64,000 nt of DNA from Bacteroidota bacterium. GTDB lineage: Bacteria > Bacteroidota > Bacteroidia > Bacteroidales > FEN-979. Where the stretch lies: NCBI GenBank assembly GCA_026391835.1, contig JAPLDF010000077.1, positions 1-64,000 on the forward strand, read 5' to 3'. This document shows, piece after piece, positions 1-64,000 of this stretch. Positions within the stretch are counted from its first letter, which is position 1; every line of letters begins with the position of its first letter. Below the pieces are notes generated by a model that worked only from the letters and a program-made list of their open reading frames with translations, was not told the DNA's origin and searched no databases. A program made the position numbers and the translations under genes.

Positions 1-1081
1 GATCATCGTTCCGATGTTGTATCTCCGTTATATCTTAAAGACTATTTTCACAAAACTGAATTACGTTTTTGATGATTCATTCTTTGCATCCGATTCCGAT
101 TATAATTCCCTGGCGTTGTTCAACCTGGTTGACTGCAACACGACATCAACCGGATATTTCAAATATGATGAAAACAAATTGTTACTCAATTACCATGTTC
201 CCATCATTTCCCTGAACAACTTCCTTTCAGGCCTTGAATCATTTTTCAATATCCGGTTTTTCATCAACAATTCAACCCGGACAATCAGGTTGCTTTCCCT
301 TGATGCTATTGTAAAATCCACAGCATGTACCGATCTCACTAAATCCATCATCTCATTCAGCACCGAATTGGAGGATAAAATCAAGGGATGGGACGTTAAA
401 ATGACCATTGATTCTGATGATTTGGTGGCTGCACAAGCCGCTATTGTTGAAAAAGATGCGATTGACCATATTAAGGATTCTGTTCAATCGGTCGCATTAT
501 TGCCACCATGGCCTTCGTCAGAGGTCGTTGATATGCGTTTTGTCCATGATGAAGGGATCTATTACAGGATGTGGCAGGATTTCACCTGGCACCCGGCGCC
601 ATCTGATATCGGCCTCGTTTCCCTGTTCACGGAGGTACTTTATAAGGATAAAGACCAGTCCATCTCGACACCGTTTTCAACCTTGTTTTCAGATTTTACC
701 ACGGGTGAAGGCATTATCGGCAATGCTATGATCAACTGGAAGGCCGTTACTCCAAAGCTTTTCTTCATGAAATATCAACTCACCGGTGGCTCATTGGGGC
801 AGCCAAGAGATACCGCCAATAGTTCCACCGCTACAAAAAATCTTTTTTACAACGGAGAAAACAGTCTGTTCAAGCAGAACTTCCTTAGTTTCCTTGATTT
901 CCGATTATCAACAAAGCTTGTGATCAATGTCGCTCAGCTCGGTTTCAACGACCTTCGCGATTTTGACTTTTCCAGGAAGTACATGTTCAGGGGTGTGAAA
1001 TATCTGGTCAAGTCAATCCAGGTCACGTTGAAAAAAGACAAGATCATGCCGGCGACGCTGGAGTGTTACAAATGTGAGTAA
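1..1081 (+). CDS. Phage-like structural protein of unknown function, 5' end cut by window
   Basis: The frame is open to the window edge (four codons precede the first ATG at 14), so the true start is probably upstream. About 359 residues are visible. I do not recognise a named family. The protein has no signal peptide or membrane segment and is rich in beta-prone stretches. Its C-terminus (RKYMFRGVKYLVKSIQ, then a short strand ending ECYKCE) resembles the end of tail or baseplate-type proteins in Bacteroidota phages; this is an impression, not a match. The position inside an element bounded by an integrase and a tRNA gene supports a prophage or other integrated-element origin. Function is otherwise unknown. 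Confidence 0.55.
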   Translation, partial: IIVPMLYLRYILKTIFTKLNYVFDDSFFASDSDYNSLALFNLVDCNTTSTGYFKYDENKLLLNYHVPIISLNNFLSGLESFFNIRFFINNSTRTIRLLSLDAIVKSTACTDLTKSIISFSTELEDKIKGWDVKMTIDSDDLVAAQAAIVEKDAIDHIKDSVQSVALLPPWPSSEVVDMRFVHDEGIYYRMWQDFTWHPAPSDIGLVSLFTEVLYKDKDQSISTPFSTLFSDFTTGEGIIGNAMINWKAVTPKLFFMKYQLTGGSLGQPRDTANSSTATKNLFYNGENSLFKQNFLSFLDFRLSTKLVINVAQLGFNDLRDFDFSRKYMFRGVKYLVKSIQVTLKKDKIMPATLECYKCE

Positions 1082-1130
1082 AGAAATCCGGGAAAGCCAC
1101 AGCATTCGGCATCGTTTTCTTATTTATCCG

Positions 1131-1138
1131 TATATTTG
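1131..1138 (+). promoter_or_regulatory. TAnnTTTG promoter box ahead of the structured element
   Basis: TATATTTG matches the Bacteroidota -7 consensus exactly. Predicted transcription start is about 1143-1145, which is the first base of the long inverted repeat that follows. No clear -33 TTG was found. Confidence 0.55.
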
Positions 1139-1142
1139 CAAT

Positions 1143-1256
1143 GAGTTACCATTGTTTATTTAAAACTGGAACGGGCATTTTGCCCGTTGTAAGTGTTTAA
1201 GAAACACAATCATAGTTCCAGTTGGATCAATGGTAACTCGGTACAACGGGTTTTTT
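1143..1256 (+). ncRNA. Nested-stem RNA element, possible small RNA or attenuator
   Basis: Perfect inverted repeats nest inside each other: 1143-1154 with 1228-1239 (12 bp), 1164-1172 with 1215-1223 (9 bp), and two inner hairpins, 1171-1177/1181-1187 and 1193-1198/1202-1207. Together they fold as an outer helix carrying two hairpins. A competing helix pairs 1183-1191 (CCCGTTGTA) with 1242-1250 (TACAACGGG), directly followed by six T at 1251-1256, as in an intrinsic terminator. The competing helix would break one inner hairpin. The element begins where the promoter at 1131-1138 would start transcription. It may be an independent small RNA or a leader controlling the gene at 1275. No Rfam family is recognised. 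Confidence 0.5.
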
Positions 1257-1274
1257 AGTGGTAAAAAAATCCGT

Positions 1275-1526
1275 ATGATACTATCTGTAAAACACCTCGC
1301 CATATTTATGCAGTGCAGTCAAAAGACTGCACAAAGACGCTCGAAAGAAATCAAAGATCTTTATGGGGTAAAGCACATTACAATATACCATTTGGCGGAG
1401 TATCTTGGTATTACACCAAAGCACCTCGCTTCATACTGGTTGCATGAAGCGACCAAACCAAATGGAGAAAAGATTGTATTTCCCCAATTAAAGACAAAAG
1501 TGGACAAATTGGGTCAAGGACAGTAA
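1275..1526 (+). CDS. Small HTH-like protein of the integrated element
   Basis: An 83-residue protein (MILSVKHLAIFMQCSQ...). The segment LAIFMQCSQKTAQRRSKEIKD looks like a helix-turn-helix in which a recognition helix with TAQRR follows a short turn. A second helical pair with LAEYLGITPKHL follows. I infer a DNA-binding role; no family is named. A longer reading from ATG 1230 is possible, but that codon lies in the 3' arm of the 12-bp outer stem at 1228-1239 and upstream of the T-run at 1251, so 1275 is preferred. It sits between a structured RNA and the integrase, a common place for small excision or control proteins. Confidence 0.45.
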   Translation: MILSVKHLAIFMQCSQKTAQRRSKEIKDLYGVKHITIYHLAEYLGITPKHLASYWLHEATKPNGEKIVFPQLKTKVDKLGQGQ

Positions 1527-1564
1527 AGATAGGAACAGCATTTTCTCAATCTTATTCATACATG

Positions 1565-1572
1565 TACTTTTG
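1565..1572 (+). promoter_or_regulatory. TAnnTTTG promoter box before a small ORF
   Basis: TACTTTTG is a perfect -7 box. The predicted start is near 1579, about 11 bases before the ATG of the small ORF at 1590. Confidence 0.4.
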
Positions 1573-1589
1573 TGAATAAATAGATAATA

Positions 1590-1739
1590 ATGCCCAAGAA
1601 ACCCAAAATACTGCCTGGTCTTACGAATTCCCGATCCCGAAAACAGGTTAAAAAGCTAATGAAACTGCCTAAGATTGTTCTGGCTGAACTTGTTCAGAAT
1701 TACGAGGCTTGTTTTCGGGAGGCTTCGCAAAAGCACTGA
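1590..1739 (+). CDS. Possible 49-residue basic protein, convergent with the integrase
   Basis: ATG at 1590 opens a frame to TGA at 1737-1739. The product starts MPKKPKILPG, is strongly basic in its first 30 residues (many Lys and Arg) and ends in a more acidic tail. It follows a perfect promoter box at a short distance and overlaps the 3' end of the integrase by 71 bases on the other strand. No homologue is recognised. It could be a small regulator of the element, or a chance frame; the promoter is the main support. Confidence 0.3.
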   Translation: MPKKPKILPGLTNSRSRKQVKKLMKLPKIVLAELVQNYEACFREASQKH

Positions 1740-2844
1740 CCATCTGTTCTTTCATTATTTGCTTTTCCAACTTGGCATATATCAGAGTTGTTTCAATACT
1801 TGTGTGACCAAGTATGTTCGATATTGTTGTAATTGGCACGCCCTTTCTCAGCATCCAGCTCGCGGCTGTGTGACGCAGCACGTAGGAAGTTAATACCTTC
1901 GACAACCCACAAGCTGCAGCCAGCACCTTAAGGTCCCGGTTATATCCCCACAAATCCCTGCATGGTATCAAATGGTCATGACCGGTATTCCGGTCAATGA
2001 TCTCCACCGCTTCGGGCAGAAGATATATTGTATACATTTCCCCGGACTTTTTTCGCAATCCTTCGAGCCAAACATCTGATCCGTCTCTCCTTAGATTTTT
2101 TTTAGTGAGTTGTTCGAGATCTTTATGGGTTATCCCTGTGAAAAGTTGGAAAACGGCACAATCTCTTGTCACCGATGCCGGTTGTTTTATCAATGCTTCT
2201 ATCTCGTTGTCATCCAGCCTTGTCCTGATCTTATTCTTTCCCTTGCTGAATGTGAATTTCAGATAGGGATTAGATCCATAAGCTAAAAGGTTTGCTTTGG
2301 TGGCCATGTTGACATAGGTCTTTACTACCTGGTGATGTTTGGCAATAGAGGGCTGTGCTTTTAATTCCTTTGATATGAACTGGTCAAAAGAAACAATATT
2401 AATATAAGTAAGGTCTGTGAACTGTTTGATGCCATGCTGTTCCAGTCTGTTTGCAACTCTGGTATGCAAGTACCTGGTGCCGCTGGCAATGTCATTCCTT
2501 GCTGCTATTTGATCACGCATAAAGGCCACAAATGATCCCGCAGCTTTCTTTTCCAGGGCGATATTGATTTCATTTCCGGTTAGCAGTCTGTTGCTGTCAA
2601 TCAGGATAAGCTCATGCGCCCTGATCTTTCCAACCTTATCTGAGATTTGATTATTCAGTTTAGTTGCAAATGGACTGTTGGTAATTTGCCGGGATTTGGC
2701 ATCCCATTCATTTGCAGGTATTTTCAGCCCGGTTGCAACATATTTACGGGTTCCATCAGGAAGATGTATTTCAATCTCAACAGGTGCATTCCCTTTGCTT
2801 CCTCTACGATCCCAAACAATTTTATAGGTAGAATAGTTTCTCAT
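1669..2844 (-). CDS. Tyrosine recombinase (integrase), Bacteroidota type
   Basis: A 391-residue site-specific recombinase that would integrate and excise the element. It has an N-terminal arm-binding region (about 1-90), a SAM-like core-binding domain (about 95-190) and a C-terminal catalytic domain. The catalytic box is visible near residue 320 as RHTAASWM, followed by LGHTSIETTLIYA with the nucleophile Tyr. The usual first Arg (TGLR..DL) is replaced: the sequence reads FTGITHKDLEQL. Loss of this Arg is known in Bacteroidota recombinases such as IntDOT. The gene starts about 190 bases from tRNA-Lys and reads away from it, the standard arrangement at the end of a tRNA-targeted element. Confidence 0.92.
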   Translation of the reverse strand: MRNYSTYKIVWDRRGSKGNAPVEIEIHLPDGTRKYVATGLKIPANEWDAKSRQITNSPFATKLNNQISDKVGKIRAHELILIDSNRLLTGNEINIALEKKAAGSFVAFMRDQIAARNDIASGTRYLHTRVANRLEQHGIKQFTDLTYINIVSFDQFISKELKAQPSIAKHHQVVKTYVNMATKANLLAYGSNPYLKFTFSKGKNKIRTRLDDNEIEALIKQPASVTRDCAVFQLFTGITHKDLEQLTKKNLRRDGSDVWLEGLRKKSGEMYTIYLLPEAVEIIDRNTGHDHLIPCRDLWGYNRDLKVLAAACGLSKVLTSYVLRHTAASWMLRKGVPITTISNILGHTSIETTLIYAKLEKQIMKEQMVSAFAKPPENKPRNSEQVQPEQS

Positions 2845-2858
2845 AATAGCATCAATTA

Positions 2859-2899
2859 TGTATCAATTTTGTATCACTTTTTGTATCAATATTGTATCA
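2859..2899. repeat. Four phased TGTATCA repeats upstream of the integrase
   Basis: TGTATCA occurs at 2859, 2870, 2882 and 2893, spaced 11, 12 and 11 bases, so all copies face the same side of the helix. The array starts 15 bases before the integrase start codon. It could be integrase arm-type sites or an operator. Confidence 0.6.
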
Positions 2900-3007
2900 G
2901 GAATAGTGCAATATTACGCATTATTTACCTTTATTTAATGAAAGAGATACTAACAAAAGAAACCTTGAAACCCTTGTAAATACTATCATTACGTTGAATA
3001 TCAGGCA

Positions 3008-3035
3008 TAAAAAAAGGAGGCCGTTAAGCCTCCTT
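3008..3035 (-). terminator. Rho-independent terminator of tRNA-Lys
   Basis: On the minus strand an 8-bp stem (3014-3021 with 3028-3035, loop of six) is followed by a run of T. It abuts the CCA end of the tRNA. Confidence 0.8.
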
Positions 3036-3110
3036 GGTGATCAGCCTGGGATTCGAACCCAGGACCCCCGCCTTAAAAGGGCGATGCTCTACCGGCTGAG
3101 CTAGCTAATC
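3035..3110 (-). tRNA. tRNA-Lys (anticodon UUU), CCA encoded
   Basis: The minus strand folds as a full cloverleaf: 7-bp acceptor (GATTAGC with GCTGATC, one G-U), D arm GCTC/GAGC, anticodon loop CTTTTAA giving UUU, five-base variable loop, and T arm CTGGG TTCGAAT CCCAG. The discriminator is A, and CCA is encoded at 3035-3037. The mature part without CCA is 73 nt (3038-3110). The integrase lies next to its 3' end, so the tRNA 3' half is the likely attachment site of the element to the left. The matching repeat would be outside the window. Confidence 0.95.
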
Positions 3111-3130
3111 AGCCTCTGAATTTGAGGGTG

Positions 3131-3138
3131 CAAAAGTA
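3131..3138 (-). promoter_or_regulatory. TAnnTTTG promoter of tRNA-Lys
   Basis: TACTTTTG on the minus strand lies about 20 bases upstream of the tRNA 5' end. Confidence 0.55.
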
Positions 3139-3202
3139 AGACAAATTATTAAAAATTAAAAATTTATAATTAAAAAAATTGCAGGTTTCCAGGTACTAAT
3201 CG

Positions 3203-3820
3203 CTAATAGGCTGATATGTCGCCCTTTCCGGCCCTGACGACGATCATTTCATCACCGGTGCAATCGATAACCGTTGAGGGAATGTTCCCGCAGGGCCCCG
3301 AATCGATCACGATATCAACCAGCTTATAAAACCTTTCGTAAATCAGTTCCGGATCTGTTTGATAATCAATAAACTCATCTTCCGAATGGATGGAGGTCGT
3401 CATGATCGGGTTCCCGAGCAGGTCGACGATCTGGGTGGGGACCTTGTGATCGGGGATCCGGATACCTACGGTCTTCTTCTTGCTCTGGAAAAAATGAGGA
3501 ACCGTGTTGGTGGCATTCAGGATAAAGGTGAATGGCCCCGGCAACGCCCGCCGCATCACTTTGAACGTACTGTTGGGAATCGGTTTCGAATAACCCGAAA
3601 GCTGGCTGAGATCGCTGCAGACAAATGAAAAGTTTGCCTTTTCGCGTTTGATCCCCTTGATCTGCGCTACACGGTCGACTGCCTTGATCTGGGTGATGTC
3701 GCAACCCATCCCGTATACCGTATCGGAAGGGTAGATGATCACCCCGCCGGAACGCAGGCAATCAACGACGATCTTTAAAAGCCGTTCGCTGGGGTTGTCG
3801 GGGTGGATCTTTAGAAGCAT
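3203..3820 (-). CDS. tsaC: Threonylcarbamoyl-AMP synthase (YrdC/Sua5 family)
   Basis: A 205-residue cytoplasmic enzyme that makes L-threonylcarbamoyladenylate from threonine, bicarbonate and ATP, the first step of the t6A37 modification of ANN-decoding tRNAs. The YrdC fold is shown by GGVIIYPSDTVYGMGCD near the N-terminus, the KxR-type motif KGIKREK, LPGPFTFIL, and the conserved VGIRIPDH. The length is that of the short form without the Sua5 domain. The start at 3820 has a 5' leader of about 95 bases that contains a heptamer repeat array, with a TACTTTTG promoter at 3921-3928. A tRNA-Lys gene, whose product is itself a t6A substrate, lies downstream; this may be coincidence. Confidence 0.93.
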   Translation of the reverse strand: MLLKIHPDNPSERLLKIVVDCLRSGGVIIYPSDTVYGMGCDITQIKAVDRVAQIKGIKREKANFSFVCSDLSQLSGYSKPIPNSTFKVMRRALPGPFTFILNATNTVPHFFQSKKKTVGIRIPDHKVPTQIVDLLGNPIMTTSIHSEDEFIDYQTDPELIYERFYKLVDIVIDSGPCGNIPSTVIDCTGDEMIVVRAGKGDISAY

Positions 3821-3856
3821 TTTCGATTTAGGATTTTCGATTTACGATTTATGATT
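3821..3856. repeat. Heptamer array (GATTTAC type), left arm
   Basis: Imperfect tandem copies of CGATTTA/CGATTTT fill the bases directly upstream of the tsaC start codon. They form an inverted pair with 3931-3966. Confidence 0.6.
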
Positions 3857-3920
3857 GCGCTGATGGTCCTGGAAAATAATTAGACGGATATGATATTGGA
3901 AATTTTATATGAGGATAATA

Positions 3921-3928
3921 CAAAAGTA
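3921..3928 (-). promoter_or_regulatory. TAnnTTTG promoter of tsaC
   Basis: TACTTTTG on the minus strand, about 95-100 bases upstream of the tsaC start codon. Confidence 0.5.
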
Positions 3929-3930
3929 GC

Positions 3931-3966
3931 AATAAATCGTAAATCGTAAATCGTTCAATCGTAAAT
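3931..3966. repeat. Heptamer array (AAATCGT type), right arm
   Basis: Three near-perfect AAATCGT units followed by a degenerate copy. The reverse complement matches the array at 3821-3856, so RNA across both could pair. A similar inverted pair lies at 22951-23070. Confidence 0.65.
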
Positions 3967-3973
3967 AAAAAAT

Positions 3974-4070
3974 GGGTAAGCCCCTTATATCGCACCGCTC
4001 AACCATCGTACCCTTGCTTTCTTCCAAACCTGGGGGAGTTAGTTGGGAGCTGGTCGTATAAGACTTACCC
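3974..4070 (-). ncRNA. ffs: Signal recognition particle RNA (small bacterial type)
   Basis: The minus strand gives a 97-nt RNA whose ends pair (5' GGGTAAG with 3' CTTACCC, extended by TTATA/TATAA). The apical part contains CCAGGTTTGGAAGAAAGCAA, which has the SRP domain IV signature: a GGAA tetraloop flanked by the asymmetric loop that binds Ffh. Bacterial 4.5S-type RNAs are about 100 nt. A perfect promoter box lies immediately upstream. This RNA partners Ffh for co-translational membrane targeting. Confidence 0.88.
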
Positions 4071-4074
4071 GCTG

Positions 4075-4082
4075 CAAAAATA
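4075..4082 (-). promoter_or_regulatory. ffs: TAnnTTTG promoter of SRP RNA
   Basis: TATTTTTG on the minus strand, four bases before the first base of the SRP RNA at 4070, matching the expected -7 to +1 distance. Confidence 0.7.
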
Positions 4083-4134
4083 CAAATTTATCAACCACTT
4101 TTAACAAGACTGTCGATTTTTTTGTAAGTTTGCC

Positions 4135-4142
4135 ATTCTGGA
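4135..4142 (+). promoter_or_regulatory. TAnnTTTG promoter of the DUF4199-glycosyltransferase operon
   Basis: TAAGTTTG lies 20 bases before the ATG at 4162, divergent from the SRP RNA promoter. Confidence 0.6.
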
Positions 4143-4161
4143 AACCTTAAAACCTACAACC

Positions 4162-4698
4162 ATGGAAGAAAAACCGCGTTCCGTCATGTCAAACGGTATC
4201 TATTATGGATTAATCACCGGTGGTGTCTTAATTGTTTTTTCACTGATCATGTTCCTCCTCGACCTTTACTTAAACAAGGCAGTGAACTGGATCGGCTATA
4301 TTTTCCTTGTCGCAGGAATGATATGGGGAACGCTTGAATTCCGGAAAAAATATTCAAACGGATTCCTTACATACGGCAAAGCTTTCACTTCCTGCTTCTG
4401 GATAGGCTTGTTTGCAGGCATCCTGTCATCGGTATACCTGTTTGTTTTTATCAAATTCATCCATCCCGGGTTTATCAATGAACTGCTTGAACAGGCGCGC
4501 GCAAACATGCTGACCTCAAGACCCGAAATGTCGGAGGAACAGGTGGAGCAGGCTTTGTCGATATCGGCAAAATTCATGTCGCCGGTCATGATGGTTGCAT
4601 GGGGACTGGCTGCCTATGCTGCCCTGTCGGCAATCATTGGCCTGATCCTTGCCATTTTCCTGAAAAAGGAAGACCCCTCTTTGAATACTACTGTGTAA
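4162..4698 (+). CDS. DUF4199 membrane protein
   Basis: A 178-residue inner membrane protein typical of Bacteroidota. Four membrane segments are visible at about 12-34, 41-58, 73-98 and 142-166. The loop after the second contains FRKKYSNGFLTYGKAF, the conserved stretch (F..G....AF) of DUF4199. Between segments three and four is an acidic soluble helix. Function is unknown for the family. It is 10 bases upstream of a polyprenyl-phosphate-type glycosyltransferase, probably in the same transcript, an association seen often in this phylum. Confidence 0.85.
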   Translation: MEEKPRSVMSNGIYYGLITGGVLIVFSLIMFLLDLYLNKAVNWIGYIFLVAGMIWGTLEFRKKYSNGFLTYGKAFTSCFWIGLFAGILSSVYLFVFIKFIHPGFINELLEQARANMLTSRPEMSEEQVEQALSISAKFMSPVMMVAWGLAAYAALSAIIGLILAIFLKKEDPSLNTTV

Positions 4699-4708
4699 TC
4701 CATACCGG

Positions 4709-5650
4709 ATGAATGTTTCTGTTGTTATCCCTCTCCTCAACGAAGAAGAATCCCTGCCTGAACTGGCATCCTGGATCGACCGCGTGATGCAGGCCAATCA
4801 TTATTCCTACGAGATCATCTTCATCGACGATGGCAGCAAGGACCATTCATGGCAGGTCATACAGGATTTAAAGAAAACAAATCCGTGTGTGAAAGGGATA
4901 AAATTCCGCAGGAACTACGGGAAAGCCGCTGCACTGAATGTCGGGTTTATCGCGGCTGCCGGCGATGTCGTGTTTACCATGGATGCTGACCTGCAGGACA
5001 GCCCGGACGAACTGCCCGAGATGTACCGGATGATCGTCGACCAGGGCTACGACCTTGTTTCGGGATGGAAGAAAAAACGGCACGACCCGGTTTCAAAGAC
5101 AATACCGACTAAATTTTATAACTGGTCGGCCCGGCGGATGTCGGGGATCAGGCTGCACGATTTTAACTGCGGGTTGAAAGCTTATAAAAATACCGTCGTG
5201 AAAAGCATTGAAGTGTATGGCGACATGCACCGCTACATTCCTTTCCTGGCAAAATGGGCAGGCTTTTCGAAAATCGGCGAAAAGATCGTGCATCACCAGA
5301 AACGGAAATTCGGCAAGACCAAATATGGCCTCGACCGCTTTTACAAAGGCTACCTCGACCTGGTCACCATTACCTTCACTTCGCGGTTTGGCAAAAGGCC
5401 CATGCATTTTTTCGGACTGTGGGGAAGCCTGATTTTCCTTGCCGGTCTTGGCATTGCAGGATACCTCGCGTATGAGAAATTTTTCAAACTGGCCTTCAAG
5501 ATGACCGAGCGCCCGCTGTTCTTTTTTGGATTGCTTGCCATGATCATCGGAACGCAATTGTTTGTTGCCGGGTTCCTGGGTGAACTTGTTTCAAGAAGCT
5601 CTTCCGACCGCAATAACTACCTGATCGAGGAGAAACTGGGGGTGGAATGA
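4709..5650 (+). CDS. Family 2 glycosyltransferase, dolichol/undecaprenyl-phosphate sugar synthase type
   Basis: A 313-residue membrane-bound GT-A enzyme that probably transfers a sugar from a nucleotide donor to a polyprenyl phosphate. The catalytic domain spans about 1-225: IPLLNEEESLPEL, IIFIDDGSKD, and DADLQDSPDELPEM with the metal-binding DxD. Two C-terminal membrane segments (about 233-253 and 268-293) give the DPM1/GtrB/ArnC architecture. The stop codon overlaps the next start (ATGA at 5647-5650), so the two glycosyltransferases are translationally coupled. The sugar donor cannot be told from sequence. Confidence 0.9.
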   Translation: MNVSVVIPLLNEEESLPELASWIDRVMQANHYSYEIIFIDDGSKDHSWQVIQDLKKTNPCVKGIKFRRNYGKAAALNVGFIAAAGDVVFTMDADLQDSPDELPEMYRMIVDQGYDLVSGWKKKRHDPVSKTIPTKFYNWSARRMSGIRLHDFNCGLKAYKNTVVKSIEVYGDMHRYIPFLAKWAGFSKIGEKIVHHQKRKFGKTKYGLDRFYKGYLDLVTITFTSRFGKRPMHFFGLWGSLIFLAGLGIAGYLAYEKFFKLAFKMTERPLFFFGLLAMIIGTQLFVAGFLGELVSRSSSDRNNYLIEEKLGVE

Positions 5651-6789
5651 AAGCCCCGCGAAAAATTGTGCTCATCGGGTCGGCCCATCCTTTAAGAGGA
5701 GGCCTTGCAACCTTCAATGAACGGCTGATCCGCGAATACCGCAACAACGGGGAGGATGCATACATCTACACCTTCAGCCTGCAGTATCCTTCGGTCTTAT
5801 TTCCCGGGAAAACGCAGATCTCATCGGAACCGGCTCCCGAAAACCTTCCTATATTTATCAAGGTAAACAGCATCAATCCGTTCAACTGGATCAAAACTGG
5901 CCTTGAACTTCGAAAGCAGAAGCCTGACCTGGTGATTGTCAAATTCTGGATGCCATTCATGGCACCCTGTTTTGGCACCATCTGCCGGATCATCAAAGGG
6001 AACAGGCACTCAAGAGTCATCACCATCATCGACAACCTCATTCCGCACGAACACAGGCCGGGCGACAGGCTGCTTTCATCTTACTGGATCGGCAGTGTTG
6101 ACGGGTGCGTGGCCATGTCGAAATCAGTGCTCGATGACCTTGAAACATTCGATGCGAAAAAACCGAAACTTTTTTGCCCGCATCCCCTGTACGATAATTT
6201 CGGGGATCCGGTTTCAAAACATGAGGCAGTATCCCGGTTAAACCTTGACCCGGCGTACCATTACGTTCTTTTTTTTGGATTTATCCGTGACTACAAGGGG
6301 CTGGACCTGCTCCTGGAGGCCTTCGCGGATGAGCGGTTGCACCAGCTCAACATCAGGCTGCTCGTGGCCGGCGAGTTTTACTGCGATCCAAAACCCTACC
6401 AGGAGATTATCGCAAAGCACCACATCGGGGATATGGTGATCATGAGCAACGATTTCATCCCCGACAGCAAGGTACTCGACTATTTCTGTGCCGCCGACCT
6501 GGTGGTGCAGCCCTATAAAAGCGCCACCCAGAGCGGCGTTACGCAGATCGCGTATCATTTCAACAAACCCATGATCATTACGGATGTTGGCGGCCTTGCT
6601 GAATTTGTGCCCCATGAAAAAGCCGGTTATGTCGTAAACCCCGTTCCGGCTGAAATTGCTGCGGCCATCGTTCGGTTTTACCGGGAAAACAAGGAATCCG
6701 AATTTTCGGCCAATGCGGCCATCGAAAAACAGAAGTATTCGTGGGCGAACATGGTGGATACTATTGACAAACTACTTGTTAGTCCATGA
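5647..6789 (+). CDS. Family 4 glycosyltransferase
   Basis: A 380-residue GT-B enzyme. The N-terminal domain holds GSAHPLRGGLATFNERL, the glycine-rich acceptor-side loop of GT4 enzymes. The C-terminal donor domain holds HYVLFFGFIRDYKGLDLLLEA and later PYKSATQSGVTQIAYHFNKP with GLAEFVPHEKAGYVV, the E-x7-E-like nucleotide-sugar site in degenerate form. No membrane segments are seen. It overlaps the upstream gene by four bases and probably works on the same glycan as that gene. Confidence 0.9.
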   Translation: MKAPRKIVLIGSAHPLRGGLATFNERLIREYRNNGEDAYIYTFSLQYPSVLFPGKTQISSEPAPENLPIFIKVNSINPFNWIKTGLELRKQKPDLVIVKFWMPFMAPCFGTICRIIKGNRHSRVITIIDNLIPHEHRPGDRLLSSYWIGSVDGCVAMSKSVLDDLETFDAKKPKLFCPHPLYDNFGDPVSKHEAVSRLNLDPAYHYVLFFGFIRDYKGLDLLLEAFADERLHQLNIRLLVAGEFYCDPKPYQEIIAKHHIGDMVIMSNDFIPDSKVLDYFCAADLVVQPYKSATQSGVTQIAYHFNKPMIITDVGGLAEFVPHEKAGYVVNPVPAEIAAAIVRFYRENKESEFSANAAIEKQKYSWANMVDTIDKLLVSP

Positions 6790-6815
6790 TTTACCGGCAT
6801 TGATACGGAGGCCTG

Positions 6816-9287
6816 ATGAAATTCTTGGTTGTTACAATTATCTTATCCGGGGCGCTTTTCTTCTCAGGATATGCACAGCAAACTGTGACTATACAACCGG
6901 GACCAGCCGACGGGATCGACTGCTATATCAACAGCGCGTTTCCGGATTTGACAGGTGGATTGAATGAGGGACTGGTAGCCTGTGCGTGGACTTTCAGTGG
7001 TGAATTTGGTATCGGCCGGTCCCTGGTAAAATTTGATCTGACTGCCATTCCTGCCGGGGCCACCATTCTCAATGCCCGTCTCACACTCTATTTTGATGCA
7101 TCCGTGGCAATCGGCCAGCAATATGGTGCGAATGCGAGCTATTTGCAGGCGATCACCGCCGACTGGGACCAGATGACCACGACCTGGAACAATAAACCTC
7201 CTGTGACAACACTCGGCCAGGTTTCCATTCCTGCCACACTGACCACAACATCGGATTTAGCCGATATCGATATGACCGCGATGGTACAGGGCTGGGTGAA
7301 TGATCCGGCAACAAATTTCGGGTTCATGCATCGCATGCAGGTTGAAGTGACCTATTGCAGTGAGGTCTATGCTTCAAGCAATAAACCGGTTGCGACGATG
7401 CGTCCCAAACTGGTGGTGACTTATGAATGTGATCTTCCCGTTGCACTGGGTGCGGACAGGACAGTTTGTTCGGGCAATTCCACCACGTTTGATGCCGGAT
7501 ACTGTTCCGGCTGTACCTATCTGTGGGCAAACCTGACTACCGGGCAGCCGAATATCGGCACAGGGCAGACCTATACAACCGGTATTGCAGGGGAGTACCA
7601 GGCTACTGTCGTGGGTTCGAATGGCTGCGAGGGAAGTGATGTTATACAGTTATTTGTCGATCCGCTGCTCCCTGTCAGCGTAACCAATTCCGGGTCAGCC
7701 AATTTTATCTGTTCAGGCACCCCGGTGACCTTTACGGCCATACCGGTGAACGGTGGAACAACGCCGGCTTATCAATGGGCAGTAAATGGATTGAATGTTC
7801 CCGGCGCAACCAATTCAACGTACTCCTTCATCCCTTCCAACGACAACACGATCGAATGCATAATGACTTCCAGTGAGCCTTGCGCAATCGGAAACCCGGC
7901 GACCTCAAACGTCATCACCATGACCGCCAACACGTTGTTACCGGTGGGCCTGTCGGTGGCGGCCTCATCAAACCCGGTTTGCAGCGGCACACCGGTTACG
8001 TTTGCTGCCACACCGGTGAACGGCGGAACACTCCCGGCTTTTCAATGGATAGTGAATGGTGCAAATGTTCCAGGCGCCACCAATCCAACCTACATTTTCA
8101 TCCCTTCAAATGGCAACACGATCGAATGCATGTTTACTTCCAATGAAACATGCGCCATCGGAAACCCCGCCACCTCGAATACCATCACCTTGAACGTTAA
8201 CCCGCGGTTGCCGGTGAGCATTTCCATTGCAGTATCAGCGAACCCGGTGTGTGCCGGAACTTCGGTTACCTTCACTGCAACACCTGTGAACGGGGGGCCT
8301 GCACCCGGCTACCAGTGGATGGTCGGCGGTGGCGTTAATGGCACAAGCAGCGAAATATTCAACTATATTCCCGTTGCAGGTGACCTGGTATCCTGCGTGT
8401 TGAATTCAGCCCTGGCTTGTGTGAGCAACAATCCGGCCTCTTCAGACAATATAATGATGTCGACCTACCCGTTACCCGATGTAACCTTTGGCATCTGTTT
8501 CGACAACATCACAGCCACCAATGCCAAACCTTTCAAACTAAAAGGAGGCTTGCCATTGGGTGGAACTTACAGCGGACCGGGCGTCAATTCATTCACCGGC
8601 ACCTTCGATCCCGGTGTAGCCGGAATCGGGATGCACCCGATCAGATATAGCTATATTAACACGTATTCCTGCAGTTCCGCTGCCACCGTGCATATTGAAA
8701 ACCGCCCAGCTTCCTCCTTCACCTGCGGAAGCCTGCTCACCGACATCCGCGACAACAAAACCTATCCAACGGTTCAGATCGGATCCCAATGCTGGATGCA
8801 GGGGAATTTGGGTTTCGGATTTTCGATTTCGGAATTGGTGCCGCAAACCGACAACTGTGTAGTAGAAAATTACCTTCGAAATTCAAAATTCGTTGATCAA
8901 TATTCAATATTCTACCAGTGGGACGAACTCATGCGTTACACCCCCTCCCAATCCTCCCAGGGGCTCTGTCCCGCAGGCTGGCATGTACCGACATCCGCCG
9001 AGTGGGATCAATTGCTCTCATTCAGCGACGGCGCGGGCCTTGCCGGCGGCACCCTGAAGGACATGCTGCTGTCCAATGGCTTTCAGTCAGAACAATATGG
9101 CATTTTCTACCTGAACACAGTGTGGAGTTTTACCACCGGGACAACCGCCGGATCGATGTACTGGACCTCCACCCCGTCGGGCACGACACGCGCAGTGGCA
9201 AGAGGGATGAATGATTTCAACCTGAGTGTTTCTAGGTATGAGGGAGCGAGGGGAGATGCGTTCCCGGTGAGATGTATAATAGATTGA
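6816..9287 (+). CDS. Secreted DNRLRE / Ig-like repeat / FISUMP protein
   Basis: An 823-residue exported protein with a signal peptide (MKFLVVTIILSGALFFSGYAQ). Residues about 20-205 form a DNRLRE-type beta-sandwich (RSLVKFDLTAIPAGATILNARLTLYFD). A PKD/Ig-like region with paired cysteines follows to about 285. Three Ig-like repeats come next (about 286-550), each with TPVNGG..P.YQW. Residues about 635-823 are a FISUMP domain: KTYPTVQIGSQCWMQGNL, LCPAGWHVPTSAEWDQL and a final FPVRCI. There is no type IX sorting tail, so the export route beyond the inner membrane is unclear. The same Ig-like module occurs near the C-terminus of the giant protein at 40707. A strong RBS (GGAGG) precedes the ATG. 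Confidence 0.87.
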   Translation: MKFLVVTIILSGALFFSGYAQQTVTIQPGPADGIDCYINSAFPDLTGGLNEGLVACAWTFSGEFGIGRSLVKFDLTAIPAGATILNARLTLYFDASVAIGQQYGANASYLQAITADWDQMTTTWNNKPPVTTLGQVSIPATLTTTSDLADIDMTAMVQGWVNDPATNFGFMHRMQVEVTYCSEVYASSNKPVATMRPKLVVTYECDLPVALGADRTVCSGNSTTFDAGYCSGCTYLWANLTTGQPNIGTGQTYTTGIAGEYQATVVGSNGCEGSDVIQLFVDPLLPVSVTNSGSANFICSGTPVTFTAIPVNGGTTPAYQWAVNGLNVPGATNSTYSFIPSNDNTIECIMTSSEPCAIGNPATSNVITMTANTLLPVGLSVAASSNPVCSGTPVTFAATPVNGGTLPAFQWIVNGANVPGATNPTYIFIPSNGNTIECMFTSNETCAIGNPATSNTITLNVNPRLPVSISIAVSANPVCAGTSVTFTATPVNGGPAPGYQWMVGGGVNGTSSEIFNYIPVAGDLVSCVLNSALACVSNNPASSDNIMMSTYPLPDVTFGICFDNITATNAKPFKLKGGLPLGGTYSGPGVNSFTGTFDPGVAGIGMHPIRYSYINTYSCSSAATVHIENRPASSFTCGSLLTDIRDNKTYPTVQIGSQCWMQGNLGFGFSISELVPQTDNCVVENYLRNSKFVDQYSIFYQWDELMRYTPSQSSQGLCPAGWHVPTSAEWDQLLSFSDGAGLAGGTLKDMLLSNGFQSEQYGIFYLNTVWSFTTGTTAGSMYWTSTPSGTTRAVARGMNDFNLSVSRYEGARGDAFPVRCIID

Positions 9288-9321
9288 CAGAATTATCCGT
9301 TTGAATAACCTGATAATCCTG

Positions 9322-9329
9322 TAAATTTG
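9322..9329 (+). promoter_or_regulatory. TAnnTTTG promoter of hddA
   Basis: TAAATTTG with TTTG at 9300-9303 as a -33 element (18-base spacing). The predicted start is near 9335, 35 bases before hddA. Confidence 0.65.
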
Positions 9330-9369
9330 CAGTGACGATTGCCGTTTTTTCGTACCAAACATTCAACAC

Positions 9370-10392
9370 ATGATCATTCGCAGCAAAGCCCCCCTGCGCC
9401 TTGGCCTGGCCGGCGGAGGCACCGATGTGGCCCCCTTTTCGGAACTCTATGGCGGCGCCATCCTCAATGCCACCATCAGCATGTACGCCTATGCCACCAT
9501 CCAGCCCAGAAGCGACGGCAGGATCGTACTCAATTCCATGGATAAAAAGGAGTTTTACAACCTGGAAGCAACGGATCACCTGGCCATCGACGGCAACCTT
9601 GACCTTCACAAGGGAATCTATAACCGGGTTGTCAGTGACTATTCTAAAAAGCCGCTTTCATTCGAATTGTCGACCTATGTGGATGCTCCCCCGGGCTCGG
9701 GGCTGGGCACCTCCTCAACCCTGGTGGTGGCCATCGTGGGGGCATTTGCCGAATGGCTCAACCTCCCGATGGGGGAGTACGACCTGGCGCATCTTGCCTA
9801 TGAGATCGAACGCAATGACCTGGGAATGGCCGGCGGTAAACAGGATCAGTATGCAGCAACATTTGGCGGCGTTAATTTCATGGAGTTTTCAAGGGAAGAT
9901 AAGGTGATCGTAAACCCATTGAGAATCAGGGAGAAGTACCTCGATGAACTTGCCCACAACCTGATCCTTTACCATACGGAGACAAGCAGGCTCTCTTCAA
10001 AAATCATCGAGCAGCAGACTAAAAACGTACTTGCAAAAAATGTGAAATCCCTGGAAGCCATGCACAAGCTTAAAGACCAGGCCGTGATGATGAAGGAGGC
10101 CATCCTGATGGGCGAACTTGATAAAATCGGCGAAATACTCGATTTCGGCTGGCAATTTAAAAAGAACCTTGCCGAAGGTGTCAGCAACAGTTTCATTGAC
10201 GAAATTTATGAAACGGCCATGAACAACGGCGCCACCGGGGGAAAGATTTCTGGTGCCGGCGGCGGGGGGTTTATGTTTTTCTATTGCCCGGGGAACAACC
10301 GTTCAAAAGTAATTGAATCACTCAACAGGTTCGGCGGACAGACAAAACGGTACGAGTTTACATCGAAGGGGCTTTCGACGTGGACCATATGA
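9370..10392 (+). CDS. hddA: D-glycero-alpha-D-manno-heptose 7-phosphate kinase (GHMP family)
   Basis: A 340-residue GHMP kinase predicted to phosphorylate heptose 7-phosphate at C1, giving the 1,7-bisphosphate with alpha anomery. Visible motifs are RSKAPLRLGLAGGGTDV at the N-terminus, the ATP loop PPGSGLGTSSTLVVA (GHMP motif 2), and the C-terminal KISGAGGGGFMFFYC (motif 3). The GGGTD signature separates this group from galacto- and mevalonate kinases and is shared with L-fucose kinases. Neighbouring gmhA, hddC and gmhB fix the assignment to the GDP-heptose route. It has its own promoter and a 104-base gap before gmhA. Confidence 0.9.
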   Translation: MIIRSKAPLRLGLAGGGTDVAPFSELYGGAILNATISMYAYATIQPRSDGRIVLNSMDKKEFYNLEATDHLAIDGNLDLHKGIYNRVVSDYSKKPLSFELSTYVDAPPGSGLGTSSTLVVAIVGAFAEWLNLPMGEYDLAHLAYEIERNDLGMAGGKQDQYAATFGGVNFMEFSREDKVIVNPLRIREKYLDELAHNLILYHTETSRLSSKIIEQQTKNVLAKNVKSLEAMHKLKDQAVMMKEAILMGELDKIGEILDFGWQFKKNLAEGVSNSFIDEIYETAMNNGATGGKISGAGGGGFMFFYCPGNNRSKVIESLNRFGGQTKRYEFTSKGLSTWTI

Positions 10393-10453
10393 CGCCTGCT
10401 CCCGCCTTCTCAAACGAAAATCGCTGCAGGAGATAATTCATTACGAAAGTTTT

Positions 10454-10461
10454 TAACTTTG
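10454..10461 (+). promoter_or_regulatory. TAnnTTTG promoter of gmhA-hddC-gmhB
   Basis: TAACTTTG, 35 bases before the ATG at 10497, in the gap after hddA. Confidence 0.6.
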
Positions 10462-10496
10462 CCATTTTACAATTTTACCATTTTAGCAGTTGAATT

Positions 10497-11075
10497 ATGC
10501 GAATCATAGAATCCATCAAAGAATCCATAGAAGTAAAGCAGAAAATCCTGACGAACTCATACCTCATCAGCGATATCCGTAAAATTGCCGTGGCCTGTGC
10601 CAATGCATTTTCCAGGGGGAACAAGGTTCTGTTCTGCGGAAATGGCGGCAGTGCGGCCGATGCACAGCACCTTGCCGCCGAGTTTTCCGGCCGGTTCTAT
10701 TACGATCGCCCGCCTTTGCCTGCCGAAGCGCTTCATGTGAACAGTTCGTTTCTGACGGCAGTAGCCAACGACTATTCCTACGACGAGGTGTATGCCAGGT
10801 TGCTTAAAGGCATCGGTAAAGAGGGAGATGTGCTGATCGGGCTTTCCACCTCCGGAAATTCGAAAAACATCATCCGGGCGTTTGAAGTGGCCAGGGAACT
10901 GCGAATGACCACCGTGGGACTGACGGGTGAGACCGGCGGGGACCTGGCCGGTTTGTGCGATTACCTGATCAACATACCTTCACGGGATACGCCCCGCATC
11001 CAGGAATCTCAAATCATGGTAGGACATATTATCTGTGATTTGGTTGAGTCAACCCTGTTTCCCAAAGAGGGCTGA
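10497..11075 (+). CDS. gmhA: Sedoheptulose 7-phosphate isomerase
   Basis: A 192-residue SIS-domain enzyme converting sedoheptulose 7-phosphate to D-glycero-D-manno-heptose 7-phosphate. Motifs are FCGNGGSAADAQHLAAEFSGRF (substrate-binding loop with His and Glu), LIGLSTSGNSKNI (SIS phosphate-binding loop) and the C-terminal QESQIMVGHIICDLVE with the catalytic His. The length matches E. coli GmhA. Two bases separate its stop from the GTG of hddC, so they are in one operon. Confidence 0.95.
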   Translation: MRIIESIKESIEVKQKILTNSYLISDIRKIAVACANAFSRGNKVLFCGNGGSAADAQHLAAEFSGRFYYDRPPLPAEALHVNSSFLTAVANDYSYDEVYARLLKGIGKEGDVLIGLSTSGNSKNIIRAFEVARELRMTTVGLTGETGGDLAGLCDYLINIPSRDTPRIQESQIMVGHIICDLVESTLFPKEG

Positions 11076-11077
11076 CC

Positions 11078-11779
11078 GTGGAAGCCATTGTTCTTGCCGG
11101 AGGTTTCGGTACCCGTCTGCAAAAGATGGTGAGTGATGTCCCAAAATCGATGGCGCTGATCAACCAGAGGCCATTCCTGGAATATCTCTTCGATTACCTT
11201 GTTTTACAGGGAGTTACAAGTATTGTCCTGTCGGTTGGGTACAAGCATGAGATGATCTCGGGGCATTTCGGGGAGCAGTATAAAACACTTTCAATTCAGT
11301 ACGCGATTGAAACAGAACCCCTTGGAACAGGGGGTGGCATCCGGCTCGCGCTGTGGAAAATCAACGGTTTGCGCGCCCTGGTGATGAATGGCGACAGCCT
11401 GTTTAAGCTTGATTACAAAGCCCTGATGGAGTTTCACCTGAAGAAAAAAGCAGACGCGACGCTGGCACTCAGGAAGCTGAAAGATACAGGGAGGTATGGC
11501 CGGGTATCAGTAAACCGTTCAAGGCGCATCACGGGATTTGAAGAAAAAGGCCTCTCCGCTGCCCCCGGCTATATCAATGGCGGCGTTTACATTGTTGAAA
11601 AATACTTCCTGATGGAACCCGAATTCAGGGGCAGGTTCTCCATGGAAAAGGATTGCTTTGAACAATATTATCCGGCTGCGAACTTCTTCGGCTTTCCGGC
11701 CGAAGGCTATTTTCTCGATATTGGCATCCCCGAAGACTATTTGAAAGCCCAACATGAATTTGCATCCTTTACAGATTGA
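11078..11779 (+). CDS. hddC: D-glycero-alpha-D-manno-heptose 1-phosphate guanylyltransferase
   Basis: A 233-residue nucleotidyltransferase expected to make GDP-D-glycero-alpha-D-manno-heptose from heptose 1-phosphate and GTP. The signature AIVLAGGFGTRLQKMVSDVPKSM is at the very N-terminus, with the metal-binding VMNGDSLF near residue 105 and a second acidic site, LDIGIPEDY, near the end. The start is GTG at 11078: the NTP-binding loop begins at residue 3, so no longer start is needed. The gene overlaps gmhB by 26 bases. The GDP rather than ADP donor is inferred from the hddA partner and family resemblance. Confidence 0.9.
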   Translation: MEAIVLAGGFGTRLQKMVSDVPKSMALINQRPFLEYLFDYLVLQGVTSIVLSVGYKHEMISGHFGEQYKTLSIQYAIETEPLGTGGGIRLALWKINGLRALVMNGDSLFKLDYKALMEFHLKKKADATLALRKLKDTGRYGRVSVNRSRRITGFEEKGLSAAPGYINGGVYIVEKYFLMEPEFRGRFSMEKDCFEQYYPAANFFGFPAEGYFLDIGIPEDYLKAQHEFASFTD

Positions 11780-12308
11780 CCGCAGCTGGACATTGTTCCT
11801 CGACCGGGATGGGGTGATCAACCGCCGCATCGTGGATGATTATGTCAAAACCTGGGAGCAGTTCGAATTTTTACCCGGCGTACCCGAGGCGATCAGGAGG
11901 TTCCACCAGGTATTCGGGAGGATCATCGTGGTAAGCAACCAGCAGGGAGTAGGCAAGGGGTGGATGCACGACCGGGATGTACAATCCATTCACCAGCGCA
12001 TGATGCAGGAAATCAGCACTGCCGGGGGAAAAATCGATGCTGTGTTCTATTCGCCGCATCTCCAGTCAGATCATTCGGTGATGCGTAAACCCAATATCGG
12101 CATGGCCCTGAAGGCCCGCAGGCAATTTCCGGAGATCCGCTTAAACCGTTCGGTAATGGCCGGTGACTCCCTGTCAGACATGATCTTCGGCAAACGTGCC
12201 GGCATGCCCACAGTGCTCATCCTGCCGGATGCCACACTTGCAAGGCGGCACCCCCGGCTGGTAGATTTTATTTTCCCTGACCTGATATCCATGGCTGATG
12301 CATTATAA
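11754..12308 (+). CDS. gmhB: D-glycero-D-manno-heptose 1,7-bisphosphate 7-phosphatase
   Basis: A 184-residue HAD phosphatase of the histidinol-phosphatase-like group. The catalytic motif LFLDRDGVINRR appears near residue 16, motif II as VVSNQQGVGKGW, motif III with MRKPNIGM, and motif IV as MAGDSLSDMIFGKRAGMPTVL. It removes the 7-phosphate between HddA and HddC. The usual Cys/His zinc knuckle of GmhB is not evident between motifs II and III (only a single His in SPHLQSDHSV), suggesting a zinc-free variant. It ends the heptose operon. Confidence 0.9.
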   Translation: MNLHPLQIDRSWTLFLDRDGVINRRIVDDYVKTWEQFEFLPGVPEAIRRFHQVFGRIIVVSNQQGVGKGWMHDRDVQSIHQRMMQEISTAGGKIDAVFYSPHLQSDHSVMRKPNIGMALKARRQFPEIRLNRSVMAGDSLSDMIFGKRAGMPTVLILPDATLARRHPRLVDFIFPDLISMADAL

Positions 12309-12335
12309 CCGGTTCAGGAGAGACGCGGCGGGCCG

Positions 12336-12385
12336 GTACAGCCGCGGCATGCCGCGGCTTGTACAGACGCGGCATGCCGCGGCTC
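12336..12385. repeat. Two tandem 25-bp GC-rich palindromic units
   Basis: Units 12336-12360 and 12361-12385 share GTACAGnCGCGGCATGCCGCGGCT. The first contains an 18-bp perfect palindrome (12341-12358) and the second a 12-bp one (12369-12380). They lie between gmhB and the symporter and stand out in GC content. REP-like elements with this core occur in many bacteria. They may also act as a transcript 3' end, although no T-run follows. Confidence 0.75.
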
Positions 12386-12422
12386 TACGAAAAAACATTC
12401 ACAATTTAATTGATACACACAA

Positions 12423-13889
12423 TTGACCCCAACCATCATCCTCCTCTGCTTTCTCGCCTACACCGCCATCCTGTTCGTCATTACCTGGCTTACCGCCCGC
12501 AAATCGACCAACCGCAGCTTTTTCCTTGGTAATAAGGCGTCGCCGTGGTTCGTGGTTGCCTATGGCATGATCGGGGCCTCCATGTCGGGTGTTACCTTCA
12601 TGTCGGTGCCGGGGTGGGTGGGAACCGCAAACTTTTCGTACATGATGGTGGTGATCGGGTATGTGTTCGGTTACCTTGTGATCGGGAATGTACTGCTGCC
12701 GCTCTATTACAGGCTGAACCTCACATCGATCTATTCTTACCTTGAAACACGCTTCGGCTTCTGGTCTTACCGGACAGGGGCGTTTTATTTTATCCTGTCG
12801 CGCACCATCGGTGCCTCATTCAGGATGTTCCTCGTGGTGAATGTCCTGCAGGTATTCATCTTCGATGCATGGAACATCCCCTTCTTTGTGACAGTCATGA
12901 TATTCATCATCCTGATACTTCTTTACACCTTCAAGGGAGGCATTAAAACAATCATCTGGACCGATACCATTCAAACCACCTTCATGCTGCTGTCGCTGGT
13001 GCTGTCAATTTATCTGATCATCAGCAGCATGGGGCTGAATCTCGGGGAGATGGTGAACAAGGTGTATTCAAGCACCTACTCGAAAATGATCTTTACCGAT
13101 TGGAGTGACAAGCGGTTTTTCCTCAAGGAGCTCTTTAGCGGGGCATTTATCGCGATTGTCATGACCGGGCTTGACCAGGAGATGATGCAGAAAAACCTTA
13201 GCTGCCGGTCACTCAGAGATGCCCAGAAAAACATGTTTACCTTCACCGGGATCATGGTATTTGTCAATTTTGTGATTCTTTTCCTGGGGGCATGTCTCTA
13301 CCTCTTCATCTCCGAAAAGGGGATCAGCGTACCGGCCAGGACAGATGATCTGTTCCCGGTGATCGCCATAAATCATCTCGGGCCGGTTGCCGGCCTCGTA
13401 TTCCTGATCGGCCTCATCTCTGCAGCCTATCCCAGTGCCGACGGAGCTCTTACGTCGCTGACCACCTCGTTCAGCATCGATTTCCTCGGGATCAACAAAC
13501 GGACAGGGCTGCCGGAAAAAGAGAAGAAACGCATCCGGCAAACGGTTCATATCGCTTTTGCAATCATCCTGCTGATGGTGATCGTACTTTTCAGGGCCAT
13601 CAACGACCGGGCTGTCATCGACAAGTTATTCACTGTTGCAGGGTATACTTACGGGCCATTGCTTGGCCTCTATGCCTTCGGGTTATTCACAAAATATGCC
13701 GTGCGCGACCGCTGGGTGCCCCTGATCGCAATGGTTTCACCGGTAATATGTTTTTTCCTGAGCGAATATTCTGTTTATATCTTCCATGGTTACCGGTTTG
13801 GATTTGAACTGCTGATCTTAAATGGATTTATTACATTTGCCGGGCTGTTCTTTTTCAGAAAGAAGGCATACCCGAAAACTGACGTTTAA
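12423..13889 (+). CDS. Sodium:solute symporter (SSS family)
   Basis: A 488-residue inner membrane transporter with about 13 hydrophobic segments and the LeuT-like fold. Family features are RSFFLGNKASPWFVVAYGMIGASMSG (segment 2, Na+ site region), the glycine-rich GWVGTAN, and SAAYPSADGALTSLTTSF around segment 9 with the Ser/Thr of the sodium site. The start appears to be TTG at 12423; the first membrane segment begins five residues later and no upstream ATG or GTG fits. The substrate cannot be told; sugar, amino acid and sialic acid carriers share these features. Confidence 0.88.
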   Translation: MTPTIILLCFLAYTAILFVITWLTARKSTNRSFFLGNKASPWFVVAYGMIGASMSGVTFMSVPGWVGTANFSYMMVVIGYVFGYLVIGNVLLPLYYRLNLTSIYSYLETRFGFWSYRTGAFYFILSRTIGASFRMFLVVNVLQVFIFDAWNIPFFVTVMIFIILILLYTFKGGIKTIIWTDTIQTTFMLLSLVLSIYLIISSMGLNLGEMVNKVYSSTYSKMIFTDWSDKRFFLKELFSGAFIAIVMTGLDQEMMQKNLSCRSLRDAQKNMFTFTGIMVFVNFVILFLGACLYLFISEKGISVPARTDDLFPVIAINHLGPVAGLVFLIGLISAAYPSADGALTSLTTSFSIDFLGINKRTGLPEKEKKRIRQTVHIAFAIILLMVIVLFRAINDRAVIDKLFTVAGYTYGPLLGLYAFGLFTKYAVRDRWVPLIAMVSPVICFFLSEYSVYIFHGYRFGFELLILNGFITFAGLFFFRKKAYPKTDV

Positions 13890-13901
13890 TTTGATTTTTA
13901 T

Positions 13902-16091
13902 ATGGACAATTTACGTTTTAGAGCCCTGGGGATCGCCATGACGCGCAAGCAGCATGTGGTTGAATTCCCAAACCTCAAGGCTTCCGAATATTTTGGCGAA
14001 CTTACGTTTAACAAGGCTGCCATGCGCGAATACCTTACCGAAGAGGCATTCAACCAGGTGATGAACTCCATTGAAAAAGGGGAGAAGATCGACCGGAAAA
14101 TTGCCGACCAGGTTGCTGCTGGCATCAAAGCCTGGGCCATCAGCAACGGGGCCACCCATTACACGCACTGGTTTCTGCCTTTGACAGGCGCCACAGCCGA
14201 AAAACATGATGCGTTTGTTGACCCCGTGGAGGGAGGCAAAGGCATCGAAAAATTCAGGGGCAACGAACTTACACAGCAGGAACCCGACGCATCCAGTTTC
14301 CCAAGCGGCGGCATCAGGAGCACCTTCGAGGCCCGCGGCTATACCGCATGGGACCCCACTTCGCCGGCCTTTATCATGGACCGGACCCTGTGCATTCCAA
14401 CGGTTTTCGTATCATATACCGGCGAGTCGCTCGACTATAAAACACCTCTGCTGAAGGCGATCTATTCAATAGATAAAGCAGCCGTGGACATTTGCCAGTA
14501 TTTTGACAAGAATATCACCAAAGTTTTTGCAACACTGGGCTGGGAGCAGGAGTATTTCCTGGTTGACAATGCACTTTACCTTGCCCGGCCCGACCTTGTG
14601 CTGACCGGGAGAACCCTGTTCGGTCACTCTTCGGCCAAGGACCAGCAGCTCGAGGACCATTATTTCGGAACAATCCCGCAACGGGTGCTTGCATTCATGC
14701 AGGAATTTGAATACGAGGCACACCGCCTCGGCATTCCCGTAAAAACACGTCACAATGAGGTGGCGCCCAACCAGTTTGAATGTGCGCCGGTGTTTGAGGA
14801 GGTTAACCTCTCCATCGACCACAACCAGCTGATGATGCACCTGCTTGATAAAATTGCCAGGCATCATGATTTTACCGTCCTGCTCCACGAAAAGCCCTTC
14901 AGCGGGGTGAATGGCTCGGGAAAACACAACAACTGGTCGCTGGCGACAAATACCCGCGAAAACCTGCTCTCCCCGGGAAAAACGCCCAAAGAGAACCTTC
15001 GGTTCCTTGCCTTCCTTGTGAACATACTCAAGGCGGTTCACGATCACTCCGACCTCATCAGGGCGATCATTGCCTCACCGGGCAACGACCACCGCCTGGG
15101 TGCCAATGAGGCGCCTCCTGCCATCATTTCTGTATTTATCGGGACACAACTCACCCAGATGCTTGAAGCCATTGAAACTGCAGATAAGCATACCATGGCT
15201 AAAGCAGCAACCGACAGTGACCTGTTGAAAAATCTCCCGAAGATCCCCGAAATTCTCCTCGACAATACCGACCGTAACCGGACATCACCATTTGCCTTCA
15301 CAGGAAACAAGTTTGAATTCCGTGCCGTAGGATCAGCACAAACCTGTGCCCCGCCGATGATCGTGCTGAACCTTATCGTCGCCGACCAGTTGCGCAAGTT
15401 TAAAATTGAGGTCGATGCACTGATCGCTAAGAAAATGGGGAAAGAGGACGCCCTCTTCCAGGTGATTAAAAAGTACAGCAAGGAATCAAAAAAGATCAGG
15501 TTCGAGGGGAATAATTATTCAGTGGAGTGGGTGAAGGAGGCCGCCAAACGCGGCATGTCGAACCGCAAAACAACCCCGGAAGCGCTGCAGGCGTTCGTTG
15601 ATAAGAAAACAACCGACCTGTTTGAAAGAAACAACGTCCTCTCAAAGCGGGAACTGATGGCACGACATGAGATCGGCCTTGAAAACTACACAAAGAAAAT
15701 CCAGATCGAATCACGCGTGCTGGGCGACCTTGCCGGGAATCACATCATTCCGGTTGCCATCCGTTATCAGAATACCCTCATCGAAAATGTGAAGGGGCTG
15801 AAGCAGGTCCTCGACCTGAAGACCTACGGCAAACTGTCGCAGAACCAGATGGAAACGATCACCGAAATCTCAGAACACGTCGATAAAATTAAAACCTACG
15901 TGAATGAAATGATCGATGCCAGGAAGGCCGCCAACCTGCTGCATGAGCCTGATGAAAAGGCTTTTGCATATTGCGACAAAGTCCTGCCTTTCTTTGAAAA
16001 GATCAGGTCGCATGCCGATAAGCTGGAACTGCTTGTTGATGACGAACTCTGGCCCTTGCCAAAATACCGTGAACTGTTATTTACACGATAA
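13902..16091 (+). CDS. glnN: Glutamine synthetase type III
   Basis: A 729-residue enzyme that forms glutamine from glutamate, ammonia and ATP. The length and sequence are those of GSIII, the form typical of Bacteroides and relatives. Visible family motifs are the N-terminal SEYFGELTFN, the GSIII-specific FPSGGIRSTFEARGYTAWD, then LGWEQEYFLVD (metal-binding Glu residues), KTRHNEVAPNQFE, KPFSGVNGSGKHNNW (ATP and glutamate binding) and the C-terminal helical extension with ARHEIGLENYTKKI. It follows the symporter by 12 bases, so it may be co-transcribed. Confidence 0.97.
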   Translation: MDNLRFRALGIAMTRKQHVVEFPNLKASEYFGELTFNKAAMREYLTEEAFNQVMNSIEKGEKIDRKIADQVAAGIKAWAISNGATHYTHWFLPLTGATAEKHDAFVDPVEGGKGIEKFRGNELTQQEPDASSFPSGGIRSTFEARGYTAWDPTSPAFIMDRTLCIPTVFVSYTGESLDYKTPLLKAIYSIDKAAVDICQYFDKNITKVFATLGWEQEYFLVDNALYLARPDLVLTGRTLFGHSSAKDQQLEDHYFGTIPQRVLAFMQEFEYEAHRLGIPVKTRHNEVAPNQFECAPVFEEVNLSIDHNQLMMHLLDKIARHHDFTVLLHEKPFSGVNGSGKHNNWSLATNTRENLLSPGKTPKENLRFLAFLVNILKAVHDHSDLIRAIIASPGNDHRLGANEAPPAIISVFIGTQLTQMLEAIETADKHTMAKAATDSDLLKNLPKIPEILLDNTDRNRTSPFAFTGNKFEFRAVGSAQTCAPPMIVLNLIVADQLRKFKIEVDALIAKKMGKEDALFQVIKKYSKESKKIRFEGNNYSVEWVKEAAKRGMSNRKTTPEALQAFVDKKTTDLFERNNVLSKRELMARHEIGLENYTKKIQIESRVLGDLAGNHIIPVAIRYQNTLIENVKGLKQVLDLKTYGKLSQNQMETITEISEHVDKIKTYVNEMIDARKAANLLHEPDEKAFAYCDKVLPFFEKIRSHADKLELLVDDELWPLPKYRELLFTR

Positions 16092-16101
16092 AACCGGGAG
16101 T

Positions 16102-17283
16102 ATGAAAAAGAGCATAGCGATTGCAATATTGTTGCAGTTTGGATTGATCTGCACAATGTATGGCCAGATAAATGTTTTGCACATTGACAACAATGCTGCG
16201 CCGCAAACCAAGGACGGGGTTTTTTATTCCCTGCCGCGAACCGTGGTAAAAATAGATGTTAAAATTGATCGTGTCGAGAACTACAAAGGTCCTTATGCCG
16301 ATTTCGCGCTCCGGTTCCTCGGGTTGAAAAACGTAGTGGCTGCAAACGCTGTCGACTACAAGATCAGCGACATCACCATCACGACCTATCCCGAGCCGGA
16401 TCCGGATCAGTATTATTTTGTGGAACTTGGCGATAAAATTTCCAAAGGAGAGCAGGCAGGCATGATCTCGCTGAGTGATGCCGGGGTGATCCTGGGAACA
16501 ATGGCCGGTAGCATTGATACCGTTGGTGATTTCAGAAACCGGCTGAAACAGTTGGAAACACCTGCTGATGCCGACAAAGATGCTTTCGGCGAGCTGTTTA
16601 AATATTCGGCGGATGTTAGCGTGTTTGAAAAGGTCGATACCATCATCAGAAAGATCAACATCGATACCATGACCGTTGAACGCCAGTATTACAAGCGCAC
16701 CATGGTCGAAAAATCACCTGAACAGAAGGCCAAGGAGGCTGCCGACTATCTTTCAAAGATTAAGGATAACCGTTTCAGCCTCATCAGCGGTACCCAGGAA
16801 GTGAACTATAACAAGGAAACCCTGGAATACATGGACGACCAGCTGAACCGCATGGAAAAAGAGTATCTCAAACTGTTCACCGGCGTGAGCATTCACAAGA
16901 GCCTTACCTTCAGCTATAAATACATCCCGGTGCCCAACCAGATCAATACTGAAATCCCGATTTTCAAGTTCCTGCGGGCAAAAGGGGTGATCGACCTGGA
17001 TGAGCAGGGTGGGAAAGTGGTTACCATCAAGATCCAGCGTGTTGGGAATACCAATACAGTTGCCAATTACCTGAAAAAAGCGGTAAAAGATTCAAAAGTA
17101 CAGGGCTTTTCATACCGGATCCCTGAACTGGCGCGGGTATCTGTTAAACTTGACGAGAATACCCAGGAAGAGACCCAATGCCTGATCTCACAGCTGGGCG
17201 TTGTGACAAACCTGCCAGCCAGCAAATGGAAAGTTATGTTTCACAAGGAAACGGGTGGAATCAAGGGTATCGAGATTCAATAA
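16102..17283 (+). CDS. DUF4831 secreted protein
   Basis: A 393-residue exported protein with a signal peptide (MKKSIAIAILLQFGLICTMYG). The ATG at 16102 is chosen because it opens the signal peptide 10 bases after glnN; a longer frame reading into glnN is rejected. The start of the mature part (GVFYSLPRTVVKIDVKIDRVENYKGPYADFA) and YKISDITITTYPEPDPDQYYFVEL are typical of DUF4831. No catalytic motif is seen, and the family's function is unknown. Its 3' end overlaps that of kdsA by seven bases on the opposite strand. Confidence 0.82.
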   Translation: MKKSIAIAILLQFGLICTMYGQINVLHIDNNAAPQTKDGVFYSLPRTVVKIDVKIDRVENYKGPYADFALRFLGLKNVVAANAVDYKISDITITTYPEPDPDQYYFVELGDKISKGEQAGMISLSDAGVILGTMAGSIDTVGDFRNRLKQLETPADADKDAFGELFKYSADVSVFEKVDTIIRKINIDTMTVERQYYKRTMVEKSPEQKAKEAADYLSKIKDNRFSLISGTQEVNYNKETLEYMDDQLNRMEKEYLKLFTGVSIHKSLTFSYKYIPVPNQINTEIPIFKFLRAKGVIDLDEQGGKVVTIKIQRVGNTNTVANYLKKAVKDSKVQGFSYRIPELARVSVKLDENTQEETQCLISQLGVVTNLPASKWKVMFHKETGGIKGIEIQ

Positions 17284-18107
17284 ACTGCTTTCCTGATTGC
17301 CACAAGTTTCTCAAGCAGATCTTCGAGATAGTCGATGCGCAGCATGTTTGCGCCGTCCGACAATGCATTGGCAGGATCGGGGTGGGTTTCAAGGAATATC
17401 CCGTCGGTACCGGCTGCAATGGCAGCTTTGGCAATGGTTTCGATCAGGTCGGGACGCCCGCCCGTGATGCCGGATCCCTGGTTGGGCTGCTGCAGCGAAT
17501 GGGTGACATCAACAATTACCGGAACTCCGTTGGCCTGCATTTCCGGGATATTCCTGAAATCGACGATCAGGTCATTGTAGCCGAATGTCGTTCCCCGTTC
17601 GGTCAGCATTATTCGTGAATTGCCCGTTTGAAGGACCTTCTGAACGGCAAATTTCATGGATTCGGCAGATGCAAATTGTCCTTTTTTGATATTCACAACC
17701 TTGCCGGTTTTTCCGGCAGCAACCAGCAGTTCAGTCTGGCGGCTCAGGAAGGCGGGAATCTGTAATACATCGACATAGGCAGCTGCCATGGCTGCCTGTT
17801 CCTCCGAATGAATGTCGGTGAGCACCGGGATGTCCAGCTCTTTCCCGACCTGGCCGATGAGCCGGAGGGCTTTTTCGTGCCCGATGCCGGTAAAAGAATC
17901 GGAACGCGACCGGTTGGCCTTCAGGTAAGATGCCTTGAAAATAAACGGGATCCCAAGCCTGTCGGTGATTTTTTTTATGCGAACCGCTATGGCCATGGGC
18001 ATCTCTTCATTTTCAACGACACACGGACCGGCAATCAGGAAAAAATTATTGCTATTATTATTTGTCAGGTCCGAAAAAAACAGGTCATTCATGCTATCAA
18101 TTTTCAA
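17277..18107 (-). CDS. kdsA: 3-deoxy-8-phosphooctulonate synthase (Kdo-8-P synthase)
   Basis: A 276-residue enzyme condensing arabinose 5-phosphate with phosphoenolpyruvate to make Kdo 8-phosphate for the LPS core. Motifs are FFLIAGPCVVENEEM, IFKASYLKANRSRSDSF (PEP site), PVLTDIHSEEQAA, the loop TERGTTFGYNDLIVDFR and VIVDVTHSLQQPN. The residue before GPC and the N-D of the TERGTTFGYND loop are consistent with the metal-independent class (N rather than C at the metal site), but this needs alignment. It fits with the heptose genes as part of envelope synthesis. Confidence 0.96.
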   Translation of the reverse strand: MKIDSMNDLFFSDLTNNNSNNFFLIAGPCVVENEEMPMAIAVRIKKITDRLGIPFIFKASYLKANRSRSDSFTGIGHEKALRLIGQVGKELDIPVLTDIHSEEQAAMAAAYVDVLQIPAFLSRQTELLVAAGKTGKVVNIKKGQFASAESMKFAVQKVLQTGNSRIMLTERGTTFGYNDLIVDFRNIPEMQANGVPVIVDVTHSLQQPNQGSGITGGRPDLIETIAKAAIAAGTDGIFLETHPDPANALSDGANMLRIDYLEDLLEKLVAIRKAVY

Positions 18108-18118
18108 TTATAATAATA

Positions 18119-18155
18119 TTTTACATTTTGCATTCTGCAATTTACATTTTGCACT
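18119..18155. repeat. Short A/T-rich repeat between kdsA and rarA
   Basis: The gap contains two copies of TTACATTTTGCA (18120 and 18142) around a related copy, TTCTGCAA. It lies downstream of rarA and upstream of kdsA on the minus strand. Function unknown. Confidence 0.4.
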
Positions 18156-19424
18156 TTAATATTTGTATTTCTCTTTCCAAAGCTCCCTCAACCTTGCCCT
18201 GAGCTCATTTTCCCGCGGATTATCCTGCGGATCATAAAATTTAGCTCCCCTGATCTTTTCCGGAAGGAACTCCTGGACAATGAAGTTTTTGTCATAATCG
18301 TGGGCATACTTATAATCCTTGCCATAACCGATCTTTTTCATGAGGCTGGTGGGGGCGTTTCGGATATGCAGCGGAACAGGAAGGTCCCCGGCCTCCCTAA
18401 ATGATTTCTGTGCATTGCGGATGGCAAGATACGAGGCATTGCTTTTTACCGAACAGGCCAGGTAGATGGCTGTCTGGGATAGAATCAGGTCACACTCCGG
18501 GTAACCGATCACATCCACCGCCTGGAAACAGGATGTTGCCAGCAGCAATGCATTGGGATTGGCATTGCCGATGTCCTCGGATGCCAGGATCAGCATGCGC
18601 CGGGCGATGAATTTTGGGTCTTCGCCCGCCTCGATCATGCGTGCAAGCCAGTAAACAGTAGCATTCGGGTCACTTCCCCGCATCGACTTGATAAATGCCG
18701 AGATGATGTCGTAGTGCATCTCCCCGGTTTTATCATACATGGCCAGGTTTTGCTGTATGATCCTGATCGTCTTTTCATTCGTAATCGTAACGGGCGAGCC
18801 TTGCTTCACCTCGGTGGTCACAATAAGTTCGAGCGCATTCAGCAGCTTTCGTGCATCCCCGCCCGAGATGCGGAGCATTGCCTCCGGTTCGGAAATGACA
18901 ATGTCGGTTTTCAGGCTGTTTTCAAGGTGAATCCGTCCCTGTTCCAGCAGCCTGAGCAGGTGATGCTCCTCCAGCGGTTTCAATATATAGATCTGGCACC
19001 TGGACAGGAGCGGGGAGATCACTTCGAACGATGGGTTTTCAGTAGTGGCGCCAATAAAGGTTACCACGCCTTTTTCGACAGCGCCCAACAGGGCGTCCTG
19101 CTGTGATTTGCTGAAACGGTGGATTTCGTCAATGAACAGGAACGGGCTGTCGCTTGCTTCCTGGGCCCGGGCAATGACTTCGCGCACCTCCTTCACCCCT
19201 GAACTTACAGCACTCAGGGTATAAAAGGTACGCTTCAACTGCTTTGATATGATATAGGCCAGGGTGGTCTTACCGATTCCCGGCGAACCCCACAGGATCA
19301 TGGAAGGAACATTCCCCGACTCAATGGCCCGTTGCAAAATGGCTCCCTTGCCGATGAGATGCTCCTGTCCAAGGTAGTCTTCCAGCGATTCAGGACGTAA
19401 CTGCTCTGCCAATGGTATTAACAT
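18156..19424 (-). CDS. rarA: Replication-associated recombination protein A (AAA ATPase)
   Basis: A 422-residue cytoplasmic ATPase of the RarA/MgsA/WRNIP1 family acting at stalled replication forks. The N-terminus (MLIPLAEQLRPESLEDYLGQEHLIG) is the family start. Walker A is GSPGIGKTT (about residue 46), Walker B is FLFIDEIHRFSKSQQD, sensor 1 is GATTENPSFEV, and sensor 2 lies in SGGDARKLLNALE. The C-terminal tetramerisation region includes KFIARRMLILASEDIGNANP. A promoter box only four bases before the ATG suggests a leaderless or very short-leader transcript. Confidence 0.96.
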   Translation of the reverse strand: MLIPLAEQLRPESLEDYLGQEHLIGKGAILQRAIESGNVPSMILWGSPGIGKTTLAYIISKQLKRTFYTLSAVSSGVKEVREVIARAQEASDSPFLFIDEIHRFSKSQQDALLGAVEKGVVTFIGATTENPSFEVISPLLSRCQIYILKPLEEHHLLRLLEQGRIHLENSLKTDIVISEPEAMLRISGGDARKLLNALELIVTTEVKQGSPVTITNEKTIRIIQQNLAMYDKTGEMHYDIISAFIKSMRGSDPNATVYWLARMIEAGEDPKFIARRMLILASEDIGNANPNALLLATSCFQAVDVIGYPECDLILSQTAIYLACSVKSNASYLAIRNAQKSFREAGDLPVPLHIRNAPTSLMKKIGYGKDYKYAHDYDKNFIVQEFLPEKIRGAKFYDPQDNPRENELRARLRELWKEKYKY

Positions 19425-19428
19425 GGAA

Positions 19429-19436
19429 CAAAGATA
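19429..19436 (-). promoter_or_regulatory. TAnnTTTG box abutting the rarA start
   Basis: TATCTTTG on the minus strand ends four bases before the rarA ATG, placing the expected transcription start at or next to the start codon. Confidence 0.45.
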
Positions 19437-19582
19437 GCTTTAAATCCAATAACTGTTCATAACTCTCCATTTCTTAACAAATGTTAAAATTATTCTCATT
19501 GATATTCAGGATGATAGATTAAATGTTAAAAAATGTTAAAAAAAAGTGGTCAAAATATTTGGAAGGTAGTATCGCATTGCTG

Positions 19583-19590
19583 TATCTTTG
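19583..19590 (+). promoter_or_regulatory. TAnnTTTG promoter of the small lipoprotein gene
   Basis: TATCTTTG with TTTG at 19558-19561 as the -33 element (21-base spacing). The predicted start is near 19595 and the ATG is at 19619. Confidence 0.7.
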
Positions 19591-19618
19591 CATCATAATT
19601 CTAAAAAATCAATAGACA

Positions 19619-19885
19619 ATGAAAAAACTTGCAACATTATTAGTTATCGGAGTAGTAGCTTTTATGTACTCCTGTGGCCCAAGCGCAAAACAGATCGAAG
19701 AAACAAGAATTGCTGACTCTATCCGCGTTGCTGACTCATTAGCAATGGTTCAGGCTGAACAGCAGAGAATCGCCGATTCAATTGCGAAAGTTCAACAAGA
19801 GAAAATGATTGCTGACTCTATCGCTCATGCTGATTCCGTGAAGAAATTCCCGAAATTATTCAAAGCTCCTAAAAAAGTTAAGTAG
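19619..19885 (+). CDS. Small lipoprotein with repeated ADS motifs
   Basis: An 88-residue protein with a lipoprotein signal peptide; Cys19 in FMYSCG is the probable lipidated residue. The mature part is one long helical, coiled-coil-like stretch with repeated (I/V)ADS(I/L/V) units at about 32, 38, 55, 67 and 72 in a background rich in Q, E and A. It ends in a basic tail (FPKLFKAPKKVK). A strong promoter and a strong terminator frame it as a single-gene transcript. I do not recognise a family. An Lpp-like or peptidoglycan-linking role is conceivable from size and shape only. Confidence 0.8.
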   Translation: MKKLATLLVIGVVAFMYSCGPSAKQIEETRIADSIRVADSLAMVQAEQQRIADSIAKVQQEKMIADSIAHADSVKKFPKLFKAPKKVK

Positions 19886-19901
19886 TCAACTCCGATCAAA
19901 T

Positions 19902-19941
19902 AAAAAGAGGCTGTCTCAAATGCGGGACAGCCTCTTTTTTT
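19902..19941. terminator. Bidirectional rho-independent terminator
   Basis: A 9-bp stem (19907-19915 with 19926-19934) is flanked by A5 on the left and T7 on the right. It serves the lipoprotein gene and, on the minus strand, the pnt operon. Confidence 0.9.
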
Positions 19942-19987
19942 ATGTCCGCACCTTTGCGGATCAGCGGTGATGTTGTTGTTGAATATA

Positions 19988-21460
19988 CTACAGGTTCTTG
20001 ATTTCACTAACCAGTTTCTGCAGGGTAGCCTTTGCGTCGCCAAAAAGCATCCGTGATTTGGGCATAAAGAAAAGATTGTTCTCAATTGCCGCATATCCCT
20101 TGGCCATGCTGCGTTTCATGATGATGGTATTTTTCGCTTCCCACACCTTGATCACCGGCATCCCGTAAATCGGGCTCGAGGCATCATCCTCCGCCGCCGG
20201 GTTTACCACATCGTTGGCGCCCACCACAATAACCACATCGGTATTGTTCATCTCATTGTTGGCATCTTCCATCTCCTGCAGCTTTTCATAAGCCACGTCC
20301 GCTTCGGCAAGCAATACGTTCATGTGCCCCGGCATGCGGCCGGCAACCGGATGGATGCCATATTTCAGTTCCACCCCTTTTGAGGCAAGCAGGTTTTCCA
20401 GTTCATGACAAAGATGCTGTGCCTGGGCCACGGCGAGCCCGTAACCGGGAACAACCAGCACTTTTTGGGAATAGCTTAAAAGAACAGCCGCATCACTCAG
20501 CGAAATCTCTTTCACTGTTTTGTCACCGGTAGCCGGTCCGGCAGCTGAACTGCCCCCGAAAGCACCGATGATGACATTCAGCAGCGAGCGGTTCATGGCT
20601 TTGCACATCAGCATGGTGAGGATGGTGCCGGATGAACCTACAAGGATCCCGCCGGTAAGCATCGCCTGGTTGCTGTAAAGAAAACCTCCCATCGCCGCGG
20701 CAACACCCGTAAAGGAATTTAACAGGGAGATGACTACCGGCATATCTGCTCCGCCGATCGGCAAAACAAATGTGACACCATACACCAGTGCCAGTCCAGC
20801 CAGCGTGTAGATCATCCAGTTTTCGCCTGCTACAGGCGACTTGAACATGATGAAAACCACAAAACCAAGCAGTATGAATAAAAACGAAAGGTTGATATAC
20901 CGCAGGACAGGGCTCTTCACATCGCCGATCCGTTCGTCAAGTTTCCCGAAAGCCACCATGCTGCCCGCAAATGAAACACCTCCGATCATCAGCCCCAGCA
21001 AAATTGCAAGGGCTTCGCCGTTCAGCATCGTTGTTGCCTGGTGCCCGGCAAGTTCGTTCTGCATCCTCGGAAATTCCATCATGGATATAAGCGCGGCGCA
21101 GGCGCCCCCCATTCCATTGAAGATAGAAACCATCTGGGGCATGGCGGTCATCTTTACCTTTCTGGCAGCAAGCCAGCCAACCACGGTCCCGATGATCAGT
21201 GCGCCCACAATCCAACCTATGTTGTGGATCCCCTGGTAGGTGCCATCTTCCAGTTTGGTCTTATGGAACAGGATGGTGAATACGATGGCGAGCCCCATGC
21301 CTGCTGCAGCCCAAAGATTTCCGCTCCGGGCGGTATCGGGATGGCTCAGTTTTTTCAGCCCCAGGATAAACAGGACTGAGGCCAAGATATAGGATAACTC
21401 AAGAATCGAGATATATTCTGAAAATTCAAATGTTTTTGTGAGTGTTTGTATCGTTTCCAT
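19988..21460 (-). CDS. pntB: NAD(P) transhydrogenase subunit beta
   Basis: A 490-residue inner membrane subunit coupling hydride transfer between NADH and NADP+ to proton entry. About nine membrane segments occupy residues 18-275. The C-terminal NADP(H)-binding domain (about 305-490) contains VLVVPGYGLAVAQAQH, KYGIHPVAGRMPGHMNVLLAEA, VIVVGANDVVNPAA and GMPVIKVWEAK, all characteristic. It is the last of three genes in a split-alpha pnt operon. Confidence 0.97.
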   Translation of the reverse strand: METIQTLTKTFEFSEYISILELSYILASVLFILGLKKLSHPDTARSGNLWAAAGMGLAIVFTILFHKTKLEDGTYQGIHNIGWIVGALIIGTVVGWLAARKVKMTAMPQMVSIFNGMGGACAALISMMEFPRMQNELAGHQATTMLNGEALAILLGLMIGGVSFAGSMVAFGKLDERIGDVKSPVLRYINLSFLFILLGFVVFIMFKSPVAGENWMIYTLAGLALVYGVTFVLPIGGADMPVVISLLNSFTGVAAAMGGFLYSNQAMLTGGILVGSSGTILTMLMCKAMNRSLLNVIIGAFGGSSAAGPATGDKTVKEISLSDAAVLLSYSQKVLVVPGYGLAVAQAQHLCHELENLLASKGVELKYGIHPVAGRMPGHMNVLLAEADVAYEKLQEMEDANNEMNNTDVVIVVGANDVVNPAAEDDASSPIYGMPVIKVWEAKNTIIMKRSMAKGYAAIENNLFFMPKSRMLFGDAKATLQKLVSEIKNL

Positions 21461-21469
21461 AGTTACCCT

Positions 21470-21781
21470 TTAAAGCTGTTTTTTCTTTTTCCTGAACATC
21501 TCGAGCATGCGATCGGTCACGACAAATCCCCCAACCACATTGAGTGTGCCCAGCACCACGGCAATGAATCCAAGGATCATGGCTAAAATGTTGACGGCAT
21601 GTCCCATCACGATGATGGCCCCGATGATCACGACGCCGTGTATGGCATTGGCACCCGACATCAGCGGGGTGTGCAATACGGAAGGCACATGCGAAATCAC
21701 CTCAATTCCGAGGAAAATGGATAAAATAATGATGAAGATCGCCTCCCGGTACTCCAGCAGAAACTTTAATATATCATTCAT
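21470..21781 (-). CDS. pntAB: NAD(P) transhydrogenase alpha subunit, membrane part
   Basis: A 103-residue protein with three to four membrane segments, corresponding to the C-terminal membrane region of E. coli PntA. The conserved HVPSVLHTPLMSGANAIHGVVIIGA is present. It lies 9 bases before pntB and 11 bases after pntAA in transcription order, so the three subunits are made from one transcript. Confidence 0.95.
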   Translation of the reverse strand: MNDILKFLLEYREAIFIIILSIFLGIEVISHVPSVLHTPLMSGANAIHGVVIIGAIIVMGHAVNILAMILGFIAVVLGTLNVVGGFVVTDRMLEMFRKKKKQL

Positions 21782-21792
21782 AACTCTGTTAT

Positions 21793-22920
21793 TTAAACGT
21801 TTATCATTGCCTTGACGCGCTCATGAACAATCTCATGGTTATGCGTCACACAGGTGCCTTTTACGATATCATCATCCCAGTTAAGGTTGAACTCTCCTTT
21901 TGCACTGATCATCAGCTTCAGAAAGTTGATCACATTCTTGCCGAACATTTTGCTGGCATCGGATGGCATGTCAACGGGAAATGATGAATTGCCGATAATT
22001 TTTACACCCCGGTACACCAGTGTTTCGTCGTTTCTGGTCACTTCACAGTTTCCGCCGGTGGATGCTGCAAGATCGATGATGACCGATCCTGGTTTCATCG
22101 CTTCAACCGTCTCTCTTTTTAACAGCAATGGTGCTTTCTTCCCGGGGATCTGCGCGGTACAGATGATCACGTCAGATTTTATGGCATGATCATGCACGGC
22201 AGCAGCCTGTTTTCTTTTAAATTCATCCGTTTGTTCAACGGCATATCCGCCGGCAGCCTTGTCGTCAATGGCGCCTTCCACTTCAACAAATTTGCCACCC
22301 AGCCCGACAACCTCTTCTTTCACAGCGGCCCTTACATCAAAAACTTCAACCACGGCTCCCAGTTTGCGCGAGGTGGCAAGTGCCTGCAACCCGGCAACGC
22401 CGGCACCCAGGATCAAAACTTTTGCAGGAGTGATCGTTCCGGCGGCAGTCATGAACATCGGGAAAAATTTGGGAAGTGCATTGGCCGCGGTCAGCACAGC
22501 CTTGTACCCCGATACGGTCGCCATGGATGAAAGGATATCCATCGACTGTGCCCGGCTGGTGCGGGGAATCACATCAAGGCTGAAAGCAGTAATGTTCTTC
22601 TGGGCGAGGGTTTTTATGAGGCCGGTGTTGAAAAAGGGATTGAGCACCGCCAGGAAGACCGTCTTCTCCCTGATCTGTGCCAGTTCATCATCCGACGGGG
22701 GATTGACCTTGATCAGCATATCAGATTGGGCGATCAGCTCAGCCCTGGAGGCGATTTTCGCCCCGGCAGCCTCATAGTCTGCGTCAGCAGCAAAGGCACG
22801 CAAACCGGCATCCTTTTCAACAAGCACAGTAACCAACATCTTTGTCAGCGTGGCAACAGATTCGGGAAGAAGGGCGACGCGGTTTTCCGGGCTTTCTTCT
22901 TTTAATATACCAATAATCAT
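21793..22920 (-). CDS. pntAA: NAD(P) transhydrogenase alpha subunit, NAD-binding part
   Basis: A 375-residue soluble subunit (domain I) related to alanine dehydrogenase. The N-terminus MIIGILKEESPENRVALLPESV, the Rossmann loop KVLILGAGVAGLQALATSRKLGAVVEVFD (about residue 165) and the RQD-loop region EQTDEFKRKQAA are visible. It binds NAD(H). Together with pntAB and pntB it makes the three-subunit enzyme. An AT-rich gap with heptamer repeats precedes it. Confidence 0.96.
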   Translation of the reverse strand: MIIGILKEESPENRVALLPESVATLTKMLVTVLVEKDAGLRAFAADADYEAAGAKIASRAELIAQSDMLIKVNPPSDDELAQIREKTVFLAVLNPFFNTGLIKTLAQKNITAFSLDVIPRTSRAQSMDILSSMATVSGYKAVLTAANALPKFFPMFMTAAGTITPAKVLILGAGVAGLQALATSRKLGAVVEVFDVRAAVKEEVVGLGGKFVEVEGAIDDKAAGGYAVEQTDEFKRKQAAAVHDHAIKSDVIICTAQIPGKKAPLLLKRETVEAMKPGSVIIDLAASTGGNCEVTRNDETLVYRGVKIIGNSSFPVDMPSDASKMFGKNVINFLKLMISAKGEFNLNWDDDIVKGTCVTHNHEIVHERVKAMINV

Positions 22921-22950
22921 ATGCGTAAGGGTTATGGGAAAGTGGGTATA

Positions 22951-22988
22951 ATTTACGATTTACGATTAACGATTTACGATTTCGAATA
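22951..22988. repeat. Heptamer array (GATTTAC type) upstream of pntAA
   Basis: Tandem ATTTACG/GATTAAC units in the 5' region of pntAA. The reverse complement matches 23038-23070, so the two arrays form an inverted pair around about 50 bases, as at 3821-3966. Confidence 0.65.
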
Positions 22989-23037
22989 AATTGACAGACT
23001 TGTATTTTCTATTATTCACAAAACAACTATGATTCAC

Positions 23038-23070
23038 AATCGTAAATCGTAATTCAAAAATCGTAAATCC
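23038..23070. repeat. Heptamer array (AAATCGT type), partner of 22951-22988
   Basis: ATCGTAAATCGTAATT and AATCGTAAATC units just beyond the stop codon of the CDGSH protein gene. Confidence 0.65.
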
Positions 23071-23078
23071 CTGCAGGG

Positions 23079-23570
23079 TTAATCTGTAAACCCAACCGTC
23101 TGATGGCTTCCGTCGCAGAAAGGTTTTTTCTTGCTGGCGCCGCAGCGGCAAATCGCGGCAACTTCATTGTCTACCTGGATTTTCTTTTTCTTGGAGTCAC
23201 GCAGAATAAAATTCCCGGTGATGAGTGCAGGGCCGTTTTTCAGGATATGAACCCTTGCGAATTTCGACTTCATTTTAGCAGTGGCACGGGGTTTCGAGGT
23301 GACAAATTTGGTGCTCTTCAGGTAAGTAAGTGCGCGTGAGGGACATGTGTCAATAGCTTTCATGATCTCCTTGCTGCTAGCAGCATGCACATTGATCCAT
23401 GGTTTTTTCTTGGAATTGAACACGCCAGGCAGTCCGATCAGGCAGTTTGCTGAATGAATGCACAACTCCGCTTTCCAGTAAACTGTAACTTCTCCGTTGG
23501 AGAACTCTTTGACCGTTTCTTTATTTGTTTTGAACTCTGTGAGTTCTGATTTTGTAACTTTGCTTGACAT
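23079..23570 (-). CDS. 4Fe-4S mono-cluster domain fused to a CDGSH iron-sulfur domain
   Basis: A 163-residue soluble redox protein. The N-terminal half (about 25-95) is a divergent single 4Fe-4S cluster domain: WKAELCIHSANCLIGLPGVF, then MKAIDTCPSRALTY. The C-terminal part carries a CDGSH site, CRCGASKKKPFCDGSH, with the three Cys and one His that hold a 2Fe-2S cluster (C-x-C-x2-S-x3-P-x-C-D-G-x-H). The combination is known in Bacteroidota, where its partner is unknown. A TACCTTTG promoter lies at 23593-23600, divergent from pdxH. Confidence 0.92.
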   Translation of the reverse strand: MSSKVTKSELTEFKTNKETVKEFSNGEVTVYWKAELCIHSANCLIGLPGVFNSKKKPWINVHAASSKEIMKAIDTCPSRALTYLKSTKFVTSKPRATAKMKSKFARVHILKNGPALITGNFILRDSKKKKIQVDNEVAAICRCGASKKKPFCDGSHQTVGFTD

Positions 23571-23592
23571 ATAAATCGAATTTAAATTTTCT

Positions 23593-23600
23593 CAAAGGTA
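23593..23600 (-). promoter_or_regulatory. TAnnTTTG promoter of the CDGSH gene
   Basis: TACCTTTG on the minus strand, 22 bases before the ATG. Confidence 0.6.
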
Positions 23601-23650
23601 AAAATTAATTTGCTTTTTATCTACGGTTTACGCGAAAAATACTTTCTAAA

Positions 23651-24292
23651 ATGACAAAACTCCACGCTTCGCTGCGTAAAGAATATTTATTTTCCACACT
23701 GGATGAAAAAGCTGCTGACCGCAACCCCCTGAAACAATTTTCGATATGGTTCGATGAGGCAATTGCAGCGGAAATTGAGGAACCAAATGCCATGGTTCTT
23801 TCAACCGCCGATCATGAAGGCAATGTGTCGGGAAGGGTTGTTTTGCTGAAGGGCTTGGAACAGGACGGGTTTGTCTTTTATACCAATTATGAAAGCCGGA
23901 AGGGAATGCAACTGGCATCGAATCCGAAAGCTGCACTGACATTCCTGTGGTTTTCAATCGAACGGCAAATCAGGGTGGAAGGCAGCGTGGTTAAAACCAG
24001 CAGGCTTGATACTGAGGAATATTTTAACAGCCGCCCTGCCGACAGCCGAATCAGCGCATGCGTGTCGCCCCAGAGCCGCGTGATCCCCGGCCGGCCTTTC
24101 CTTGAATCGTTGCGCACGGAATTTATTGCGCATGGAAACGGACAACCTCCCCGTTGTCCGGAACATTGGGGAGGATACCTGCTCAAACCGGTCATGATTG
24201 AATTCTGGCAGGGGAGGGCCCACCGCATGCACGACAGGCTTCGCTACCGGCTCGACGGGGAAAACTGGATCCTTGAGCGATTAGCTCCCTGA
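23651..24292 (+). CDS. pdxH: Pyridoxamine 5'-phosphate oxidase
   Basis: A 213-residue FMN enzyme that oxidises pyridoxine or pyridoxamine 5'-phosphate to PLP. Family motifs are NAMVLSTADHEGNVSGRVVLLKGLEQDGFVFYTNYESRKG (FMN and substrate binding), the signature FLWFSIERQIRVEGSV, and the C-terminal EFWQGRAHRMHDRLRYRLDGENWILERLAP. It is complete and overlaps the FAD gene by 12 bases at the 3' ends. PLP is the cofactor of the cysteine desulfurase encoded at 26706. Confidence 0.96.
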   Translation: MTKLHASLRKEYLFSTLDEKAADRNPLKQFSIWFDEAIAAEIEEPNAMVLSTADHEGNVSGRVVLLKGLEQDGFVFYTNYESRKGMQLASNPKAALTFLWFSIERQIRVEGSVVKTSRLDTEEYFNSRPADSRISACVSPQSRVIPGRPFLESLRTEFIAHGNGQPPRCPEHWGGYLLKPVMIEFWQGRAHRMHDRLRYRLDGENWILERLAP

Positions 24293-25687
24293 AGATCCCT
24301 GCATTTTACTCACCAGGAGCTTTGCAACACTTTCAGCCTGTTCCCGCAGCTCTTTCACCGCGGAACTTTCCCCGAGTACCCCTTTCAGCAGCGAACCGGT
24401 TGCCAACAGGTTTTTCCATGGTTCGCCCGATTTGCTGTGAACTTCGTATGAGACGGGATTTGCCATGATCCCCAGTTTCAAATCATCCTGGACAACTGTT
24501 CCCTTCAGGAGGCATTTTGTCAGATAACTTTCCTCCGCCTTCATCAGGTCGGTAGCCGGCCCGGTACAATTGATAACACCTGAGACAGTTATCTCTTTGA
24601 CTGAGTTTTGTTTGAAATCGACAAACTGCACATTGACACCCGTTTCATTTTTTGAAATACCTGTTAGTTTCCCGGTATACCTGGTCAGTATGCCGGCATC
24701 AGCCAGTTGTTGCATACGGTCATGCATATGCATCGGGATCCGGTGCCTGGCGCTGTCCCAGAGATGCCGAATCCTCGCCATAAACAGCTGTTTTTCAGCA
24801 GGGGAGAGGTTTTGCCACAGTTGCTGGGTCAGCGGCCTGATCGCATCTATGACAGGCTCTGCCGTAAAGCCCAGTTTCCGGGCCATCCTGACATGCTTGG
24901 TGACAATCGCCACGATCTCACGAAGACCCTGTTTGCCATTGAGCTCCTTCAATATTGCAGTGTAAACGATCCCGGTGTGCCTATGCGGCAACATCGTAAA
25001 TCCATGGGGGGAAATGGTATAGATGTTACTCCTGAAACCGTTTTCCAGGAGGCCCAGGACCGTATCGACCATTGACAGGCCATTCCCGAGGATAAGCACC
25101 GGCTTCTCAGGATCCTTGTCCATGACAGCCCTTGCATCCCAGGGATTCCGGAAATAGTTCCTGCTGCTCAAAAAATGCGTGTCTGCAATACCGGGATTTC
25201 CAGGCAGGTTGTTCCCGGATGCAAGCACGCAAAATTGAGCAGTTATCACTTCACCATTGTCAAGAACCAGCGCAATCGCATCTTCTGCAACCTCCATATC
25301 GAGGACCATTGAGTCCTTCCTGGTTATCCTGACTTTCTGTGCCGCAGGGGAACCGGCGGCTTCACGCCAGATCTCTTCGAGGTACCCGCCGTATAAATAT
25401 CGCGGCAGATAGGTGTTTGCAAGAAGCCCCGGGTCTGTTCCCGAATATTCTTCCAGCTTTAATACCCATTGTAAAAAATGGTCAGGCCTGTCGCCGAAAG
25501 CACTCATCCGCCCCGCGGTTACATTCAGCAGCTGTTTCTTCGAACAGGGGTTGTATGCAATCCCTTTATTGAAAGATTCCTCTTTGCCGATTAAAATCAG
25601 TTCAAAGGGCCGGACTGAATTGTTTACCAGATGAACCGCAGTCATGGTTCCCGAAAATCCGCAACCTATTATGGCAATTTTATTCAT
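24281..25687 (-). CDS. FAD/NAD(P)-binding protein (NAD_binding_9 type)
   Basis: A 468-residue flavoprotein. The N-terminal dinucleotide site is IAIIGCGFSGTMTAVHLV. It is followed by the group-specific KGIAYNPCSKKQLLNVTAGRMSAFGDRPDHFLQWV, typical of the YdhS/NAD_binding_9 family. A second Rossmann site, PVLILGNGLSMVDTVLGL, is near residue 195, and GVINCTGPATD near residue 390. The reaction is unknown for most members. It lies 65 bases downstream of the Fe-S protein gene in the same direction, so it may be read through from the metal-cluster operon. Confidence 0.8.
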   Translation of the reverse strand: MNKIAIIGCGFSGTMTAVHLVNNSVRPFELILIGKEESFNKGIAYNPCSKKQLLNVTAGRMSAFGDRPDHFLQWVLKLEEYSGTDPGLLANTYLPRYLYGGYLEEIWREAAGSPAAQKVRITRKDSMVLDMEVAEDAIALVLDNGEVITAQFCVLASGNNLPGNPGIADTHFLSSRNYFRNPWDARAVMDKDPEKPVLILGNGLSMVDTVLGLLENGFRSNIYTISPHGFTMLPHRHTGIVYTAILKELNGKQGLREIVAIVTKHVRMARKLGFTAEPVIDAIRPLTQQLWQNLSPAEKQLFMARIRHLWDSARHRIPMHMHDRMQQLADAGILTRYTGKLTGISKNETGVNVQFVDFKQNSVKEITVSGVINCTGPATDLMKAEESYLTKCLLKGTVVQDDLKLGIMANPVSYEVHSKSGEPWKNLLATGSLLKGVLGESSAVKELREQAESVAKLLVSKMQGSSGS

Positions 25688-25752
25688 GCTTGGGTGTTTG
25701 TTCCGGGGTTCGGTTGCTGATAATGATTCGGATGTCAGGGAATGACATAAAG

Positions 25753-26442
25753 TTAACCAATGAAAAGCCCTTCAATCCTTACTTTGTAGCTGCCATCGGG
25801 CATTTTGGTCACGGCATTGACCAGTCCGCTGTGCCGCCACTGGAGCATGCACCTGCGGGGCATAAACCAATACCTCCGGCCGAGTTCAATCTTCTCTTTC
25901 GACTCTTTGATGATGCCTTCATATCCCTGGGCGACATAGTACCCGATATCGATAAAACCCTCCGACCTGGGCCTCAGCGGACCGGTAACGCACCAGTTGA
26001 TCACGCCGTTCCGTGGATCGGAATCGGTAACAACCCCGCAGTGGGTGATGGGGCATCCGCAAGACATTCCCATTGGCCTGCCAATCATCACATCTCCCTT
26101 TTTCACACCAAGGCTTTGTACCAGTGCCGGGTTGTACGGCAGGATCGTCTCCCTCGGGCCGGGCTCATTGTCAAAACAATCAAGGATAAAATCAAAATCC
26201 CGCTTCATATGGTCTTTCCATCCCATTTTTTCACCTACTTTGCCTGCATCCTTGCAATCGATGCAGTTGGGAATGCTCTTCGATTCCGATCCGTTCGCTT
26301 TCAGGTGGATGCACATTTTTAATGTGGTTGCAGAACTGTCGACCGCAACTGCAAATTCGTCACAGGTCCTGTATCCGCAAACTCCGCAATCGAGTTTTGG
26401 CAACCGGTCGAAGGTGGTACTTTCAATTACTTTTGTTTCCAT
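25753..26442 (-). CDS. 4Fe-4S cluster protein with a corrinoid-protein-type Fe-S motif
   Basis: A 229-residue soluble protein. The N-terminus has LDCGVCGYRTCDEFAVAV followed by a further Cys near residue 44, the PF04060-like C-x2-C-x4-C ... C cluster also found at the N-terminus of the corrinoid iron-sulfur protein large subunit and RnfB. More cysteines follow (NCIDCKDAG; MSCGCPITHCG). The C-terminal half has no recognised domain. Gene order with a cysteine desulfurase, GTPase and ABC ATPase suggests a role as scaffold, target or electron donor in metal-cluster assembly; this is inference. Confidence 0.72.
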   Translation of the reverse strand: METKVIESTTFDRLPKLDCGVCGYRTCDEFAVAVDSSATTLKMCIHLKANGSESKSIPNCIDCKDAGKVGEKMGWKDHMKRDFDFILDCFDNEPGPRETILPYNPALVQSLGVKKGDVMIGRPMGMSCGCPITHCGVVTDSDPRNGVINWCVTGPLRPRSEGFIDIGYYVAQGYEGIIKESKEKIELGRRYWFMPRRCMLQWRHSGLVNAVTKMPDGSYKVRIEGLFIG

Positions 26443-26469
26443 GGTTTTGTTGTTTATGTTTGTTTCATT

Positions 26470-26703
26470 TTATTTTGAAGCGCCGGGTTCCGATTCTTCC
26501 TGTCGTTTGTCAAATATGTCCTGCAATTTCCGTATTGTCGTGCTGGTATGCGTTACGAACAGAAAAGGGAAAAACGCATGGATAAGCGACGCGACCGCAC
26601 ATTTTAATGTCTCCCCCGAAAGCATCAGGGCGAACTTTGTATGCTCGAGGTACGACATCTTCACCTCTTTCGGGTGCCGGGTAAATAAGTTTGAAGTACG
26701 CAT
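26470..26703 (-). CDS. DUF6356 small protein
   Basis: A 77-residue protein. The order LFTRHPKEV..SYLEH, then a hydrophobic segment with ASLIHAFFPFLFVTHTSTTIRKL, is the DUF6356 pattern (HP.SV.E.Y.EH ... LIHA..P.LF..T.S). It has one membrane-like helix at about 36-52. The function is unknown. It sits three bases downstream of the desulfurase gene and 27 bases upstream of the Fe-S gene, inside the operon. The nearby desulfurase context is not a known association to me. Confidence 0.7.
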   Translation of the reverse strand: MRTSNLFTRHPKEVKMSYLEHTKFALMLSGETLKCAVASLIHAFFPFLFVTHTSTTIRKLQDIFDKRQEESEPGASK

Positions 26704-26705
26704 GT

Positions 26706-27893
26706 TTACTGATTGATGGTTGAATATTCAGAAAAGATCGAGGTAAGGTTCCCCAGTGCTTTTCCCAATGATACGATAAAGGTATCCACTTCATTTTCGG
26801 TTGTAAACCTGCCAAGGCTCACCCTGATGGCTCCCCTTGCTTCAAACGGGTTCAGGCCGATGGCTTGCAGCACGTGTGAAGCATTGTGGGTCCTGTCATT
26901 TGATGAACAGGCCGATCCTGCTGAAACAGCAATTCCCATTTCGTCGAGCAGGAAAAGCAGCCTGGTGGTTTCCCCTTCGAGCCCGTGAAAGCTGAAACTC
27001 AGATGCCCCGGCAGGCGCTGATCGGGATGCCCGTTGACATAAGCGTTCGGATAACCTGAGAGGATATACCCGGCAAGTTTTTCCCTGAGGCCGGATAACC
27101 GCACCGCCTCACTGTTCATCTCCTCCATGCATAACGCTGCAGCCCTGGCAAAACCCGCAATACCGGGAATGTTTTCGGTTGACGACCGCAAGCCGGACTC
27201 CTGTCCGCCGCCATGCAGGAGAGGCGCGATGCTGACCCCTTTCCGGATGTATAAAGCGCCGACTCCTTTCGGACCATAGATTTTATGGGAATTGATCGTC
27301 AGCAAATCCACGCCGCTGGCATGCACATCGATGGGGATTTTTCCGAATGACTGGCAGGCATCGGAATGAAAGTAAACCTCATGCTGCCTGCAGATCCGCC
27401 CGATCTCCTCAATGGGTTCGATGGTGCCGATCTCATTGTTGGCATGCATCACCGAGACAAGGATCGTTTTTGGATTGATGTGTTGTTTCAGCGTATCCGG
27501 ATCGACCATCCCATCGGAATCAACCGGCAGGCAGGTGATGTAAAACCCCTGTTCGGCAAGCCAGTTGCAGGTATTGAGCACACAGTCATGCTCGATGGCG
27601 GAAACGATGATATGACGGCCCTTCTGACGGTTTGCAAGCGCAATGCCTTTCAGCGCCCAGTTGTTGGATTCCGTTCCCCCGGAAGTGAAGCAGATTTCAC
27701 CGGAATCCGCGCCAATGCAGCTGGCGATGGTCGCCCTGGCCTGTTCAAGGGATTCCTTTGCAAGCGTTCCGAAATGGTGCAGGCTTGAGGCGTTTCCGTA
27801 TTCCATTGAAAACAACGGGATCATGGCCTGCAGCACCCGGTCATCGACGCGTGTGGTGGCCGCATTGTCCAGGTATATGCTTTTTTTTGTCAT
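26706..27893 (-). CDS. Cysteine desulfurase (NifS/IscS family)
   Basis: A 395-residue PLP enzyme that takes sulfur from cysteine. The ATG at 27893 is chosen because the family N-terminus MTKKSIYLDNAATTRVDDRV begins there, seven bases after the upstream stop; an extension to 28004 would overlap the GTPase gene by about 100 bases. Motifs are TSGGTESNNWALKG, VSAIEHDCVL, VMHANNEIGTIEPI, the PLP lysine in LTINSHKIYGPKGVGALY, and the catalytic Cys in VSAGSACSSNDRTHNASHVL. The short active-site loop and SACSS match the NifS/IscS class I group. No IscU, SufU or NifU scaffold is adjacent. Confidence 0.93.
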   Translation of the reverse strand: MTKKSIYLDNAATTRVDDRVLQAMIPLFSMEYGNASSLHHFGTLAKESLEQARATIASCIGADSGEICFTSGGTESNNWALKGIALANRQKGRHIIVSAIEHDCVLNTCNWLAEQGFYITCLPVDSDGMVDPDTLKQHINPKTILVSVMHANNEIGTIEPIEEIGRICRQHEVYFHSDACQSFGKIPIDVHASGVDLLTINSHKIYGPKGVGALYIRKGVSIAPLLHGGGQESGLRSSTENIPGIAGFARAAALCMEEMNSEAVRLSGLREKLAGYILSGYPNAYVNGHPDQRLPGHLSFSFHGLEGETTRLLFLLDEMGIAVSAGSACSSNDRTHNASHVLQAIGLNPFEARGAIRVSLGRFTTENEVDTFIVSLGKALGNLTSIFSEYSTINQ

Positions 27894-27900
27894 ATGCGTA

Positions 27901-28602
27901 TTATTCGCCGACATAAAACAGTTCCTGGTCAAGGGTGCGTAATACGCCGAAATGGTGTTTCGCCCCGATCTCCTTTTTTCCGACACAAATGGTACAGGTG
28001 CCAACCGGCGGGTTTCCCCTGAGAAACATCGGGAATTCGACCTCGGGGGTTTTCAGGATCTGCTTAACGATCGGATCGATTCCGATCCCATACAGGGCAT
28101 TGCTTTCAACTACGGTGATCTTCTTTGCTGATTCAAGGACACGGTAACGGAAAACCTCCCGCTCGGCCTGTGAAATGAGGTCGATTTTTGTAATGACGCT
28201 GATGTCGGCAAGGGTAAGCATGGGGCCTATTTTCCTGGGGAGGTTCATGCCGCTGGTTGCCTCAAGGACAACAATTCCAAGTGAGTTTTCGACATACGGC
28301 GAGCAGCGAAGGCACAACCCTGCCGTTTCGACAAATAGAAAGCTTGCGCCGGATTGTTCCGCCCATTCAACGGCCTCATCCAGTACCACCACATTGCAAT
28401 GGTCGGGGCACAATTCGCCCGAATAGATTTTTTTGACAGGGATGCCGAACTCTTTTGAAATAATGGTATCATCATCGGCGTACAGTACATCTATCTTAAG
28501 GTAGGCGGTTTTAATCTGCTTTGCTGCCATGCGTTTCAGGACCTGCCTGATCACAGTGGTTTTTCCACAGGTTGGAGGACCGGCAAAAATTACGAGTTTC
28601 AT
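27901..28602 (-). CDS. HypB/CobW-like P-loop GTPase with two Cys motifs
   Basis: A 233-residue G3E-type GTPase. Walker A is FAGPPTCGKTTVIRQVL at residues 4-20, the Walker B/G3 region is LFVETAGLCLRCSP, and the guanine-specificity motif is VITKIDL near residue 157. Cysteines are placed as metal ligands: SGELCPDHCNVVVLDEA, CLRC after G3, and the C-terminal GTCTICVGKKEIGAKHH. G3E GTPases (HypB, UreG, CobW, MeaB) load metals or cofactors into enzymes. Neither hydrogenase nor urease genes are near, so the client is unknown. It lies 9 bases downstream of the ABC ATPase gene. Confidence 0.8.
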   Translation of the reverse strand: MKLVIFAGPPTCGKTTVIRQVLKRMAAKQIKTAYLKIDVLYADDDTIISKEFGIPVKKIYSGELCPDHCNVVVLDEAVEWAEQSGASFLFVETAGLCLRCSPYVENSLGIVVLEATSGMNLPRKIGPMLTLADISVITKIDLISQAEREVFRYRVLESAKKITVVESNALYGIGIDPIVKQILKTPEVEFPMFLRGNPPVGTCTICVGKKEIGAKHHFGVLRTLDQELFYVGE

Positions 28603-28611
28603 AAATTGTTA

Positions 28612-29409
28612 TTAAAAGGTTAATACGTTAAAATTTTCATCGAAAATTGATTCCGTCAGTTCTTCTCCCGACCGGATTATCTGCCTGAAATCGAGCATCA
28701 TGTCGTCGATCTGCTTCATCTTGGCGGCAACCCGCTTCTCTTCGGCCCGGGTGACGATCAATTGCTGCATGGCACCGTTCTGCATGACGATCCTGAAATC
28801 CGACATCAGGGCAATGCAGGGATCGTGGGTTACAAAGACGAAGATTTTCTTGTACCTTTTAAGTAGTTCCAGGGCTTTTGTGCGATGGATGCCTGCATTC
28901 TCAATCTCATCCAGTAAAATGATCGGCGAATTTCCAATAACCACGGCATCCGCAATCAGCAGCGAGCGGGTTTGTCCTCCCGACAACTCCGTCATGGCAA
29001 TGTCTTTCATGATGGCTTCGCCGGTGAGTTCGTTTGCAAAGTCCAGCGTCTCTGAGATGATGGATTCAACATCCTTCGCCCCGCGCACGATCGCATGAAT
29101 CGTCAGGAACTCCTCTACCGGCAGATCGCTCAGGAAATTCGTATGCTGCGAGATTAAAGCGATCGGGTGGTTTGAGGGATCGAAGATAAAATCCTCTGGT
29201 ACCGGCTCCCCGTTGATCTCCACCCGCCGGCCGGAAGGTGTGTTTAAATTGGCAAAAAGCTCGATGTCATTGATCAGGGTAGTTTTGCCGCAACCTGTTG
29301 GCCCGACAATGCTTACGATGTCACCAACCTCCATGCTGAATTCTTTAACTTTCTCTGCGGAGCCGTCTTTTCCGAAACCTCCGAACAGGGTGATTTTATT
29401 TACTTCCAT
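28612..29409 (-). CDS. Soluble ABC-family ATPase without a permease partner
   Basis: A 265-residue protein with one ABC domain: Walker A IVGPTGCGKTTLIND, signature ELSGGQTRSLLIADA, Walker B PIILLDEIENAGI, and switch His in FVFVTHDPC. The Walker B end reads DEIENAG rather than DEPTNGLD, as in some non-transport ABC proteins. A long charged C-terminal helix (about 205-265) follows the domain. No membrane component is encoded nearby. It leads the operon with the GTPase and desulfurase, so a mechanochemical role in cofactor insertion is plausible, like the methyl-CoM reductase activator A2; this is an analogy only. Confidence 0.78.
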   Translation of the reverse strand: MEVNKITLFGGFGKDGSAEKVKEFSMEVGDIVSIVGPTGCGKTTLINDIELFANLNTPSGRRVEINGEPVPEDFIFDPSNHPIALISQHTNFLSDLPVEEFLTIHAIVRGAKDVESIISETLDFANELTGEAIMKDIAMTELSGGQTRSLLIADAVVIGNSPIILLDEIENAGIHRTKALELLKRYKKIFVFVTHDPCIALMSDFRIVMQNGAMQQLIVTRAEEKRVAAKMKQIDDMMLDFRQIIRSGEELTESIFDENFNVLTF

Positions 29410-29428
29410 GGTATGTTTATTTTTTTTA

Positions 29429-29436
29429 CAAAAATA
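29429..29436 (-). promoter_or_regulatory. TAnnTTTG promoter of the ABC-GTPase-desulfurase operon
   Basis: TATTTTTG on the minus strand, 19 bases before the ATG at 29409. The operator-like repeat at 29435-29464 directly abuts its upstream side. Confidence 0.6.
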
Positions 29437-29464
29437 TACACTATGTTCACCATTTTAGTGTACA
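29435..29464. promoter_or_regulatory. Operator-like inverted repeat between the operon and the Crp/Fnr gene
   Basis: TACACTA (29437-29443) and TAGTGTA (29456-29462) are perfect inverted arms with a 12-base spacer. Extending to 10 bases each leaves one mismatch. The site covers the spacer region between -7 and -33 of the minus-strand operon, where a dimeric regulator could repress it. The Crp/Fnr protein encoded next to it is the obvious candidate. Confidence 0.55.
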
Positions 29465-29523
29465 TTTGTCCAGAATATTCAGGATCGTGATATTAAATAT
29501 TCTATACCAAGCCCTATAAAAAT

Positions 29524-30228
29524 ATGGATACCACCGGCGACAGCGATACCCTTTTTAAATGCGACAACTGCTTTCTGAACAACATTACCAGCATGTTTTT
29601 AAGCGCAGAGGAGCGCCTGAAAATATGTGGCAGTGCGAACCAGCTGCATTTCAGGAAAGGCGAGATGATCCTGAAACAGGGAGCGACTTCAACAAACATC
29701 GGATTCCTGCACAAGGGAATTGTGAAATTCACCTACCAGAAAGATGCCAGGAAGAGTTATATCATGACGGTTGTTTCAGGCCCCAAACTGATCGGGCAGG
29801 CGAACCTGTTTTTTAGGGAGAAGAATATTTTCTCCATCGTAGCGGTGGAAGACTGTGATATCTGTTTTCTCGACAGCAGGGTCGTACTTGGTGTGCTTGA
29901 AAACCACGGCAAATTTTTAATTTCGCTTGTTGAACGTTCCTCAGATATGTTCCAGTCCTCCATTTTTAATTTTATCAGCCTTGCGCATAATCACGTGCAT
30001 GGCAGAATTGCCGATATCCTGATCTTTTTGTGGGAAAACGTCTACATGAATTCGAATTATGATTTTACACTCACAAGAAAAGAGATTGCCGAATTTGCCG
30101 CCTGTTCCCACGAAAATGTGATCTCGGTGCTTTCCACCTATAATAAAGAGGGACTGATCGCATTTGAAGGCAGGAAAATTATCATCAAGGATTTGAACAA
30201 GTTAAAAGAAATCAGTAAAAACGGTTAA
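29524..30228 (+). CDS. Crp/Fnr family transcriptional regulator
   Basis: A 234-residue regulator with a cyclic-nucleotide-like beta-barrel (about 30-130), a long dimer helix and a winged helix at the C-terminus (LTRKEIAEFAACSHENVISVLSTYNKEGLIAF). Cysteines are at positions 12 and 15 (FKCDNCFLN), in ICGSA, and in EDCDICFLD. A CxxC near the N-terminus is common in this group in Bacteroidota; whether it binds an Fe-S cluster is unknown. It is divergent from the metal-cluster operon and 10 bases upstream of an Rrf2 gene. Sensing redox, NO or metal state is an inference from the neighbours. Confidence 0.88.
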   Translation: MDTTGDSDTLFKCDNCFLNNITSMFLSAEERLKICGSANQLHFRKGEMILKQGATSTNIGFLHKGIVKFTYQKDARKSYIMTVVSGPKLIGQANLFFREKNIFSIVAVEDCDICFLDSRVVLGVLENHGKFLISLVERSSDMFQSSIFNFISLAHNHVHGRIADILIFLWENVYMNSNYDFTLTRKEIAEFAACSHENVISVLSTYNKEGLIAFEGRKIIIKDLNKLKEISKNG

Positions 30229-30238
30229 TTGAATAACG

Positions 30239-30676
30239 ATGCTCTCCCAAAAAACAAGATATGCCATGGTGGCCCTTACCAGGCTTGCCCGTGAATATGG
30301 CCAGGGGGCCATGCTGATCAGCGAACTTGCAAAAAGCGAACGGCTGCCCCAACGGTTTCTCGAAAACATTCTGCTGGAGTTGAAGAAAATGGGTATCCTC
30401 GGCAGCAAACTTGGAAAATCGGGAGGCTATTTCCTGTTACGCCACCCAAAGGATGTGAACCTGGCAGAAATTGTCCGCCAGTTTGAAGGACCCATTGCCC
30501 TGCTCTCCTGTGTGTCGGAGAAAGCTTACCAGTCCTGTGAATTTTGCAAGGATGAAACCGCCTGCAACATCCGCAAAGTGTTTAAGGAGATCAGGGACCT
30601 TACCTTCGAAAAACTTGAAAATGCGACACTTGAAGAGTTGATCAGGGAACATGCCCATGGAGTGTTGGGGGGGTGA
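30239..30676 (+). CDS. Rrf2 family transcriptional regulator (IscR-like)
   Basis: A 145-residue winged-helix regulator. The N-terminus MLSQKTRYAMVALTRLA and RFLENILLELKKMGILGSKLGKSGGYFL are the Rrf2 DNA-binding domain. The cluster-binding region has LLSCVSEKAYQSCEFCKDETACNI, with Cys in the IscR/NsrR-like spacing C-x5+-C-x2-C-x5-C. It is probably an Fe-S or NO sensor. It is co-transcribed with the Crp/Fnr gene (10-base gap), so two regulators face a desulfurase operon. Confidence 0.92.
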   Translation: MLSQKTRYAMVALTRLAREYGQGAMLISELAKSERLPQRFLENILLELKKMGILGSKLGKSGGYFLLRHPKDVNLAEIVRQFEGPIALLSCVSEKAYQSCEFCKDETACNIRKVFKEIRDLTFEKLENATLEELIREHAHGVLGG

Positions 30677-30706
30677 TGGAAATTCCTGCCTGCCTGGTGA
30701 AATAAA

Positions 30707-30733
30707 CACCCTGTGGGGTTTATTCACAGGGTG
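30707..30733. terminator. Hairpin after the Rrf2 gene
   Basis: A perfect 9-bp stem (CACCCTGTG/CACAGGGTG) with a 9-base loop lies in the 89-base gap between convergent genes. No T-run follows on either strand, so it is a transcript-end or attenuation hairpin rather than a classic terminator. Confidence 0.5.
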
Positions 30734-30765
30734 CAACACATTCGGAATACAGCTATCGTAAGAGA

Positions 30766-31122
30766 CTATCCGACAAGTTTGAAGGTGATCCTTACCTTAT
30801 AATGCTGGTTGAAGGGAGCATCAATTCCTTTGCAGCAGATTGCCGATAACTGCTCTTTCACCATCTGTTCGATTTCAGCATTTTCGGCGAATGTTTTTTC
30901 GACTTTTATTTTTCCTTCTTCATCAAGCGTGAAGATGACATCAACAGAACCTGTGCAACATTTTTTAACAGCTTGTTCCGGATATCTGACATTTTCCTTG
31001 ATAACTTTCTGCAGGTGGATGGCTGAAGCCACTGCCGGTTTTATGGCATAGGATGAAATTCCTGAAATACAAATCACCATCAGGATGATGAAGATGCCCC
31101 GTATTAAATTAATTGCTTTCAT
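30766..31122 (-). CDS. TonB C-terminal-like exported protein
   Basis: A 118-residue protein with an N-terminal signal segment (INLIRGIFIILMVICISGISSYA) and a domain resembling the TonB C-terminus: ENVRYPEQAVKKCCTGSVDVIFTLDEEGKIKVEKT, matching the YP..A....G.V.V.F..D..G.I pattern. The Pro-rich linker of true TonB is absent, so the domain is periplasmic and nearly stand-alone. Two Cys-Cys pairs (KCCTG and ICCKG) are unusual and could form disulfides or bind metal. It resembles small TonB-like proteins in this phylum whose partners are unknown. Confidence 0.75.
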   Translation of the reverse strand: MKAINLIRGIFIILMVICISGISSYAIKPAVASAIHLQKVIKENVRYPEQAVKKCCTGSVDVIFTLDEEGKIKVEKTFAENAEIEQMVKEQLSAICCKGIDAPFNQHYKVRITFKLVG

Positions 31123-31399
31123 GGTTATTTTTTTTAGGTTAATACAATGGTTGAATAATCTTCCTTGTGACGTACATATTTATGATTTGTTACAAATTAT
31201 GTACATATTTAACATATGTTTAACTTTTTCATTGATAAGCAAATTTACCATCAATAACCTATTGGAAACAAATAATATCTGTAACCTTATCGAAACTGAG
31301 GCCGAGATATTATAATAGGCGGATAACCTTTAAGTAAGGAAATAAACAGGGTGAAATAATCGGTAAAACCGGTCGGTTTTCCGGTCAATCAGGCAAGGA
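31123..31399. promoter_or_regulatory. AT-rich gap with nested operator-like palindromes
   Basis: No gene is seen. GTACATA (31172-31178) and TATGTAC (31198-31204) are inverted arms enclosing the 13-bp palindrome ATTTGTTACAAAT (31185-31197). GTACATATTT is also repeated directly at 31172 and 31201. The sites lie upstream of the TonB-like gene on the minus strand. Confidence 0.4.
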
Positions 31400-32503
31400 T
31401 CACTTTGCAGGGGAATTGCCGTTCATTTGCTGGACCTTTATTTTGTCATTTATGGTCAACCCGGAAAGAACCTGGATGTTTATACCGTCGGATAGTCCGG
31501 TTTTAATGAACCTTTTTTCAAATTTCTGTGAAGCAGTCTCCACTTCAACATAGGCCGAATCACCCTGGAAGAGGAGGGCGGCTTCCTTCACCGCGAGCAC
31601 GCCATTTTTATGGTCAAGAACAATGTCGGCATTGGCGCTGTATCCTGCCCTTATAAACTGGCCCTCTTTCAACTTTACATCGGCCTTGATCTCGAACTGG
31701 ACAGCCCCGTTTTCGAGGAGTCCTTTCGGTGAAATGTATTTGAGGGTAGCATGAAACGTGTCGTTTTCGATGGCCCCGATGGTGAGCTGCAGGTCCATCC
31801 CGGGTTTTATCTTGCCAACTTCTGTTTCATCCACCTTCCCCTGGAAGATCATGTCGCCTACATCAGCTACTGTAGCGATGGTGGTGCCCGCATTGAAATT
31901 GTTGGTTTCAATCACGCTGTTCCCGACTTTGATGGGGATGTCGAGCAGCATGCCTTCAATGGTCGACCGGATCAGGGTGTTTGTTGTTTTGCCCGATTTT
32001 TTGTTCACCCCTTCGCGGATCAGTTCCAGGTTTGCCTCTGCAGCGTCAACTTCCTGCCGGGCATTTTTATAAAGAACCTGTGTTTGCTGATTCTCCACAG
32101 CAGAAATCACCCCCTGGCTGTAGAGCTTATCCTGCCTGTCGGCATTCAGCTTGGCATCGTCAAAGGCGATCTTTGCTTTTTCAAGGCGGCCTTCGGCATT
32201 GTTCAGGTTGATGAGGTCGGGAATAATCCGCACCCTGGCGATCACGTCGCCCTGCCTGACTTTCTTGCCTGCCTCGACGAAAAGTTCTTCAACGATCCCT
32301 GAAACCTGTGGTTTTATCTCGATCTCCTTTCGGGGGATCACGGAACCGGTTGCAACGGTCTTTTTTATAATATTCGTCATGAAAGGCTTTTCAGTCTGAT
32401 ATACGACCGGCTTTTCCTGTGATTTACGATAAAGGTAAACGATGGTAATGACGAATACCGCAAGGATGAGAATCAGGGCAGTGATCTTGATGACTTTTTT
32501 CAT
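31400..32503 (-). CDS. Periplasmic adaptor of an ABC efflux system (MacA/HlyD family)
   Basis: A 367-residue membrane fusion protein. The ATG at 32503 is used because it opens the membrane anchor MKKVIKITALILILAVFVITIVYLY. A lipoyl-like half follows (IEIKPQVSGIVEELFVEAGKKVRQGDVIARVR), then an alpha-hairpin region (about 95-165) and the second half with GSAVI-like beta-barrel strands. The C-terminal membrane-proximal domain ends with SGLTINDKIKVQQ. It lies downstream of two permease genes and one ATPase gene on the same strand, and would bridge them to an outer membrane TolC-type channel not seen here. Confidence 0.9.
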   Translation of the reverse strand: MKKVIKITALILILAVFVITIVYLYRKSQEKPVVYQTEKPFMTNIIKKTVATGSVIPRKEIEIKPQVSGIVEELFVEAGKKVRQGDVIARVRIIPDLINLNNAEGRLEKAKIAFDDAKLNADRQDKLYSQGVISAVENQQTQVLYKNARQEVDAAEANLELIREGVNKKSGKTTNTLIRSTIEGMLLDIPIKVGNSVIETNNFNAGTTIATVADVGDMIFQGKVDETEVGKIKPGMDLQLTIGAIENDTFHATLKYISPKGLLENGAVQFEIKADVKLKEGQFIRAGYSANADIVLDHKNGVLAVKEAALLFQGDSAYVEVETASQKFEKRFIKTGLSDGINIQVLSGLTINDKIKVQQMNGNSPAK

Positions 32504-32661
32504 TGGCGTTGGTTGTTTTAATAATTTTTTTTTTACCCCAATAGGCACAGAAGGGCACATCAGATCACAATAGAATTTTTCTTTCCCGGACTGCTATTGT
32601 TCTCTAATGTCATCTATTGTTTCTATTGTGGTTATTTTTTTTCGGTTGCACCCGGCGTTTA

Positions 32662-33924
32662 TCATTCATAACGTAATGCGTCGATGGGTTTCACCGAAAC
32701 TGCTCTCCGTGCAGGGATCATCCCGGCCAGGGCACCGCAAAACACCAGGATCGAGAGTGCCGTGACGGCAACAGAAAAGTCAATCCCGGGATGTACAAAC
32801 ATCTCTGTGTTCGCGCCGGATGAATCGAGCAGAAAGTTGATCAGTTCAAGCAAACCCACACCGATCACAAGACCAAAATAACCCGCAAAAGTAGTAAGCA
32901 CAACCGATTCCATGATGATCTGGCTGATCACCTTCCAGGGTGTCGCACCCAGAGCCCGCTGGATGCCGATTTCGCGCGTTCGCTCCCTGACCACCACGAG
33001 CATGATGTTACTGACGCCAATCACGCCGGCAAGCAAGGTGCCTGTGCCGACGATCCATACCAGGAAACGAATACCGAAGAACAACCCCTGCATCTGGTCG
33101 TACTCTTTTTTCAGGTTGAAATGGCCGACCGCGGCGTCATCCGCAGGTGCTACCGAATGCCGCTGCTTCAGCAACCGGATGGTTTTCTCTTCCACGACCG
33201 AAACAGGAATGTCATCCTGCGAGGTGATGGAAAAGAAACCGACCGCATTGCCATAGTTGTACGTTTGCTGCAGTGTGGTGAAGGGAATGTAAATATTGTT
33301 GTTCTCCTGGTCGGCCTGTTCCCCGTTTCTTTTGGACTTAAAAATCCCAACCACCTGGAAATAGACACCACGGATCTGGATATATTGGGAAATGGGGTTT
33401 TCATCTTTTTTAAAGAGGATCTCAACAACACGGGTGCCAACCACGGCTATCTTCCGTTTATCTTTGATATCCAGGTCGTTGATGAACCGGCCTTTGATGA
33501 AATTCAAGGGGTCAATCTTGTTGAATGCCGGGTAATCGCCCATGATGTTGAATATTCCCGATTTCAATCCCCTGATCACATTGTTGGTTTCCATGTATCC
33601 TCCTGCCTGCATGCGCGGGGCAAGATATTTTATTTCAGGAACCGAGTGCTGGATGGCGACCACATCTTCATTGTCAAAATTGTACCGCCGTCCCCTTGGG
33701 AACCCTTTGTACGGGATGGTGGTTTGCTGTGTCCATATGAAAACACTGTTGGTTGCCATGTCCCCGAAATTCTGGGTAACACCGCGCTGCAAACCATTGC
33801 CGGAGCCCAGCATGATCACAAGCATGAAGATGCCCCAGAAAACCCCAAAGGCAGTAAGAAATGTCCTGAGTTTATTCTTGCTCAGCACATGATAGATCTC
33901 CTGCCAGCGATCAAGATCGAACAT
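32662..33924 (-). CDS. MacB-type ABC permease (second copy)
   Basis: A 420-residue permease with the MacB topology: one N-terminal membrane segment (KLRTFLTAFGVFWGIFMLVIMLGSGNGL), a large periplasmic domain (about 45-280), and three C-terminal segments in the FtsX domain, including GVSNIMLVVVRERTREIGIQRALGATPW, the coupling region to the ATPase. It ends with RRAVSVKPIDALRYE. The gene sits 99 bases downstream of a related permease gene (34024). No ATPase domain is fused, so it uses the ATPase encoded at 35397. Confidence 0.92.
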   Translation of the reverse strand: MFDLDRWQEIYHVLSKNKLRTFLTAFGVFWGIFMLVIMLGSGNGLQRGVTQNFGDMATNSVFIWTQQTTIPYKGFPRGRRYNFDNEDVVAIQHSVPEIKYLAPRMQAGGYMETNNVIRGLKSGIFNIMGDYPAFNKIDPLNFIKGRFINDLDIKDKRKIAVVGTRVVEILFKKDENPISQYIQIRGVYFQVVGIFKSKRNGEQADQENNNIYIPFTTLQQTYNYGNAVGFFSITSQDDIPVSVVEEKTIRLLKQRHSVAPADDAAVGHFNLKKEYDQMQGLFFGIRFLVWIVGTGTLLAGVIGVSNIMLVVVRERTREIGIQRALGATPWKVISQIIMESVVLTTFAGYFGLVIGVGLLELINFLLDSSGANTEMFVHPGIDFSVAVTALSILVFCGALAGMIPARRAVSVKPIDALRYE

Positions 33925-33930
33925 GGAAAA

Positions 33931-33979
33931 AGTGTTAAGTGTTAAGTGTTAAGTGTTAAGTGTTAAGTGTTAAGTGTTG
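33931..33979. repeat. GTGTTAA heptamer array
   Basis: Six perfect GTGTTAA units and one degenerate unit lie directly upstream of the permease start codon (ATG ends at 33924). The unit length of seven matches the arrays elsewhere in the window, but the sequence differs. Confidence 0.85.
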
Positions 33980-34023
33980 GTTCGATATTCGGCATTCAAT
34001 GTTCATTATTCATTATTCTTTTT

Positions 34024-35262
34024 TTATTCGTCTCTAAGTGCTTCCACCGGGTTCACCTTTGCTGCTTTCATGGCCGGGAAAAATCCGGCAATGGCACCGG
34101 CCAGGATGAGCAGGATGGTCGCCATCACCGCAACCGAGAAGTCGGCTTCAGGGTTCCTGAAAAATTCGGAAGGAGGCATGTTTTTTGAAACCAGTTCAAG
34201 CAGCCCAACGCCGAGCACCAGCCCGATATAGCCGGCAAACGAAGTGATTACTACCGCTTCCTGCATGATCAGTGCAACAATTGACCACGGGGTCGCCCCC
34301 AGCGATTTCCTGATCCCGATCTCCTTGGTGCGTTCCTTTACCACGATCATCATGATGTTGCTTACCCCGACGATGCCTGCAATGATCGTTCCGATGCCGA
34401 TGATCCAGATGAACAGCCTGATACCTGCAAACAGCGCCTTGAACCTCCGCACATCCTCGTTCTTGTTCCAGACGTTGATGGCACGATTGTCGTCGATATC
34501 GAACGTATGCATTTTCGAGAGCACGGCTTTGGATTTTTTTATCATAAGATCGGCTTCCTGCACCGAAGCCTGCCCGGTGGTAAAAGAGATCTGGTTGATC
34601 ACATTTTCTCCCTGGAAAACACGCTGGGCGGTGGATATCGGGATGTAAACCCGCTTCTGCTCGTCGTCATTCCGGCTGTAATCCCTGAAAACACCGACAA
34701 CCTGGAACAGAACCCCGTTTATTTTAACATACTTGCCCATGGCAACCGTATCGGTTCCCTTGAACAGCGTTGATTTTACTTTCTCCCCGATAATGGCCAC
34801 TTTTCTGAATTCCCTGATGTCGATCGTGTTGAGAAACCGTCCCTGGATAATGTCGACTTCCTTGATAAATCCGTAATCAGGGTGACATGGTGATAAAAAG
34901 AAGGAACCATACTCATTCTTATAGGACACAAGTTTGTTCCCCAGGAACAACCTGGCCGAAATGTGGTCATACCCGTCGACAGTGGTTTTGATGGATTTAT
35001 AATCTTCATTGGTGAATTTGATCTGCCTGCCGGTTTTCAAACCCTTGTATTTAAGGCTGGTCTGGCCGCTGCTGATCCACACCCCGTTGGTAGCGCCGCC
35101 TTTAAATTGTTCCTTTACGCCATTTTCAAGGCCCGAGCCGGAACCAAGCAAAAGGATCAGCATGAAGATTCCCCAGGCAACACTAAACCCGGTGAGGAAC
35201 GTACGCAGTTTGTTCTTCTGGATCGTACTGTAAATCTCCTGCCATTTATCTATTTCGAACAT
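34024..35262 (-). CDS. MacB-type ABC permease (first copy)
   Basis: A 412-residue permease of the same architecture as the downstream copy: N-terminal KLRTFLTGFSVAWGIFMLILLLGSGSGLENGV, a periplasmic domain, then GVSNIMMIVVKERTKEIGIRKSLGATPW and the final KAAKVNPVEALRDE. The two permeases are paralogues, with the strongest likeness at both ends, and are suited to form a heterodimer with a shared ATPase. Confidence 0.92.
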   Translation of the reverse strand: MFEIDKWQEIYSTIQKNKLRTFLTGFSVAWGIFMLILLLGSGSGLENGVKEQFKGGATNGVWISSGQTSLKYKGLKTGRQIKFTNEDYKSIKTTVDGYDHISARLFLGNKLVSYKNEYGSFFLSPCHPDYGFIKEVDIIQGRFLNTIDIREFRKVAIIGEKVKSTLFKGTDTVAMGKYVKINGVLFQVVGVFRDYSRNDDEQKRVYIPISTAQRVFQGENVINQISFTTGQASVQEADLMIKKSKAVLSKMHTFDIDDNRAINVWNKNEDVRRFKALFAGIRLFIWIIGIGTIIAGIVGVSNIMMIVVKERTKEIGIRKSLGATPWSIVALIMQEAVVITSFAGYIGLVLGVGLLELVSKNMPPSEFFRNPEADFSVAVMATILLILAGAIAGFFPAMKAAKVNPVEALRDE

Positions 35263-35276
35263 TCGATTGGGTTATA

Positions 35277-35336
35277 GGTGACAAGGGAACAGGGTAAAAG
35301 GTAACAAGGTGACAGGGTAACAGGGTGACAGGGTGA
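35277..35336. repeat. Degenerate GGTAACA/GGTGACA array
   Basis: About seven units of seven to eight bases (GGTAACA, GGTGACA, GGGTAACA) directly upstream of the first permease start codon. Confidence 0.75.
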
Positions 35337-35396
35337 TATGGACCATTGAATCATTATGCATTTCCTTTTTTGCATTTTGTAATTTGCTTTTTTCTC

Positions 35397-36071
35397 TTAA
35401 TTACTCACAATCTCTGTAATGTTCCCGTCGGTGATCCTGATCGTTTTTCTTGTCCGCATGGCAATATCATGTTCATGGGTAACGATGATCACGGTAATGC
35501 CGGTGGCATTTACTTCCTGGAGAATATCCATCACTTCAAGCGAAGTTGCCGAATCCAGCGCTCCGGTTGGTTCATCGGCCAGGATCACCTTGGGTTTCCC
35601 GATGAGCGCCCGGGCAATGGCAACCCGTTGTTTCTGGCCGCCCGAAAGTTCATTAGGAAGATGATGGGCCCAGTCTTTCAATCCCATGCGATCGAGGTAC
35701 TCCATGGCGACGATGTTTCGCTTTTTGCGGGGCACATCCTGGTAATAGAGGGGCAATGCCACATTTTCCAGGGCGTTTTTAAAAGAGACCAGGTTGAACG
35801 ACTGAAAAACAAACCCAAGCATTTTGTTTCTCAGCTGTGCTGCTTTTCGTTCACTTAACCTGTTTATTTTCAGTCCGTTCAGTAAATATTCGCCCGAATC
35901 ATAATTGTCGAGGATCCCGAGAATATTCAGCAGGGTCGATTTGCCCGATCCCGAGGCCCCCATGATGGAGATCATCTCCCCGGCGCCTATCTCCAAATCG
36001 ATTCCCTTTAAAACGTGCAAACTGTTTTGTCCGGTTACATAAGATTTATGAATCTGGCTAATCTTTATCAT
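35397..36071 (-). CDS. ABC transporter ATPase (MacB/LolD type)
   Basis: A 224-residue ATPase with Walker A GASGSGKSTLLNI, the LolD/MacB-like LGFVFQSFNLV, signature NELSGGQKQRVAIARAL, Walker B VILADEPTGALD and switch His in IIVTHEHDIA. It is the first gene of the efflux operon in transcription order (35397-36071, then 34024-35262, 32662-33924, 31400-32503). The substrate is unknown; the family handles macrolides, peptides, lipoproteins and siderophores. Confidence 0.94.
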   Translation of the reverse strand: MIKISQIHKSYVTGQNSLHVLKGIDLEIGAGEMISIMGASGSGKSTLLNILGILDNYDSGEYLLNGLKINRLSERKAAQLRNKMLGFVFQSFNLVSFKNALENVALPLYYQDVPRKKRNIVAMEYLDRMGLKDWAHHLPNELSGGQKQRVAIARALIGKPKVILADEPTGALDSATSLEVMDILQEVNATGITVIIVTHEHDIAMRTRKTIRITDGNITEIVSN

Positions 36072-36243
36072 ATGTTATATATATTCAAGGCAAATTTGAT
36101 TATTATTCCATTGTCACTGAAATAAAATCGATATCTGTCACCCGGCACCCGCTGAATTGGTTATTTTTCCGGATATCATGGTGAATAGATGCAAAAAAGA
36201 GAAAAAGGTTACAAGATTTCAGATTTTTTTTAAATCTTTCCGA

Positions 36244-36251
36244 TAACTTTG
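36244..36251 (+). promoter_or_regulatory. TAnnTTTG promoter of the M3 peptidase gene
   Basis: TAACTTTG; it rules out the in-frame ATG at 36249, which lies inside the box, in favour of 36279. Confidence 0.65.
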
Positions 36252-36278
36252 CAATCCCTATTCTCTAAAACCAATATC

Positions 36279-38387
36279 ATGAAAATTCAATCAATAACGT
36301 TACTTGCCATGGGCTTGTTGCTTTTCTCCGGATTCAACCCTGAAAAAAAGAGGGATAATCCATTTTTTACCGAATACAAGACACCGTTCCAGGTGCCACC
36401 GTTCGATAAAATTGACACAGCAGATTACATGCCCGCCTTCATGGAAGGGATCAGGCAGCATAACGCCGAGATTGATGCCATTGTAGGCAATCCGGCTCAA
36501 CCCGATTTTGCAAATACAATCCTTGCTTACGATAAATCAGGCAAGCTGCTTACGAAGGTGAGCAAGGTTTTTTATAACCTGAATGAGGCGGAAACCAATA
36601 AACAGTTGCAGGCAATAGCCCGCCAGCTCAGCCCGGTCATGTCGAAACACGGGGATGATATCGCGTTGAATGAAAAACTCTTTGCCAGGATCAAGTTGGT
36701 ATATGAAAAACGGAAAGCGATGAAACTGGACGACCAGCAATTGCGGGTTGTTGAAAAATATTTTCGTGATTTTGAACGCCAGGGGGCCAATTTGTCACCT
36801 GAGAAAAAAGATAAGCTTAGAAAGCTTAATGAAGATCTTTCGATGCTTGCCCTCACCTTCGGAGAAAACCTGCTTGCCGAAACCAATGAAAATTTCAAAC
36901 TGGTGATCACCGATAAAAAAGACCTGGAAGGTTTGCCGCAGGGTGTTGTCGACGGCGCTGCCGAGACCGCAAAGGAGAAGGGGATTACAGGCAGCTGGGT
37001 GTTTACATTGTCGAAACCCAGCATGATCCCGTTCCTCCAGTATGCCAAAAACCGCGAACTGCGTGAACAGATCTACCGGGGATATTTTATGCGTGGGAAC
37101 AACGGCAATAAAAACGACAATAAGGAGACCATCTCCAAAATTGTAAAACTCCGCGTTGAGAAAGCAAAATTGCTTGGATTTGACAGCTATGCCGCCTATA
37201 TTGTAGATGAAAACATGGCGAAAACACCGGCGAAAGTGGATGATTTTCTTGCAAAGCTCTGGACAGCAGCGCTGCCGGTGGCCAAGAAAGAGGTTGTTGA
37301 GATGCAGAAGATCATCGACCGTGAAGGAGGCAAATTCAAACTGCAGCCATGGGATTGGTGGTATTATGCCGAAATCATCCATAAGGAAAAATACAGCCTG
37401 GATGAAAATGAGCTGAAACCTTACTTCAGCCTTTCCAATGTCAGGGATGGTATGTTCCTGGTTGCAAATAAGTTGTATGGAATATCATTTACAAAACGAA
37501 CTGACCTGCCAGTATTTCAGAAAGATGTGGAAACCTATGAGGTGAAGGAAGCCGACGGGCGCCATCTGGGCGTGCTGTACCTCGATTATTATCCCCGCGA
37601 CGGCAAGCGTGGCGGAGCCTGGTGTACCGATTTCCAGGCTTCAGGCTGGGAGAACGGGAAAAAAATTGACCCAATCGTATCAGTCACCTGTAATTTCACA
37701 AAACCCACAGCCGATACCCCTTCATTGCTGAGCTGGGATGAAACCACGACGCTTTTTCATGAATTTGGACATGCTCTGCATGGATTGTTCACCGAGGGAA
37801 AGTATACCCGCACGGCCGGAAATGTTCCGCAGGATTATGTCGAAATGCCATCCCAGATAAACGAAAACTGGGCCGGGGAACCGAAAGTGCTGAAAGCCTA
37901 TGCAAAACATTATAAAACGGGGGCGCCCATTCCGGATGACCTGATTGCCAAAATTCAAAACAGTGCGTTGTTCAACCAGGGATTTGAAACGATCGAATAT
38001 CTTGCAGCCTCGATCCTGGATATGGATTACCACGAAATAACTGACGTTAAGGATGTGGATGTGTTGAAATTTGAGAGCGATGCCATGAATAAGATCGGCC
38101 TGATCTCTGAAATCATTCCCCGGTACAGGACGACCTATTTTGCACATATTTTTGGCGGTGGATATGCTGCGGGCTATTATGTATACATCTGGGCGGCGGT
38201 GTTGGATGCCGACGCATTTGATGCGTTCAAATCATCCGGCGATATCTACAACCAGGCCCTGGCAGCGAAATTCAGGAAATATTGCCTTGCCGAATCCGGC
38301 GATGATGAGGGCATGACGCAATACCGTAAATTCAGGGGGCAGGAGCCGTCCATTGATCCGTTGCTGAAACGGCGTGGTTTAAAATAA
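36279..38387 (+). CDS. M3 family metallopeptidase (peptidyl-dipeptidase type)
   Basis: A 702-residue zinc peptidase with an N-terminal signal-like segment (MKIQSITLLAMGLLLFSGF). The zinc site is LFHEFGHALHGLF (HExxH) with the third ligand Glu in the following helix (YVEMPSQINENW). C-terminal YFAHIFGGGYAAGYYVYIWAAVLDADAF is the substrate-binding segment of the Dcp/oligopeptidase A family. Size matches E. coli Dcp plus a signal. Export suggests a periplasmic role in breaking down peptides. Start 36279 is chosen from the promoter position. Confidence 0.93.
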   Translation: MKIQSITLLAMGLLLFSGFNPEKKRDNPFFTEYKTPFQVPPFDKIDTADYMPAFMEGIRQHNAEIDAIVGNPAQPDFANTILAYDKSGKLLTKVSKVFYNLNEAETNKQLQAIARQLSPVMSKHGDDIALNEKLFARIKLVYEKRKAMKLDDQQLRVVEKYFRDFERQGANLSPEKKDKLRKLNEDLSMLALTFGENLLAETNENFKLVITDKKDLEGLPQGVVDGAAETAKEKGITGSWVFTLSKPSMIPFLQYAKNRELREQIYRGYFMRGNNGNKNDNKETISKIVKLRVEKAKLLGFDSYAAYIVDENMAKTPAKVDDFLAKLWTAALPVAKKEVVEMQKIIDREGGKFKLQPWDWWYYAEIIHKEKYSLDENELKPYFSLSNVRDGMFLVANKLYGISFTKRTDLPVFQKDVETYEVKEADGRHLGVLYLDYYPRDGKRGGAWCTDFQASGWENGKKIDPIVSVTCNFTKPTADTPSLLSWDETTTLFHEFGHALHGLFTEGKYTRTAGNVPQDYVEMPSQINENWAGEPKVLKAYAKHYKTGAPIPDDLIAKIQNSALFNQGFETIEYLAASILDMDYHEITDVKDVDVLKFESDAMNKIGLISEIIPRYRTTYFAHIFGGGYAAGYYVYIWAAVLDADAFDAFKSSGDIYNQALAAKFRKYCLAESGDDEGMTQYRKFRGQEPSIDPLLKRRGLK

Positions 38388-38398
38388 ACCGGATATCT

Positions 38399-38734
38399 GT
38401 GAGAAAGCTCCATGTGCTGTGGACCACCGGCGAAAAAGAGGTGGCAATGAAGGTCATTTTTCCGTACCTGGTCAATGCAAAAGCAAATGGCTGGTGGGAT
38501 GAGATCAACCTGATCATATGGGGGCCTTCGGCAAAATTGACGGCAGGAGACCCGGATATGCATCGCCACCTACAGGATGTTTTTGACAGCGGGATCACGG
38601 TTGAAGCCTGCCAGGCATGCACGGATGCCTACCTGGTGACGCAAACACTCATCAGCCTTGGCATAACAGTGAGGTATATGGGAGGTCCGTTTACGGAATA
38701 TCTTGAAAGCGAAGCCAGGGTGATTACCTTTTAG
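38399..38734 (+). CDS. DsrE family protein
   Basis: A 111-residue protein, GTG start. RKLHVLWTTGEKEVAMKVIFPYLVNAKANGWWDEINLIIWGPSAKLTA and the later ITVEACQACTDAYLVTQTLISLGITVRYMGGPFTEYL fit the DsrE/YchN-like fold. The two cysteines in CQACTDA sit where sulfur-relay proteins have theirs. It may act in sulfur transfer or redox, but most family members lack an assigned role. It follows the M3 peptidase gene by 11 bases and precedes a lipoprotein gene. Confidence 0.85.
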   Translation: MRKLHVLWTTGEKEVAMKVIFPYLVNAKANGWWDEINLIIWGPSAKLTAGDPDMHRHLQDVFDSGITVEACQACTDAYLVTQTLISLGITVRYMGGPFTEYLESEARVITF

Positions 38735-38785
38735 GGCAAAATGCCGGGCAGTTGCCATTTCATCCGTTCTAATTCATGATGTCCT

Positions 38786-39250
38786 ATGAAAACAATATTT
38801 GCGATGCTGGCGATCCTCATGCTGACGGGATGTTGCAGCGAATCGAAAAATGATGCATCAGTGCTGATCGCGACCGACAAAGCTTTCAGCAACATGAGTG
38901 TCGAAAAAGGGTTGAATGCCGCGTTCATTTTTTACGCAGCCGACAGTGTGGTGAAATTGAGGGACGGGGCATTTCCGATCATGGGAAAAAGCGAAATGGC
39001 CCGGGTTTACCTCGCTAGGCCTGATACCGGGATGGTCCTTAAATGGAGAGTTGTAAAAGCAGAGATCAGCCGGTCAAATGACCTCGGGTATACTTTTGGC
39101 GAGTGGGAGCTTTACCTGAAAGCCGGCGACACCACTTTATTCGGAAACTATGTATCGGTGTGGAAAAAGCAAACTGACGGAACCTGGAAATACGTGCTGG
39201 ACGCAGGCAGTAATACACCAGAACTTTCTTCGACCAAACGCCTTCCATGA
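38786..39250 (+). CDS. NTF2-like (DUF4440-type) lipoprotein
   Basis: A 154-residue lipoprotein: signal MKTIFAMLAILMLTGCCSES with lipobox LTGC (Cys16). The mature domain (about 30-150) follows the SnoaL/DUF4440 pattern: LIATDKAFSNMSVEKGLNAAFIFYAADSVVKLRDGAFPIMGKSEM, then SNDLGYTFGEWELY and YVSVWKKQTDGTWKYVLDAGSN. The family is a small cone-shaped fold that binds ligands; no catalytic residues can be assigned. The stop overlaps nhaA (ATGA). Confidence 0.85.
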   Translation: MKTIFAMLAILMLTGCCSESKNDASVLIATDKAFSNMSVEKGLNAAFIFYAADSVVKLRDGAFPIMGKSEMARVYLARPDTGMVLKWRVVKAEISRSNDLGYTFGEWELYLKAGDTTLFGNYVSVWKKQTDGTWKYVLDAGSNTPELSSTKRLP

Positions 39251-40398
39251 GGTTGACACGACAATTTGTTGATTTCTTTAACAGCGAGAAAGCGGGTGGG
39301 CTGATCCTCATCGTCTGCACTGTTGTTTCATTGCTGGCAGCGAACTCCTCCGTTGGGGCGGGGTATCTTGAGCTATGGAATCATCCGGCCGGAGGCCATT
39401 CGGTGCAGCACTGGATCAACGACGGGCTGATGACGATTTTTTTCCTGTTGATCGGGCTCGAACTTGAACGGGAAATCTATGCCGGGGAACTTTCAGATTT
39501 CAGGAATGCAACGTTGCCGATGGTCGCAGCGGCAGGAGGGATGCTTGTACCCGCCGGTCTCTATCTTTTATTCAATTTTAACACCGCCACCCAGTCGGGT
39601 GCCGGAATCCCGATGGCGACCGATATTGCGTTTGCAATCGGGATATTGTCGCTGCTTGGCAGCCGGGTGCCGGCGTCACTGAAGGTATTCCTGACGGCCC
39701 TGGCTGTAATAGATGACCTTGGTGCCATCCTGATCATTGCCTTTTTTTACACATCCACCCTTGTGTTGTCGAATATCATGATCGCGCTGGGCATTTTTGG
39801 TGTGCTCCTGATCTTAAACCGGCTGAAAATCCACACGATTTTCCCATACCTGGTAGGGGGGGGCTTCATGTGGTATTTCATGGAGCATTCCGGTATTCAT
39901 GCCACGATCACCGGGGTATTGCTCGCGTTCGCAATTCCATTCGGCGACGGAGGAGAAAGATCGCCTTCCTCCAGGCTTCAGCACTTTTTGCATCGGCCTG
40001 TTGCCTTTATCATTTTACCTTTGTTTGCACTGGCAAATACGGGAATTTTTCTTGGCAGCAACTGGATGCACAGTATAGGGGATCCCTCCAGCATCGGAAT
40101 TTTTGCAGGGCTTCTGTTCGGCAAACCGCTTGGTATTTTATTGTTTTCAATGGCAGGCGCCGGTTTGGGAATATGCTCGCTGCCTTCTGACCTTACATGG
40201 AAGGACATTGCGGGTGTGGGTTTCCTTGGAGGCATCGGGTTTACCATGTCCATCTTTATTACGCTCCTTGCATATGAGCATACAGCCTTGATCGACAGTT
40301 CCAAGATTGCTGTGCTGATGGCCTCTACGGTTGCAGGGATCGTCGGATTTTTGTGGTTGAGGAAGACATTGGCGAAAAGAATGACAAGTGACAAGTGA
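39247..40398 (+). CDS. nhaA: Na+/H+ antiporter NhaA
   Basis: A 383-residue inner membrane antiporter. Family motifs are INDGLMTIFFLLIGLELEREIYAGEL, the discontinuous-helix region GAGIPMATDIAFAIGILSLLG with the active-site Asp (DIAFA), ALAVIDDLGAILIIAFFY (second Asp pair), and LGIGFTMSIF-like GGIGFTMSIFITLLAY. Full length with 12 segments. The last codons (TSDK, stop) come from a TGACAAG heptamer array that overlaps the 3' end. Confidence 0.96.
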   Translation: MRLTRQFVDFFNSEKAGGLILIVCTVVSLLAANSSVGAGYLELWNHPAGGHSVQHWINDGLMTIFFLLIGLELEREIYAGELSDFRNATLPMVAAAGGMLVPAGLYLLFNFNTATQSGAGIPMATDIAFAIGILSLLGSRVPASLKVFLTALAVIDDLGAILIIAFFYTSTLVLSNIMIALGIFGVLLILNRLKIHTIFPYLVGGGFMWYFMEHSGIHATITGVLLAFAIPFGDGGERSPSSRLQHFLHRPVAFIILPLFALANTGIFLGSNWMHSIGDPSSIGIFAGLLFGKPLGILLFSMAGAGLGICSLPSDLTWKDIAGVGFLGGIGFTMSIFITLLAYEHTALIDSSKIAVLMASTVAGIVGFLWLRKTLAKRMTSDK

Positions 40399-40409
40399 CA
40401 AGTGACAAG
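40382..40409. repeat. TGACAAG heptamer array overlapping the nhaA 3' end
   Basis: Four perfect units. The nhaA stop codon (40396-40398) lies inside the third unit, so the repeat has grown into or created the end of the coding region. Confidence 0.85.
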
Positions 40410-40706
40410 GAAAACATGATAAAACACCCGGGTCATGTTGGTTCTGATTATCCGTATTGAAAAAATACCCGTAGTTTAAATTCAATATAAATTGTAACCT
40501 GTAAAATTTGGACGGTTATTTTTCATATATTTACCCCCTTATAATCCGTATTGATGCAAATTTTGTTCGTTTTTGAGATAACTATAGCAAGTAACATGAG
40601 CATAACTTCTTACGATCATGCCGTTTCATACCAGCGAGAACTCAAACTAACCATATTCCCCCCGAAAAATTATTCTTTGTAACCAAACACATCAAAACAA
40701 ATAGCT
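40410..40706. other. Leader region of the giant protein gene
   Basis: About 300 AT-rich bases without a gene. No exact TAnnTTTG box is seen; the nearest are TAAAATTTG (40501-40509, one base too long) and TATTCTTTG (40671-40679). No clear hairpin. Confidence 0.3.
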
Positions 40707-43700
40707 ATGAAAAAATTATTACTTTTTTTATTCGCACTTGCTCTTGGGGCAACAATGTTTGTGCAGAATTCAAATGCACAGGTTTCCACGAATGGAAGTT
40801 CTGGACTTTCCTTAACGTACCCCAGTCTGGCTGCTGCAATTACTGCACTAAACGTTGCCACCATTACCAGTTCGGTGGTGATTACACTGGACGCGGGTAA
40901 TCCCCAGACTGCCCCGGCGGGCGGATATGCAATTACGGCTACAGGTGTCTCCGGCGTAACCATCGCTATTCACGGAAGCGGGAATACCATCACGGCATTT
41001 ACACCGCAGGCATCAGGGAATCTGAACGATGCGATCTTTAAGATCATTGGAGGGGATTATATCACCATCGACAACTTTATCTTGCAGGAAAATGCGGCAA
41101 ATACAACGTCTGCAGTTGCCACAAACAATATGACCGAATGGGGGGTTGCTTTGCTCTATAACACTTTGACCAACGGTGCGCAGAACAACATTATTCAAGG
41201 CAACACCATTTCCTTAAACAGAACATACCTCAACACGTTTGGGATCTACAGCAATACCCGTCACTCCGCGACGGCTGTTTCCACCGCTGCTGAAGTAACG
41301 GCTGCCACCGGGTCAAACAGCTTTAACAAAATTTACGGGAACATCATCAGCAATGTTAACTACGGCATCGTGTTTATTGGCGCCGGTACGACCATTGCGG
41401 CCATTGACAATGGCAACGATATCGGAGGTTCAATAGCCGGCACAGGAAACTCGATTTCCAACTGGGGCGGTGGCGCTGCGACGGGCGGTTACATTTCGCT
41501 GACCGGAAACAACTACGCTATTTTCGATAACCAGCAGATCAATGATAATATTTCATTTAACACGATTACCAGTGCTGCACTGGCGACTGCTGTGACTGAG
41601 GGAGGGATTTTAAAAAATTATTCTATAGCTTCTCCTGTAACAGGTCCTATCACCACGACAATTAACAACAACACAGTTACCATTACCAACAATCCTTCTG
41701 CTGCCGCTACCGGCGGCATAGTCGGGATCAACAACCAGGGGCTGACACCATTGCTGGCAACTGCCACAATGAGCATGAACAACAATACCGTGCAAAACTG
41801 TGTACTTGGTGGTACTACATCCACCACCAATGGCATTTCGTGTATTACCAATTTATCCCTGCCTGGTACAATGAACATGAATGGCAATAATGTGATAAAC
41901 AATGCGATTACTGCCACGACAGCAACTACCGGTATCATAAACGGCATTGCAAACTCAGGAGCATGCGGTACCCTGAATATTACCAACAACATCATCAGGG
42001 GACATGCCTCCACCTCCACATCCGGACAACCCCAGGGTATTACAAATTCAGGTGTTGTGGTAACGGCGATTAATATCAATAATAACCAGTTGGGTAACGC
42101 TACTGGCGGCTTTTTTTCAACATCCACTGCAACAAGCGGAGGCCTGTTCGGCATATCCAATTCAGGAGGAGGGGCTGCCTGTGCACTTAGCATTCAAACA
42201 AATGATATCAGGGGTATAACCTACAATGTTGCAGCGTCGGCAACACAAACATATATAACCAACTCTGCCATTGTCCTTTCAGAGGTTATCAGTGGCAACA
42301 CGTTTACAAACCTGAATGTGAATACCACCGGTGCCACGACTTTTATTTCTGAGACATATTCCGCAATTGCCACCGCAACCAAAACAGTTACAGGCAATTC
42401 CATTGTGACCGGGTTCACCAGGGGCGGTGCATCGGGGTCCGTGTTGCTGGTAACCGATAACGGGTCATCCGCAGCAGGTTGCGTTTCAACATGCACGAAC
42501 AATAATTTTTCCAATATTACCGTGGCCGGGACATCAACCATTATCGGGTTAAATTTTACCGACGGGGGAACCGCCCCAACAAGAACAGTCACCGGAAATG
42601 TTTTAAATAACTGGACTGCTATTACGGGCGCTGTAAATGCAATGAATTTCAGCTATTGGAACGGTGTATCAAGCCTGTCATCCAATACCATTACAAACAT
42701 AACCGGGCAAGCTGCCATAACAGGCATTACAATAGGTTCCAGCGTAAATTCCGCAACCTCCATTGCCATTGCCCTGAACACGATTAATAATTTGTCTTCC
42801 ACGGGAACCGGCGGCACTGTGATTGGCATCAATTGTTCCAACACTTCAACCGCTATAAATATATCGGGTAATGTCATCAATACCCTTTCAACAACAAATA
42901 CAACTGGCGTGGTATCCGGAATTTCAATCGGAGGAGCCGCGAATACAAGCATTTTCAAAAACAAGATTTATGACCTTTCAGGAAACCAGGCAGGGAGTAT
43001 CATCAACGGGATCAATATCACTTCAGGCTCGACACTGAATATCTACAACAACCTGATCGGCGACCTGAGAGCGACAGCTGCCACCGGGTTGAATGCGATA
43101 AACGGAATCAATGCGAGTGCCACATCAACGTACAACGTATATTACAATTCCATCTATCTGAACGCCACCAGCAGCTCTGCCACCACGTTTGGTAACTCCT
43201 GTATGACATTCAGCAGTACTGCAACAGCTTTGAACAGCAGGAACAATATCCTCGTGAACCTCTCAACACCCGGCCTGAACGGGACGAATGTTGCCACGAA
43301 TGGCATCGCTGCCTGTCTGAGGAGGTCAACCGGCACAACAGGCACCATCCCCGGGAATTATTCGCTTACCTCAAACAACAATGATTTCTGGTGCAACCCC
43401 ACTTCAGGGACCAACAACCACCTGGTATATTGTGAAGGAACATCCACTGTAACGAATCCTTACAACACCATGCCCGCGCTTAAAGCGTTTTTTAGCACAA
43501 GGGACCAGGCGTCATTTGCTGAAAATCCGAACTTTCTCGGCACAACCGGCTCCGCTGCAAACTTTTTGCACATCAGTACTTTGACTGCCACACAGCTTGA
43601 AAGCGGTGGAGGCACCATTGCAACAGTTACCACCGACTACGACGGAGATTACCGCTTTGGTGATCCATCTTATGTTGGTACAGGAACAGCTCCTGATGTA

Positions 43701-46700
43701 GGTGCGGACGAATTTGCCGGTATTCCCTCTGACCTGACTGCGCCTGCAATTACATCCATTACCCTTGTAGGTAATTCATGCAACCTGACGAGCCGCAATG
43801 TTACTGCAATCATCAGCGATGCAAGCGGAGTTGACAATGCAAGCTTCAAGCCCAGGATCTATTTCCGCAAAAATGCAATTGCCTATTTTTCCGCCCCCGG
43901 TACATTGACCTCGGGTACGGTTAACTCGGGAACCTGGACCTTTACAATCACCTATGCGACATTAAGCGGGGTGACAACAACAGATGTAATCGACTATTTT
44001 ATCGTTGCCCAGGACGCACTGGTCAATGTAGGCGGTGTTCCGGCAGCCGGACTTGTTTTATCAAACGTGAATACGGTAACTTCGCCGCCAACCGCCCCTT
44101 TGACGTATTCGATACAAAATGCGCTGAGCGGCGATTACAATGTTGGGTCGGGTCAAACCTACACCACCATTACGGCAGCCATCGCAGCCTATAATTCTTC
44201 ATGTATGGCTGGTGCAGTTACTTTCCTTTTAACTGATGCTTCCTATACCGAAGCTGCGGCAATGACGATCAATGCAAATGCCGATGCAAGCCCGGCCAAC
44301 ATTCTTACCATTAAACCGTTACTTGCAAATACGACCATCGGGGTTACCGGGGGAAGCGTAACGGCTGTATTTATTTTAAACGGGGCCGACTATGTCACCA
44401 TCGACGGGTCAATAAACAATACCGTTAACGCATGTTGTTCTGTGCCTGCAACCAGGGATCTGACCATTACAAATGCAAACAGCGGGGTAACGAGTGCCGT
44501 GATCTGGTTGCAGACTAACGTTCTCGACGGGGCCACAAATAATATCATTAAAAATTGCAACCTTGTGGGTAATAGCAATATAACCACTTTGTTTGGCGCA
44601 GGATCAGGCAGCTCTTCCATCGGCCTCTCCAGTTTAGGAACCGGTAATAACAACAACGCCTTTATCAACAACAATATCAGCAAGACACAATATGGCTTGT
44701 ATTCCCAGGGGGCAAGTGCTGCAGCCAAGAACAGCGGCAATGTATTTTCTTTGAACCTGATGAACACCGCGACTCCGAACAATGTCGCAAAAGGTGGCAT
44801 TGTGACAGGCTTTGAAAACAATCTTACCATTTCCTGCAATCAAGTTGACGGGATTGTACAAACCAGTTCTCCCGATGTATTTGGAATCACACTTGGTGTA
44901 CAGGGAATCAGCACTTCATCTTTTTCAGGCAACGAGGTAACCAATGCTACCGTTGCTAAAAACCTGATCGGCAGCATCCGTAACACAGGCACATTCTCCG
45001 CCTGCGGTATTTGTGTGGCTCCTGCAACCACAGGGAACAACCTTATTGCAAACAATATGCTCAGTGGTGTATCTGCAAATGGAACAACCGGTGACTTTGG
45101 CGTAGGTATATTTATAGGAGGAGGTTCAGGCTCCACAACCCAGGTCTATTACAACACGGTAACGATGGTGGGTACGCAAACAGGCGGAAACGATAAGAGC
45201 TATTGCCTTGCCATTGGCGGGAGCAACCCGACTGTTGATGTCAGGAACAATATCCTGGTGAATACCCAAAACAATGGTACGGGCAGCAATTACGCGCTTG
45301 CCTATGGATATACTCCATTCACCAACCTTACTTCAAGCAACAATGATTTATATGTGACTGCCGATGCCACCCATTTTATCGGTGCAACTGCAAGCATTTC
45401 AGCACCGACCAACCAGGCTACACTGCTTAACCTGCAAACCGCGACCGGAAAAGACGGTGCTTCTGTGAACATTTTACCAATATTTGCGGGTCCTGCAGAT
45501 TTACGCCTTGTTCCGGCAACCAATACCCTACTGAACGATCTTGGGATACCTGTTTCAGTAACTGATGATATCGAATGTGAAACAAGATCTGCAACTCCTG
45601 ATATGGGTGCCGATGAATTCACTCCTCCTTCATGTGTGACTGCAGTCGGAGGTACTGCCTCAGGAAGCACCTCATTCTGCAGTTCGGGAACTCCTGCAAT
45701 TACTGCAACCGGTTATTCGATCGGATTATTTTCAACCTACCAGTGGATGTATTCAACAACCATCGGAGACTACCCGACCGGAGGCAGTGCATTCGTGGGA
45801 CAAACCAATCCGGCATCCCTTACAACCGGCGTTGTTTCCACAACTACCTATTATTGGCTGAGGGTAGGCTGTACGGTGAATGGCAATACCACCGATAACT
45901 CAACAATGGTTACCATTACCGTTAACCCTTCGATTGCACACATTTCGGGAACCTCCGTCAAATGTGCCAACGATCCGGCAGTTACGCTGACGGAAGACGG
46001 TGGTACCGGAACATCATGGGTATGGAGCACTACGGCGACAACCCAGTCTGTTTCAGTGAATCCAGCTGTTTCTACTGTTTATTCAGTAAGTGTTACAAGC
46101 CCCGGTTCCTGTATTGCAGTTGGTACATTCGCCCTGACTGTTAATCCGAATCCCCCGGGGGTTACTGCTTCAGCAAGCGCCAGCCCGTTGTGTGCCGGAA
46201 CTCCATTCAATTTGACATCCACAGCAACATCGGCCAATCCGACAATCCTTTCCGAAGGGTTTGAATCCGGAGCATCAGGATGGGTATTTGAAGATTCACT
46301 CTCAACAGGAAGCAGCATTGCCGGCCAGATTTTCCATATCCAGGCTGCACCTTATACGGATGCTTCTGGCTCTGCAACTTTCTCGAACTTTTCAATCACC
46401 GGCAGCAAATTTGCATATGCCAATGCTGATGCAGGCGGAAGCGGTAGCTTTACCCGCACAAAAATGTATTCCCCGTCTTTCAGCACTGTCGGGTTTACAG
46501 GTTCCGGAACCCTTACTTTCAACCATGTTTACCGTTACTGGGCTTCAAGTGCTCCTCCTGAAAAAGTCCGGGTTTCGATTTCGATTGATGGCGGTGCTTC
46601 CTGGGCCGACCTCCAAAGCTATGAAGGTCTTGACAGGGGAACTGTCACAAACAACCTGCAGGTGGCTGCTCCGACTTCGATAACTGTTCCTGCCATCTAC

Positions 46701-49700
46701 ATGGGCCAGCCCAATGTGAAACTCCGTTGGAGATACATATCGAACTGGGGGTATTTCTGGTGCCTGGATGATATTCTTTTAACCGGAACTCCCGCTTCCT
46801 ACACCTTTGGCTGGACATCAACACCTCCGGGATTTACTTCCTCAGACCAGAACCCGACAAATGTAACACAGACAGTTACAAGAGATTATCATGTAACTGT
46901 TACCGGACTCGGGGGATGTACTTCGCTTGCTTCCGCAACTGTAGTAAACAATCCCCTGCCAACCCCATCCATTTCAGGAAGCTTAATCATATGTGCAGGA
47001 AGTTCAAATACACTTGATGCCGGGGCATATGCAGGTTACCATTGGTCTACCGATGCAACAACCCGGACCATTTCGGTTAGCACAGCATCCACCTACGCGG
47101 TGACTGTAACCGATGTAAATGGTTGTGTGGGTTCAACTTCGGTTGTTACAAGCGTACACCCGTTACCTGAAATCAACCTGGCAACAGGTGGTACAAGCTC
47201 GATCTGTCCGGGTACAGGTACCAACATCACTGTTGAAGGTTCAATCATCGGAACTAACTACCAGTTAAGAAATGATGCCGATAATAGTCCTGTCGGCCTG
47301 CCAGTTGGCGGCGATGGCGGAACTATTAATTTGCCCACCGGGAACCTTGCAGTTACCACCACATTCAATGTGCTGGCTACCATTGCCTCCACCGGCTGTT
47401 CTGCCCAGTTGACCGGGAAAGTCACCATAATCGTTGGCGGCCCGATCACGACCATCTCAAACAGAATAGTTTGCGAGGGCACTGCCACCGTGGATGTTCC
47501 GGTACGCGTATCCTCATTTGACAATGTGGGCAGTTTGTCGCTGACATTCGGTTACAACAACGCCGAACTGACCAATCCTGTCATCGTTAGCCGGAATGCT
47601 GCCTTTGAAGGATTCTGGGATCCGTTCGAAGTAACCACTACCCCTGCAGGTACCTTTAAGGTTTCAGGGTTTGGACCGTTGCCAGGCGACGGGGTGACCA
47701 TCGGCCCCAATGATATCCTGTTTACTTTACAGTTCAATATCGTGAGCGGTACAACCTATTCTCCGATAACCCTGAATGAAAACGTCCAGGGTACGGCCTG
47801 TGAGTACACAAGTATTGCTCCTGATTTTACGCCATTCTGTGATACACCTCCGTCAACATATTATATTGCCGGCAGTGTAACCGTGAATCCTCTGGGCCAT
47901 GTGAATGATCCTGCCGACCAGGTGGTTTGCAACGGAGAGCTTACGGCTGATGTAATTTTCACCTCTTCTAAAGGCCCGGCATTAACCTCTTACACATGGA
48001 CAAATACCAACACAACCATCGGGCTTGCTGCCAGTGGTTCTGCTGATATCCCGGCGTTTACAGCCATAAACACAGGAACCAGCCCTGCCATTGCCACGAT
48101 CGAAGTAACCCCGACATACAACAATGGCGGAGTAGGCTGTGTTGGTCCTTCACAGACCTTTACGATCACAGTCAACCCGACCGGACAGGTAATTGATCCT
48201 GCCGACCAGGTTGTTTGCAATGGAGCCAGCACAGGTGCTGTCAGTTTTGCTACCAACAATTCCGATGGCATCACCACTTATTCATGGACAAATGATACCC
48301 CTCAGATTGGGCTTTCGGGCACAGGAACAGGTGACATTGACTCCTTTACTGCAATCAACACCGGAACTTCGCCGGTAGTTGCAACAATCACCGTAACTCC
48401 TTATTTTGAGAATGGTTCGGTCAGTTGCATCGGGCCTTTTGAGACGTTTACCATCACAGTAAATCCGACCGGTCAGGTAAATACACCTGCAGACCAGGTC
48501 GTTTGCAATGGAGGACTTACAACTGATGTAGACTTCATTTCAAACAACGGGGGTGGATCCGTCACCTATGCCTGGACAAACGACACTCCCGGTATTGGTT
48601 TAGACGCAAGCGGTTCCGGCAACATTCCTGCCTTCACGGCCAGCAACACAGGAACAGCACCAGTTGTTGCCAGCATCGCAGTAACACCTACTTTCACAAA
48701 TAGTGGTGTAAGTTGTTCAGGAACACCCGTAACCTTTACGATAAATGTAAATCCCACAGGGCAGGTCAATGATCCTTCCAACCAGGTTGTATGCAATGGA
48801 ACAACAACCGCTTTGGTTACCTTTGGTTCGGTCAATACAGGAGGAACAACCACTTACACCTGGGACAATACCACGACAAGCATTGGCCTTGCCGGTAGCG
48901 GAATCGGTAACATTGCCGGATTTATTGCATCCAACACCACAACGGCACCGGTATCAGCCACGATCACTGTCACTCCCCATTTCGAAAACGGACAGGTTAT
49001 ATGCGACGGGCCAACTGAGTCCTTCGACATTACGGTCAATCCCAGCGGGCAGGTGAATGATCCTGCCAACCAGGTTGTTTGTAACGGCGCAAATACATCG
49101 GTGACATTCGGGACCAACAATACAGGTGGAACCACCTCCTATACATGGGCCAACACCACCACAAGCATTGGCCTCGGCGCCAGCGGCTCAGGAGACATCT
49201 CTTCTTTTATGGCCACGAACACAACAACCACGCCGGTCATTGCAACTATTACTGTAACGCCTTTCTTTGAAAACGGTTTAGTGACATGCAGCGGACCAAC
49301 TGAGAACTTTACTATAACGGTTAATCCTTCGGGGCAGGTGAACGATCCTGCCGACCAGGTTGTCTGCAATGGTGCATCAACCGGATCGGTAACCTTCGGC
49401 ACCAACAACCTTGGGGGAACCACAACCTATACCTGGTCAAACAGTGCATCAGGCATAGGTCTTGCTGCAAGCGGCACAGGCGACATTGCCTCCTTCACCG
49501 CAGTCAACACCACCTTCATGCCAGTTGTTGCCACCATCACCGTAACACCTCATTTTGAAAACGGATCAGTCACATGTGACGGAACTGTGCAAACATTTAC
49601 CATTGCTGTCAATCCGACCGGCCAGGTGAATGATCCCATTGACCAGGATCTATGCAACGGAGCAACGACTTCAGTTGTATTTGGCACCCTCAACTCCGGT

Positions 49701-52700
49701 GGAACCACCACTTATACATGGGTAAATAACACTACGAGCATTGGTCTTGGTGCCGCCGGTACAGGCAATATTCCTGCCTTTGCTGCCACAAACACCACTA
49801 CGGCACCTGTCGTTGCGACAATTGTTGTAACGCCTCATTTTGAGAACGGAGGGGTTACCTGTGACGGGCTTTCCAAGTCTTTCACGATTACAGTCAACCC
49901 AACCGGACAGGTAGACGACCCGGCTAACCAGGTTGTTTGCAATGGTGCGAATACGACGGTTGTTAATTTCAGTACCATCAATACAGGCGGGACTACCACC
50001 TATGCATGGTCAAACAACAAACCCGGCATCGGACTTGCATCCACCGGTACCGGCGATATCGCAGCTTTCAGCGCTATCAATGCCTCAACTGCACCTGTCA
50101 TTGCAACGATCACAGTAACACCTCATTTTGGTGACTGTTCCGGCCCGGCCGAGTCATTTACCATCACCGTCAATCCTACAGGACAGGTAAATCAGCCTAC
50201 CAGCCAGGTCGTATGCAACGGAACAAATACTTCAGTTACCTTCGGTACCATTAACACCGGCGGATATACAACCTATTTCTGGACCAACACCACAACCAGC
50301 ATCGGGCTTGGTACATTCGGTATTGGAGACATCGGTGTCTTTGCTGCCAGCAACACAGGCACTTCACCGGTTGTTGCCGTCATCAATGTCACACCCACAT
50401 TCACCAATGATGGTGTAAGTTGTTCAGGCCCAACCAAAGCATTCACGATTACTGTTAACCCGACCGGCCAGGTAAATCAGCCAGGCAACCAGTTGGTATG
50501 CAATGGTGCAGCTACAGCAGTTGTTACGTTCACGACAATCAATACCGGTGGTAATACAACCTATGTATGGTCCAACAACACACCAGGCATCAACCTTACC
50601 GCAAACGGTACAGGCAACATCCCTTCTTTCACAGCCGTCAATACCGGTACAGCACCCGTTGTTGCGACCATTACCGTAACACCTGCTTTTGAAAAGAAGT
50701 CGGTGAGTTGTGTGGGTACATCTAAAACCTTTACCATCACGGTTAACCCAAGCGGGCAGGTGAATCAGCCAGGCAACCAGATCGTATGCAATGGCACCAG
50801 CAGTGGCGCTGTTACTTTCGGAACCAATAACACCGGAGGAACCACCACCTATACATGGGCCAATTCAAATACAACCGTTGGACTTGGAGCAAACGGGACT
50901 GGTGACATTGCTGCCTTTATGACATCAAACACCGGAACTGCACCGGCAGTTTCAACCATTACTGTCACACCTCATTTTGAGAATGGTTCAGTAACATGCG
51001 ACGGGCCACCTGCGATCTTTACGATCACGGTTAACCCGACGGGCCAGGTAAATCAGCCAGCCAGCCAGGTTGTGTGCAATGCCGGATCTACATCAGATGT
51101 GATCTTTGCCACTGCCAATACGGGCGGGACTACTTCATATACATGGTCAAACAGTCTGCCGGCTATAGGTCTTGCAGCCCTGGGCACAGGTGATATTGCT
51201 TCTTTCACGGCATTAAACGCGACTACCGCACCTGTCGTTGCAACAATCACCGTAATACCCCATTTTGAAAACGGCGAAGTAATCTGCGATGGTACTGAAA
51301 AGACCTTCACCATCACGGTGAATCCTACAGGACAGGTGAACTTTACTGCCGACCAGTTGGTCTGCAATGGTACTTCTACTGCGGCCGTAACCTTCACTAC
51401 CAATAATACTGTTGGAACGACAACCTACGCCTGGGCAAACGATACACCTTCCATCGGACTTGCTTCCACCGGAACCGGAAACATCGCTTCCTTTACCGCC
51501 GTCAACACAGGTACTGCACCTGTGGTTGCAACCATCGGTGTAACACCGACGTTTACCTATGGCGGAAAAAGCTGTACCGGGCCCGAAGCCTTCTTTACAA
51601 TAACTGTGAACCCAACCGGACAAGTCATTCAGCCTGCAAACCAGGTCGTATGCAATGGTTCAACAACTTCGGTAACATTTGGAACCAACAATACCGGGGG
51701 TACTACCACCTATGCATGGTCAAATAATACTACTTCCATCGGGTTGGCAGCCAATGGTGCAGGGAATATTGCTCCTTTCAACGCTGTCAACACGGGTACT
51801 TCTCCCGTAACTGCCACGATTGTGGTGACACCTACTTTCTATATTGAGGGTTTTGTGAAGGATCTCCTGGTTCCCTGTACAGGACCTTCGGCCACCTTCA
51901 CGATCACTGTAAATCCGACCGGCCAGGTAAATCAGCCTGCAAACCAGGTGCTCAGCAACGGCTCCAGCACAACAGCTGTTACCTTCGGAACTGTGAACAC
52001 AGGCGGAACAACAACCTATGCATGGACAAACAACGACGCAAGCATCGGTCTCGGATCAACCGGAACCGGTAACATTGCAGCATTTACTGCAATCAACACC
52101 GGCGTTTCTCCTGTGGTTGCCACTATCTTTGTTACACCGACCTTTACAAACGGCGGAGTGAGTTGCACAGGTACAGGGAAGAGTTTCACCATCACGGTTA
52201 ATCCCAAGCCAATCCTGGTCATCACGAATCCTTCAACATGTTCCCCGCACAAGGTTGACCTGACTGCACCATCAGTAACTGCAGGCAGTTCATATCCTCC
52301 GACAACTATACTTACCTATTGGTATGATGCAGCGGCCACAAACCAGATCCTGGTCCCAACTGCTGTTGGTAACGGAACCTACTACATCAAGGCAACAATT
52401 CCTCCGGGCGGATGGTATGACATCAAACCGGTAGTTGCTACTGTTCACCCGTTGCCAACCATATTTGCCGGTACAGGAAGCGGGAACTATTGCGGCAATC
52501 TGCCTAGCGTCGTTGTTGGCCTCGCAGGCTCGCAACTGGGAGTTGTTTATACGCTCTGGATCGGCATTACACAGGTTAGCCCAAGCCCGGTTCCGGGTAA
52601 CGGAGGTCCGATCTCGTTTGGTTCGATTCCTCTTTTAACAGGTCAGTATTGGGTACTTGCAGAGAATGCAACAACCCACTGCCAGAACAGGATGTACAAT

Positions 52701-53531
52701 TGTATCTATATCACCATCGACCCGGTATTGCCTGTCAGCGTGACGATCACCGCATCTGCAAACCCGGTTGCTGCCGACATCGATGTCACTTTTACAGCCG
52801 TTGCGGTAAACGGAGGATTGACTCCATCATACCAGTGGAAGGTTAATACGTTCAATGTTGGTGTAAACAGTCCGACATATACCTATAAACCCATCAATGG
52901 TGATCATGTGACCTGTGTGGTTACTTCCAGTGCAAGCTGCGTCTCCAACAATCCGGCCATCTCCAACCTGATCCATATGAATGTGACAGGTTTGCATGTT
53001 GGCAGTATTACTGTTAACGGAATTGTTCCGGGTGCCGAATCTGCCTGTTACAATTCACTTGCGACCATCACCGTTGCAGGCAGCGGAACAACTTTCATCG
53101 TCAACAATGGCGGCAGTGCCACCATGATCGCAGGGCAGAATATCATTTACCTGCCGGGAACCACGGTTCAGGCAGGAGGCTATATGCACGGGTACATCTC
53201 CCTTACCGATCGTTGCGGTGTGAAGTCAGCTTCCATTGTAGCTGCCGGAACAGGTGAAGATGAGCAACTGCTGGTTGGTCAAAAAACCTCCTTCAGAATC
53301 TATCCCAATCCGACTACCGGGAACTTCACTGTTGAACAGACAAGTGGCTCCCAGTACGAAACTGTGAAGGTCGAGATTTATGGAATGCGTGGTGAGAAGC
53401 TGCTTACCGGACAGTTGACCGGCGAAAAGAAGCATGAATTCTCAGTCACAGGATTCCCGGCCGGACTCTATTTCGTGAAAATTGTTGCCGGTAACGAGGC
53501 AGAAACACTCAAACTGATAAAGACAAATTAA
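40707..53531 (+). CDS. Giant type IX-secreted repeat protein (4274 residues)
   Basis: Signal peptide MKKLLLFLFALALGATMFVQNSNA. Residues about 30-1010 and 1135-1635 are NosD/pectate-lyase-like beta-helices full of NN.I and GN.I turns; each ends in a P-D-x-G-A-D-E-F motif typical of this group. Ig-like and PKD-like modules follow, then a jelly-roll/MAM-like domain (about 1846-2030) with FESGASGWVFEDS. Residues about 2248-2392 resemble a cohesin domain (VDVPVRVSSFDNVGSLSLTFGYN). Residues 2393-3830 are 15 tandem repeats of about 96 residues. Another Ig-like domain and a type A sorting domain close the protein (SFRIYPNPTTGNFTVEQ ... GLYFVKIVAGNEAETLKLIK). It is Ser/Thr/Asn/Gly-rich and surface-exposed, probably an adhesin or matrix protein. 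Confidence 0.93.
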   Translation: MKKLLLFLFALALGATMFVQNSNAQVSTNGSSGLSLTYPSLAAAITALNVATITSSVVITLDAGNPQTAPAGGYAITATGVSGVTIAIHGSGNTITAFTPQASGNLNDAIFKIIGGDYITIDNFILQENAANTTSAVATNNMTEWGVALLYNTLTNGAQNNIIQGNTISLNRTYLNTFGIYSNTRHSATAVSTAAEVTAATGSNSFNKIYGNIISNVNYGIVFIGAGTTIAAIDNGNDIGGSIAGTGNSISNWGGGAATGGYISLTGNNYAIFDNQQINDNISFNTITSAALATAVTEGGILKNYSIASPVTGPITTTINNNTVTITNNPSAAATGGIVGINNQGLTPLLATATMSMNNNTVQNCVLGGTTSTTNGISCITNLSLPGTMNMNGNNVINNAITATTATTGIINGIANSGACGTLNITNNIIRGHASTSTSGQPQGITNSGVVVTAININNNQLGNATGGFFSTSTATSGGLFGISNSGGGAACALSIQTNDIRGITYNVAASATQTYITNSAIVLSEVISGNTFTNLNVNTTGATTFISETYSAIATATKTVTGNSIVTGFTRGGASGSVLLVTDNGSSAAGCVSTCTNNNFSNITVAGTSTIIGLNFTDGGTAPTRTVTGNVLNNWTAITGAVNAMNFSYWNGVSSLSSNTITNITGQAAITGITIGSSVNSATSIAIALNTINNLSSTGTGGTVIGINCSNTSTAINISGNVINTLSTTNTTGVVSGISIGGAANTSIFKNKIYDLSGNQAGSIINGINITSGSTLNIYNNLIGDLRATAATGLNAINGINASATSTYNVYYNSIYLNATSSSATTFGNSCMTFSSTATALNSRNNILVNLSTPGLNGTNVATNGIAACLRRSTGTTGTIPGNYSLTSNNNDFWCNPTSGTNNHLVYCEGTSTVTNPYNTMPALKAFFSTRDQASFAENPNFLGTTGSAANFLHISTLTATQLESGGGTIATVTTDYDGDYRFGDPSYVGTGTAPDVGADEFAGIPSDLTAPAITSITLVGNSCNLTSRNVTAIISDASGVDNASFKPRIYFRKNAIAYFSAPGTLTSGTVNSGTWTFTITYATLSGVTTTDVIDYFIVAQDALVNVGGVPAAGLVLSNVNTVTSPPTAPLTYSIQNALSGDYNVGSGQTYTTITAAIAAYNSSCMAGAVTFLLTDASYTEAAAMTINANADASPANILTIKPLLANTTIGVTGGSVTAVFILNGADYVTIDGSINNTVNACCSVPATRDLTITNANSGVTSAVIWLQTNVLDGATNNIIKNCNLVGNSNITTLFGAGSGSSSIGLSSLGTGNNNNAFINNNISKTQYGLYSQGASAAAKNSGNVFSLNLMNTATPNNVAKGGIVTGFENNLTISCNQVDGIVQTSSPDVFGITLGVQGISTSSFSGNEVTNATVAKNLIGSIRNTGTFSACGICVAPATTGNNLIANNMLSGVSANGTTGDFGVGIFIGGGSGSTTQVYYNTVTMVGTQTGGNDKSYCLAIGGSNPTVDVRNNILVNTQNNGTGSNYALAYGYTPFTNLTSSNNDLYVTADATHFIGATASISAPTNQATLLNLQTATGKDGASVNILPIFAGPADLRLVPATNTLLNDLGIPVSVTDDIECETRSATPDMGADEFTPPSCVTAVGGTASGSTSFCSSGTPAITATGYSIGLFSTYQWMYSTTIGDYPTGGSAFVGQTNPASLTTGVVSTTTYYWLRVGCTVNGNTTDNSTMVTITVNPSIAHISGTSVKCANDPAVTLTEDGGTGTSWVWSTTATTQSVSVNPAVSTVYSVSVTSPGSCIAVGTFALTVNPNPPGVTASASASPLCAGTPFNLTSTATSANPTILSEGFESGASGWVFEDSLSTGSSIAGQIFHIQAAPYTDASGSATFSNFSITGSKFAYANADAGGSGSFTRTKMYSPSFSTVGFTGSGTLTFNHVYRYWASSAPPEKVRVSISIDGGASWADLQSYEGLDRGTVTNNLQVAAPTSITVPAIYMGQPNVKLRWRYISNWGYFWCLDDILLTGTPASYTFGWTSTPPGFTSSDQNPTNVTQTVTRDYHVTVTGLGGCTSLASATVVNNPLPTPSISGSLIICAGSSNTLDAGAYAGYHWSTDATTRTISVSTASTYAVTVTDVNGCVGSTSVVTSVHPLPEINLATGGTSSICPGTGTNITVEGSIIGTNYQLRNDADNSPVGLPVGGDGGTINLPTGNLAVTTTFNVLATIASTGCSAQLTGKVTIIVGGPITTISNRIVCEGTATVDVPVRVSSFDNVGSLSLTFGYNNAELTNPVIVSRNAAFEGFWDPFEVTTTPAGTFKVSGFGPLPGDGVTIGPNDILFTLQFNIVSGTTYSPITLNENVQGTACEYTSIAPDFTPFCDTPPSTYYIAGSVTVNPLGHVNDPADQVVCNGELTADVIFTSSKGPALTSYTWTNTNTTIGLAASGSADIPAFTAINTGTSPAIATIEVTPTYNNGGVGCVGPSQTFTITVNPTGQVIDPADQVVCNGASTGAVSFATNNSDGITTYSWTNDTPQIGLSGTGTGDIDSFTAINTGTSPVVATITVTPYFENGSVSCIGPFETFTITVNPTGQVNTPADQVVCNGGLTTDVDFISNNGGGSVTYAWTNDTPGIGLDASGSGNIPAFTASNTGTAPVVASIAVTPTFTNSGVSCSGTPVTFTINVNPTGQVNDPSNQVVCNGTTTALVTFGSVNTGGTTTYTWDNTTTSIGLAGSGIGNIAGFIASNTTTAPVSATITVTPHFENGQVICDGPTESFDITVNPSGQVNDPANQVVCNGANTSVTFGTNNTGGTTSYTWANTTTSIGLGASGSGDISSFMATNTTTTPVIATITVTPFFENGLVTCSGPTENFTITVNPSGQVNDPADQVVCNGASTGSVTFGTNNLGGTTTYTWSNSASGIGLAASGTGDIASFTAVNTTFMPVVATITVTPHFENGSVTCDGTVQTFTIAVNPTGQVNDPIDQDLCNGATTSVVFGTLNSGGTTTYTWVNNTTSIGLGAAGTGNIPAFAATNTTTAPVVATIVVTPHFENGGVTCDGLSKSFTITVNPTGQVDDPANQVVCNGANTTVVNFSTINTGGTTTYAWSNNKPGIGLASTGTGDIAAFSAINASTAPVIATITVTPHFGDCSGPAESFTITVNPTGQVNQPTSQVVCNGTNTSVTFGTINTGGYTTYFWTNTTTSIGLGTFGIGDIGVFAASNTGTSPVVAVINVTPTFTNDGVSCSGPTKAFTITVNPTGQVNQPGNQLVCNGAATAVVTFTTINTGGNTTYVWSNNTPGINLTANGTGNIPSFTAVNTGTAPVVATITVTPAFEKKSVSCVGTSKTFTITVNPSGQVNQPGNQIVCNGTSSGAVTFGTNNTGGTTTYTWANSNTTVGLGANGTGDIAAFMTSNTGTAPAVSTITVTPHFENGSVTCDGPPAIFTITVNPTGQVNQPASQVVCNAGSTSDVIFATANTGGTTSYTWSNSLPAIGLAALGTGDIASFTALNATTAPVVATITVIPHFENGEVICDGTEKTFTITVNPTGQVNFTADQLVCNGTSTAAVTFTTNNTVGTTTYAWANDTPSIGLASTGTGNIASFTAVNTGTAPVVATIGVTPTFTYGGKSCTGPEAFFTITVNPTGQVIQPANQVVCNGSTTSVTFGTNNTGGTTTYAWSNNTTSIGLAANGAGNIAPFNAVNTGTSPVTATIVVTPTFYIEGFVKDLLVPCTGPSATFTITVNPTGQVNQPANQVLSNGSSTTAVTFGTVNTGGTTTYAWTNNDASIGLGSTGTGNIAAFTAINTGVSPVVATIFVTPTFTNGGVSCTGTGKSFTITVNPKPILVITNPSTCSPHKVDLTAPSVTAGSSYPPTTILTYWYDAAATNQILVPTAVGNGTYYIKATIPPGGWYDIKPVVATVHPLPTIFAGTGSGNYCGNLPSVVVGLAGSQLGVVYTLWIGITQVSPSPVPGNGGPISFGSIPLLTGQYWVLAENATTHCQNRMYNCIYITIDPVLPVSVTITASANPVAADIDVTFTAVAVNGGLTPSYQWKVNTFNVGVNSPTYTYKPINGDHVTCVVTSSASCVSNNPAISNLIHMNVTGLHVGSITVNGIVPGAESACYNSLATITVAGSGTTFIVNNGGSATMIAGQNIIYLPGTTVQAGGYMHGYISLTDRCGVKSASIVAAGTGEDEQLLVGQKTSFRIYPNPTTGNFTVEQTSGSQYETVKVEIYGMRGEKLLTGQLTGEKKHEFSVTGFPAGLYFVKIVAGNEAETLKLIKTN
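47883..52196 (+). repeat. Fifteen tandem repeats of about 288 bp inside the giant gene
   Basis: Each encoded unit starts VNPTGQV, then DQVVCNG, TTTY(T/A)W, IGLAASGTGDI, VVATITVTPHFENG, V(T/S)C(D/S)G and TFTIT. Two Cys per unit probably form a disulfide. Unit 8 is shortened before its second Cys, unit 14 has an insertion there, and unit 15 has Ser (VLSNG) in place of the first Cys. The DNA copies differ by many silent changes, so they are not recent duplications. Confidence 0.92.
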
Positions 53532-53551
53532 TCGTCAAACTGTCAGAAAAC

Positions 53552-53579
53552 AAAAAATCCCGCGAAAGCGGGATTTTTT
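53552..53579. terminator. Bidirectional rho-independent terminator
   Basis: AAAAAATCCCGC-GAAA-GCGGGATTTTTT: a perfect GC stem with a GAAA tetraloop flanked by A6 and T6. It ends the giant gene and, on the minus strand, the lasso/glycosyltransferase operon. Confidence 0.95.
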
Positions 53580-53601
53580 GTTTATGCAGGAATCCTTGTT
53601 T

Positions 53602-54687
53602 CTACAGCACACTGTCGAACGCACCTATGTAGGAATCTGTGATCGTGTCCCACTGGTAACTGGCATTGATTTTATTCACATTGTTGGTGAGAAAATGGGG
53701 ATGGTCGCTCTTGCGGGGATCGGACCGGATCAGGCCGGCTATGTCGTGTTCATTGCTGAAATAAAAAGCATCTGAACCCAGGATCATATGTGTAAAACGA
53801 TTCTCGTGGGCACAGATCAATGCTCCCGACGCCATGGCTTCCAGCAGCGAGGGATTCGTTCCGCCGGAAGAGTGGCCGTGGAAGTAAATGCAGGCATGAT
53901 GCCTGAGCTGGTTTAACAGGTTGACATCAAAGATCCCGCCCAAAAACCTGATGTTTGCCGAGGGATATGCCGACTGCAAATATTTGCAGTATTTGTTGTT
54001 GGTGCTGCCGACAAGCAGCAACTGCTTAGCTGAACCCGATTCAATAAAACCCTTTATGATGATTTCGGTGTTGTTGTCGCTTTGGATTCTAGAGATCGCC
54101 AGGTAGTAGGAGCGGGGTTCCAGGTTGTAAATCTTAAGAAATGATTCATCCGGTCTTTCTAAAACATCTGCGCCGTAAGGTATAAATTCAGATTTGGCGC
54201 CATAGGTTGTTTGAAAATATTCCCGGATGTGGGGTGAATCAGCAATGAGCAAATCGCTGCTGTTAACAGCCAGCAATTCTGCATGCCGGATAAACGATTT
54301 CAGGAGCCGGTTGTATTTTGAACGCGACCACTCCAAACCATCCACATTGGTGATGACCCGGGCATCTGCCGGCAGAAACCTGTGCCAGACGGCAGCCGTG
54401 GCATATCCCAGTTGCAGGATTACATCAAAATTTCGTTTGCGGCTGTCAAGGATGCAGTTGAGGTCGTAAATGAACGGTCCTGCCGCACCAATGAGATACT
54501 CAGGATCATAACAATGTACAATGTGAACCCCGTTCCATTCGGATTCCCGGTACGGATGGTTGTGCGAATTATATACCCAAACCTCAATGCCCCGCTTTGC
54601 CAGCCTGGCCGAGAAGAATTCGGCAAACTGCTCAAAGCCCCCGTAATTGTTGGGGATGCCGCGGGTTCCCAGGATGCCGACCTTCAT
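53602..54687 (-). CDS. Family 4 glycosyltransferase with DUF1972 N-terminus
   Basis: A 361-residue GT-B enzyme. The N-terminus MKVGILGTRGIPNNYGGFEQFAEFFSARLAKRGIEVWVYN is DUF1972, found in rhamnosyl- and other glycosyltransferases of exopolysaccharide clusters. The donor domain has YYLAISRIQSDNNTEIIIKGF, FHGHSSGGTNPSLLEAMASGALICAHEN with the conserved Glu. Its start overlaps the stop of the family 2 enzyme gene upstream by four bases. It is the last gene before the terminator and could act on the lasso peptide's phosphate or side chains, or on an unrelated glycan. Confidence 0.9.
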   Translation of the reverse strand: MKVGILGTRGIPNNYGGFEQFAEFFSARLAKRGIEVWVYNSHNHPYRESEWNGVHIVHCYDPEYLIGAAGPFIYDLNCILDSRKRNFDVILQLGYATAAVWHRFLPADARVITNVDGLEWSRSKYNRLLKSFIRHAELLAVNSSDLLIADSPHIREYFQTTYGAKSEFIPYGADVLERPDESFLKIYNLEPRSYYLAISRIQSDNNTEIIIKGFIESGSAKQLLLVGSTNNKYCKYLQSAYPSANIRFLGGIFDVNLLNQLRHHACIYFHGHSSGGTNPSLLEAMASGALICAHENRFTHMILGSDAFYFSNEHDIAGLIRSDPRKSDHPHFLTNNVNKINASYQWDTITDSYIGAFDSVL

Positions 54688-55547
54688 GTATGGATAAAGC
54701 GTTTAATAATTCTGACCGGAAAACAGATGCCAGCCAAAGCCAGGAAACAGTACCTTGTAACCCGGTTCGTTGAGAGCTGGTATTTCCTGTAAAAGTAGAT
54801 ATAATAGAAATAGAGCACTATCCTGATTTTTGGTGTTCGGGTACCCCAGATCCGGTCACGGATCCCGAATATGTTTTCTATTCCCTGAAAAGTGATGGTG
54901 CTTGTTGAACTTGCCGGGTGGATCCTCATCCGGTACAACGGCTCGGAAAGGTTGGCGAATTTAAAGCCGTCCCTTGCCAAACCGGAAAAAAATGTATAAT
55001 CCTCTCCCGGAAACACTTTCTCGTACCTGTATCCTTGGATTATAGCCCTGCGGATGATGGCAGCGGGGTGCTGTATGCCATTGACCCCGTACCGGTAGGC
55101 TTTTACAATGTCGGCGTGTCCTGCCGGGAAATTGGAAACATTCAGGTTCCTGCCGGTTTTGAAATGAAAGTACTGAACCTGGCAGCCGGCAATTCCGGTT
55201 TCGGGATGCGCTTCCATGTAATGATACTGGCGTTCAATGCGTTCATGGAAAAGGGTGTCGTCCGGATCGGCGCGCATGATATACCTGCCGGTTGCGGCTT
55301 CCAGCCCGGCGTTAAGGGCATCGGTGATACCGCGGTGTTCAGCAAACCGGATTATTTTGAGGTATGCCAGGGAAGCAAATTTTTCGAGTACGGCAACTGA
55401 CTCATCCGTTGACCCGTCATCAACCAGGATCAGTTCACGGGGAAGACAGGTGGAGTTGACAATGCTTTCAATAAACTCAGCCAGGAACCGGCCGTTGTTG
55501 TAATTGGGGGTGACGATGGATATGTCTGCGACCGGTTTTTCAGGCAT
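54684..55547 (-). CDS. Family 2 glycosyltransferase
   Basis: A 287-residue GT-A enzyme. The ATG at 55547 opens MPEKPVADISIVTPNYNNGRFLAEFIESI, the usual GT2 start; the frame upstream overlaps the ABC exporter and is not coding. ELILVDDGSTDES and MRADPDDTLFHERIERQ (metal site DPDD) follow, with EKVFPGEDYTFFSGLARDGFKF near the acceptor site (GED). A short hydrophobic stretch near the C-terminus may attach it to the membrane. It overlaps the exporter gene by eight bases, tying it to the lasso operon. Confidence 0.9.
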   Translation of the reverse strand: MPEKPVADISIVTPNYNNGRFLAEFIESIVNSTCLPRELILVDDGSTDESVAVLEKFASLAYLKIIRFAEHRGITDALNAGLEAATGRYIMRADPDDTLFHERIERQYHYMEAHPETGIAGCQVQYFHFKTGRNLNVSNFPAGHADIVKAYRYGVNGIQHPAAIIRRAIIQGYRYEKVFPGEDYTFFSGLARDGFKFANLSEPLYRMRIHPASSTSTITFQGIENIFGIRDRIWGTRTPKIRIVLYFYYIYFYRKYQLSTNRVTRYCFLALAGICFPVRIIKRFIHT

Positions 55548-57264
55548 GCTGGATTCTCCCTTTTTCGAGGTGGATAACCTGGTCGGCAATCCTGTGAAAT
55601 TCCGTGCTGTGGGATATAATGACCATGGTGGTGGTTCCCTTGATACGTTCCAGCGCTTCGATGATCTTCCATTCGTTTTCCCGGTCGAGGGAGTTGGTTG
55701 CCTCATCAAGGATGAGCAGGGTTGGCTTGCGGACAAGCGCCCTGGCCAGGGCCAGGCGCTGCCTTTCACCTCCCGACAATTGCGCACCACGATCACCAAC
55801 TACTGTTTCAAGCTGCGAGTTTAAATTGTTCACCATCTCATCAGCAGACGCTTTTTCCAAGGCATTCCACATCTCTTCCTCACTTGCATCCTGCTTTGTC
55901 CACAGCAGGTTGTTCCGAATTGTATCATTGAACAGGAAGGATTCCTGCGTGACGTAACCGATGCTCTTTCGCCACTTGTATATGGTGGCTTCACTGAGTG
56001 GCTGGTTGTCGACCAGGATATCCCCGGAACCCGGTTTCAGCAAGCCAAGGATCATATCGGCCATTGTTGTTTTTCCGGAACCGGATGAGCCCGTGATACA
56101 GGTTATTTTGTTAAGCGGGATTAAAAGGGAGAAATGTTCCAGTACGAGGTTGCCGCCATAACTGAACGAGACATCCCTGAATTCAATGGAACCTGCCAGT
56201 TGTACCGGGCTGTCATTTCTTATTAAATTCTCACTGTGCCGGTCACACTCTTTCTGCAGGTCCATGACCACGTTAAAGGCAGGGATCGATTGAAGGATGG
56301 ACTGGTAGGCGGATTGCAGGGAGGAGACCTTGGGAAGCAACCTTGAAAAAATATAGATCAGGACCAGTAAAGTCGATGCACGCAACGCAAGAACTTCAAT
56401 GGCAAGGTAGACATAGCAACTTAAAAGGATTACCGTTCCTGCAGAAAACATAAAAGAGGTGCGTGAGCTCAATTTCACGTAATCAATTTTACGGTTTTCA
56501 AGATCTTCGGTATGTTTAATAAATTCGTCGATATACTTGTCTTCTTCTGCAAAACTTTTTGCAACTTTCATTCCTGACAAGTGTTCCAGAACAACCTGGT
56601 ACATTTTTCGGGCAGCATGCTGGCTGGATTTCCCAAGGTACGAAGCTGACTTGTTTTTCTTCTGACCCAAAAGCAATAAAATGAGTGCCCCGGCTAAGGA
56701 GATTGAGGCCATTGACGGGGATAGTAAAAAGGCCACCACCAGGTAGGCCAGCATGGTTATGAGTGTGCTGGTGGACCTTAATACCTGGAAAATGACCTGC
56801 CCGGCCCGCTGAACCTCTGAGGTGATGGTATGCGCCACATCCGAAATGCGCAGGCGTGAGGCAAAAAGCCATTGGCTGTGCCCCAGGGATATGTATAATT
56901 TATCTTTCAGGAACCTGACAAACCTGTGCTGGATCTTTGCATTGACAATGCCCTGGTAGTTGGTGAGCGCTGAGTTCATTGTTACAATTACAATGTAAAA
57001 CAGCAGGATGGTTATAATGCCACCGGGAATGCCTGTTTTATGAAGGAATGAGAGCATTTTCCCTATGAAATCAGATTCTTTTGCCTGTTTGTCGAAAATG
57101 CCGATCAGGCTTAGCAACGGGATCAACAGCAAAATACCTATGCCCTGTGTGAACCCGGTTAAAACCTGGAGGACCAGGGATATGATCACCTTTTTACCGG
57201 AAAAAGCAAACAGGTCTTTTGTCAGACGGATTAAAAAAGAATATTCCTTATGCTGGAGTTTCAT
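55540..57264 (-). CDS. ABC exporter of the lasso peptide cluster (D protein)
   Basis: A 574-residue half-transporter with six membrane segments (about 20-300) and a C-terminal ATPase: Walker A ITGSSGSGKTTMAD, Q-loop YVTQESFLFNDT, signature QLSGGERQRLALARAL, Walker B LLILDEATNSLD and switch His in VIISHSTEF. No C39 peptidase domain, as expected when a separate B2 protease removes the leader. It is 129 bases downstream of the precursor gene, with a hairpin between. It probably exports the finished peptide and gives self-immunity. Confidence 0.9.
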   Translation of the reverse strand: MKLQHKEYSFLIRLTKDLFAFSGKKVIISLVLQVLTGFTQGIGILLLIPLLSLIGIFDKQAKESDFIGKMLSFLHKTGIPGGIITILLFYIVIVTMNSALTNYQGIVNAKIQHRFVRFLKDKLYISLGHSQWLFASRLRISDVAHTITSEVQRAGQVIFQVLRSTSTLITMLAYLVVAFLLSPSMASISLAGALILLLLGQKKNKSASYLGKSSQHAARKMYQVVLEHLSGMKVAKSFAEEDKYIDEFIKHTEDLENRKIDYVKLSSRTSFMFSAGTVILLSCYVYLAIEVLALRASTLLVLIYIFSRLLPKVSSLQSAYQSILQSIPAFNVVMDLQKECDRHSENLIRNDSPVQLAGSIEFRDVSFSYGGNLVLEHFSLLIPLNKITCITGSSGSGKTTMADMILGLLKPGSGDILVDNQPLSEATIYKWRKSIGYVTQESFLFNDTIRNNLLWTKQDASEEEMWNALEKASADEMVNNLNSQLETVVGDRGAQLSGGERQRLALARALVRKPTLLILDEATNSLDRENEWKIIEALERIKGTTTMVIISHSTEFHRIADQVIHLEKGRIQHA

Positions 57265-57289
57265 CTCTTTCCAGGTTCATTAACAGGGT

Positions 57290-57321
57290 TAAAACAAAAA
57301 CAGCAGGTGATACCTGCTGTT
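57290..57321 (-). terminator. Hairpin with T-run between precursor and exporter genes
   Basis: AACAGCAGG (57299-57307) pairs with CCTGCTGTT (57313-57321), loop of five. On the minus strand the stem is followed by TTTTTGTTTT. It probably ends or stabilises most precursor transcripts while letting some read into the exporter, as in other lasso clusters. Confidence 0.75.
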
Positions 57322-57393
57322 TGAATGTTGTTCTATACTCAAACTTGACTTCTGTCTGCATTGAAGTCGAAAATGATTAAACATCAAGAAGAC

Positions 57394-57549
57394 CTACGAC
57401 CCATACGGATCAGTATAATGTGCATCTTCCTTTGTCCATGGATGACCGCCACCACTTGTCATCTTTGAATTAATAATTTCAATTTCAGGACATTGCCAGG
57501 TCTTTCTCTTAGGAGCGTCCTGTTTTTTAACTTGGGAATCATTTTCCAT
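57394..57549 (-). CDS. Lasso peptide precursor (A peptide)
   Basis: A 51-residue peptide starting MENDSQVKK. The leader (1-32) is charged and carries W18..P21.I23...N27, a form of the Y..P.L...G motif bound by B1 proteins, and Thr31 at position -2 of the cleavage site. The predicted core (33-51) is GGGHPWTKEDAHYTDPYGS: Gly1 can close onto Glu9, giving a nine-residue ring and a ten-residue tail. The last residue is Ser, the site phosphorylated by lasso kinases. ATG 57549 is preferred over the in-frame ATG at 57618, which lies inside the cyclase end. Cys20 of the leader is unusual. Confidence 0.88.
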   Translation of the reverse strand: MENDSQVKKQDAPKRKTWQCPEIEIINSKMTSGGGHPWTKEDAHYTDPYGS

Positions 57550-57614
57550 GGCCGAAGAATAATAGTGTAAATTATACGATCTGTAACGAGACAGCAAGTA
57601 TAAGCAAAATTCTG

Positions 57615-59528
57615 TCAAATTGCAAATATATTTTCAACAATATTTTTAAAGCGGTATAGTTGAAAATATTTATTGATCAATGATTTGTAATTTAACATGT
57701 TAGGGTCTTTGTCCAGGAGCAGGTGATTAACAGCCTCGGGATTAAATATCCTGGAGAAGCAACTCTCGCCATCCCGGATGATCTCACTGAGGACTTCTTT
57801 TATCCGTATTGAATCGTTGCTGAATAGGAGGGAAAGCCCAGGGTTGATGGTAACATGTTTATCCTGCCGCCAGATGATTGGTTCCGGAAGATGACCCTGC
57901 ATGGCTATCCGGTGCAGGTACCTGCCGACCCGGAACCTGCGTCTCAGTTCATCAGGGACGGACAGGTAATACCCAATGAGATCAACATCATACATAGGAT
58001 ACCTGTATTCAATTGAATCATGCCCGGCCGTCAGCGCTGTTGTCTCAATCCGGTCGTTCATGTGCCTGTTTGTGATTTTTAAAATAAGTTCCTGCAGGTT
58101 TGAAGTCATCAGGATGGCTGTTTCCCGCTGTTTAAGGTAGTTGTGCTCAAGATTGTATTGTCTGACAAGTTCAGGGTTTAACCCATACTTCAGCATTTTT
58201 TTGAGCTCACTTCTTTTTTTACCGCTGCCATTCCCTGCCGGACGCATGTTCAGAAGGTGTTTTATGGATTGTAAAATGGGCAGTTCCTGCGGGGTTCCCC
58301 TGGCCTGGATTTCATTCAGTAGCGTCAGGTACCGGTGTTTTTTGTAGTAATCATGGTAAACAAAAGCGGCCGGGCTGGTAACCATTTGGTCGCCGCCATG
58401 CCCCGAAAGCATCGTCCGGATTCCGGCAGACCTTGCCTTGTGATGAATGGCGAGGTTGTACGCTGCATAATTGCTCGCATAGGGGGACCTTAACACATCA
58501 ACAACACTGGAAATATTATCGCTTATTTTTTCACCTTCCATGGTAATCAGGTGCGGGTTTCCGATGCCACAGAAGTTACACACCAGATTGATTCCACTGG
58601 TTTCATCATCATTGTCCTTTTCCTGGTCCGGTAATTTCCGGTCAGGCAGCACACGGGCAAAAACATGAAGTTGTTCATGATCTGCAGGCATTTGTTCCTG
58701 TGCAAATGAAACAACCGATGATGAGTCCAACCCGCCACTCAGCTCTGCACCAACCGGGTACGCCGACCGGGTGCGATCCTTTACCGCCTTTGCAAACAAG
58801 GTTTTATATCCTTCAATATACTCCCGGTCGGTCTTCTTTTCCTGTTTTTCTGGCAGCGCAAGCTCCCAGTATTTATCCAGGGATACATTCCCGTTGCCGA
58901 TAGTTATGGAGTGGCCGGGAGGAAGCGATAAAATTCCTTTGTAAAATGTATCACGGGCTTCACGGTCAACATTGATCAGGAAATCGAGCAACCAGACGTT
59001 GTTAACCTCCCGGTTAAAAAACGGCAATGCGAGTATCCCGCGGAGTTCGGTGGAAAAGATGAAAAACCGGGGATGATCATAATAAAACAGTGGCCGCATG
59101 CCAAAATGGTCGCGCGCAAGAAAAAACCGGTATGAACGGATATCATAAATTCCGAAAGAGAAATCGCCTCGCAAATATGCGCAACACCCGGTTTCCCATT
59201 TTTGCCATGCTTTCAGGATGAGTGAACTATCTGACATCGTTCTCAGTTCACCCTCGTTAATCCGCAGCAGGCCGGCCAGCTGGCTCCGGTTATCAATCCT
59301 CGAATCGCTGCAGATGGCAACACCTGATTCAAAGTCCTCATGCGGCAGGATCTCTTTGAGGGATTCGGGCGTGTTAAATACCTGCAGGTTGCCAATTCCG
59401 GCATTTCCGTTCTGCCACAGACCCGAATGATCCGGATTCCCATGAGCAAGGTCAGCCCCCATCAGTTCGAGCCATTGCCGGTCGAATCCCTGCCCGGATT
59501 TATCAATGATCCCGAATATTGTACTCAT
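57615..59528 (-). CDS. Lasso peptide cyclase (asparagine synthetase-like, C protein)
   Basis: A 637-residue ATP-dependent macrolactam synthetase that would adenylate Glu9 and join it to the new N-terminus. The N-terminal glutaminase-like domain (about 1-200) begins MSTIFGIID: residue 2 is Ser, not the Cys needed to release ammonia. The synthetase domain has the PP-loop SGGLDSSSVVSFA (about 265) and LSGHGGDQMV in place of the SGEGADE of true asparagine synthetases. Both changes are typical of lasso cyclases. The gene is 11 bases downstream of B2, and its stop (57615) contains the precursor promoter region. Confidence 0.92.
   Translation of the reverse strand: MSTIFGIIDKSGQGFDRQWLELMGADLAHGNPDHSGLWQNGNAGIGNLQVFNTPESLKEILPHEDFESGVAICSDSRIDNRSQLAGLLRINEGELRTMSDSSLILKAWQKWETGCCAYLRGDFSFGIYDIRSYRFFLARDHFGMRPLFYYDHPRFFIFSTELRGILALPFFNREVNNVWLLDFLINVDREARDTFYKGILSLPPGHSITIGNGNVSLDKYWELALPEKQEKKTDREYIEGYKTLFAKAVKDRTRSAYPVGAELSGGLDSSSVVSFAQEQMPADHEQLHVFARVLPDRKLPDQEKDNDDETSGINLVCNFCGIGNPHLITMEGEKISDNISSVVDVLRSPYASNYAAYNLAIHHKARSAGIRTMLSGHGGDQMVTSPAAFVYHDYYKKHRYLTLLNEIQARGTPQELPILQSIKHLLNMRPAGNGSGKKRSELKKMLKYGLNPELVRQYNLEHNYLKQRETAILMTSNLQELILKITNRHMNDRIETTALTAGHDSIEYRYPMYDVDLIGYYLSVPDELRRRFRVGRYLHRIAMQGHLPEPIIWRQDKHVTINPGLSLLFSNDSIRIKEVLSEIIRDGESCFSRIFNPEAVNHLLLDKDPNMLNYKSLINKYFQLYRFKNIVENIFAI
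57623..57630 (-). promoter_or_regulatory. TAnnTTTG promoter of the lasso precursor
   Basis: TATATTTG on the minus strand at the very end of the cyclase gene. The predicted start near 57617 gives a leader of about 68 bases before the precursor ATG. Confidence 0.6.
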
Positions 59529-59538
59529 CTGGCTGGTC

Positions 59539-59949
59539 TTAGAAGATTTCTTGAACTACAGTATGTTTTTTATTACCATCCTTCCCGCAAATAAACTGGT
59601 TTCCGGATTTAAGCCATGCATGGGCCTTCAGGCGGCCCCCTTCCCTGGCAACTCCCAGGTATATTGTACCGGGCAGGTGCAGGATTTTCAGCAACAACTT
59701 TCCTGTAAGGGCCTGTACAAGGCATTTCCCGTTCCAGGGCAGGTAATGAAGTCCCCGCAGCAAAGCTTTACGGACAATCAATATCCGTTCGACAGTGATT
59801 TTCCGATAGGTACGGTTTGATTTATCTGTAAAAAGAGGAATATACCAGCGAAACGGCACGAACAGTACGAGCAGCTGGCACAGATAAAGGAAAACAGTGG
59901 CTACCAAAAAATACCAAATGTCGGCTGCACCAATTTTTTTCTGAACCAT
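59539..59949 (-). CDS. Lasso leader peptidase (transglutaminase-like, B2 protein)
   Basis: A 136-residue protein with the McjB C-terminal fold. Catalytic Cys76 is in WNGKCLVQALTGKLLL and His110 in LKAHAWLKSG; the acidic third residue is not certain. A hydrophobic N-terminal segment (about 11-38) may bind the membrane. It would cut the leader from the precursor after Ser32, with leader delivery by the B1 protein encoded 19 bases upstream. The split B1/B2 arrangement is common outside proteobacterial type I clusters. Confidence 0.9.
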   Translation of the reverse strand: MVQKKIGAADIWYFLVATVFLYLCQLLVLFVPFRWYIPLFTDKSNRTYRKITVERILIVRKALLRGLHYLPWNGKCLVQALTGKLLLKILHLPGTIYLGVAREGGRLKAHAWLKSGNQFICGKDGNKKHTVVQEIF

Positions 59950-59968
59950 TTATGCGGCAGTTTCCGTC

Positions 59969-60250
59969 TTAACCATTCACGACAATCAGGCTTTCGTTGA
60001 AGAGTTTTTCAACATAGGCAATGACTTCGTTTTGACAAGTATCCTGGTCCACGTCAAATTCCTCCATCAGCCGGTCACAAATTGCCTGGACAGTCATCGG
60101 TTCGGTGAGCATCTCCCAGATTTCCGCAGCAACCGGATTCAGGCCGTAATAATTTCCTTTTTCAATGTTCATCATCACAACCTCATCATCCATCTTACTT
60201 GAAATGATCGACGCATTCTTGGAAATGACTGAAAGTAAATTTAATGCCAT
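59969..60250 (-). CDS. PqqD-like leader recognition protein (B1, RRE)
   Basis: A 93-residue protein of the PqqD/RRE fold: VVMMNIEKGNYYGLNPVAAEIWEML (beta-hairpin then helix) and a three-helix end, IYDRL-like AICDRLMEEFDVDQDTCQNEVIAYVEKLFNESLIVV. It binds the precursor leader and presents it to B2. No pqq genes are present. It is separated from the sulfotransferase gene by 110 bases that contain a small hairpin (60298-60317). Confidence 0.92.
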   Translation of the reverse strand: MALNLLSVISKNASIISSKMDDEVVMMNIEKGNYYGLNPVAAEIWEMLTEPMTVQAICDRLMEEFDVDQDTCQNEVIAYVEKLFNESLIVVNG

Positions 60251-60297
60251 GGTTGAATCCTGTTAGTTTTTTTCTGTGCTTTAAAGGAAAAATCATC

Positions 60298-60317
60298 AAA
60301 TGCGGCAGATCGCATTT
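60298..60317. terminator. Small hairpin between sulfotransferase and B1 genes
   Basis: AAATGCG and CGCATTT form a 7-bp stem with a six-base loop, followed on the minus strand by GATGATTTTTCC. It may be a weak terminator or processing site dividing the modification genes from the core genes. Confidence 0.35.
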
Positions 60318-60360
60318 ATCAGGTAAAAGTACTCATTTTTGTTATTCCCGGCAATTTCTA

Positions 60361-61239
60361 TTAACGAATGTCGTCTGCCGGTTTCGGGGAAAGGGTATCG
60401 AAAGCGGGTTCCAGGTATCCGAACCGAGCCATTAAATGATGGTGTTCACTGGTTATTCTTTTTACCTGCAATTCATTTAAAAATGTTTTCCATGTTCCTT
60501 CTTTCCCGTATCTGAAAAAAGATTCACATTTCTGAAGTTTTTCTTTAAACCCGAATTCAGCTTCCGATTTTTTCAATGTTTCAAAGGATGTTTCTGACAC
60601 GGCTTGCCACACCTGTTCTTCAGAAAAGCTTAAGTTAAGAAACCTGAGTGCGTTCGTAAATGTTTGCACAGGGCAGGCGAGCATGTCCTCATACCGGATT
60701 ATATGAACCCTGATTCCCGAATTCAGCCAGCTTGTAACATGATCGCTCCAGGAGCCAAGCCATTCTTCAAGTAATGGCTTTAAACTATCGTTAGAAGTAT
60801 GCAGCGTCTGGCCGGGATTGTTCAGGGCAAGGATTATCTCATCCACCGGTTTTCCGAAGTACAAGGCATTGGATACAACTACATCAAGGGGGTTACGGAT
60901 AAAATAAACGCATCCATATGAATATCCCGGGGGGAATAGAGGATCTCCGGCCGGGGTGATATAGAACCTGTCGTGGGATTTCAAATAAACAGGATTCTCA
61001 GATTGTTCTGAGAGCAACTGATAGACAACCGGGCGAAGATTTCTGATTTCCTCAACAGTAAGTTCGGAGGCCCGGAGCCCGGCCAGTTCATCGAACATGT
61101 TCCTGGAACTTGCCAGCTGATCAATTTCCAGGTGGTTCAAATCCTTTCCATGGAACCCGGACAGGAAGTTCGATAAAAATATCCTGAACCAGGTATTGCC
61201 CGATCGCGGATAAGATGCCAGCCATACCAGGTTTTTCAT
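60361..61239 (-). CDS. PAPS-dependent sulfotransferase in the lasso cluster
   Basis: A 292-residue soluble sulfotransferase. The 5'-phosphosulfate loop is WLASYPRSGNTWFRIFLSN at the N-terminus; the 3'-phosphate-binding segment is in FIRNPLDVVVSNALYFG (Arg and Ser), and IRYEDMLACP follows. This is the domain arrangement of cytosolic-type sulfotransferases. It overlaps the kinase gene by four bases (ATGA), so kinase and sulfotransferase are co-translated. The target could be a Tyr, Ser or Thr of the core (Tyr45, Tyr49 of the precursor) or a glycan; the sequence cannot decide. Confidence 0.87.
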   Translation of the reverse strand: MKNLVWLASYPRSGNTWFRIFLSNFLSGFHGKDLNHLEIDQLASSRNMFDELAGLRASELTVEEIRNLRPVVYQLLSEQSENPVYLKSHDRFYITPAGDPLFPPGYSYGCVYFIRNPLDVVVSNALYFGKPVDEIILALNNPGQTLHTSNDSLKPLLEEWLGSWSDHVTSWLNSGIRVHIIRYEDMLACPVQTFTNALRFLNLSFSEEQVWQAVSETSFETLKKSEAEFGFKEKLQKCESFFRYGKEGTWKTFLNELQVKRITSEHHHLMARFGYLEPAFDTLSPKPADDIR

Positions 61240-62177
61240 TCAACAGTATTGATGATTCCTGATTGGTGAAGATCCTGTTCGATCATTTCCATTGTTTCGT
61301 CCAGGTGTGTCATCCCATGCTGTCGCTGCAGGTTGCAAATCCTGATCCCGGAGACAATCTGGGACGCCTCCGTAAAAATATCAGCTGTGCCGGACTGTTC
61401 CCTTTTCAGGTAATTCTTCCTGAAGATCTTTCCCAGGAACAGGTCCAGTTTTTTAAAACCGCTCACTTCCGTTATTTCAGCCGGCCCGCCATTCTTATAC
61501 GCAAGGAGATACAACTGTTGCAATGGAACTGCCTGTTTGACAAACCGTTCCTGGATATTTACCACCATTTTATTCACACTTTTGCGAATCAGCCTCGTAT
61601 CATCCCACTCGAATCCAAGTTTTTCAGAAGAATCACGCCAGAGTTTCATCAGCGGATAACCGGGCAATACGATGGGAATGCCTGTCGGGTCCAGGGAAAT
61701 GGCCGAAATGTCATCAGAAATGATCATAGCATTTTTTTTGGTTACAAAGGCCGAGGCAATGGTCGATTTTCCGCTTCCGGACGGGCCGGAAAAAATGACA
61801 GCATGATTGCCTCTTTTTATCGCACTACCGTGAACAATGACAATTCCCCGCTGGTGCATCAATACAGCTATGGCCGAGGCCCATAAAAACACGATTATTT
61901 CATGTGTTGCAACCCCGGGATTCTTCTCGATGGTGATGGTTTCTCCGTTTTCGATCAGGTAACGGCCAACATTATTAACGTTCAGCAAAAACCGGGTTCC
62001 TTGTGACTGATAAGCCCCTCCGGTTACGTCAGGGTTGCTCAACCTTTGCGGAACCGCGCCGAAGTTTATCCTGCAATCAGGTTTGGAGGATGCTGGTTCA
62101 GCAAAAAAATCAGGGTGCTCAATGCACGACTGAAAGACCAGTCCGAAAGCTTTATAATAATGGTAGTGCTGATTCAT
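61236..62177 (-). CDS. Lasso peptide kinase (HPr kinase-like)
   Basis: A 313-residue kinase from ATG 62177. The ATG at 62219 is rejected because it lies inside the promoter box region. The C-terminal half has the HprK-type P-loop VIFSGPSGSGKSTIASAF (about residues 128-145), preceded by VIVHGSAI, and a Walker B-like AMIISDDISAI. HPr itself and catabolite-repression genes are absent, and the family includes lasso peptide kinases such as PadeK and ThcoK that phosphorylate the C-terminal Ser. The precursor here ends in Ser. It is the first gene of the cluster. Confidence 0.85.
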   Translation of the reverse strand: MNQHYHYYKAFGLVFQSCIEHPDFFAEPASSKPDCRINFGAVPQRLSNPDVTGGAYQSQGTRFLLNVNNVGRYLIENGETITIEKNPGVATHEIIVFLWASAIAVLMHQRGIVIVHGSAIKRGNHAVIFSGPSGSGKSTIASAFVTKKNAMIISDDISAISLDPTGIPIVLPGYPLMKLWRDSSEKLGFEWDDTRLIRKSVNKMVVNIQERFVKQAVPLQQLYLLAYKNGGPAEITEVSGFKKLDLFLGKIFRKNYLKREQSGTADIFTEASQIVSGIRICNLQRQHGMTHLDETMEMIEQDLHQSGIINTVE

Positions 62178-62216
62178 GAAAGAGAAACAAGGAGTGAATA
62201 ACGACCAAATCAAGGG

Positions 62217-62224
62217 CAAATATA
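62217..62224 (-). promoter_or_regulatory. TAnnTTTG promoter of the lasso operon
   Basis: TATATTTG on the minus strand; predicted start near 62211 and ATG at 62177, giving a 33-base leader. Confidence 0.65.
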
Positions 62225-62302
62225 AATATTAATCGGCGTTTTCAGTTTACACCTTATATTTTAAGCTAATTTTACAATTCAAAACGAACCTGGGCAAAAG
62301 GA

Positions 62303-63115
62303 ATGAAAGAATTGTTTAAAAATGTCGTTGACCTTAAGACCAGTCACGAAATGTTTAAGAACCCTGCGTATTCCTACTCGGTTTCTGGCAGATGGATCAC
62401 CCCTAAATCCGACATTGTTAAATATTTGCAGTTTTTCTTTATTTACATTGATTTTGCCCGGATATCCTCCGTTTTCGGAAGTACGGCGGAGCCTTCAGCA
62501 TTTTATGGGGGCAGGGTTTATGATGCAAAGAAATCACTGACTCAAAACCAGATCGACATACTTTACCGGAAAAAGATCAACTTGGCGCTGACACTCACCA
62601 ACCATTTTTATTCTGCTGAACTATACGGTCAGAACCAATCCTTTCTCGATAAATACCACCGCAAGGGGAATGTCATCATATGTACTTCAGATGAATTGGC
62701 AAGGATGATCAGGAAGGATTTTCCACTATACCACATCAGGGCGAGCATCATCAAAAACCTGAATTCGGTGGCGAAAGTCAGGAAGGCATTCGAACTGTAC
62801 GACGATGTGGTGATCCCGATGGATATGAACGATGATGACGAGTTCCTGGAAAGCGTCCCTGAAAAAGACCGGATCATGTTGTTTGCCAATGCTGCATGTG
62901 CCTACAACTGCCCGTCAAGAGTCTGCTATCCTGAAATTTCCAAATTCAACCAGGCTAAAACGGATAAGGTCCGCTGCAAAAAACAGGAACTCGGATTGCT
63001 TGAATATGCCTTCTATTTCTTCAATGTTGAAAAGTTTCATGATATGGGATTTTCAAACTTCAAACTGATCCCGACAAAACTCTTTGGCAGCTACCTGAAA
63101 TCATCTGCGCAATGA
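62303..63115 (+). CDS. TIM-barrel-like protein of unknown function
   Basis: A 270-residue protein. Alternating strands and helices (ISSVFGSTAEPSAFYGG, KINLALTLTNHFYSAELYG, NVIICTSDELARMIRKDFP, HIRASIIKNLNSV, DDVVIPMDMNDDDEFL, RIMLFANAACAYNCPSRVCY) look like the barrel of radical SAM or U32 peptidase-like proteins. No CxxxCxxC is present; the Cys set NAACAYNCPSRVCY resembles the metal-site region of U32 relatives. No signal peptide. It is divergent from the lasso operon and overlaps the next gene by four bases (ATGA). The function is unknown. Confidence 0.6.
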   Translation: MKELFKNVVDLKTSHEMFKNPAYSYSVSGRWITPKSDIVKYLQFFFIYIDFARISSVFGSTAEPSAFYGGRVYDAKKSLTQNQIDILYRKKINLALTLTNHFYSAELYGQNQSFLDKYHRKGNVIICTSDELARMIRKDFPLYHIRASIIKNLNSVAKVRKAFELYDDVVIPMDMNDDDEFLESVPEKDRIMLFANAACAYNCPSRVCYPEISKFNQAKTDKVRCKKQELGLLEYAFYFFNVEKFHDMGFSNFKLIPTKLFGSYLKSSAQ

Positions 63116-64000
63116 CGAAGGATGGTGATATTTGCCTCGTAACCGTCACAACTGCGAGTTATACGCAGTGGACCATGATCATGTTCTTTTCGTTTCTTCA
63201 GTCCAATCCGTGGTTTAGTGGCGATTTGATTGTGATATGCAAGGACATGAACGCTGAAGATAAGGCCAGGTTTGGGATTTTTCCCAACATACGGTTTGTA
63301 ACCCCTTCGGAACAAATGTTATCCAGAATAGCCGGACTATGCAGGGCTATTCCCGGGTTTACCAGGCTTGCCCCGATGTTTTACTCTCTGGAGACGTTTA
63401 ACCTGTCCGGGTATAAAAAAGTGATGTTCCTCGACAGTGACATGCTGGTCGTCAAACCGGTGGAGGAGATGTTCAGTTTTGCAGCGCCATTCGGTGCGGT
63501 AGCCGAATCCTGCTGGTACCATGGAAAAGGAAGAAGAACCGACACGTATGAAGGCGTTGACAGCTGCACTATACCAGGATTGTTCCTTGAAAATCCGGTG
63601 AATTCAGGATTCCTCGTTCTTGATGAGACAATAGTTCACGGATCAAATTACAACCACCTGGTAAAGATGGTTGAACCGGGGTTATGGGCCAATAAAAACA
63701 CGCTGCATGCCGATCAGCTCATCATAAACCTTTTTTTCAGGGAACGGATTGAACTGGTCAGTGCACGTTACAATTTCAGGCCGACCAACGCCACTGAGAT
63801 TTATGCAAAGGAGGGTATCAGCCTGGAGGATGCAAAAATTATCCACTATTTCCGGCAATACAAACCCTGGAATTTCAAAGAAGTGCTGGAATTATCACAA
63901 AACGACATGGTGCAACTTAAAGCTTTCAACATATGGTACACCTGGTATGTGAAATTTTTGAAATTCAACCATTTAAAACGAAAAATCAACAACTTAAAAA
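63112..64000 (+). CDS. Family 8 (glycogenin-like) glycosyltransferase, 3' end cut by window
   Basis: At least 296 residues from ATG 63112, open to the window edge. The N-terminus CLVTVTTASYTQWTMIMFFSFLQSNPW and VMFLDSDMLVVKPVEEMF (metal-binding DSD) mark a GT8 enzyme. NSGFLVLDETIV and HADQLIINLFF follow in the family order, and KIIHYFRQYKPWNF ends the domain. It probably transfers a sugar to a glycan or protein. It is translationally coupled to the barrel-like protein, so the pair may act together. Confidence 0.88.
   Translation, partial: MTKDGDICLVTVTTASYTQWTMIMFFSFLQSNPWFSGDLIVICKDMNAEDKARFGIFPNIRFVTPSEQMLSRIAGLCRAIPGFTRLAPMFYSLETFNLSGYKKVMFLDSDMLVVKPVEEMFSFAAPFGAVAESCWYHGKGRRTDTYEGVDSCTIPGLFLENPVNSGFLVLDETIVHGSNYNHLVKMVEPGLWANKNTLHADQLIINLFFRERIELVSARYNFRPTNATEIYAKEGISLEDAKIIHYFRQYKPWNFKEVLELSQNDMVQLKAFNIWYTWYVKFLKFNHLKRKINNLK

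Follow-up and report, generated by a model that had tools for sequence, protein, structure and literature searches.

The question raised by this locus is which product is made by a lasso peptide gene cluster found amid sulfotransferase and glycosyltransferase genes, and whether all these genes serve that product. The window, which is the whole stretch of DNA that was analysed, has 64,000 nucleotides. The nine ORFs of the cluster were all found on its minus strand in the order claimed by the preliminary description (window 53602–62219), the gene overlaps listed there are real (4 nt between kinase and sulfotransferase, 14 nt between ABC exporter and GT2, 4 nt between GT2 and GT4) and the proposal of a Bacteroidota host is supported, the order being probably Bacteroidales. 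The interpretation given to the block held for the presence of a lasso cluster that includes a kinase and fell as regards the rarity of a kinase with a sulfotransferase, the extent of the cluster and the +80 Da test. The locus is best explained, with a probability somewhat above even, as a gene island making a heavily decorated lasso peptide that would be phosphorylated, then glycosylated and sulfated. We infer all its chemical steps, their order and their sites, those of glycosylation and sulfation included.

The lasso-family homology of B1 and B2, which had been put forward for verification by HMM search, is borne out by matches above curated cut-offs. B1 (59969–60250, minus strand) is a PqqD/RRE leader-binding protein (NF033536, 92.2 bits, cut-off 80) and B2 (59539–59949, minus strand) a transglutaminase-like leader peptidase (NF033537, 68.9 bits, cut-off 33). 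C (57615–59528, minus strand) is an asparagine-synthetase-like putative lasso cyclase (PF00733, 139.7 bits) whose top NCBIfam match is the lasso cyclase model NF033535, with 370.2 bits, under its cut-off of 525; the position of its gene between those of B2 and of the precursor A is conserved. The ABC exporter D (55540–57264, minus strand) has PF00664 and PF00005 above cut-off (PF00005, 118.1 bits, cut-off 25). The nine-gene block is not a chance arrangement, since all nine genes are found in the same order in three more genomes of the genus and a fourth, broken inside C, keeps the last part from C to GT4. No viral contig queried with C was confirmed and no plasmid queried with the nine-gene DNA gave a match.

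The precursor A (57394–57549, minus strand, 51 residues) was studied in an alignment of 5 orthologues. Its predicted core GGGHPWTKEDAHYTDPYGS (57397–57453) would carry a Gly1–Glu9 ring, is preceded by a Thr at position −2 and ends in Ser. Lasso rings are closed on an Asp or Glu at core position 7–9. Thr31 and Glu41 are invariant in the 5 orthologues, which provides both the Thr at −2 and an acidic residue at core position 7–9; the Thr rule for lasso precursors is given in the abstract of PMC10368454. The alignment also keeps the motif W..PEIE.INSKMT, the KED around Glu9 and the last-position Ser, and the core is strongly conserved across species. The presence of the C-terminal Ser in 5/5 genus orthologues upholds the precursor part of the phospho-lasso claim. 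A scores 15.4 bits with the PadeA precursor model NF033524, below its cut-off of 27, and is therefore not classed as a paeninodin-family precursor. A search for precursor-like sequences with a pattern that left the last residue free found 28 matches, from 24 of the 69 loci with kinase and sulfotransferase, 21 of them ending in Ser; its base-reversed control gave 0 matches.

The locus very probably makes a lasso peptide. B1 would bind the leader via its W..P motif, B2 would cleave after Thr-Ser, as the rule on the position of the conserved Thr predicts, and C would close the ring from the core N-terminus to Glu9. The C-terminal Ser is probably phosphorylated, judging from homology and from its conservation, in a reaction attributable to the HprK-like kinase K, and the ABC protein would export the product. 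Note that the mass check at +80 Da proposed in the preliminary description has no power, as a nominal shift alone, to split phosphate from sulfate (calculated masses of 2135.837 Da for the phosphate form and 2135.828 Da for the sulfate form).

K is encoded at 61236–62219 on the minus strand from a TTG start as called, the ATG at 62177 being the probable start that agrees better with those of relatives. Its matches to HprK_rel_A (33.8 of 200 bits) and Hpr_kinase_C (17.4 of 33.3) are under cut-off. In 11 aligned kinases His116, Lys137 and Asp155 are invariant and Asp156 is found in at least 90%, a His-Lys-Asp-Asp set whose residues would be equivalent to those of the kinase motif named in PMC9266682. 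The next gene codes ST (60361–61239, minus strand), a PAPS-type sulfotransferase (PF00685, 82.7 bits, cut-off 22) with YPxSGNTW and RNPLDVxVS blocks conserved across 11 aligned sequences. The combination of both enzymes with two glycosyltransferases had been presented as unfamiliar; among the 80 ST-related loci kept, 65 have K within 300 nt upstream of ST, which rules out that the pair itself is rare. K-ST pairs adjoin lasso genes in records titled from several phyla, and putative sulfotransferase and nucleotidyltransferase genes are described in Firmicutes lasso clusters in PMC8498205. Sulfation of the product is mildly favoured; the own assembly has no match to APS kinase, found in 41/43 family genomes, which counts against sulfation as regards PAPS supply in the own genome.

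The cluster had been delimited near position 62220. Such an end for the conserved unit is ruled out by the neighbouring conserved divergent operon, which starts at 62303 and runs past the window in the order R1-GT8-ST-GT8-ST-ST-GT8, followed by NTP_transf_5 and Wzy_C genes. R1 (62303–63115, plus strand) is its first gene and is followed by the GT8a glycosyltransferase (63112–64000, plus strand, extending 23 nt past the window; PF01501, 49.7 bits). Outside the window, contig positions 64004–71454 code ST, GT8, ST, ST and GT8, then NTP_transf_5 (contig 68250–69491; PF14907, 161.5 bits, cut-off 31.2) and Wzy_C, an O-antigen ligase/polymerase family protein whose gene overlaps that of NTP_transf_5, both on the minus strand. 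At the other side of the island are the GT2 (54684–55553, minus strand; PF00535, 105.8 bits, cut-off 23.3) and the GT4 of DUF1972 type (53602–54687, minus strand; PF09314, 74.7 bits, cut-off 25), the latter scoring 205.9 bits with a Cps2T-like rhamnosyltransferase model whose cut-off is 500. The island totals five glycosyltransferase and four sulfotransferase genes. The NTP_transf_5, GT2, GT4 and GT8 enzymes would assemble sugars on side chains or on the phosphate group, and sulfation of the peptide or its sugars would fall to the sulfotransferases; the chances that enzymes of the locus glycosylate the peptide are about even.

Whether the two operons act on the same molecule is the main point at issue. 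Two functions could lie side by side, namely an ordinary phospho-lasso cluster and a separate operon decorating a surface polysaccharide or giant flanking proteins, which we consider unlikely but the strongest competitor. Giant ORFs flank the island on both sides in the own genome and in genome G022, a T9SS sorting domain is present in one of these ORFs, and the family of Wzy_C fits with polysaccharide work. R1 also occurs in another genus, where 6 genomes have it with a sulfotransferase-like gene (adjacent in 5, separated by one ORF in the remaining genome; checked against Pfam for L164 alone) in the vicinity of giant or GLUG-repeat genes (checked against Pfam for L160 and L164), and no lasso gene was found nearby except for 15–17-bit kinase-profile matches on a CysN-CysC-like protein. 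The divergent operon could thus have another target. Bacilli paeninodin-type clusters also often accompany capsule loci, according to PMC13381572. Against such a separation stands the distribution of genes among the 43 family genomes. An orthologue of C (E 1e-60 or better) is found in 5/43, a GT2 orthologue occurs in exactly those 5, with GT4 directly behind it, NTP_transf_5 (at least 52% identity) is in the same 5 and R1 with STc in 4/5, the fifth being on short contigs; the 38/43 genomes without orthologous C have no orthologue of GT2, STc or R1. The flanks past GT4 in genomes G012 and G016 differ from those of the own genome while the block is intact, frame overlaps join the exporter to GT2 and GT2 to GT4, and an R1-sulfotransferase fusion lies inside a lasso-type cluster (L083, below).

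The five genomes belong to one genus and may represent a single inheritance. G019 and some other family genomes without orthologous C carry a different lasso-type set. Among 10 C loci of the order at a greater distance, K-ST-B1-B2 is found in 6 and a match to GT2, GT4 or R1 in none, so that this build-out is not general. Genes for NTP_transf_5 lie on a contig separate from that of C in G012 and G013, as does that of Wzy_C in G012; the position of both genes on another contig in G012 is counted against the decorated-peptide island, and so are the scores of kinase, cyclase and precursor under curated family cut-offs.

Sulfotransferase, nucleotidyltransferase and glycosyltransferase genes near Firmicutes lasso clusters are already reported, while the conserved set of 16–18 genes and R1 look new. 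Sun 2025 reportedly deals, by its title, with iterative glycosylation of a mature lasso peptide. We take PsmN to be a member of PF14907. The pseudomycoidin cluster combines a kinase and PsmN, annotated as a nucleotidyltransferase (PMC9266682), and the island has K and a PF14907 gene, hence a nucleotidyltransferase gene of its own. For paeninodin and pseudomycoidin, PMC8498205 and PMC9266682 report from knock-outs that Ser is phosphorylated and the phosphate hexosylated, the latter paper leaving undecided whether PsmN itself is the glycosyltransferase. The nucleotidyltransferase gene of Firmicutes lies between those of B2 and the exporter (PMC8498205), whereas here ~6 kb and the divergent operon separate it from the kinase gene. 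The paeninodin family (PadeK/ThcoK/SyanK) shares with the island an HprK-like kinase beside lasso genes, a precursor with C-terminal Ser and, in some Firmicutes clusters, a putative sulfotransferase gene; a sulfated product is not mentioned in the passages of PMC8498205 covered. The island differs by an A below the PadeA cut-off, by its extra GT2/GT4 and by the divergent GT8/ST/R1 operon. Butyrivibrio lasso clusters, which are from Firmicutes, also have HPr kinase, nucleotidyltransferase and GT2 beside lasso genes, and sulfotransferase is unmentioned in the main text of PMC7533575. Bacilli paeninodin/LPP loci have, as here, an HprK-like kinase, an NTP transferase and an MsbA-like transporter amid glycosyltransferase or capsule genes; LPPs are linear, unlike the lasso product predicted here, and the word sulfotransferase is absent from the main text of PMC13381572. 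Because the island too lies among glycan genes, it bears on the purpose of phospho-lasso peptides.

No sulfated lasso peptide was found in the literature searched. A simpler product, a paeninodin-like phospho-lasso peptide with a single sulfation by ST and no involvement of GT2/GT4 or of the divergent operon, would agree with the frequency of K-ST adjacency in loci without GT8 (present in 4 of the 80 ST-related loci) or R1 (1/80). It is improbable given that GT2 is found in 5/5 C-bearing genus genomes with GT4 directly behind, their frames overlapping in the window, and that, outside the order, K-ST is joined to GT8 and extra sulfotransferases in at least two lineages (L084, L088). L084, an acidobacterial K-ST locus, has NTP_transf_5, GT2, ABC and GT8 by profile and Sulfotransfer_2 by Pfam. 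Least probable is a lasso-like signalling or adhesive peptide tethered to a cell-surface glycan via the Ser phosphate and not freely secreted, a reading to which the Wzy_C/NTP_transf_5 gene overlap and the core highly conserved among species would lend themselves, and which is opposed by the presence of an ABC exporter gene and by the lack of any identified acceptor glycan or anchoring signal.

R1 reaches no Pfam family (best, sub-threshold Glyco_transf_4, E 0.047), has no match to PF01136 (peptidase U32) with E up to 5 allowed and aligns with sequences of solved structures at a best E of 0.66. The top PDB match of its predicted model is the U32 structure 5d88 (E 1.7e-7, TM-score 0.56 on the query), the next match having E 1.8e-3; comparison to U32 profiles by hhalign, with shallow profiles, is not significant (E 0.28, probability 0.2%). 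Cys199, 203, 208 and 225 are invariant in 10/10 aligned R1 proteins (truncated R1 of L165 left out) and are candidate 4Fe-4S ligands. UbiU/UbiV are U32 proteins with 4Fe-4S that act in O2-independent hydroxylation (PMC6747719); R1 resembles them by its fold match and four Cys and differs by the Cys spacing, the missing PF01136 match and the profile comparison. R1 is a protein of U32-like predicted fold found with sulfotransferases that may be an oxygen-independent hydroxylase. L083, on a Desulforapulum-labelled contig, codes the R1-sulfotransferase fusion between ST and C, with B1 and a Ser-ending precursor candidate; B2 was not detected there. It is doubtful, though worth stating, that R1 is an O2-independent Fe-S hydroxylase of the peptide, creating lasso hydroxyls that partner STs and GT8s sulfate and glycosylate, with Asp/Asn beta-hydroxylases or JmjC proteins instead in oxygen-users. 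The link to a hydroxylase holds for 6/6 loci having GT8 or additional ST genes and for 4/74 others, a partly circular count in which 3/6 loci gave seeds, 2 of the remaining 3 look related and some of the 4 others are weak matches. If R1 had this role, a single lasso peptide would carry phosphate, sugar and sulfate together. The decorated lasso peptide at stake is a chemistry still unproven in the lasso class, and the island provides a compact conserved test case for the role of the lasso-associated sulfotransferase, for the way in which a single peptide could combine phosphate, sugar and sulfate and for the question whether U32-like proteins can modify peptides without oxygen.

Note that a hairpin with a U run, terminator- or attenuator-like and absent from the preliminary description, is found between A and the exporter gene (57291–57322, minus strand), with a z of −5.2 here and of −2.3 to −4.8 at the equivalent place in 4 relatives.

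A lasso peptide cluster with a kinase, a sulfotransferase and two glycosyltransferases had been claimed in the preliminary description. The ORF check of the window bore out all nine minus-strand genes, their order (HprK-like kinase K, sulfotransferase ST, B1, B2, cyclase C, 51-residue precursor A, ABC exporter, GT2, GT4) and the overlaps linking K to ST and the exporter to GT2 and GT4. The proposed lasso-family homology stands for B1 and B2, which score above curated lasso cut-offs in HMM searches, and partly for C, whose best NCBIfam match is the lasso cyclase model with a score below the cut-off. For the sulfotransferase, the exporter and both glycosyltransferases, the Pfam matches exceed the cut-off. 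K scores under the curated HprK cut-offs. Across 11 aligned kinases, though, a His, a Lys and an Asp never vary and a further Asp hardly does, in keeping with the His-Lys-Asp-Asp motif of lasso kinases given in the accessible text of PMC9266682. Judged by its genes, this is a phospho-lasso-type cluster, and it forms part of a larger conserved island. The gap separating A from the exporter holds a hairpin with a U run; four relatives have a comparable one in that position, and we read it as a terminator or attenuator.

The remainder of the island is a divergent plus-strand operon adjoining K, with the order R1-GT8-ST-GT8-ST-ST-GT8. Its first gene, next to K, codes for R1 (62303-63115, plus strand), and it is followed on the minus strand by the NTP_transf_5 and Wzy_C genes, up to contig position 71454. 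The operon order is kept in the related genomes G012 and G022; the G016 variant has two GT8 genes immediately after R1 and no later GT8. The NTP_transf_5/Wzy_C pair follows the operon in G022 and G016, is found on a separate contig in G012 and stands beside a GT8c-like gene on a short contig in G013. Past GT4 the flank is a giant gene common to the source genome and G022 and a different gene in each of G012 and G016, whereas the block itself is whole. In the window the giant gene is a repetitive 4274-residue ORF (40707-53531) directly adjoining the lasso cluster, with its homologue on the same side in G022; its C-terminal T9SS sorting domain scores 42.6 bits against TIGR04183 (cut-off 23). The island's other side is flanked by another giant ORF, 2585 residues or longer (L032:12244-20000, contig C17 from 72244 onward), and its homologue is found beside the island in G022 and beside NTP_transf_5/Wzy_C in G012 (41% over 644 residues).

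Among the 43 family genomes, which are close kin so that presence counts are not independent events, C (E 1e-60 or better) occurs in five: the source genome, G012, G013, G016 and G022. Exactly the same five carry GT2 orthologues (E 1e-40 or better). R1 (E 1e-5) and STc, one of the operon sulfotransferases (E 1e-20), are found in four, the missing one being G013, whose genes lie on short contigs. NTP_transf_5 (E 1e-10) occurs in nine, with at least 52% identity in the C-bearing five and at most 29% in the other four. The nine-gene order is complete in the source genome and in loci L018, L019 and L020; L021 begins within C at a contig end. The kinase search returned four C-bearing genomes and a 35% relative in G019, five of 43 in all. 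G019 has its own K-ST-B1 set on one contig and ABC, NTP_transf_5, C and B2 on another (L047, L059), so that the 38 family genomes without orthologous C are not uniformly free of lasso genes. The two G019 sets represent a further lasso-type system of this genus, divergent from the one in the window; L060 (G024) likewise carries ABC-NTP_transf_5-C. Order-wide, C (E 1e-60) is present in 11 of 393 genomes including the source; in six of the ten other loci (L024, L025, L027, L028, L029, L030) C is accompanied by K, ST, B1 and B2, and a match to GT2, GT4 or R1 occurs in none of the ten.

Relatives of ST were sought by a scan of named genomes, and the best 80 of 573 related loci were analysed with profiles built here. 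They contain K (69), B1 (59), C (52), B2 (46), NTP_transf_5 (35), GT8 (4) and R1 (1), counts that are lower bounds because many contigs are short. K lies at most 300 nt upstream of ST in 65 of these 80 loci. The 80 carry record titles from Bacteroidales, Chloroflexi, Acidobacteria, Proteobacteria and other groups. K-ST thus emerges as a general lasso-associated pair. The full set with two glycosyltransferases had been described as unfamiliar from characterised clusters; K-ST itself is a common pair, and it is the GT/ST/R1 build-out that is special here. In the accessible parts of the literature, putative sulfotransferase and nucleotidyltransferase genes are reported in Firmicutes clusters (PMC8498205), kinases and glycosyltransferases in ruminal clusters (PMC7533575), and frequent co-localisation of capsular polysaccharide loci in Bacilli with paeninodins and LPPs, whose role is termed unknown (PMC13381572). 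The terms sulfotransferase and glycosyltransferase are absent from the accessible text of a 2026 review (PMC13352647), where the matches shown for other terms fall only in the reference list. No report of a sulfated lasso peptide was found in the accessible literature examined.

The five precursor orthologues align well and share W..PEIE.INSKMT; in all of them the core has Gly or Ser first, Glu at position 9 and Ser last. With Thr set at -2, the window peptide core is GGGHPWTKEDAHYTDPYGS, for which a Gly1-Glu9 ring is predicted, Asp10 being the alternative. Inspection by eye of distant loci of the same order gave candidates in L024, L025, L027 and L028 that have TEGG where the core begins and that end in Ser, and no recognisable candidate in L029 and L030. 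Among the best 80 of 573 ST-related loci, 24 of the 69 with both K and ST yielded 28 precursor-like matches and the other 45 none; 21 of the 28 end in Ser, and some of the remaining seven resemble chance matches. The base-reversed control of this pattern search gave 0 matches.

The available text of PMC8498205 and PMC9266682 states that PadeK phosphorylates Ser and that hexosylation on the phosphate requires PsmN. For the island product, any chemistry past the predicted phosphorylation is putative. APS kinase is present in 41 of the 43 family genomes, including G012, G013, G016 and G022, and absent from G011 and the source assembly (96.74% complete); the latter absence may be an assembly gap, yet it speaks against sulfation by the source strain. 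Four consecutive genes (9370-12308) resemble hddA, gmhA, hddC and gmhB, all scoring below the cut-offs of the named equivalog models; they could code for a GDP-D-glycero-D-manno-heptose pathway as a sugar donor source.

R1 reaches no Pfam family. Four Cys are invariant in all ten aligned sequences, and the structure model built from these ten (pLDDT 84.3, pTM 0.85) has the U32 structure 5d88 as best match (E 1.7e-7 vs 1.8e-3 for the next), as did a weaker first model. Since comparing profiles of R1 and of U32 proteins from the family genomes gave no significant match, the modelled R1 is described as having a U32-like fold and not as a U32 member. The accessible text of PMC6747719 describes UbiU and UbiV, two U32-family proteins, as 4Fe-4S-binding and as required for O2-independent hydroxylation. 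The phylum scan found R1 in 7 of 395 genomes, the source and six of one other genus (L160-L165). In five of the six, R1 has a sulfotransferase-like gene as its immediate neighbor (Pfam-checked in L164 only); in L165 R1 is a mere fragment and that gene is one ORF distant. CysD- and CysN-CysC-like genes for PAPS synthesis follow R1 in L160, L161, L162 and L164 (Pfam check in L164), an APS kinase gene is identified by Pfam in L165, and L163 has no PAPS-synthesis-like gene adjoining R1. Giant or GLUG-repeat proteins are coded near R1 in these genomes (Pfam check in L160 and L164). Together these genes are perhaps a system for surface-protein sulfation without a lasso peptide.

An Asp/Asn beta-hydroxylase- or JmjC-like gene is found in 6/6 loci that hold GT8 or additional sulfotransferases of the profiled type vs 4/74 others among the best 80 of 573, an association to be treated as no more than a lead, since three of the six supplied profile seeds. 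The R1-bearing locus L083, on a contig labelled Desulforapulum autotrophicum, has no such gene. The hosts of the hydroxylase-bearing loci are presumably aerobic; we take Desulforapulum to be anaerobic, and the other R1 genomes probably so. In L083 R1 is fused to a sulfotransferase domain between ST and C, with B1 and a Ser-ending precursor candidate as neighbors and B2 not detected in the cluster. Directly upstream of its kinase, L083:7337-9091 codes for a protein that combines TPRs and a GT41 (O-GlcNAc-transferase-like) domain.
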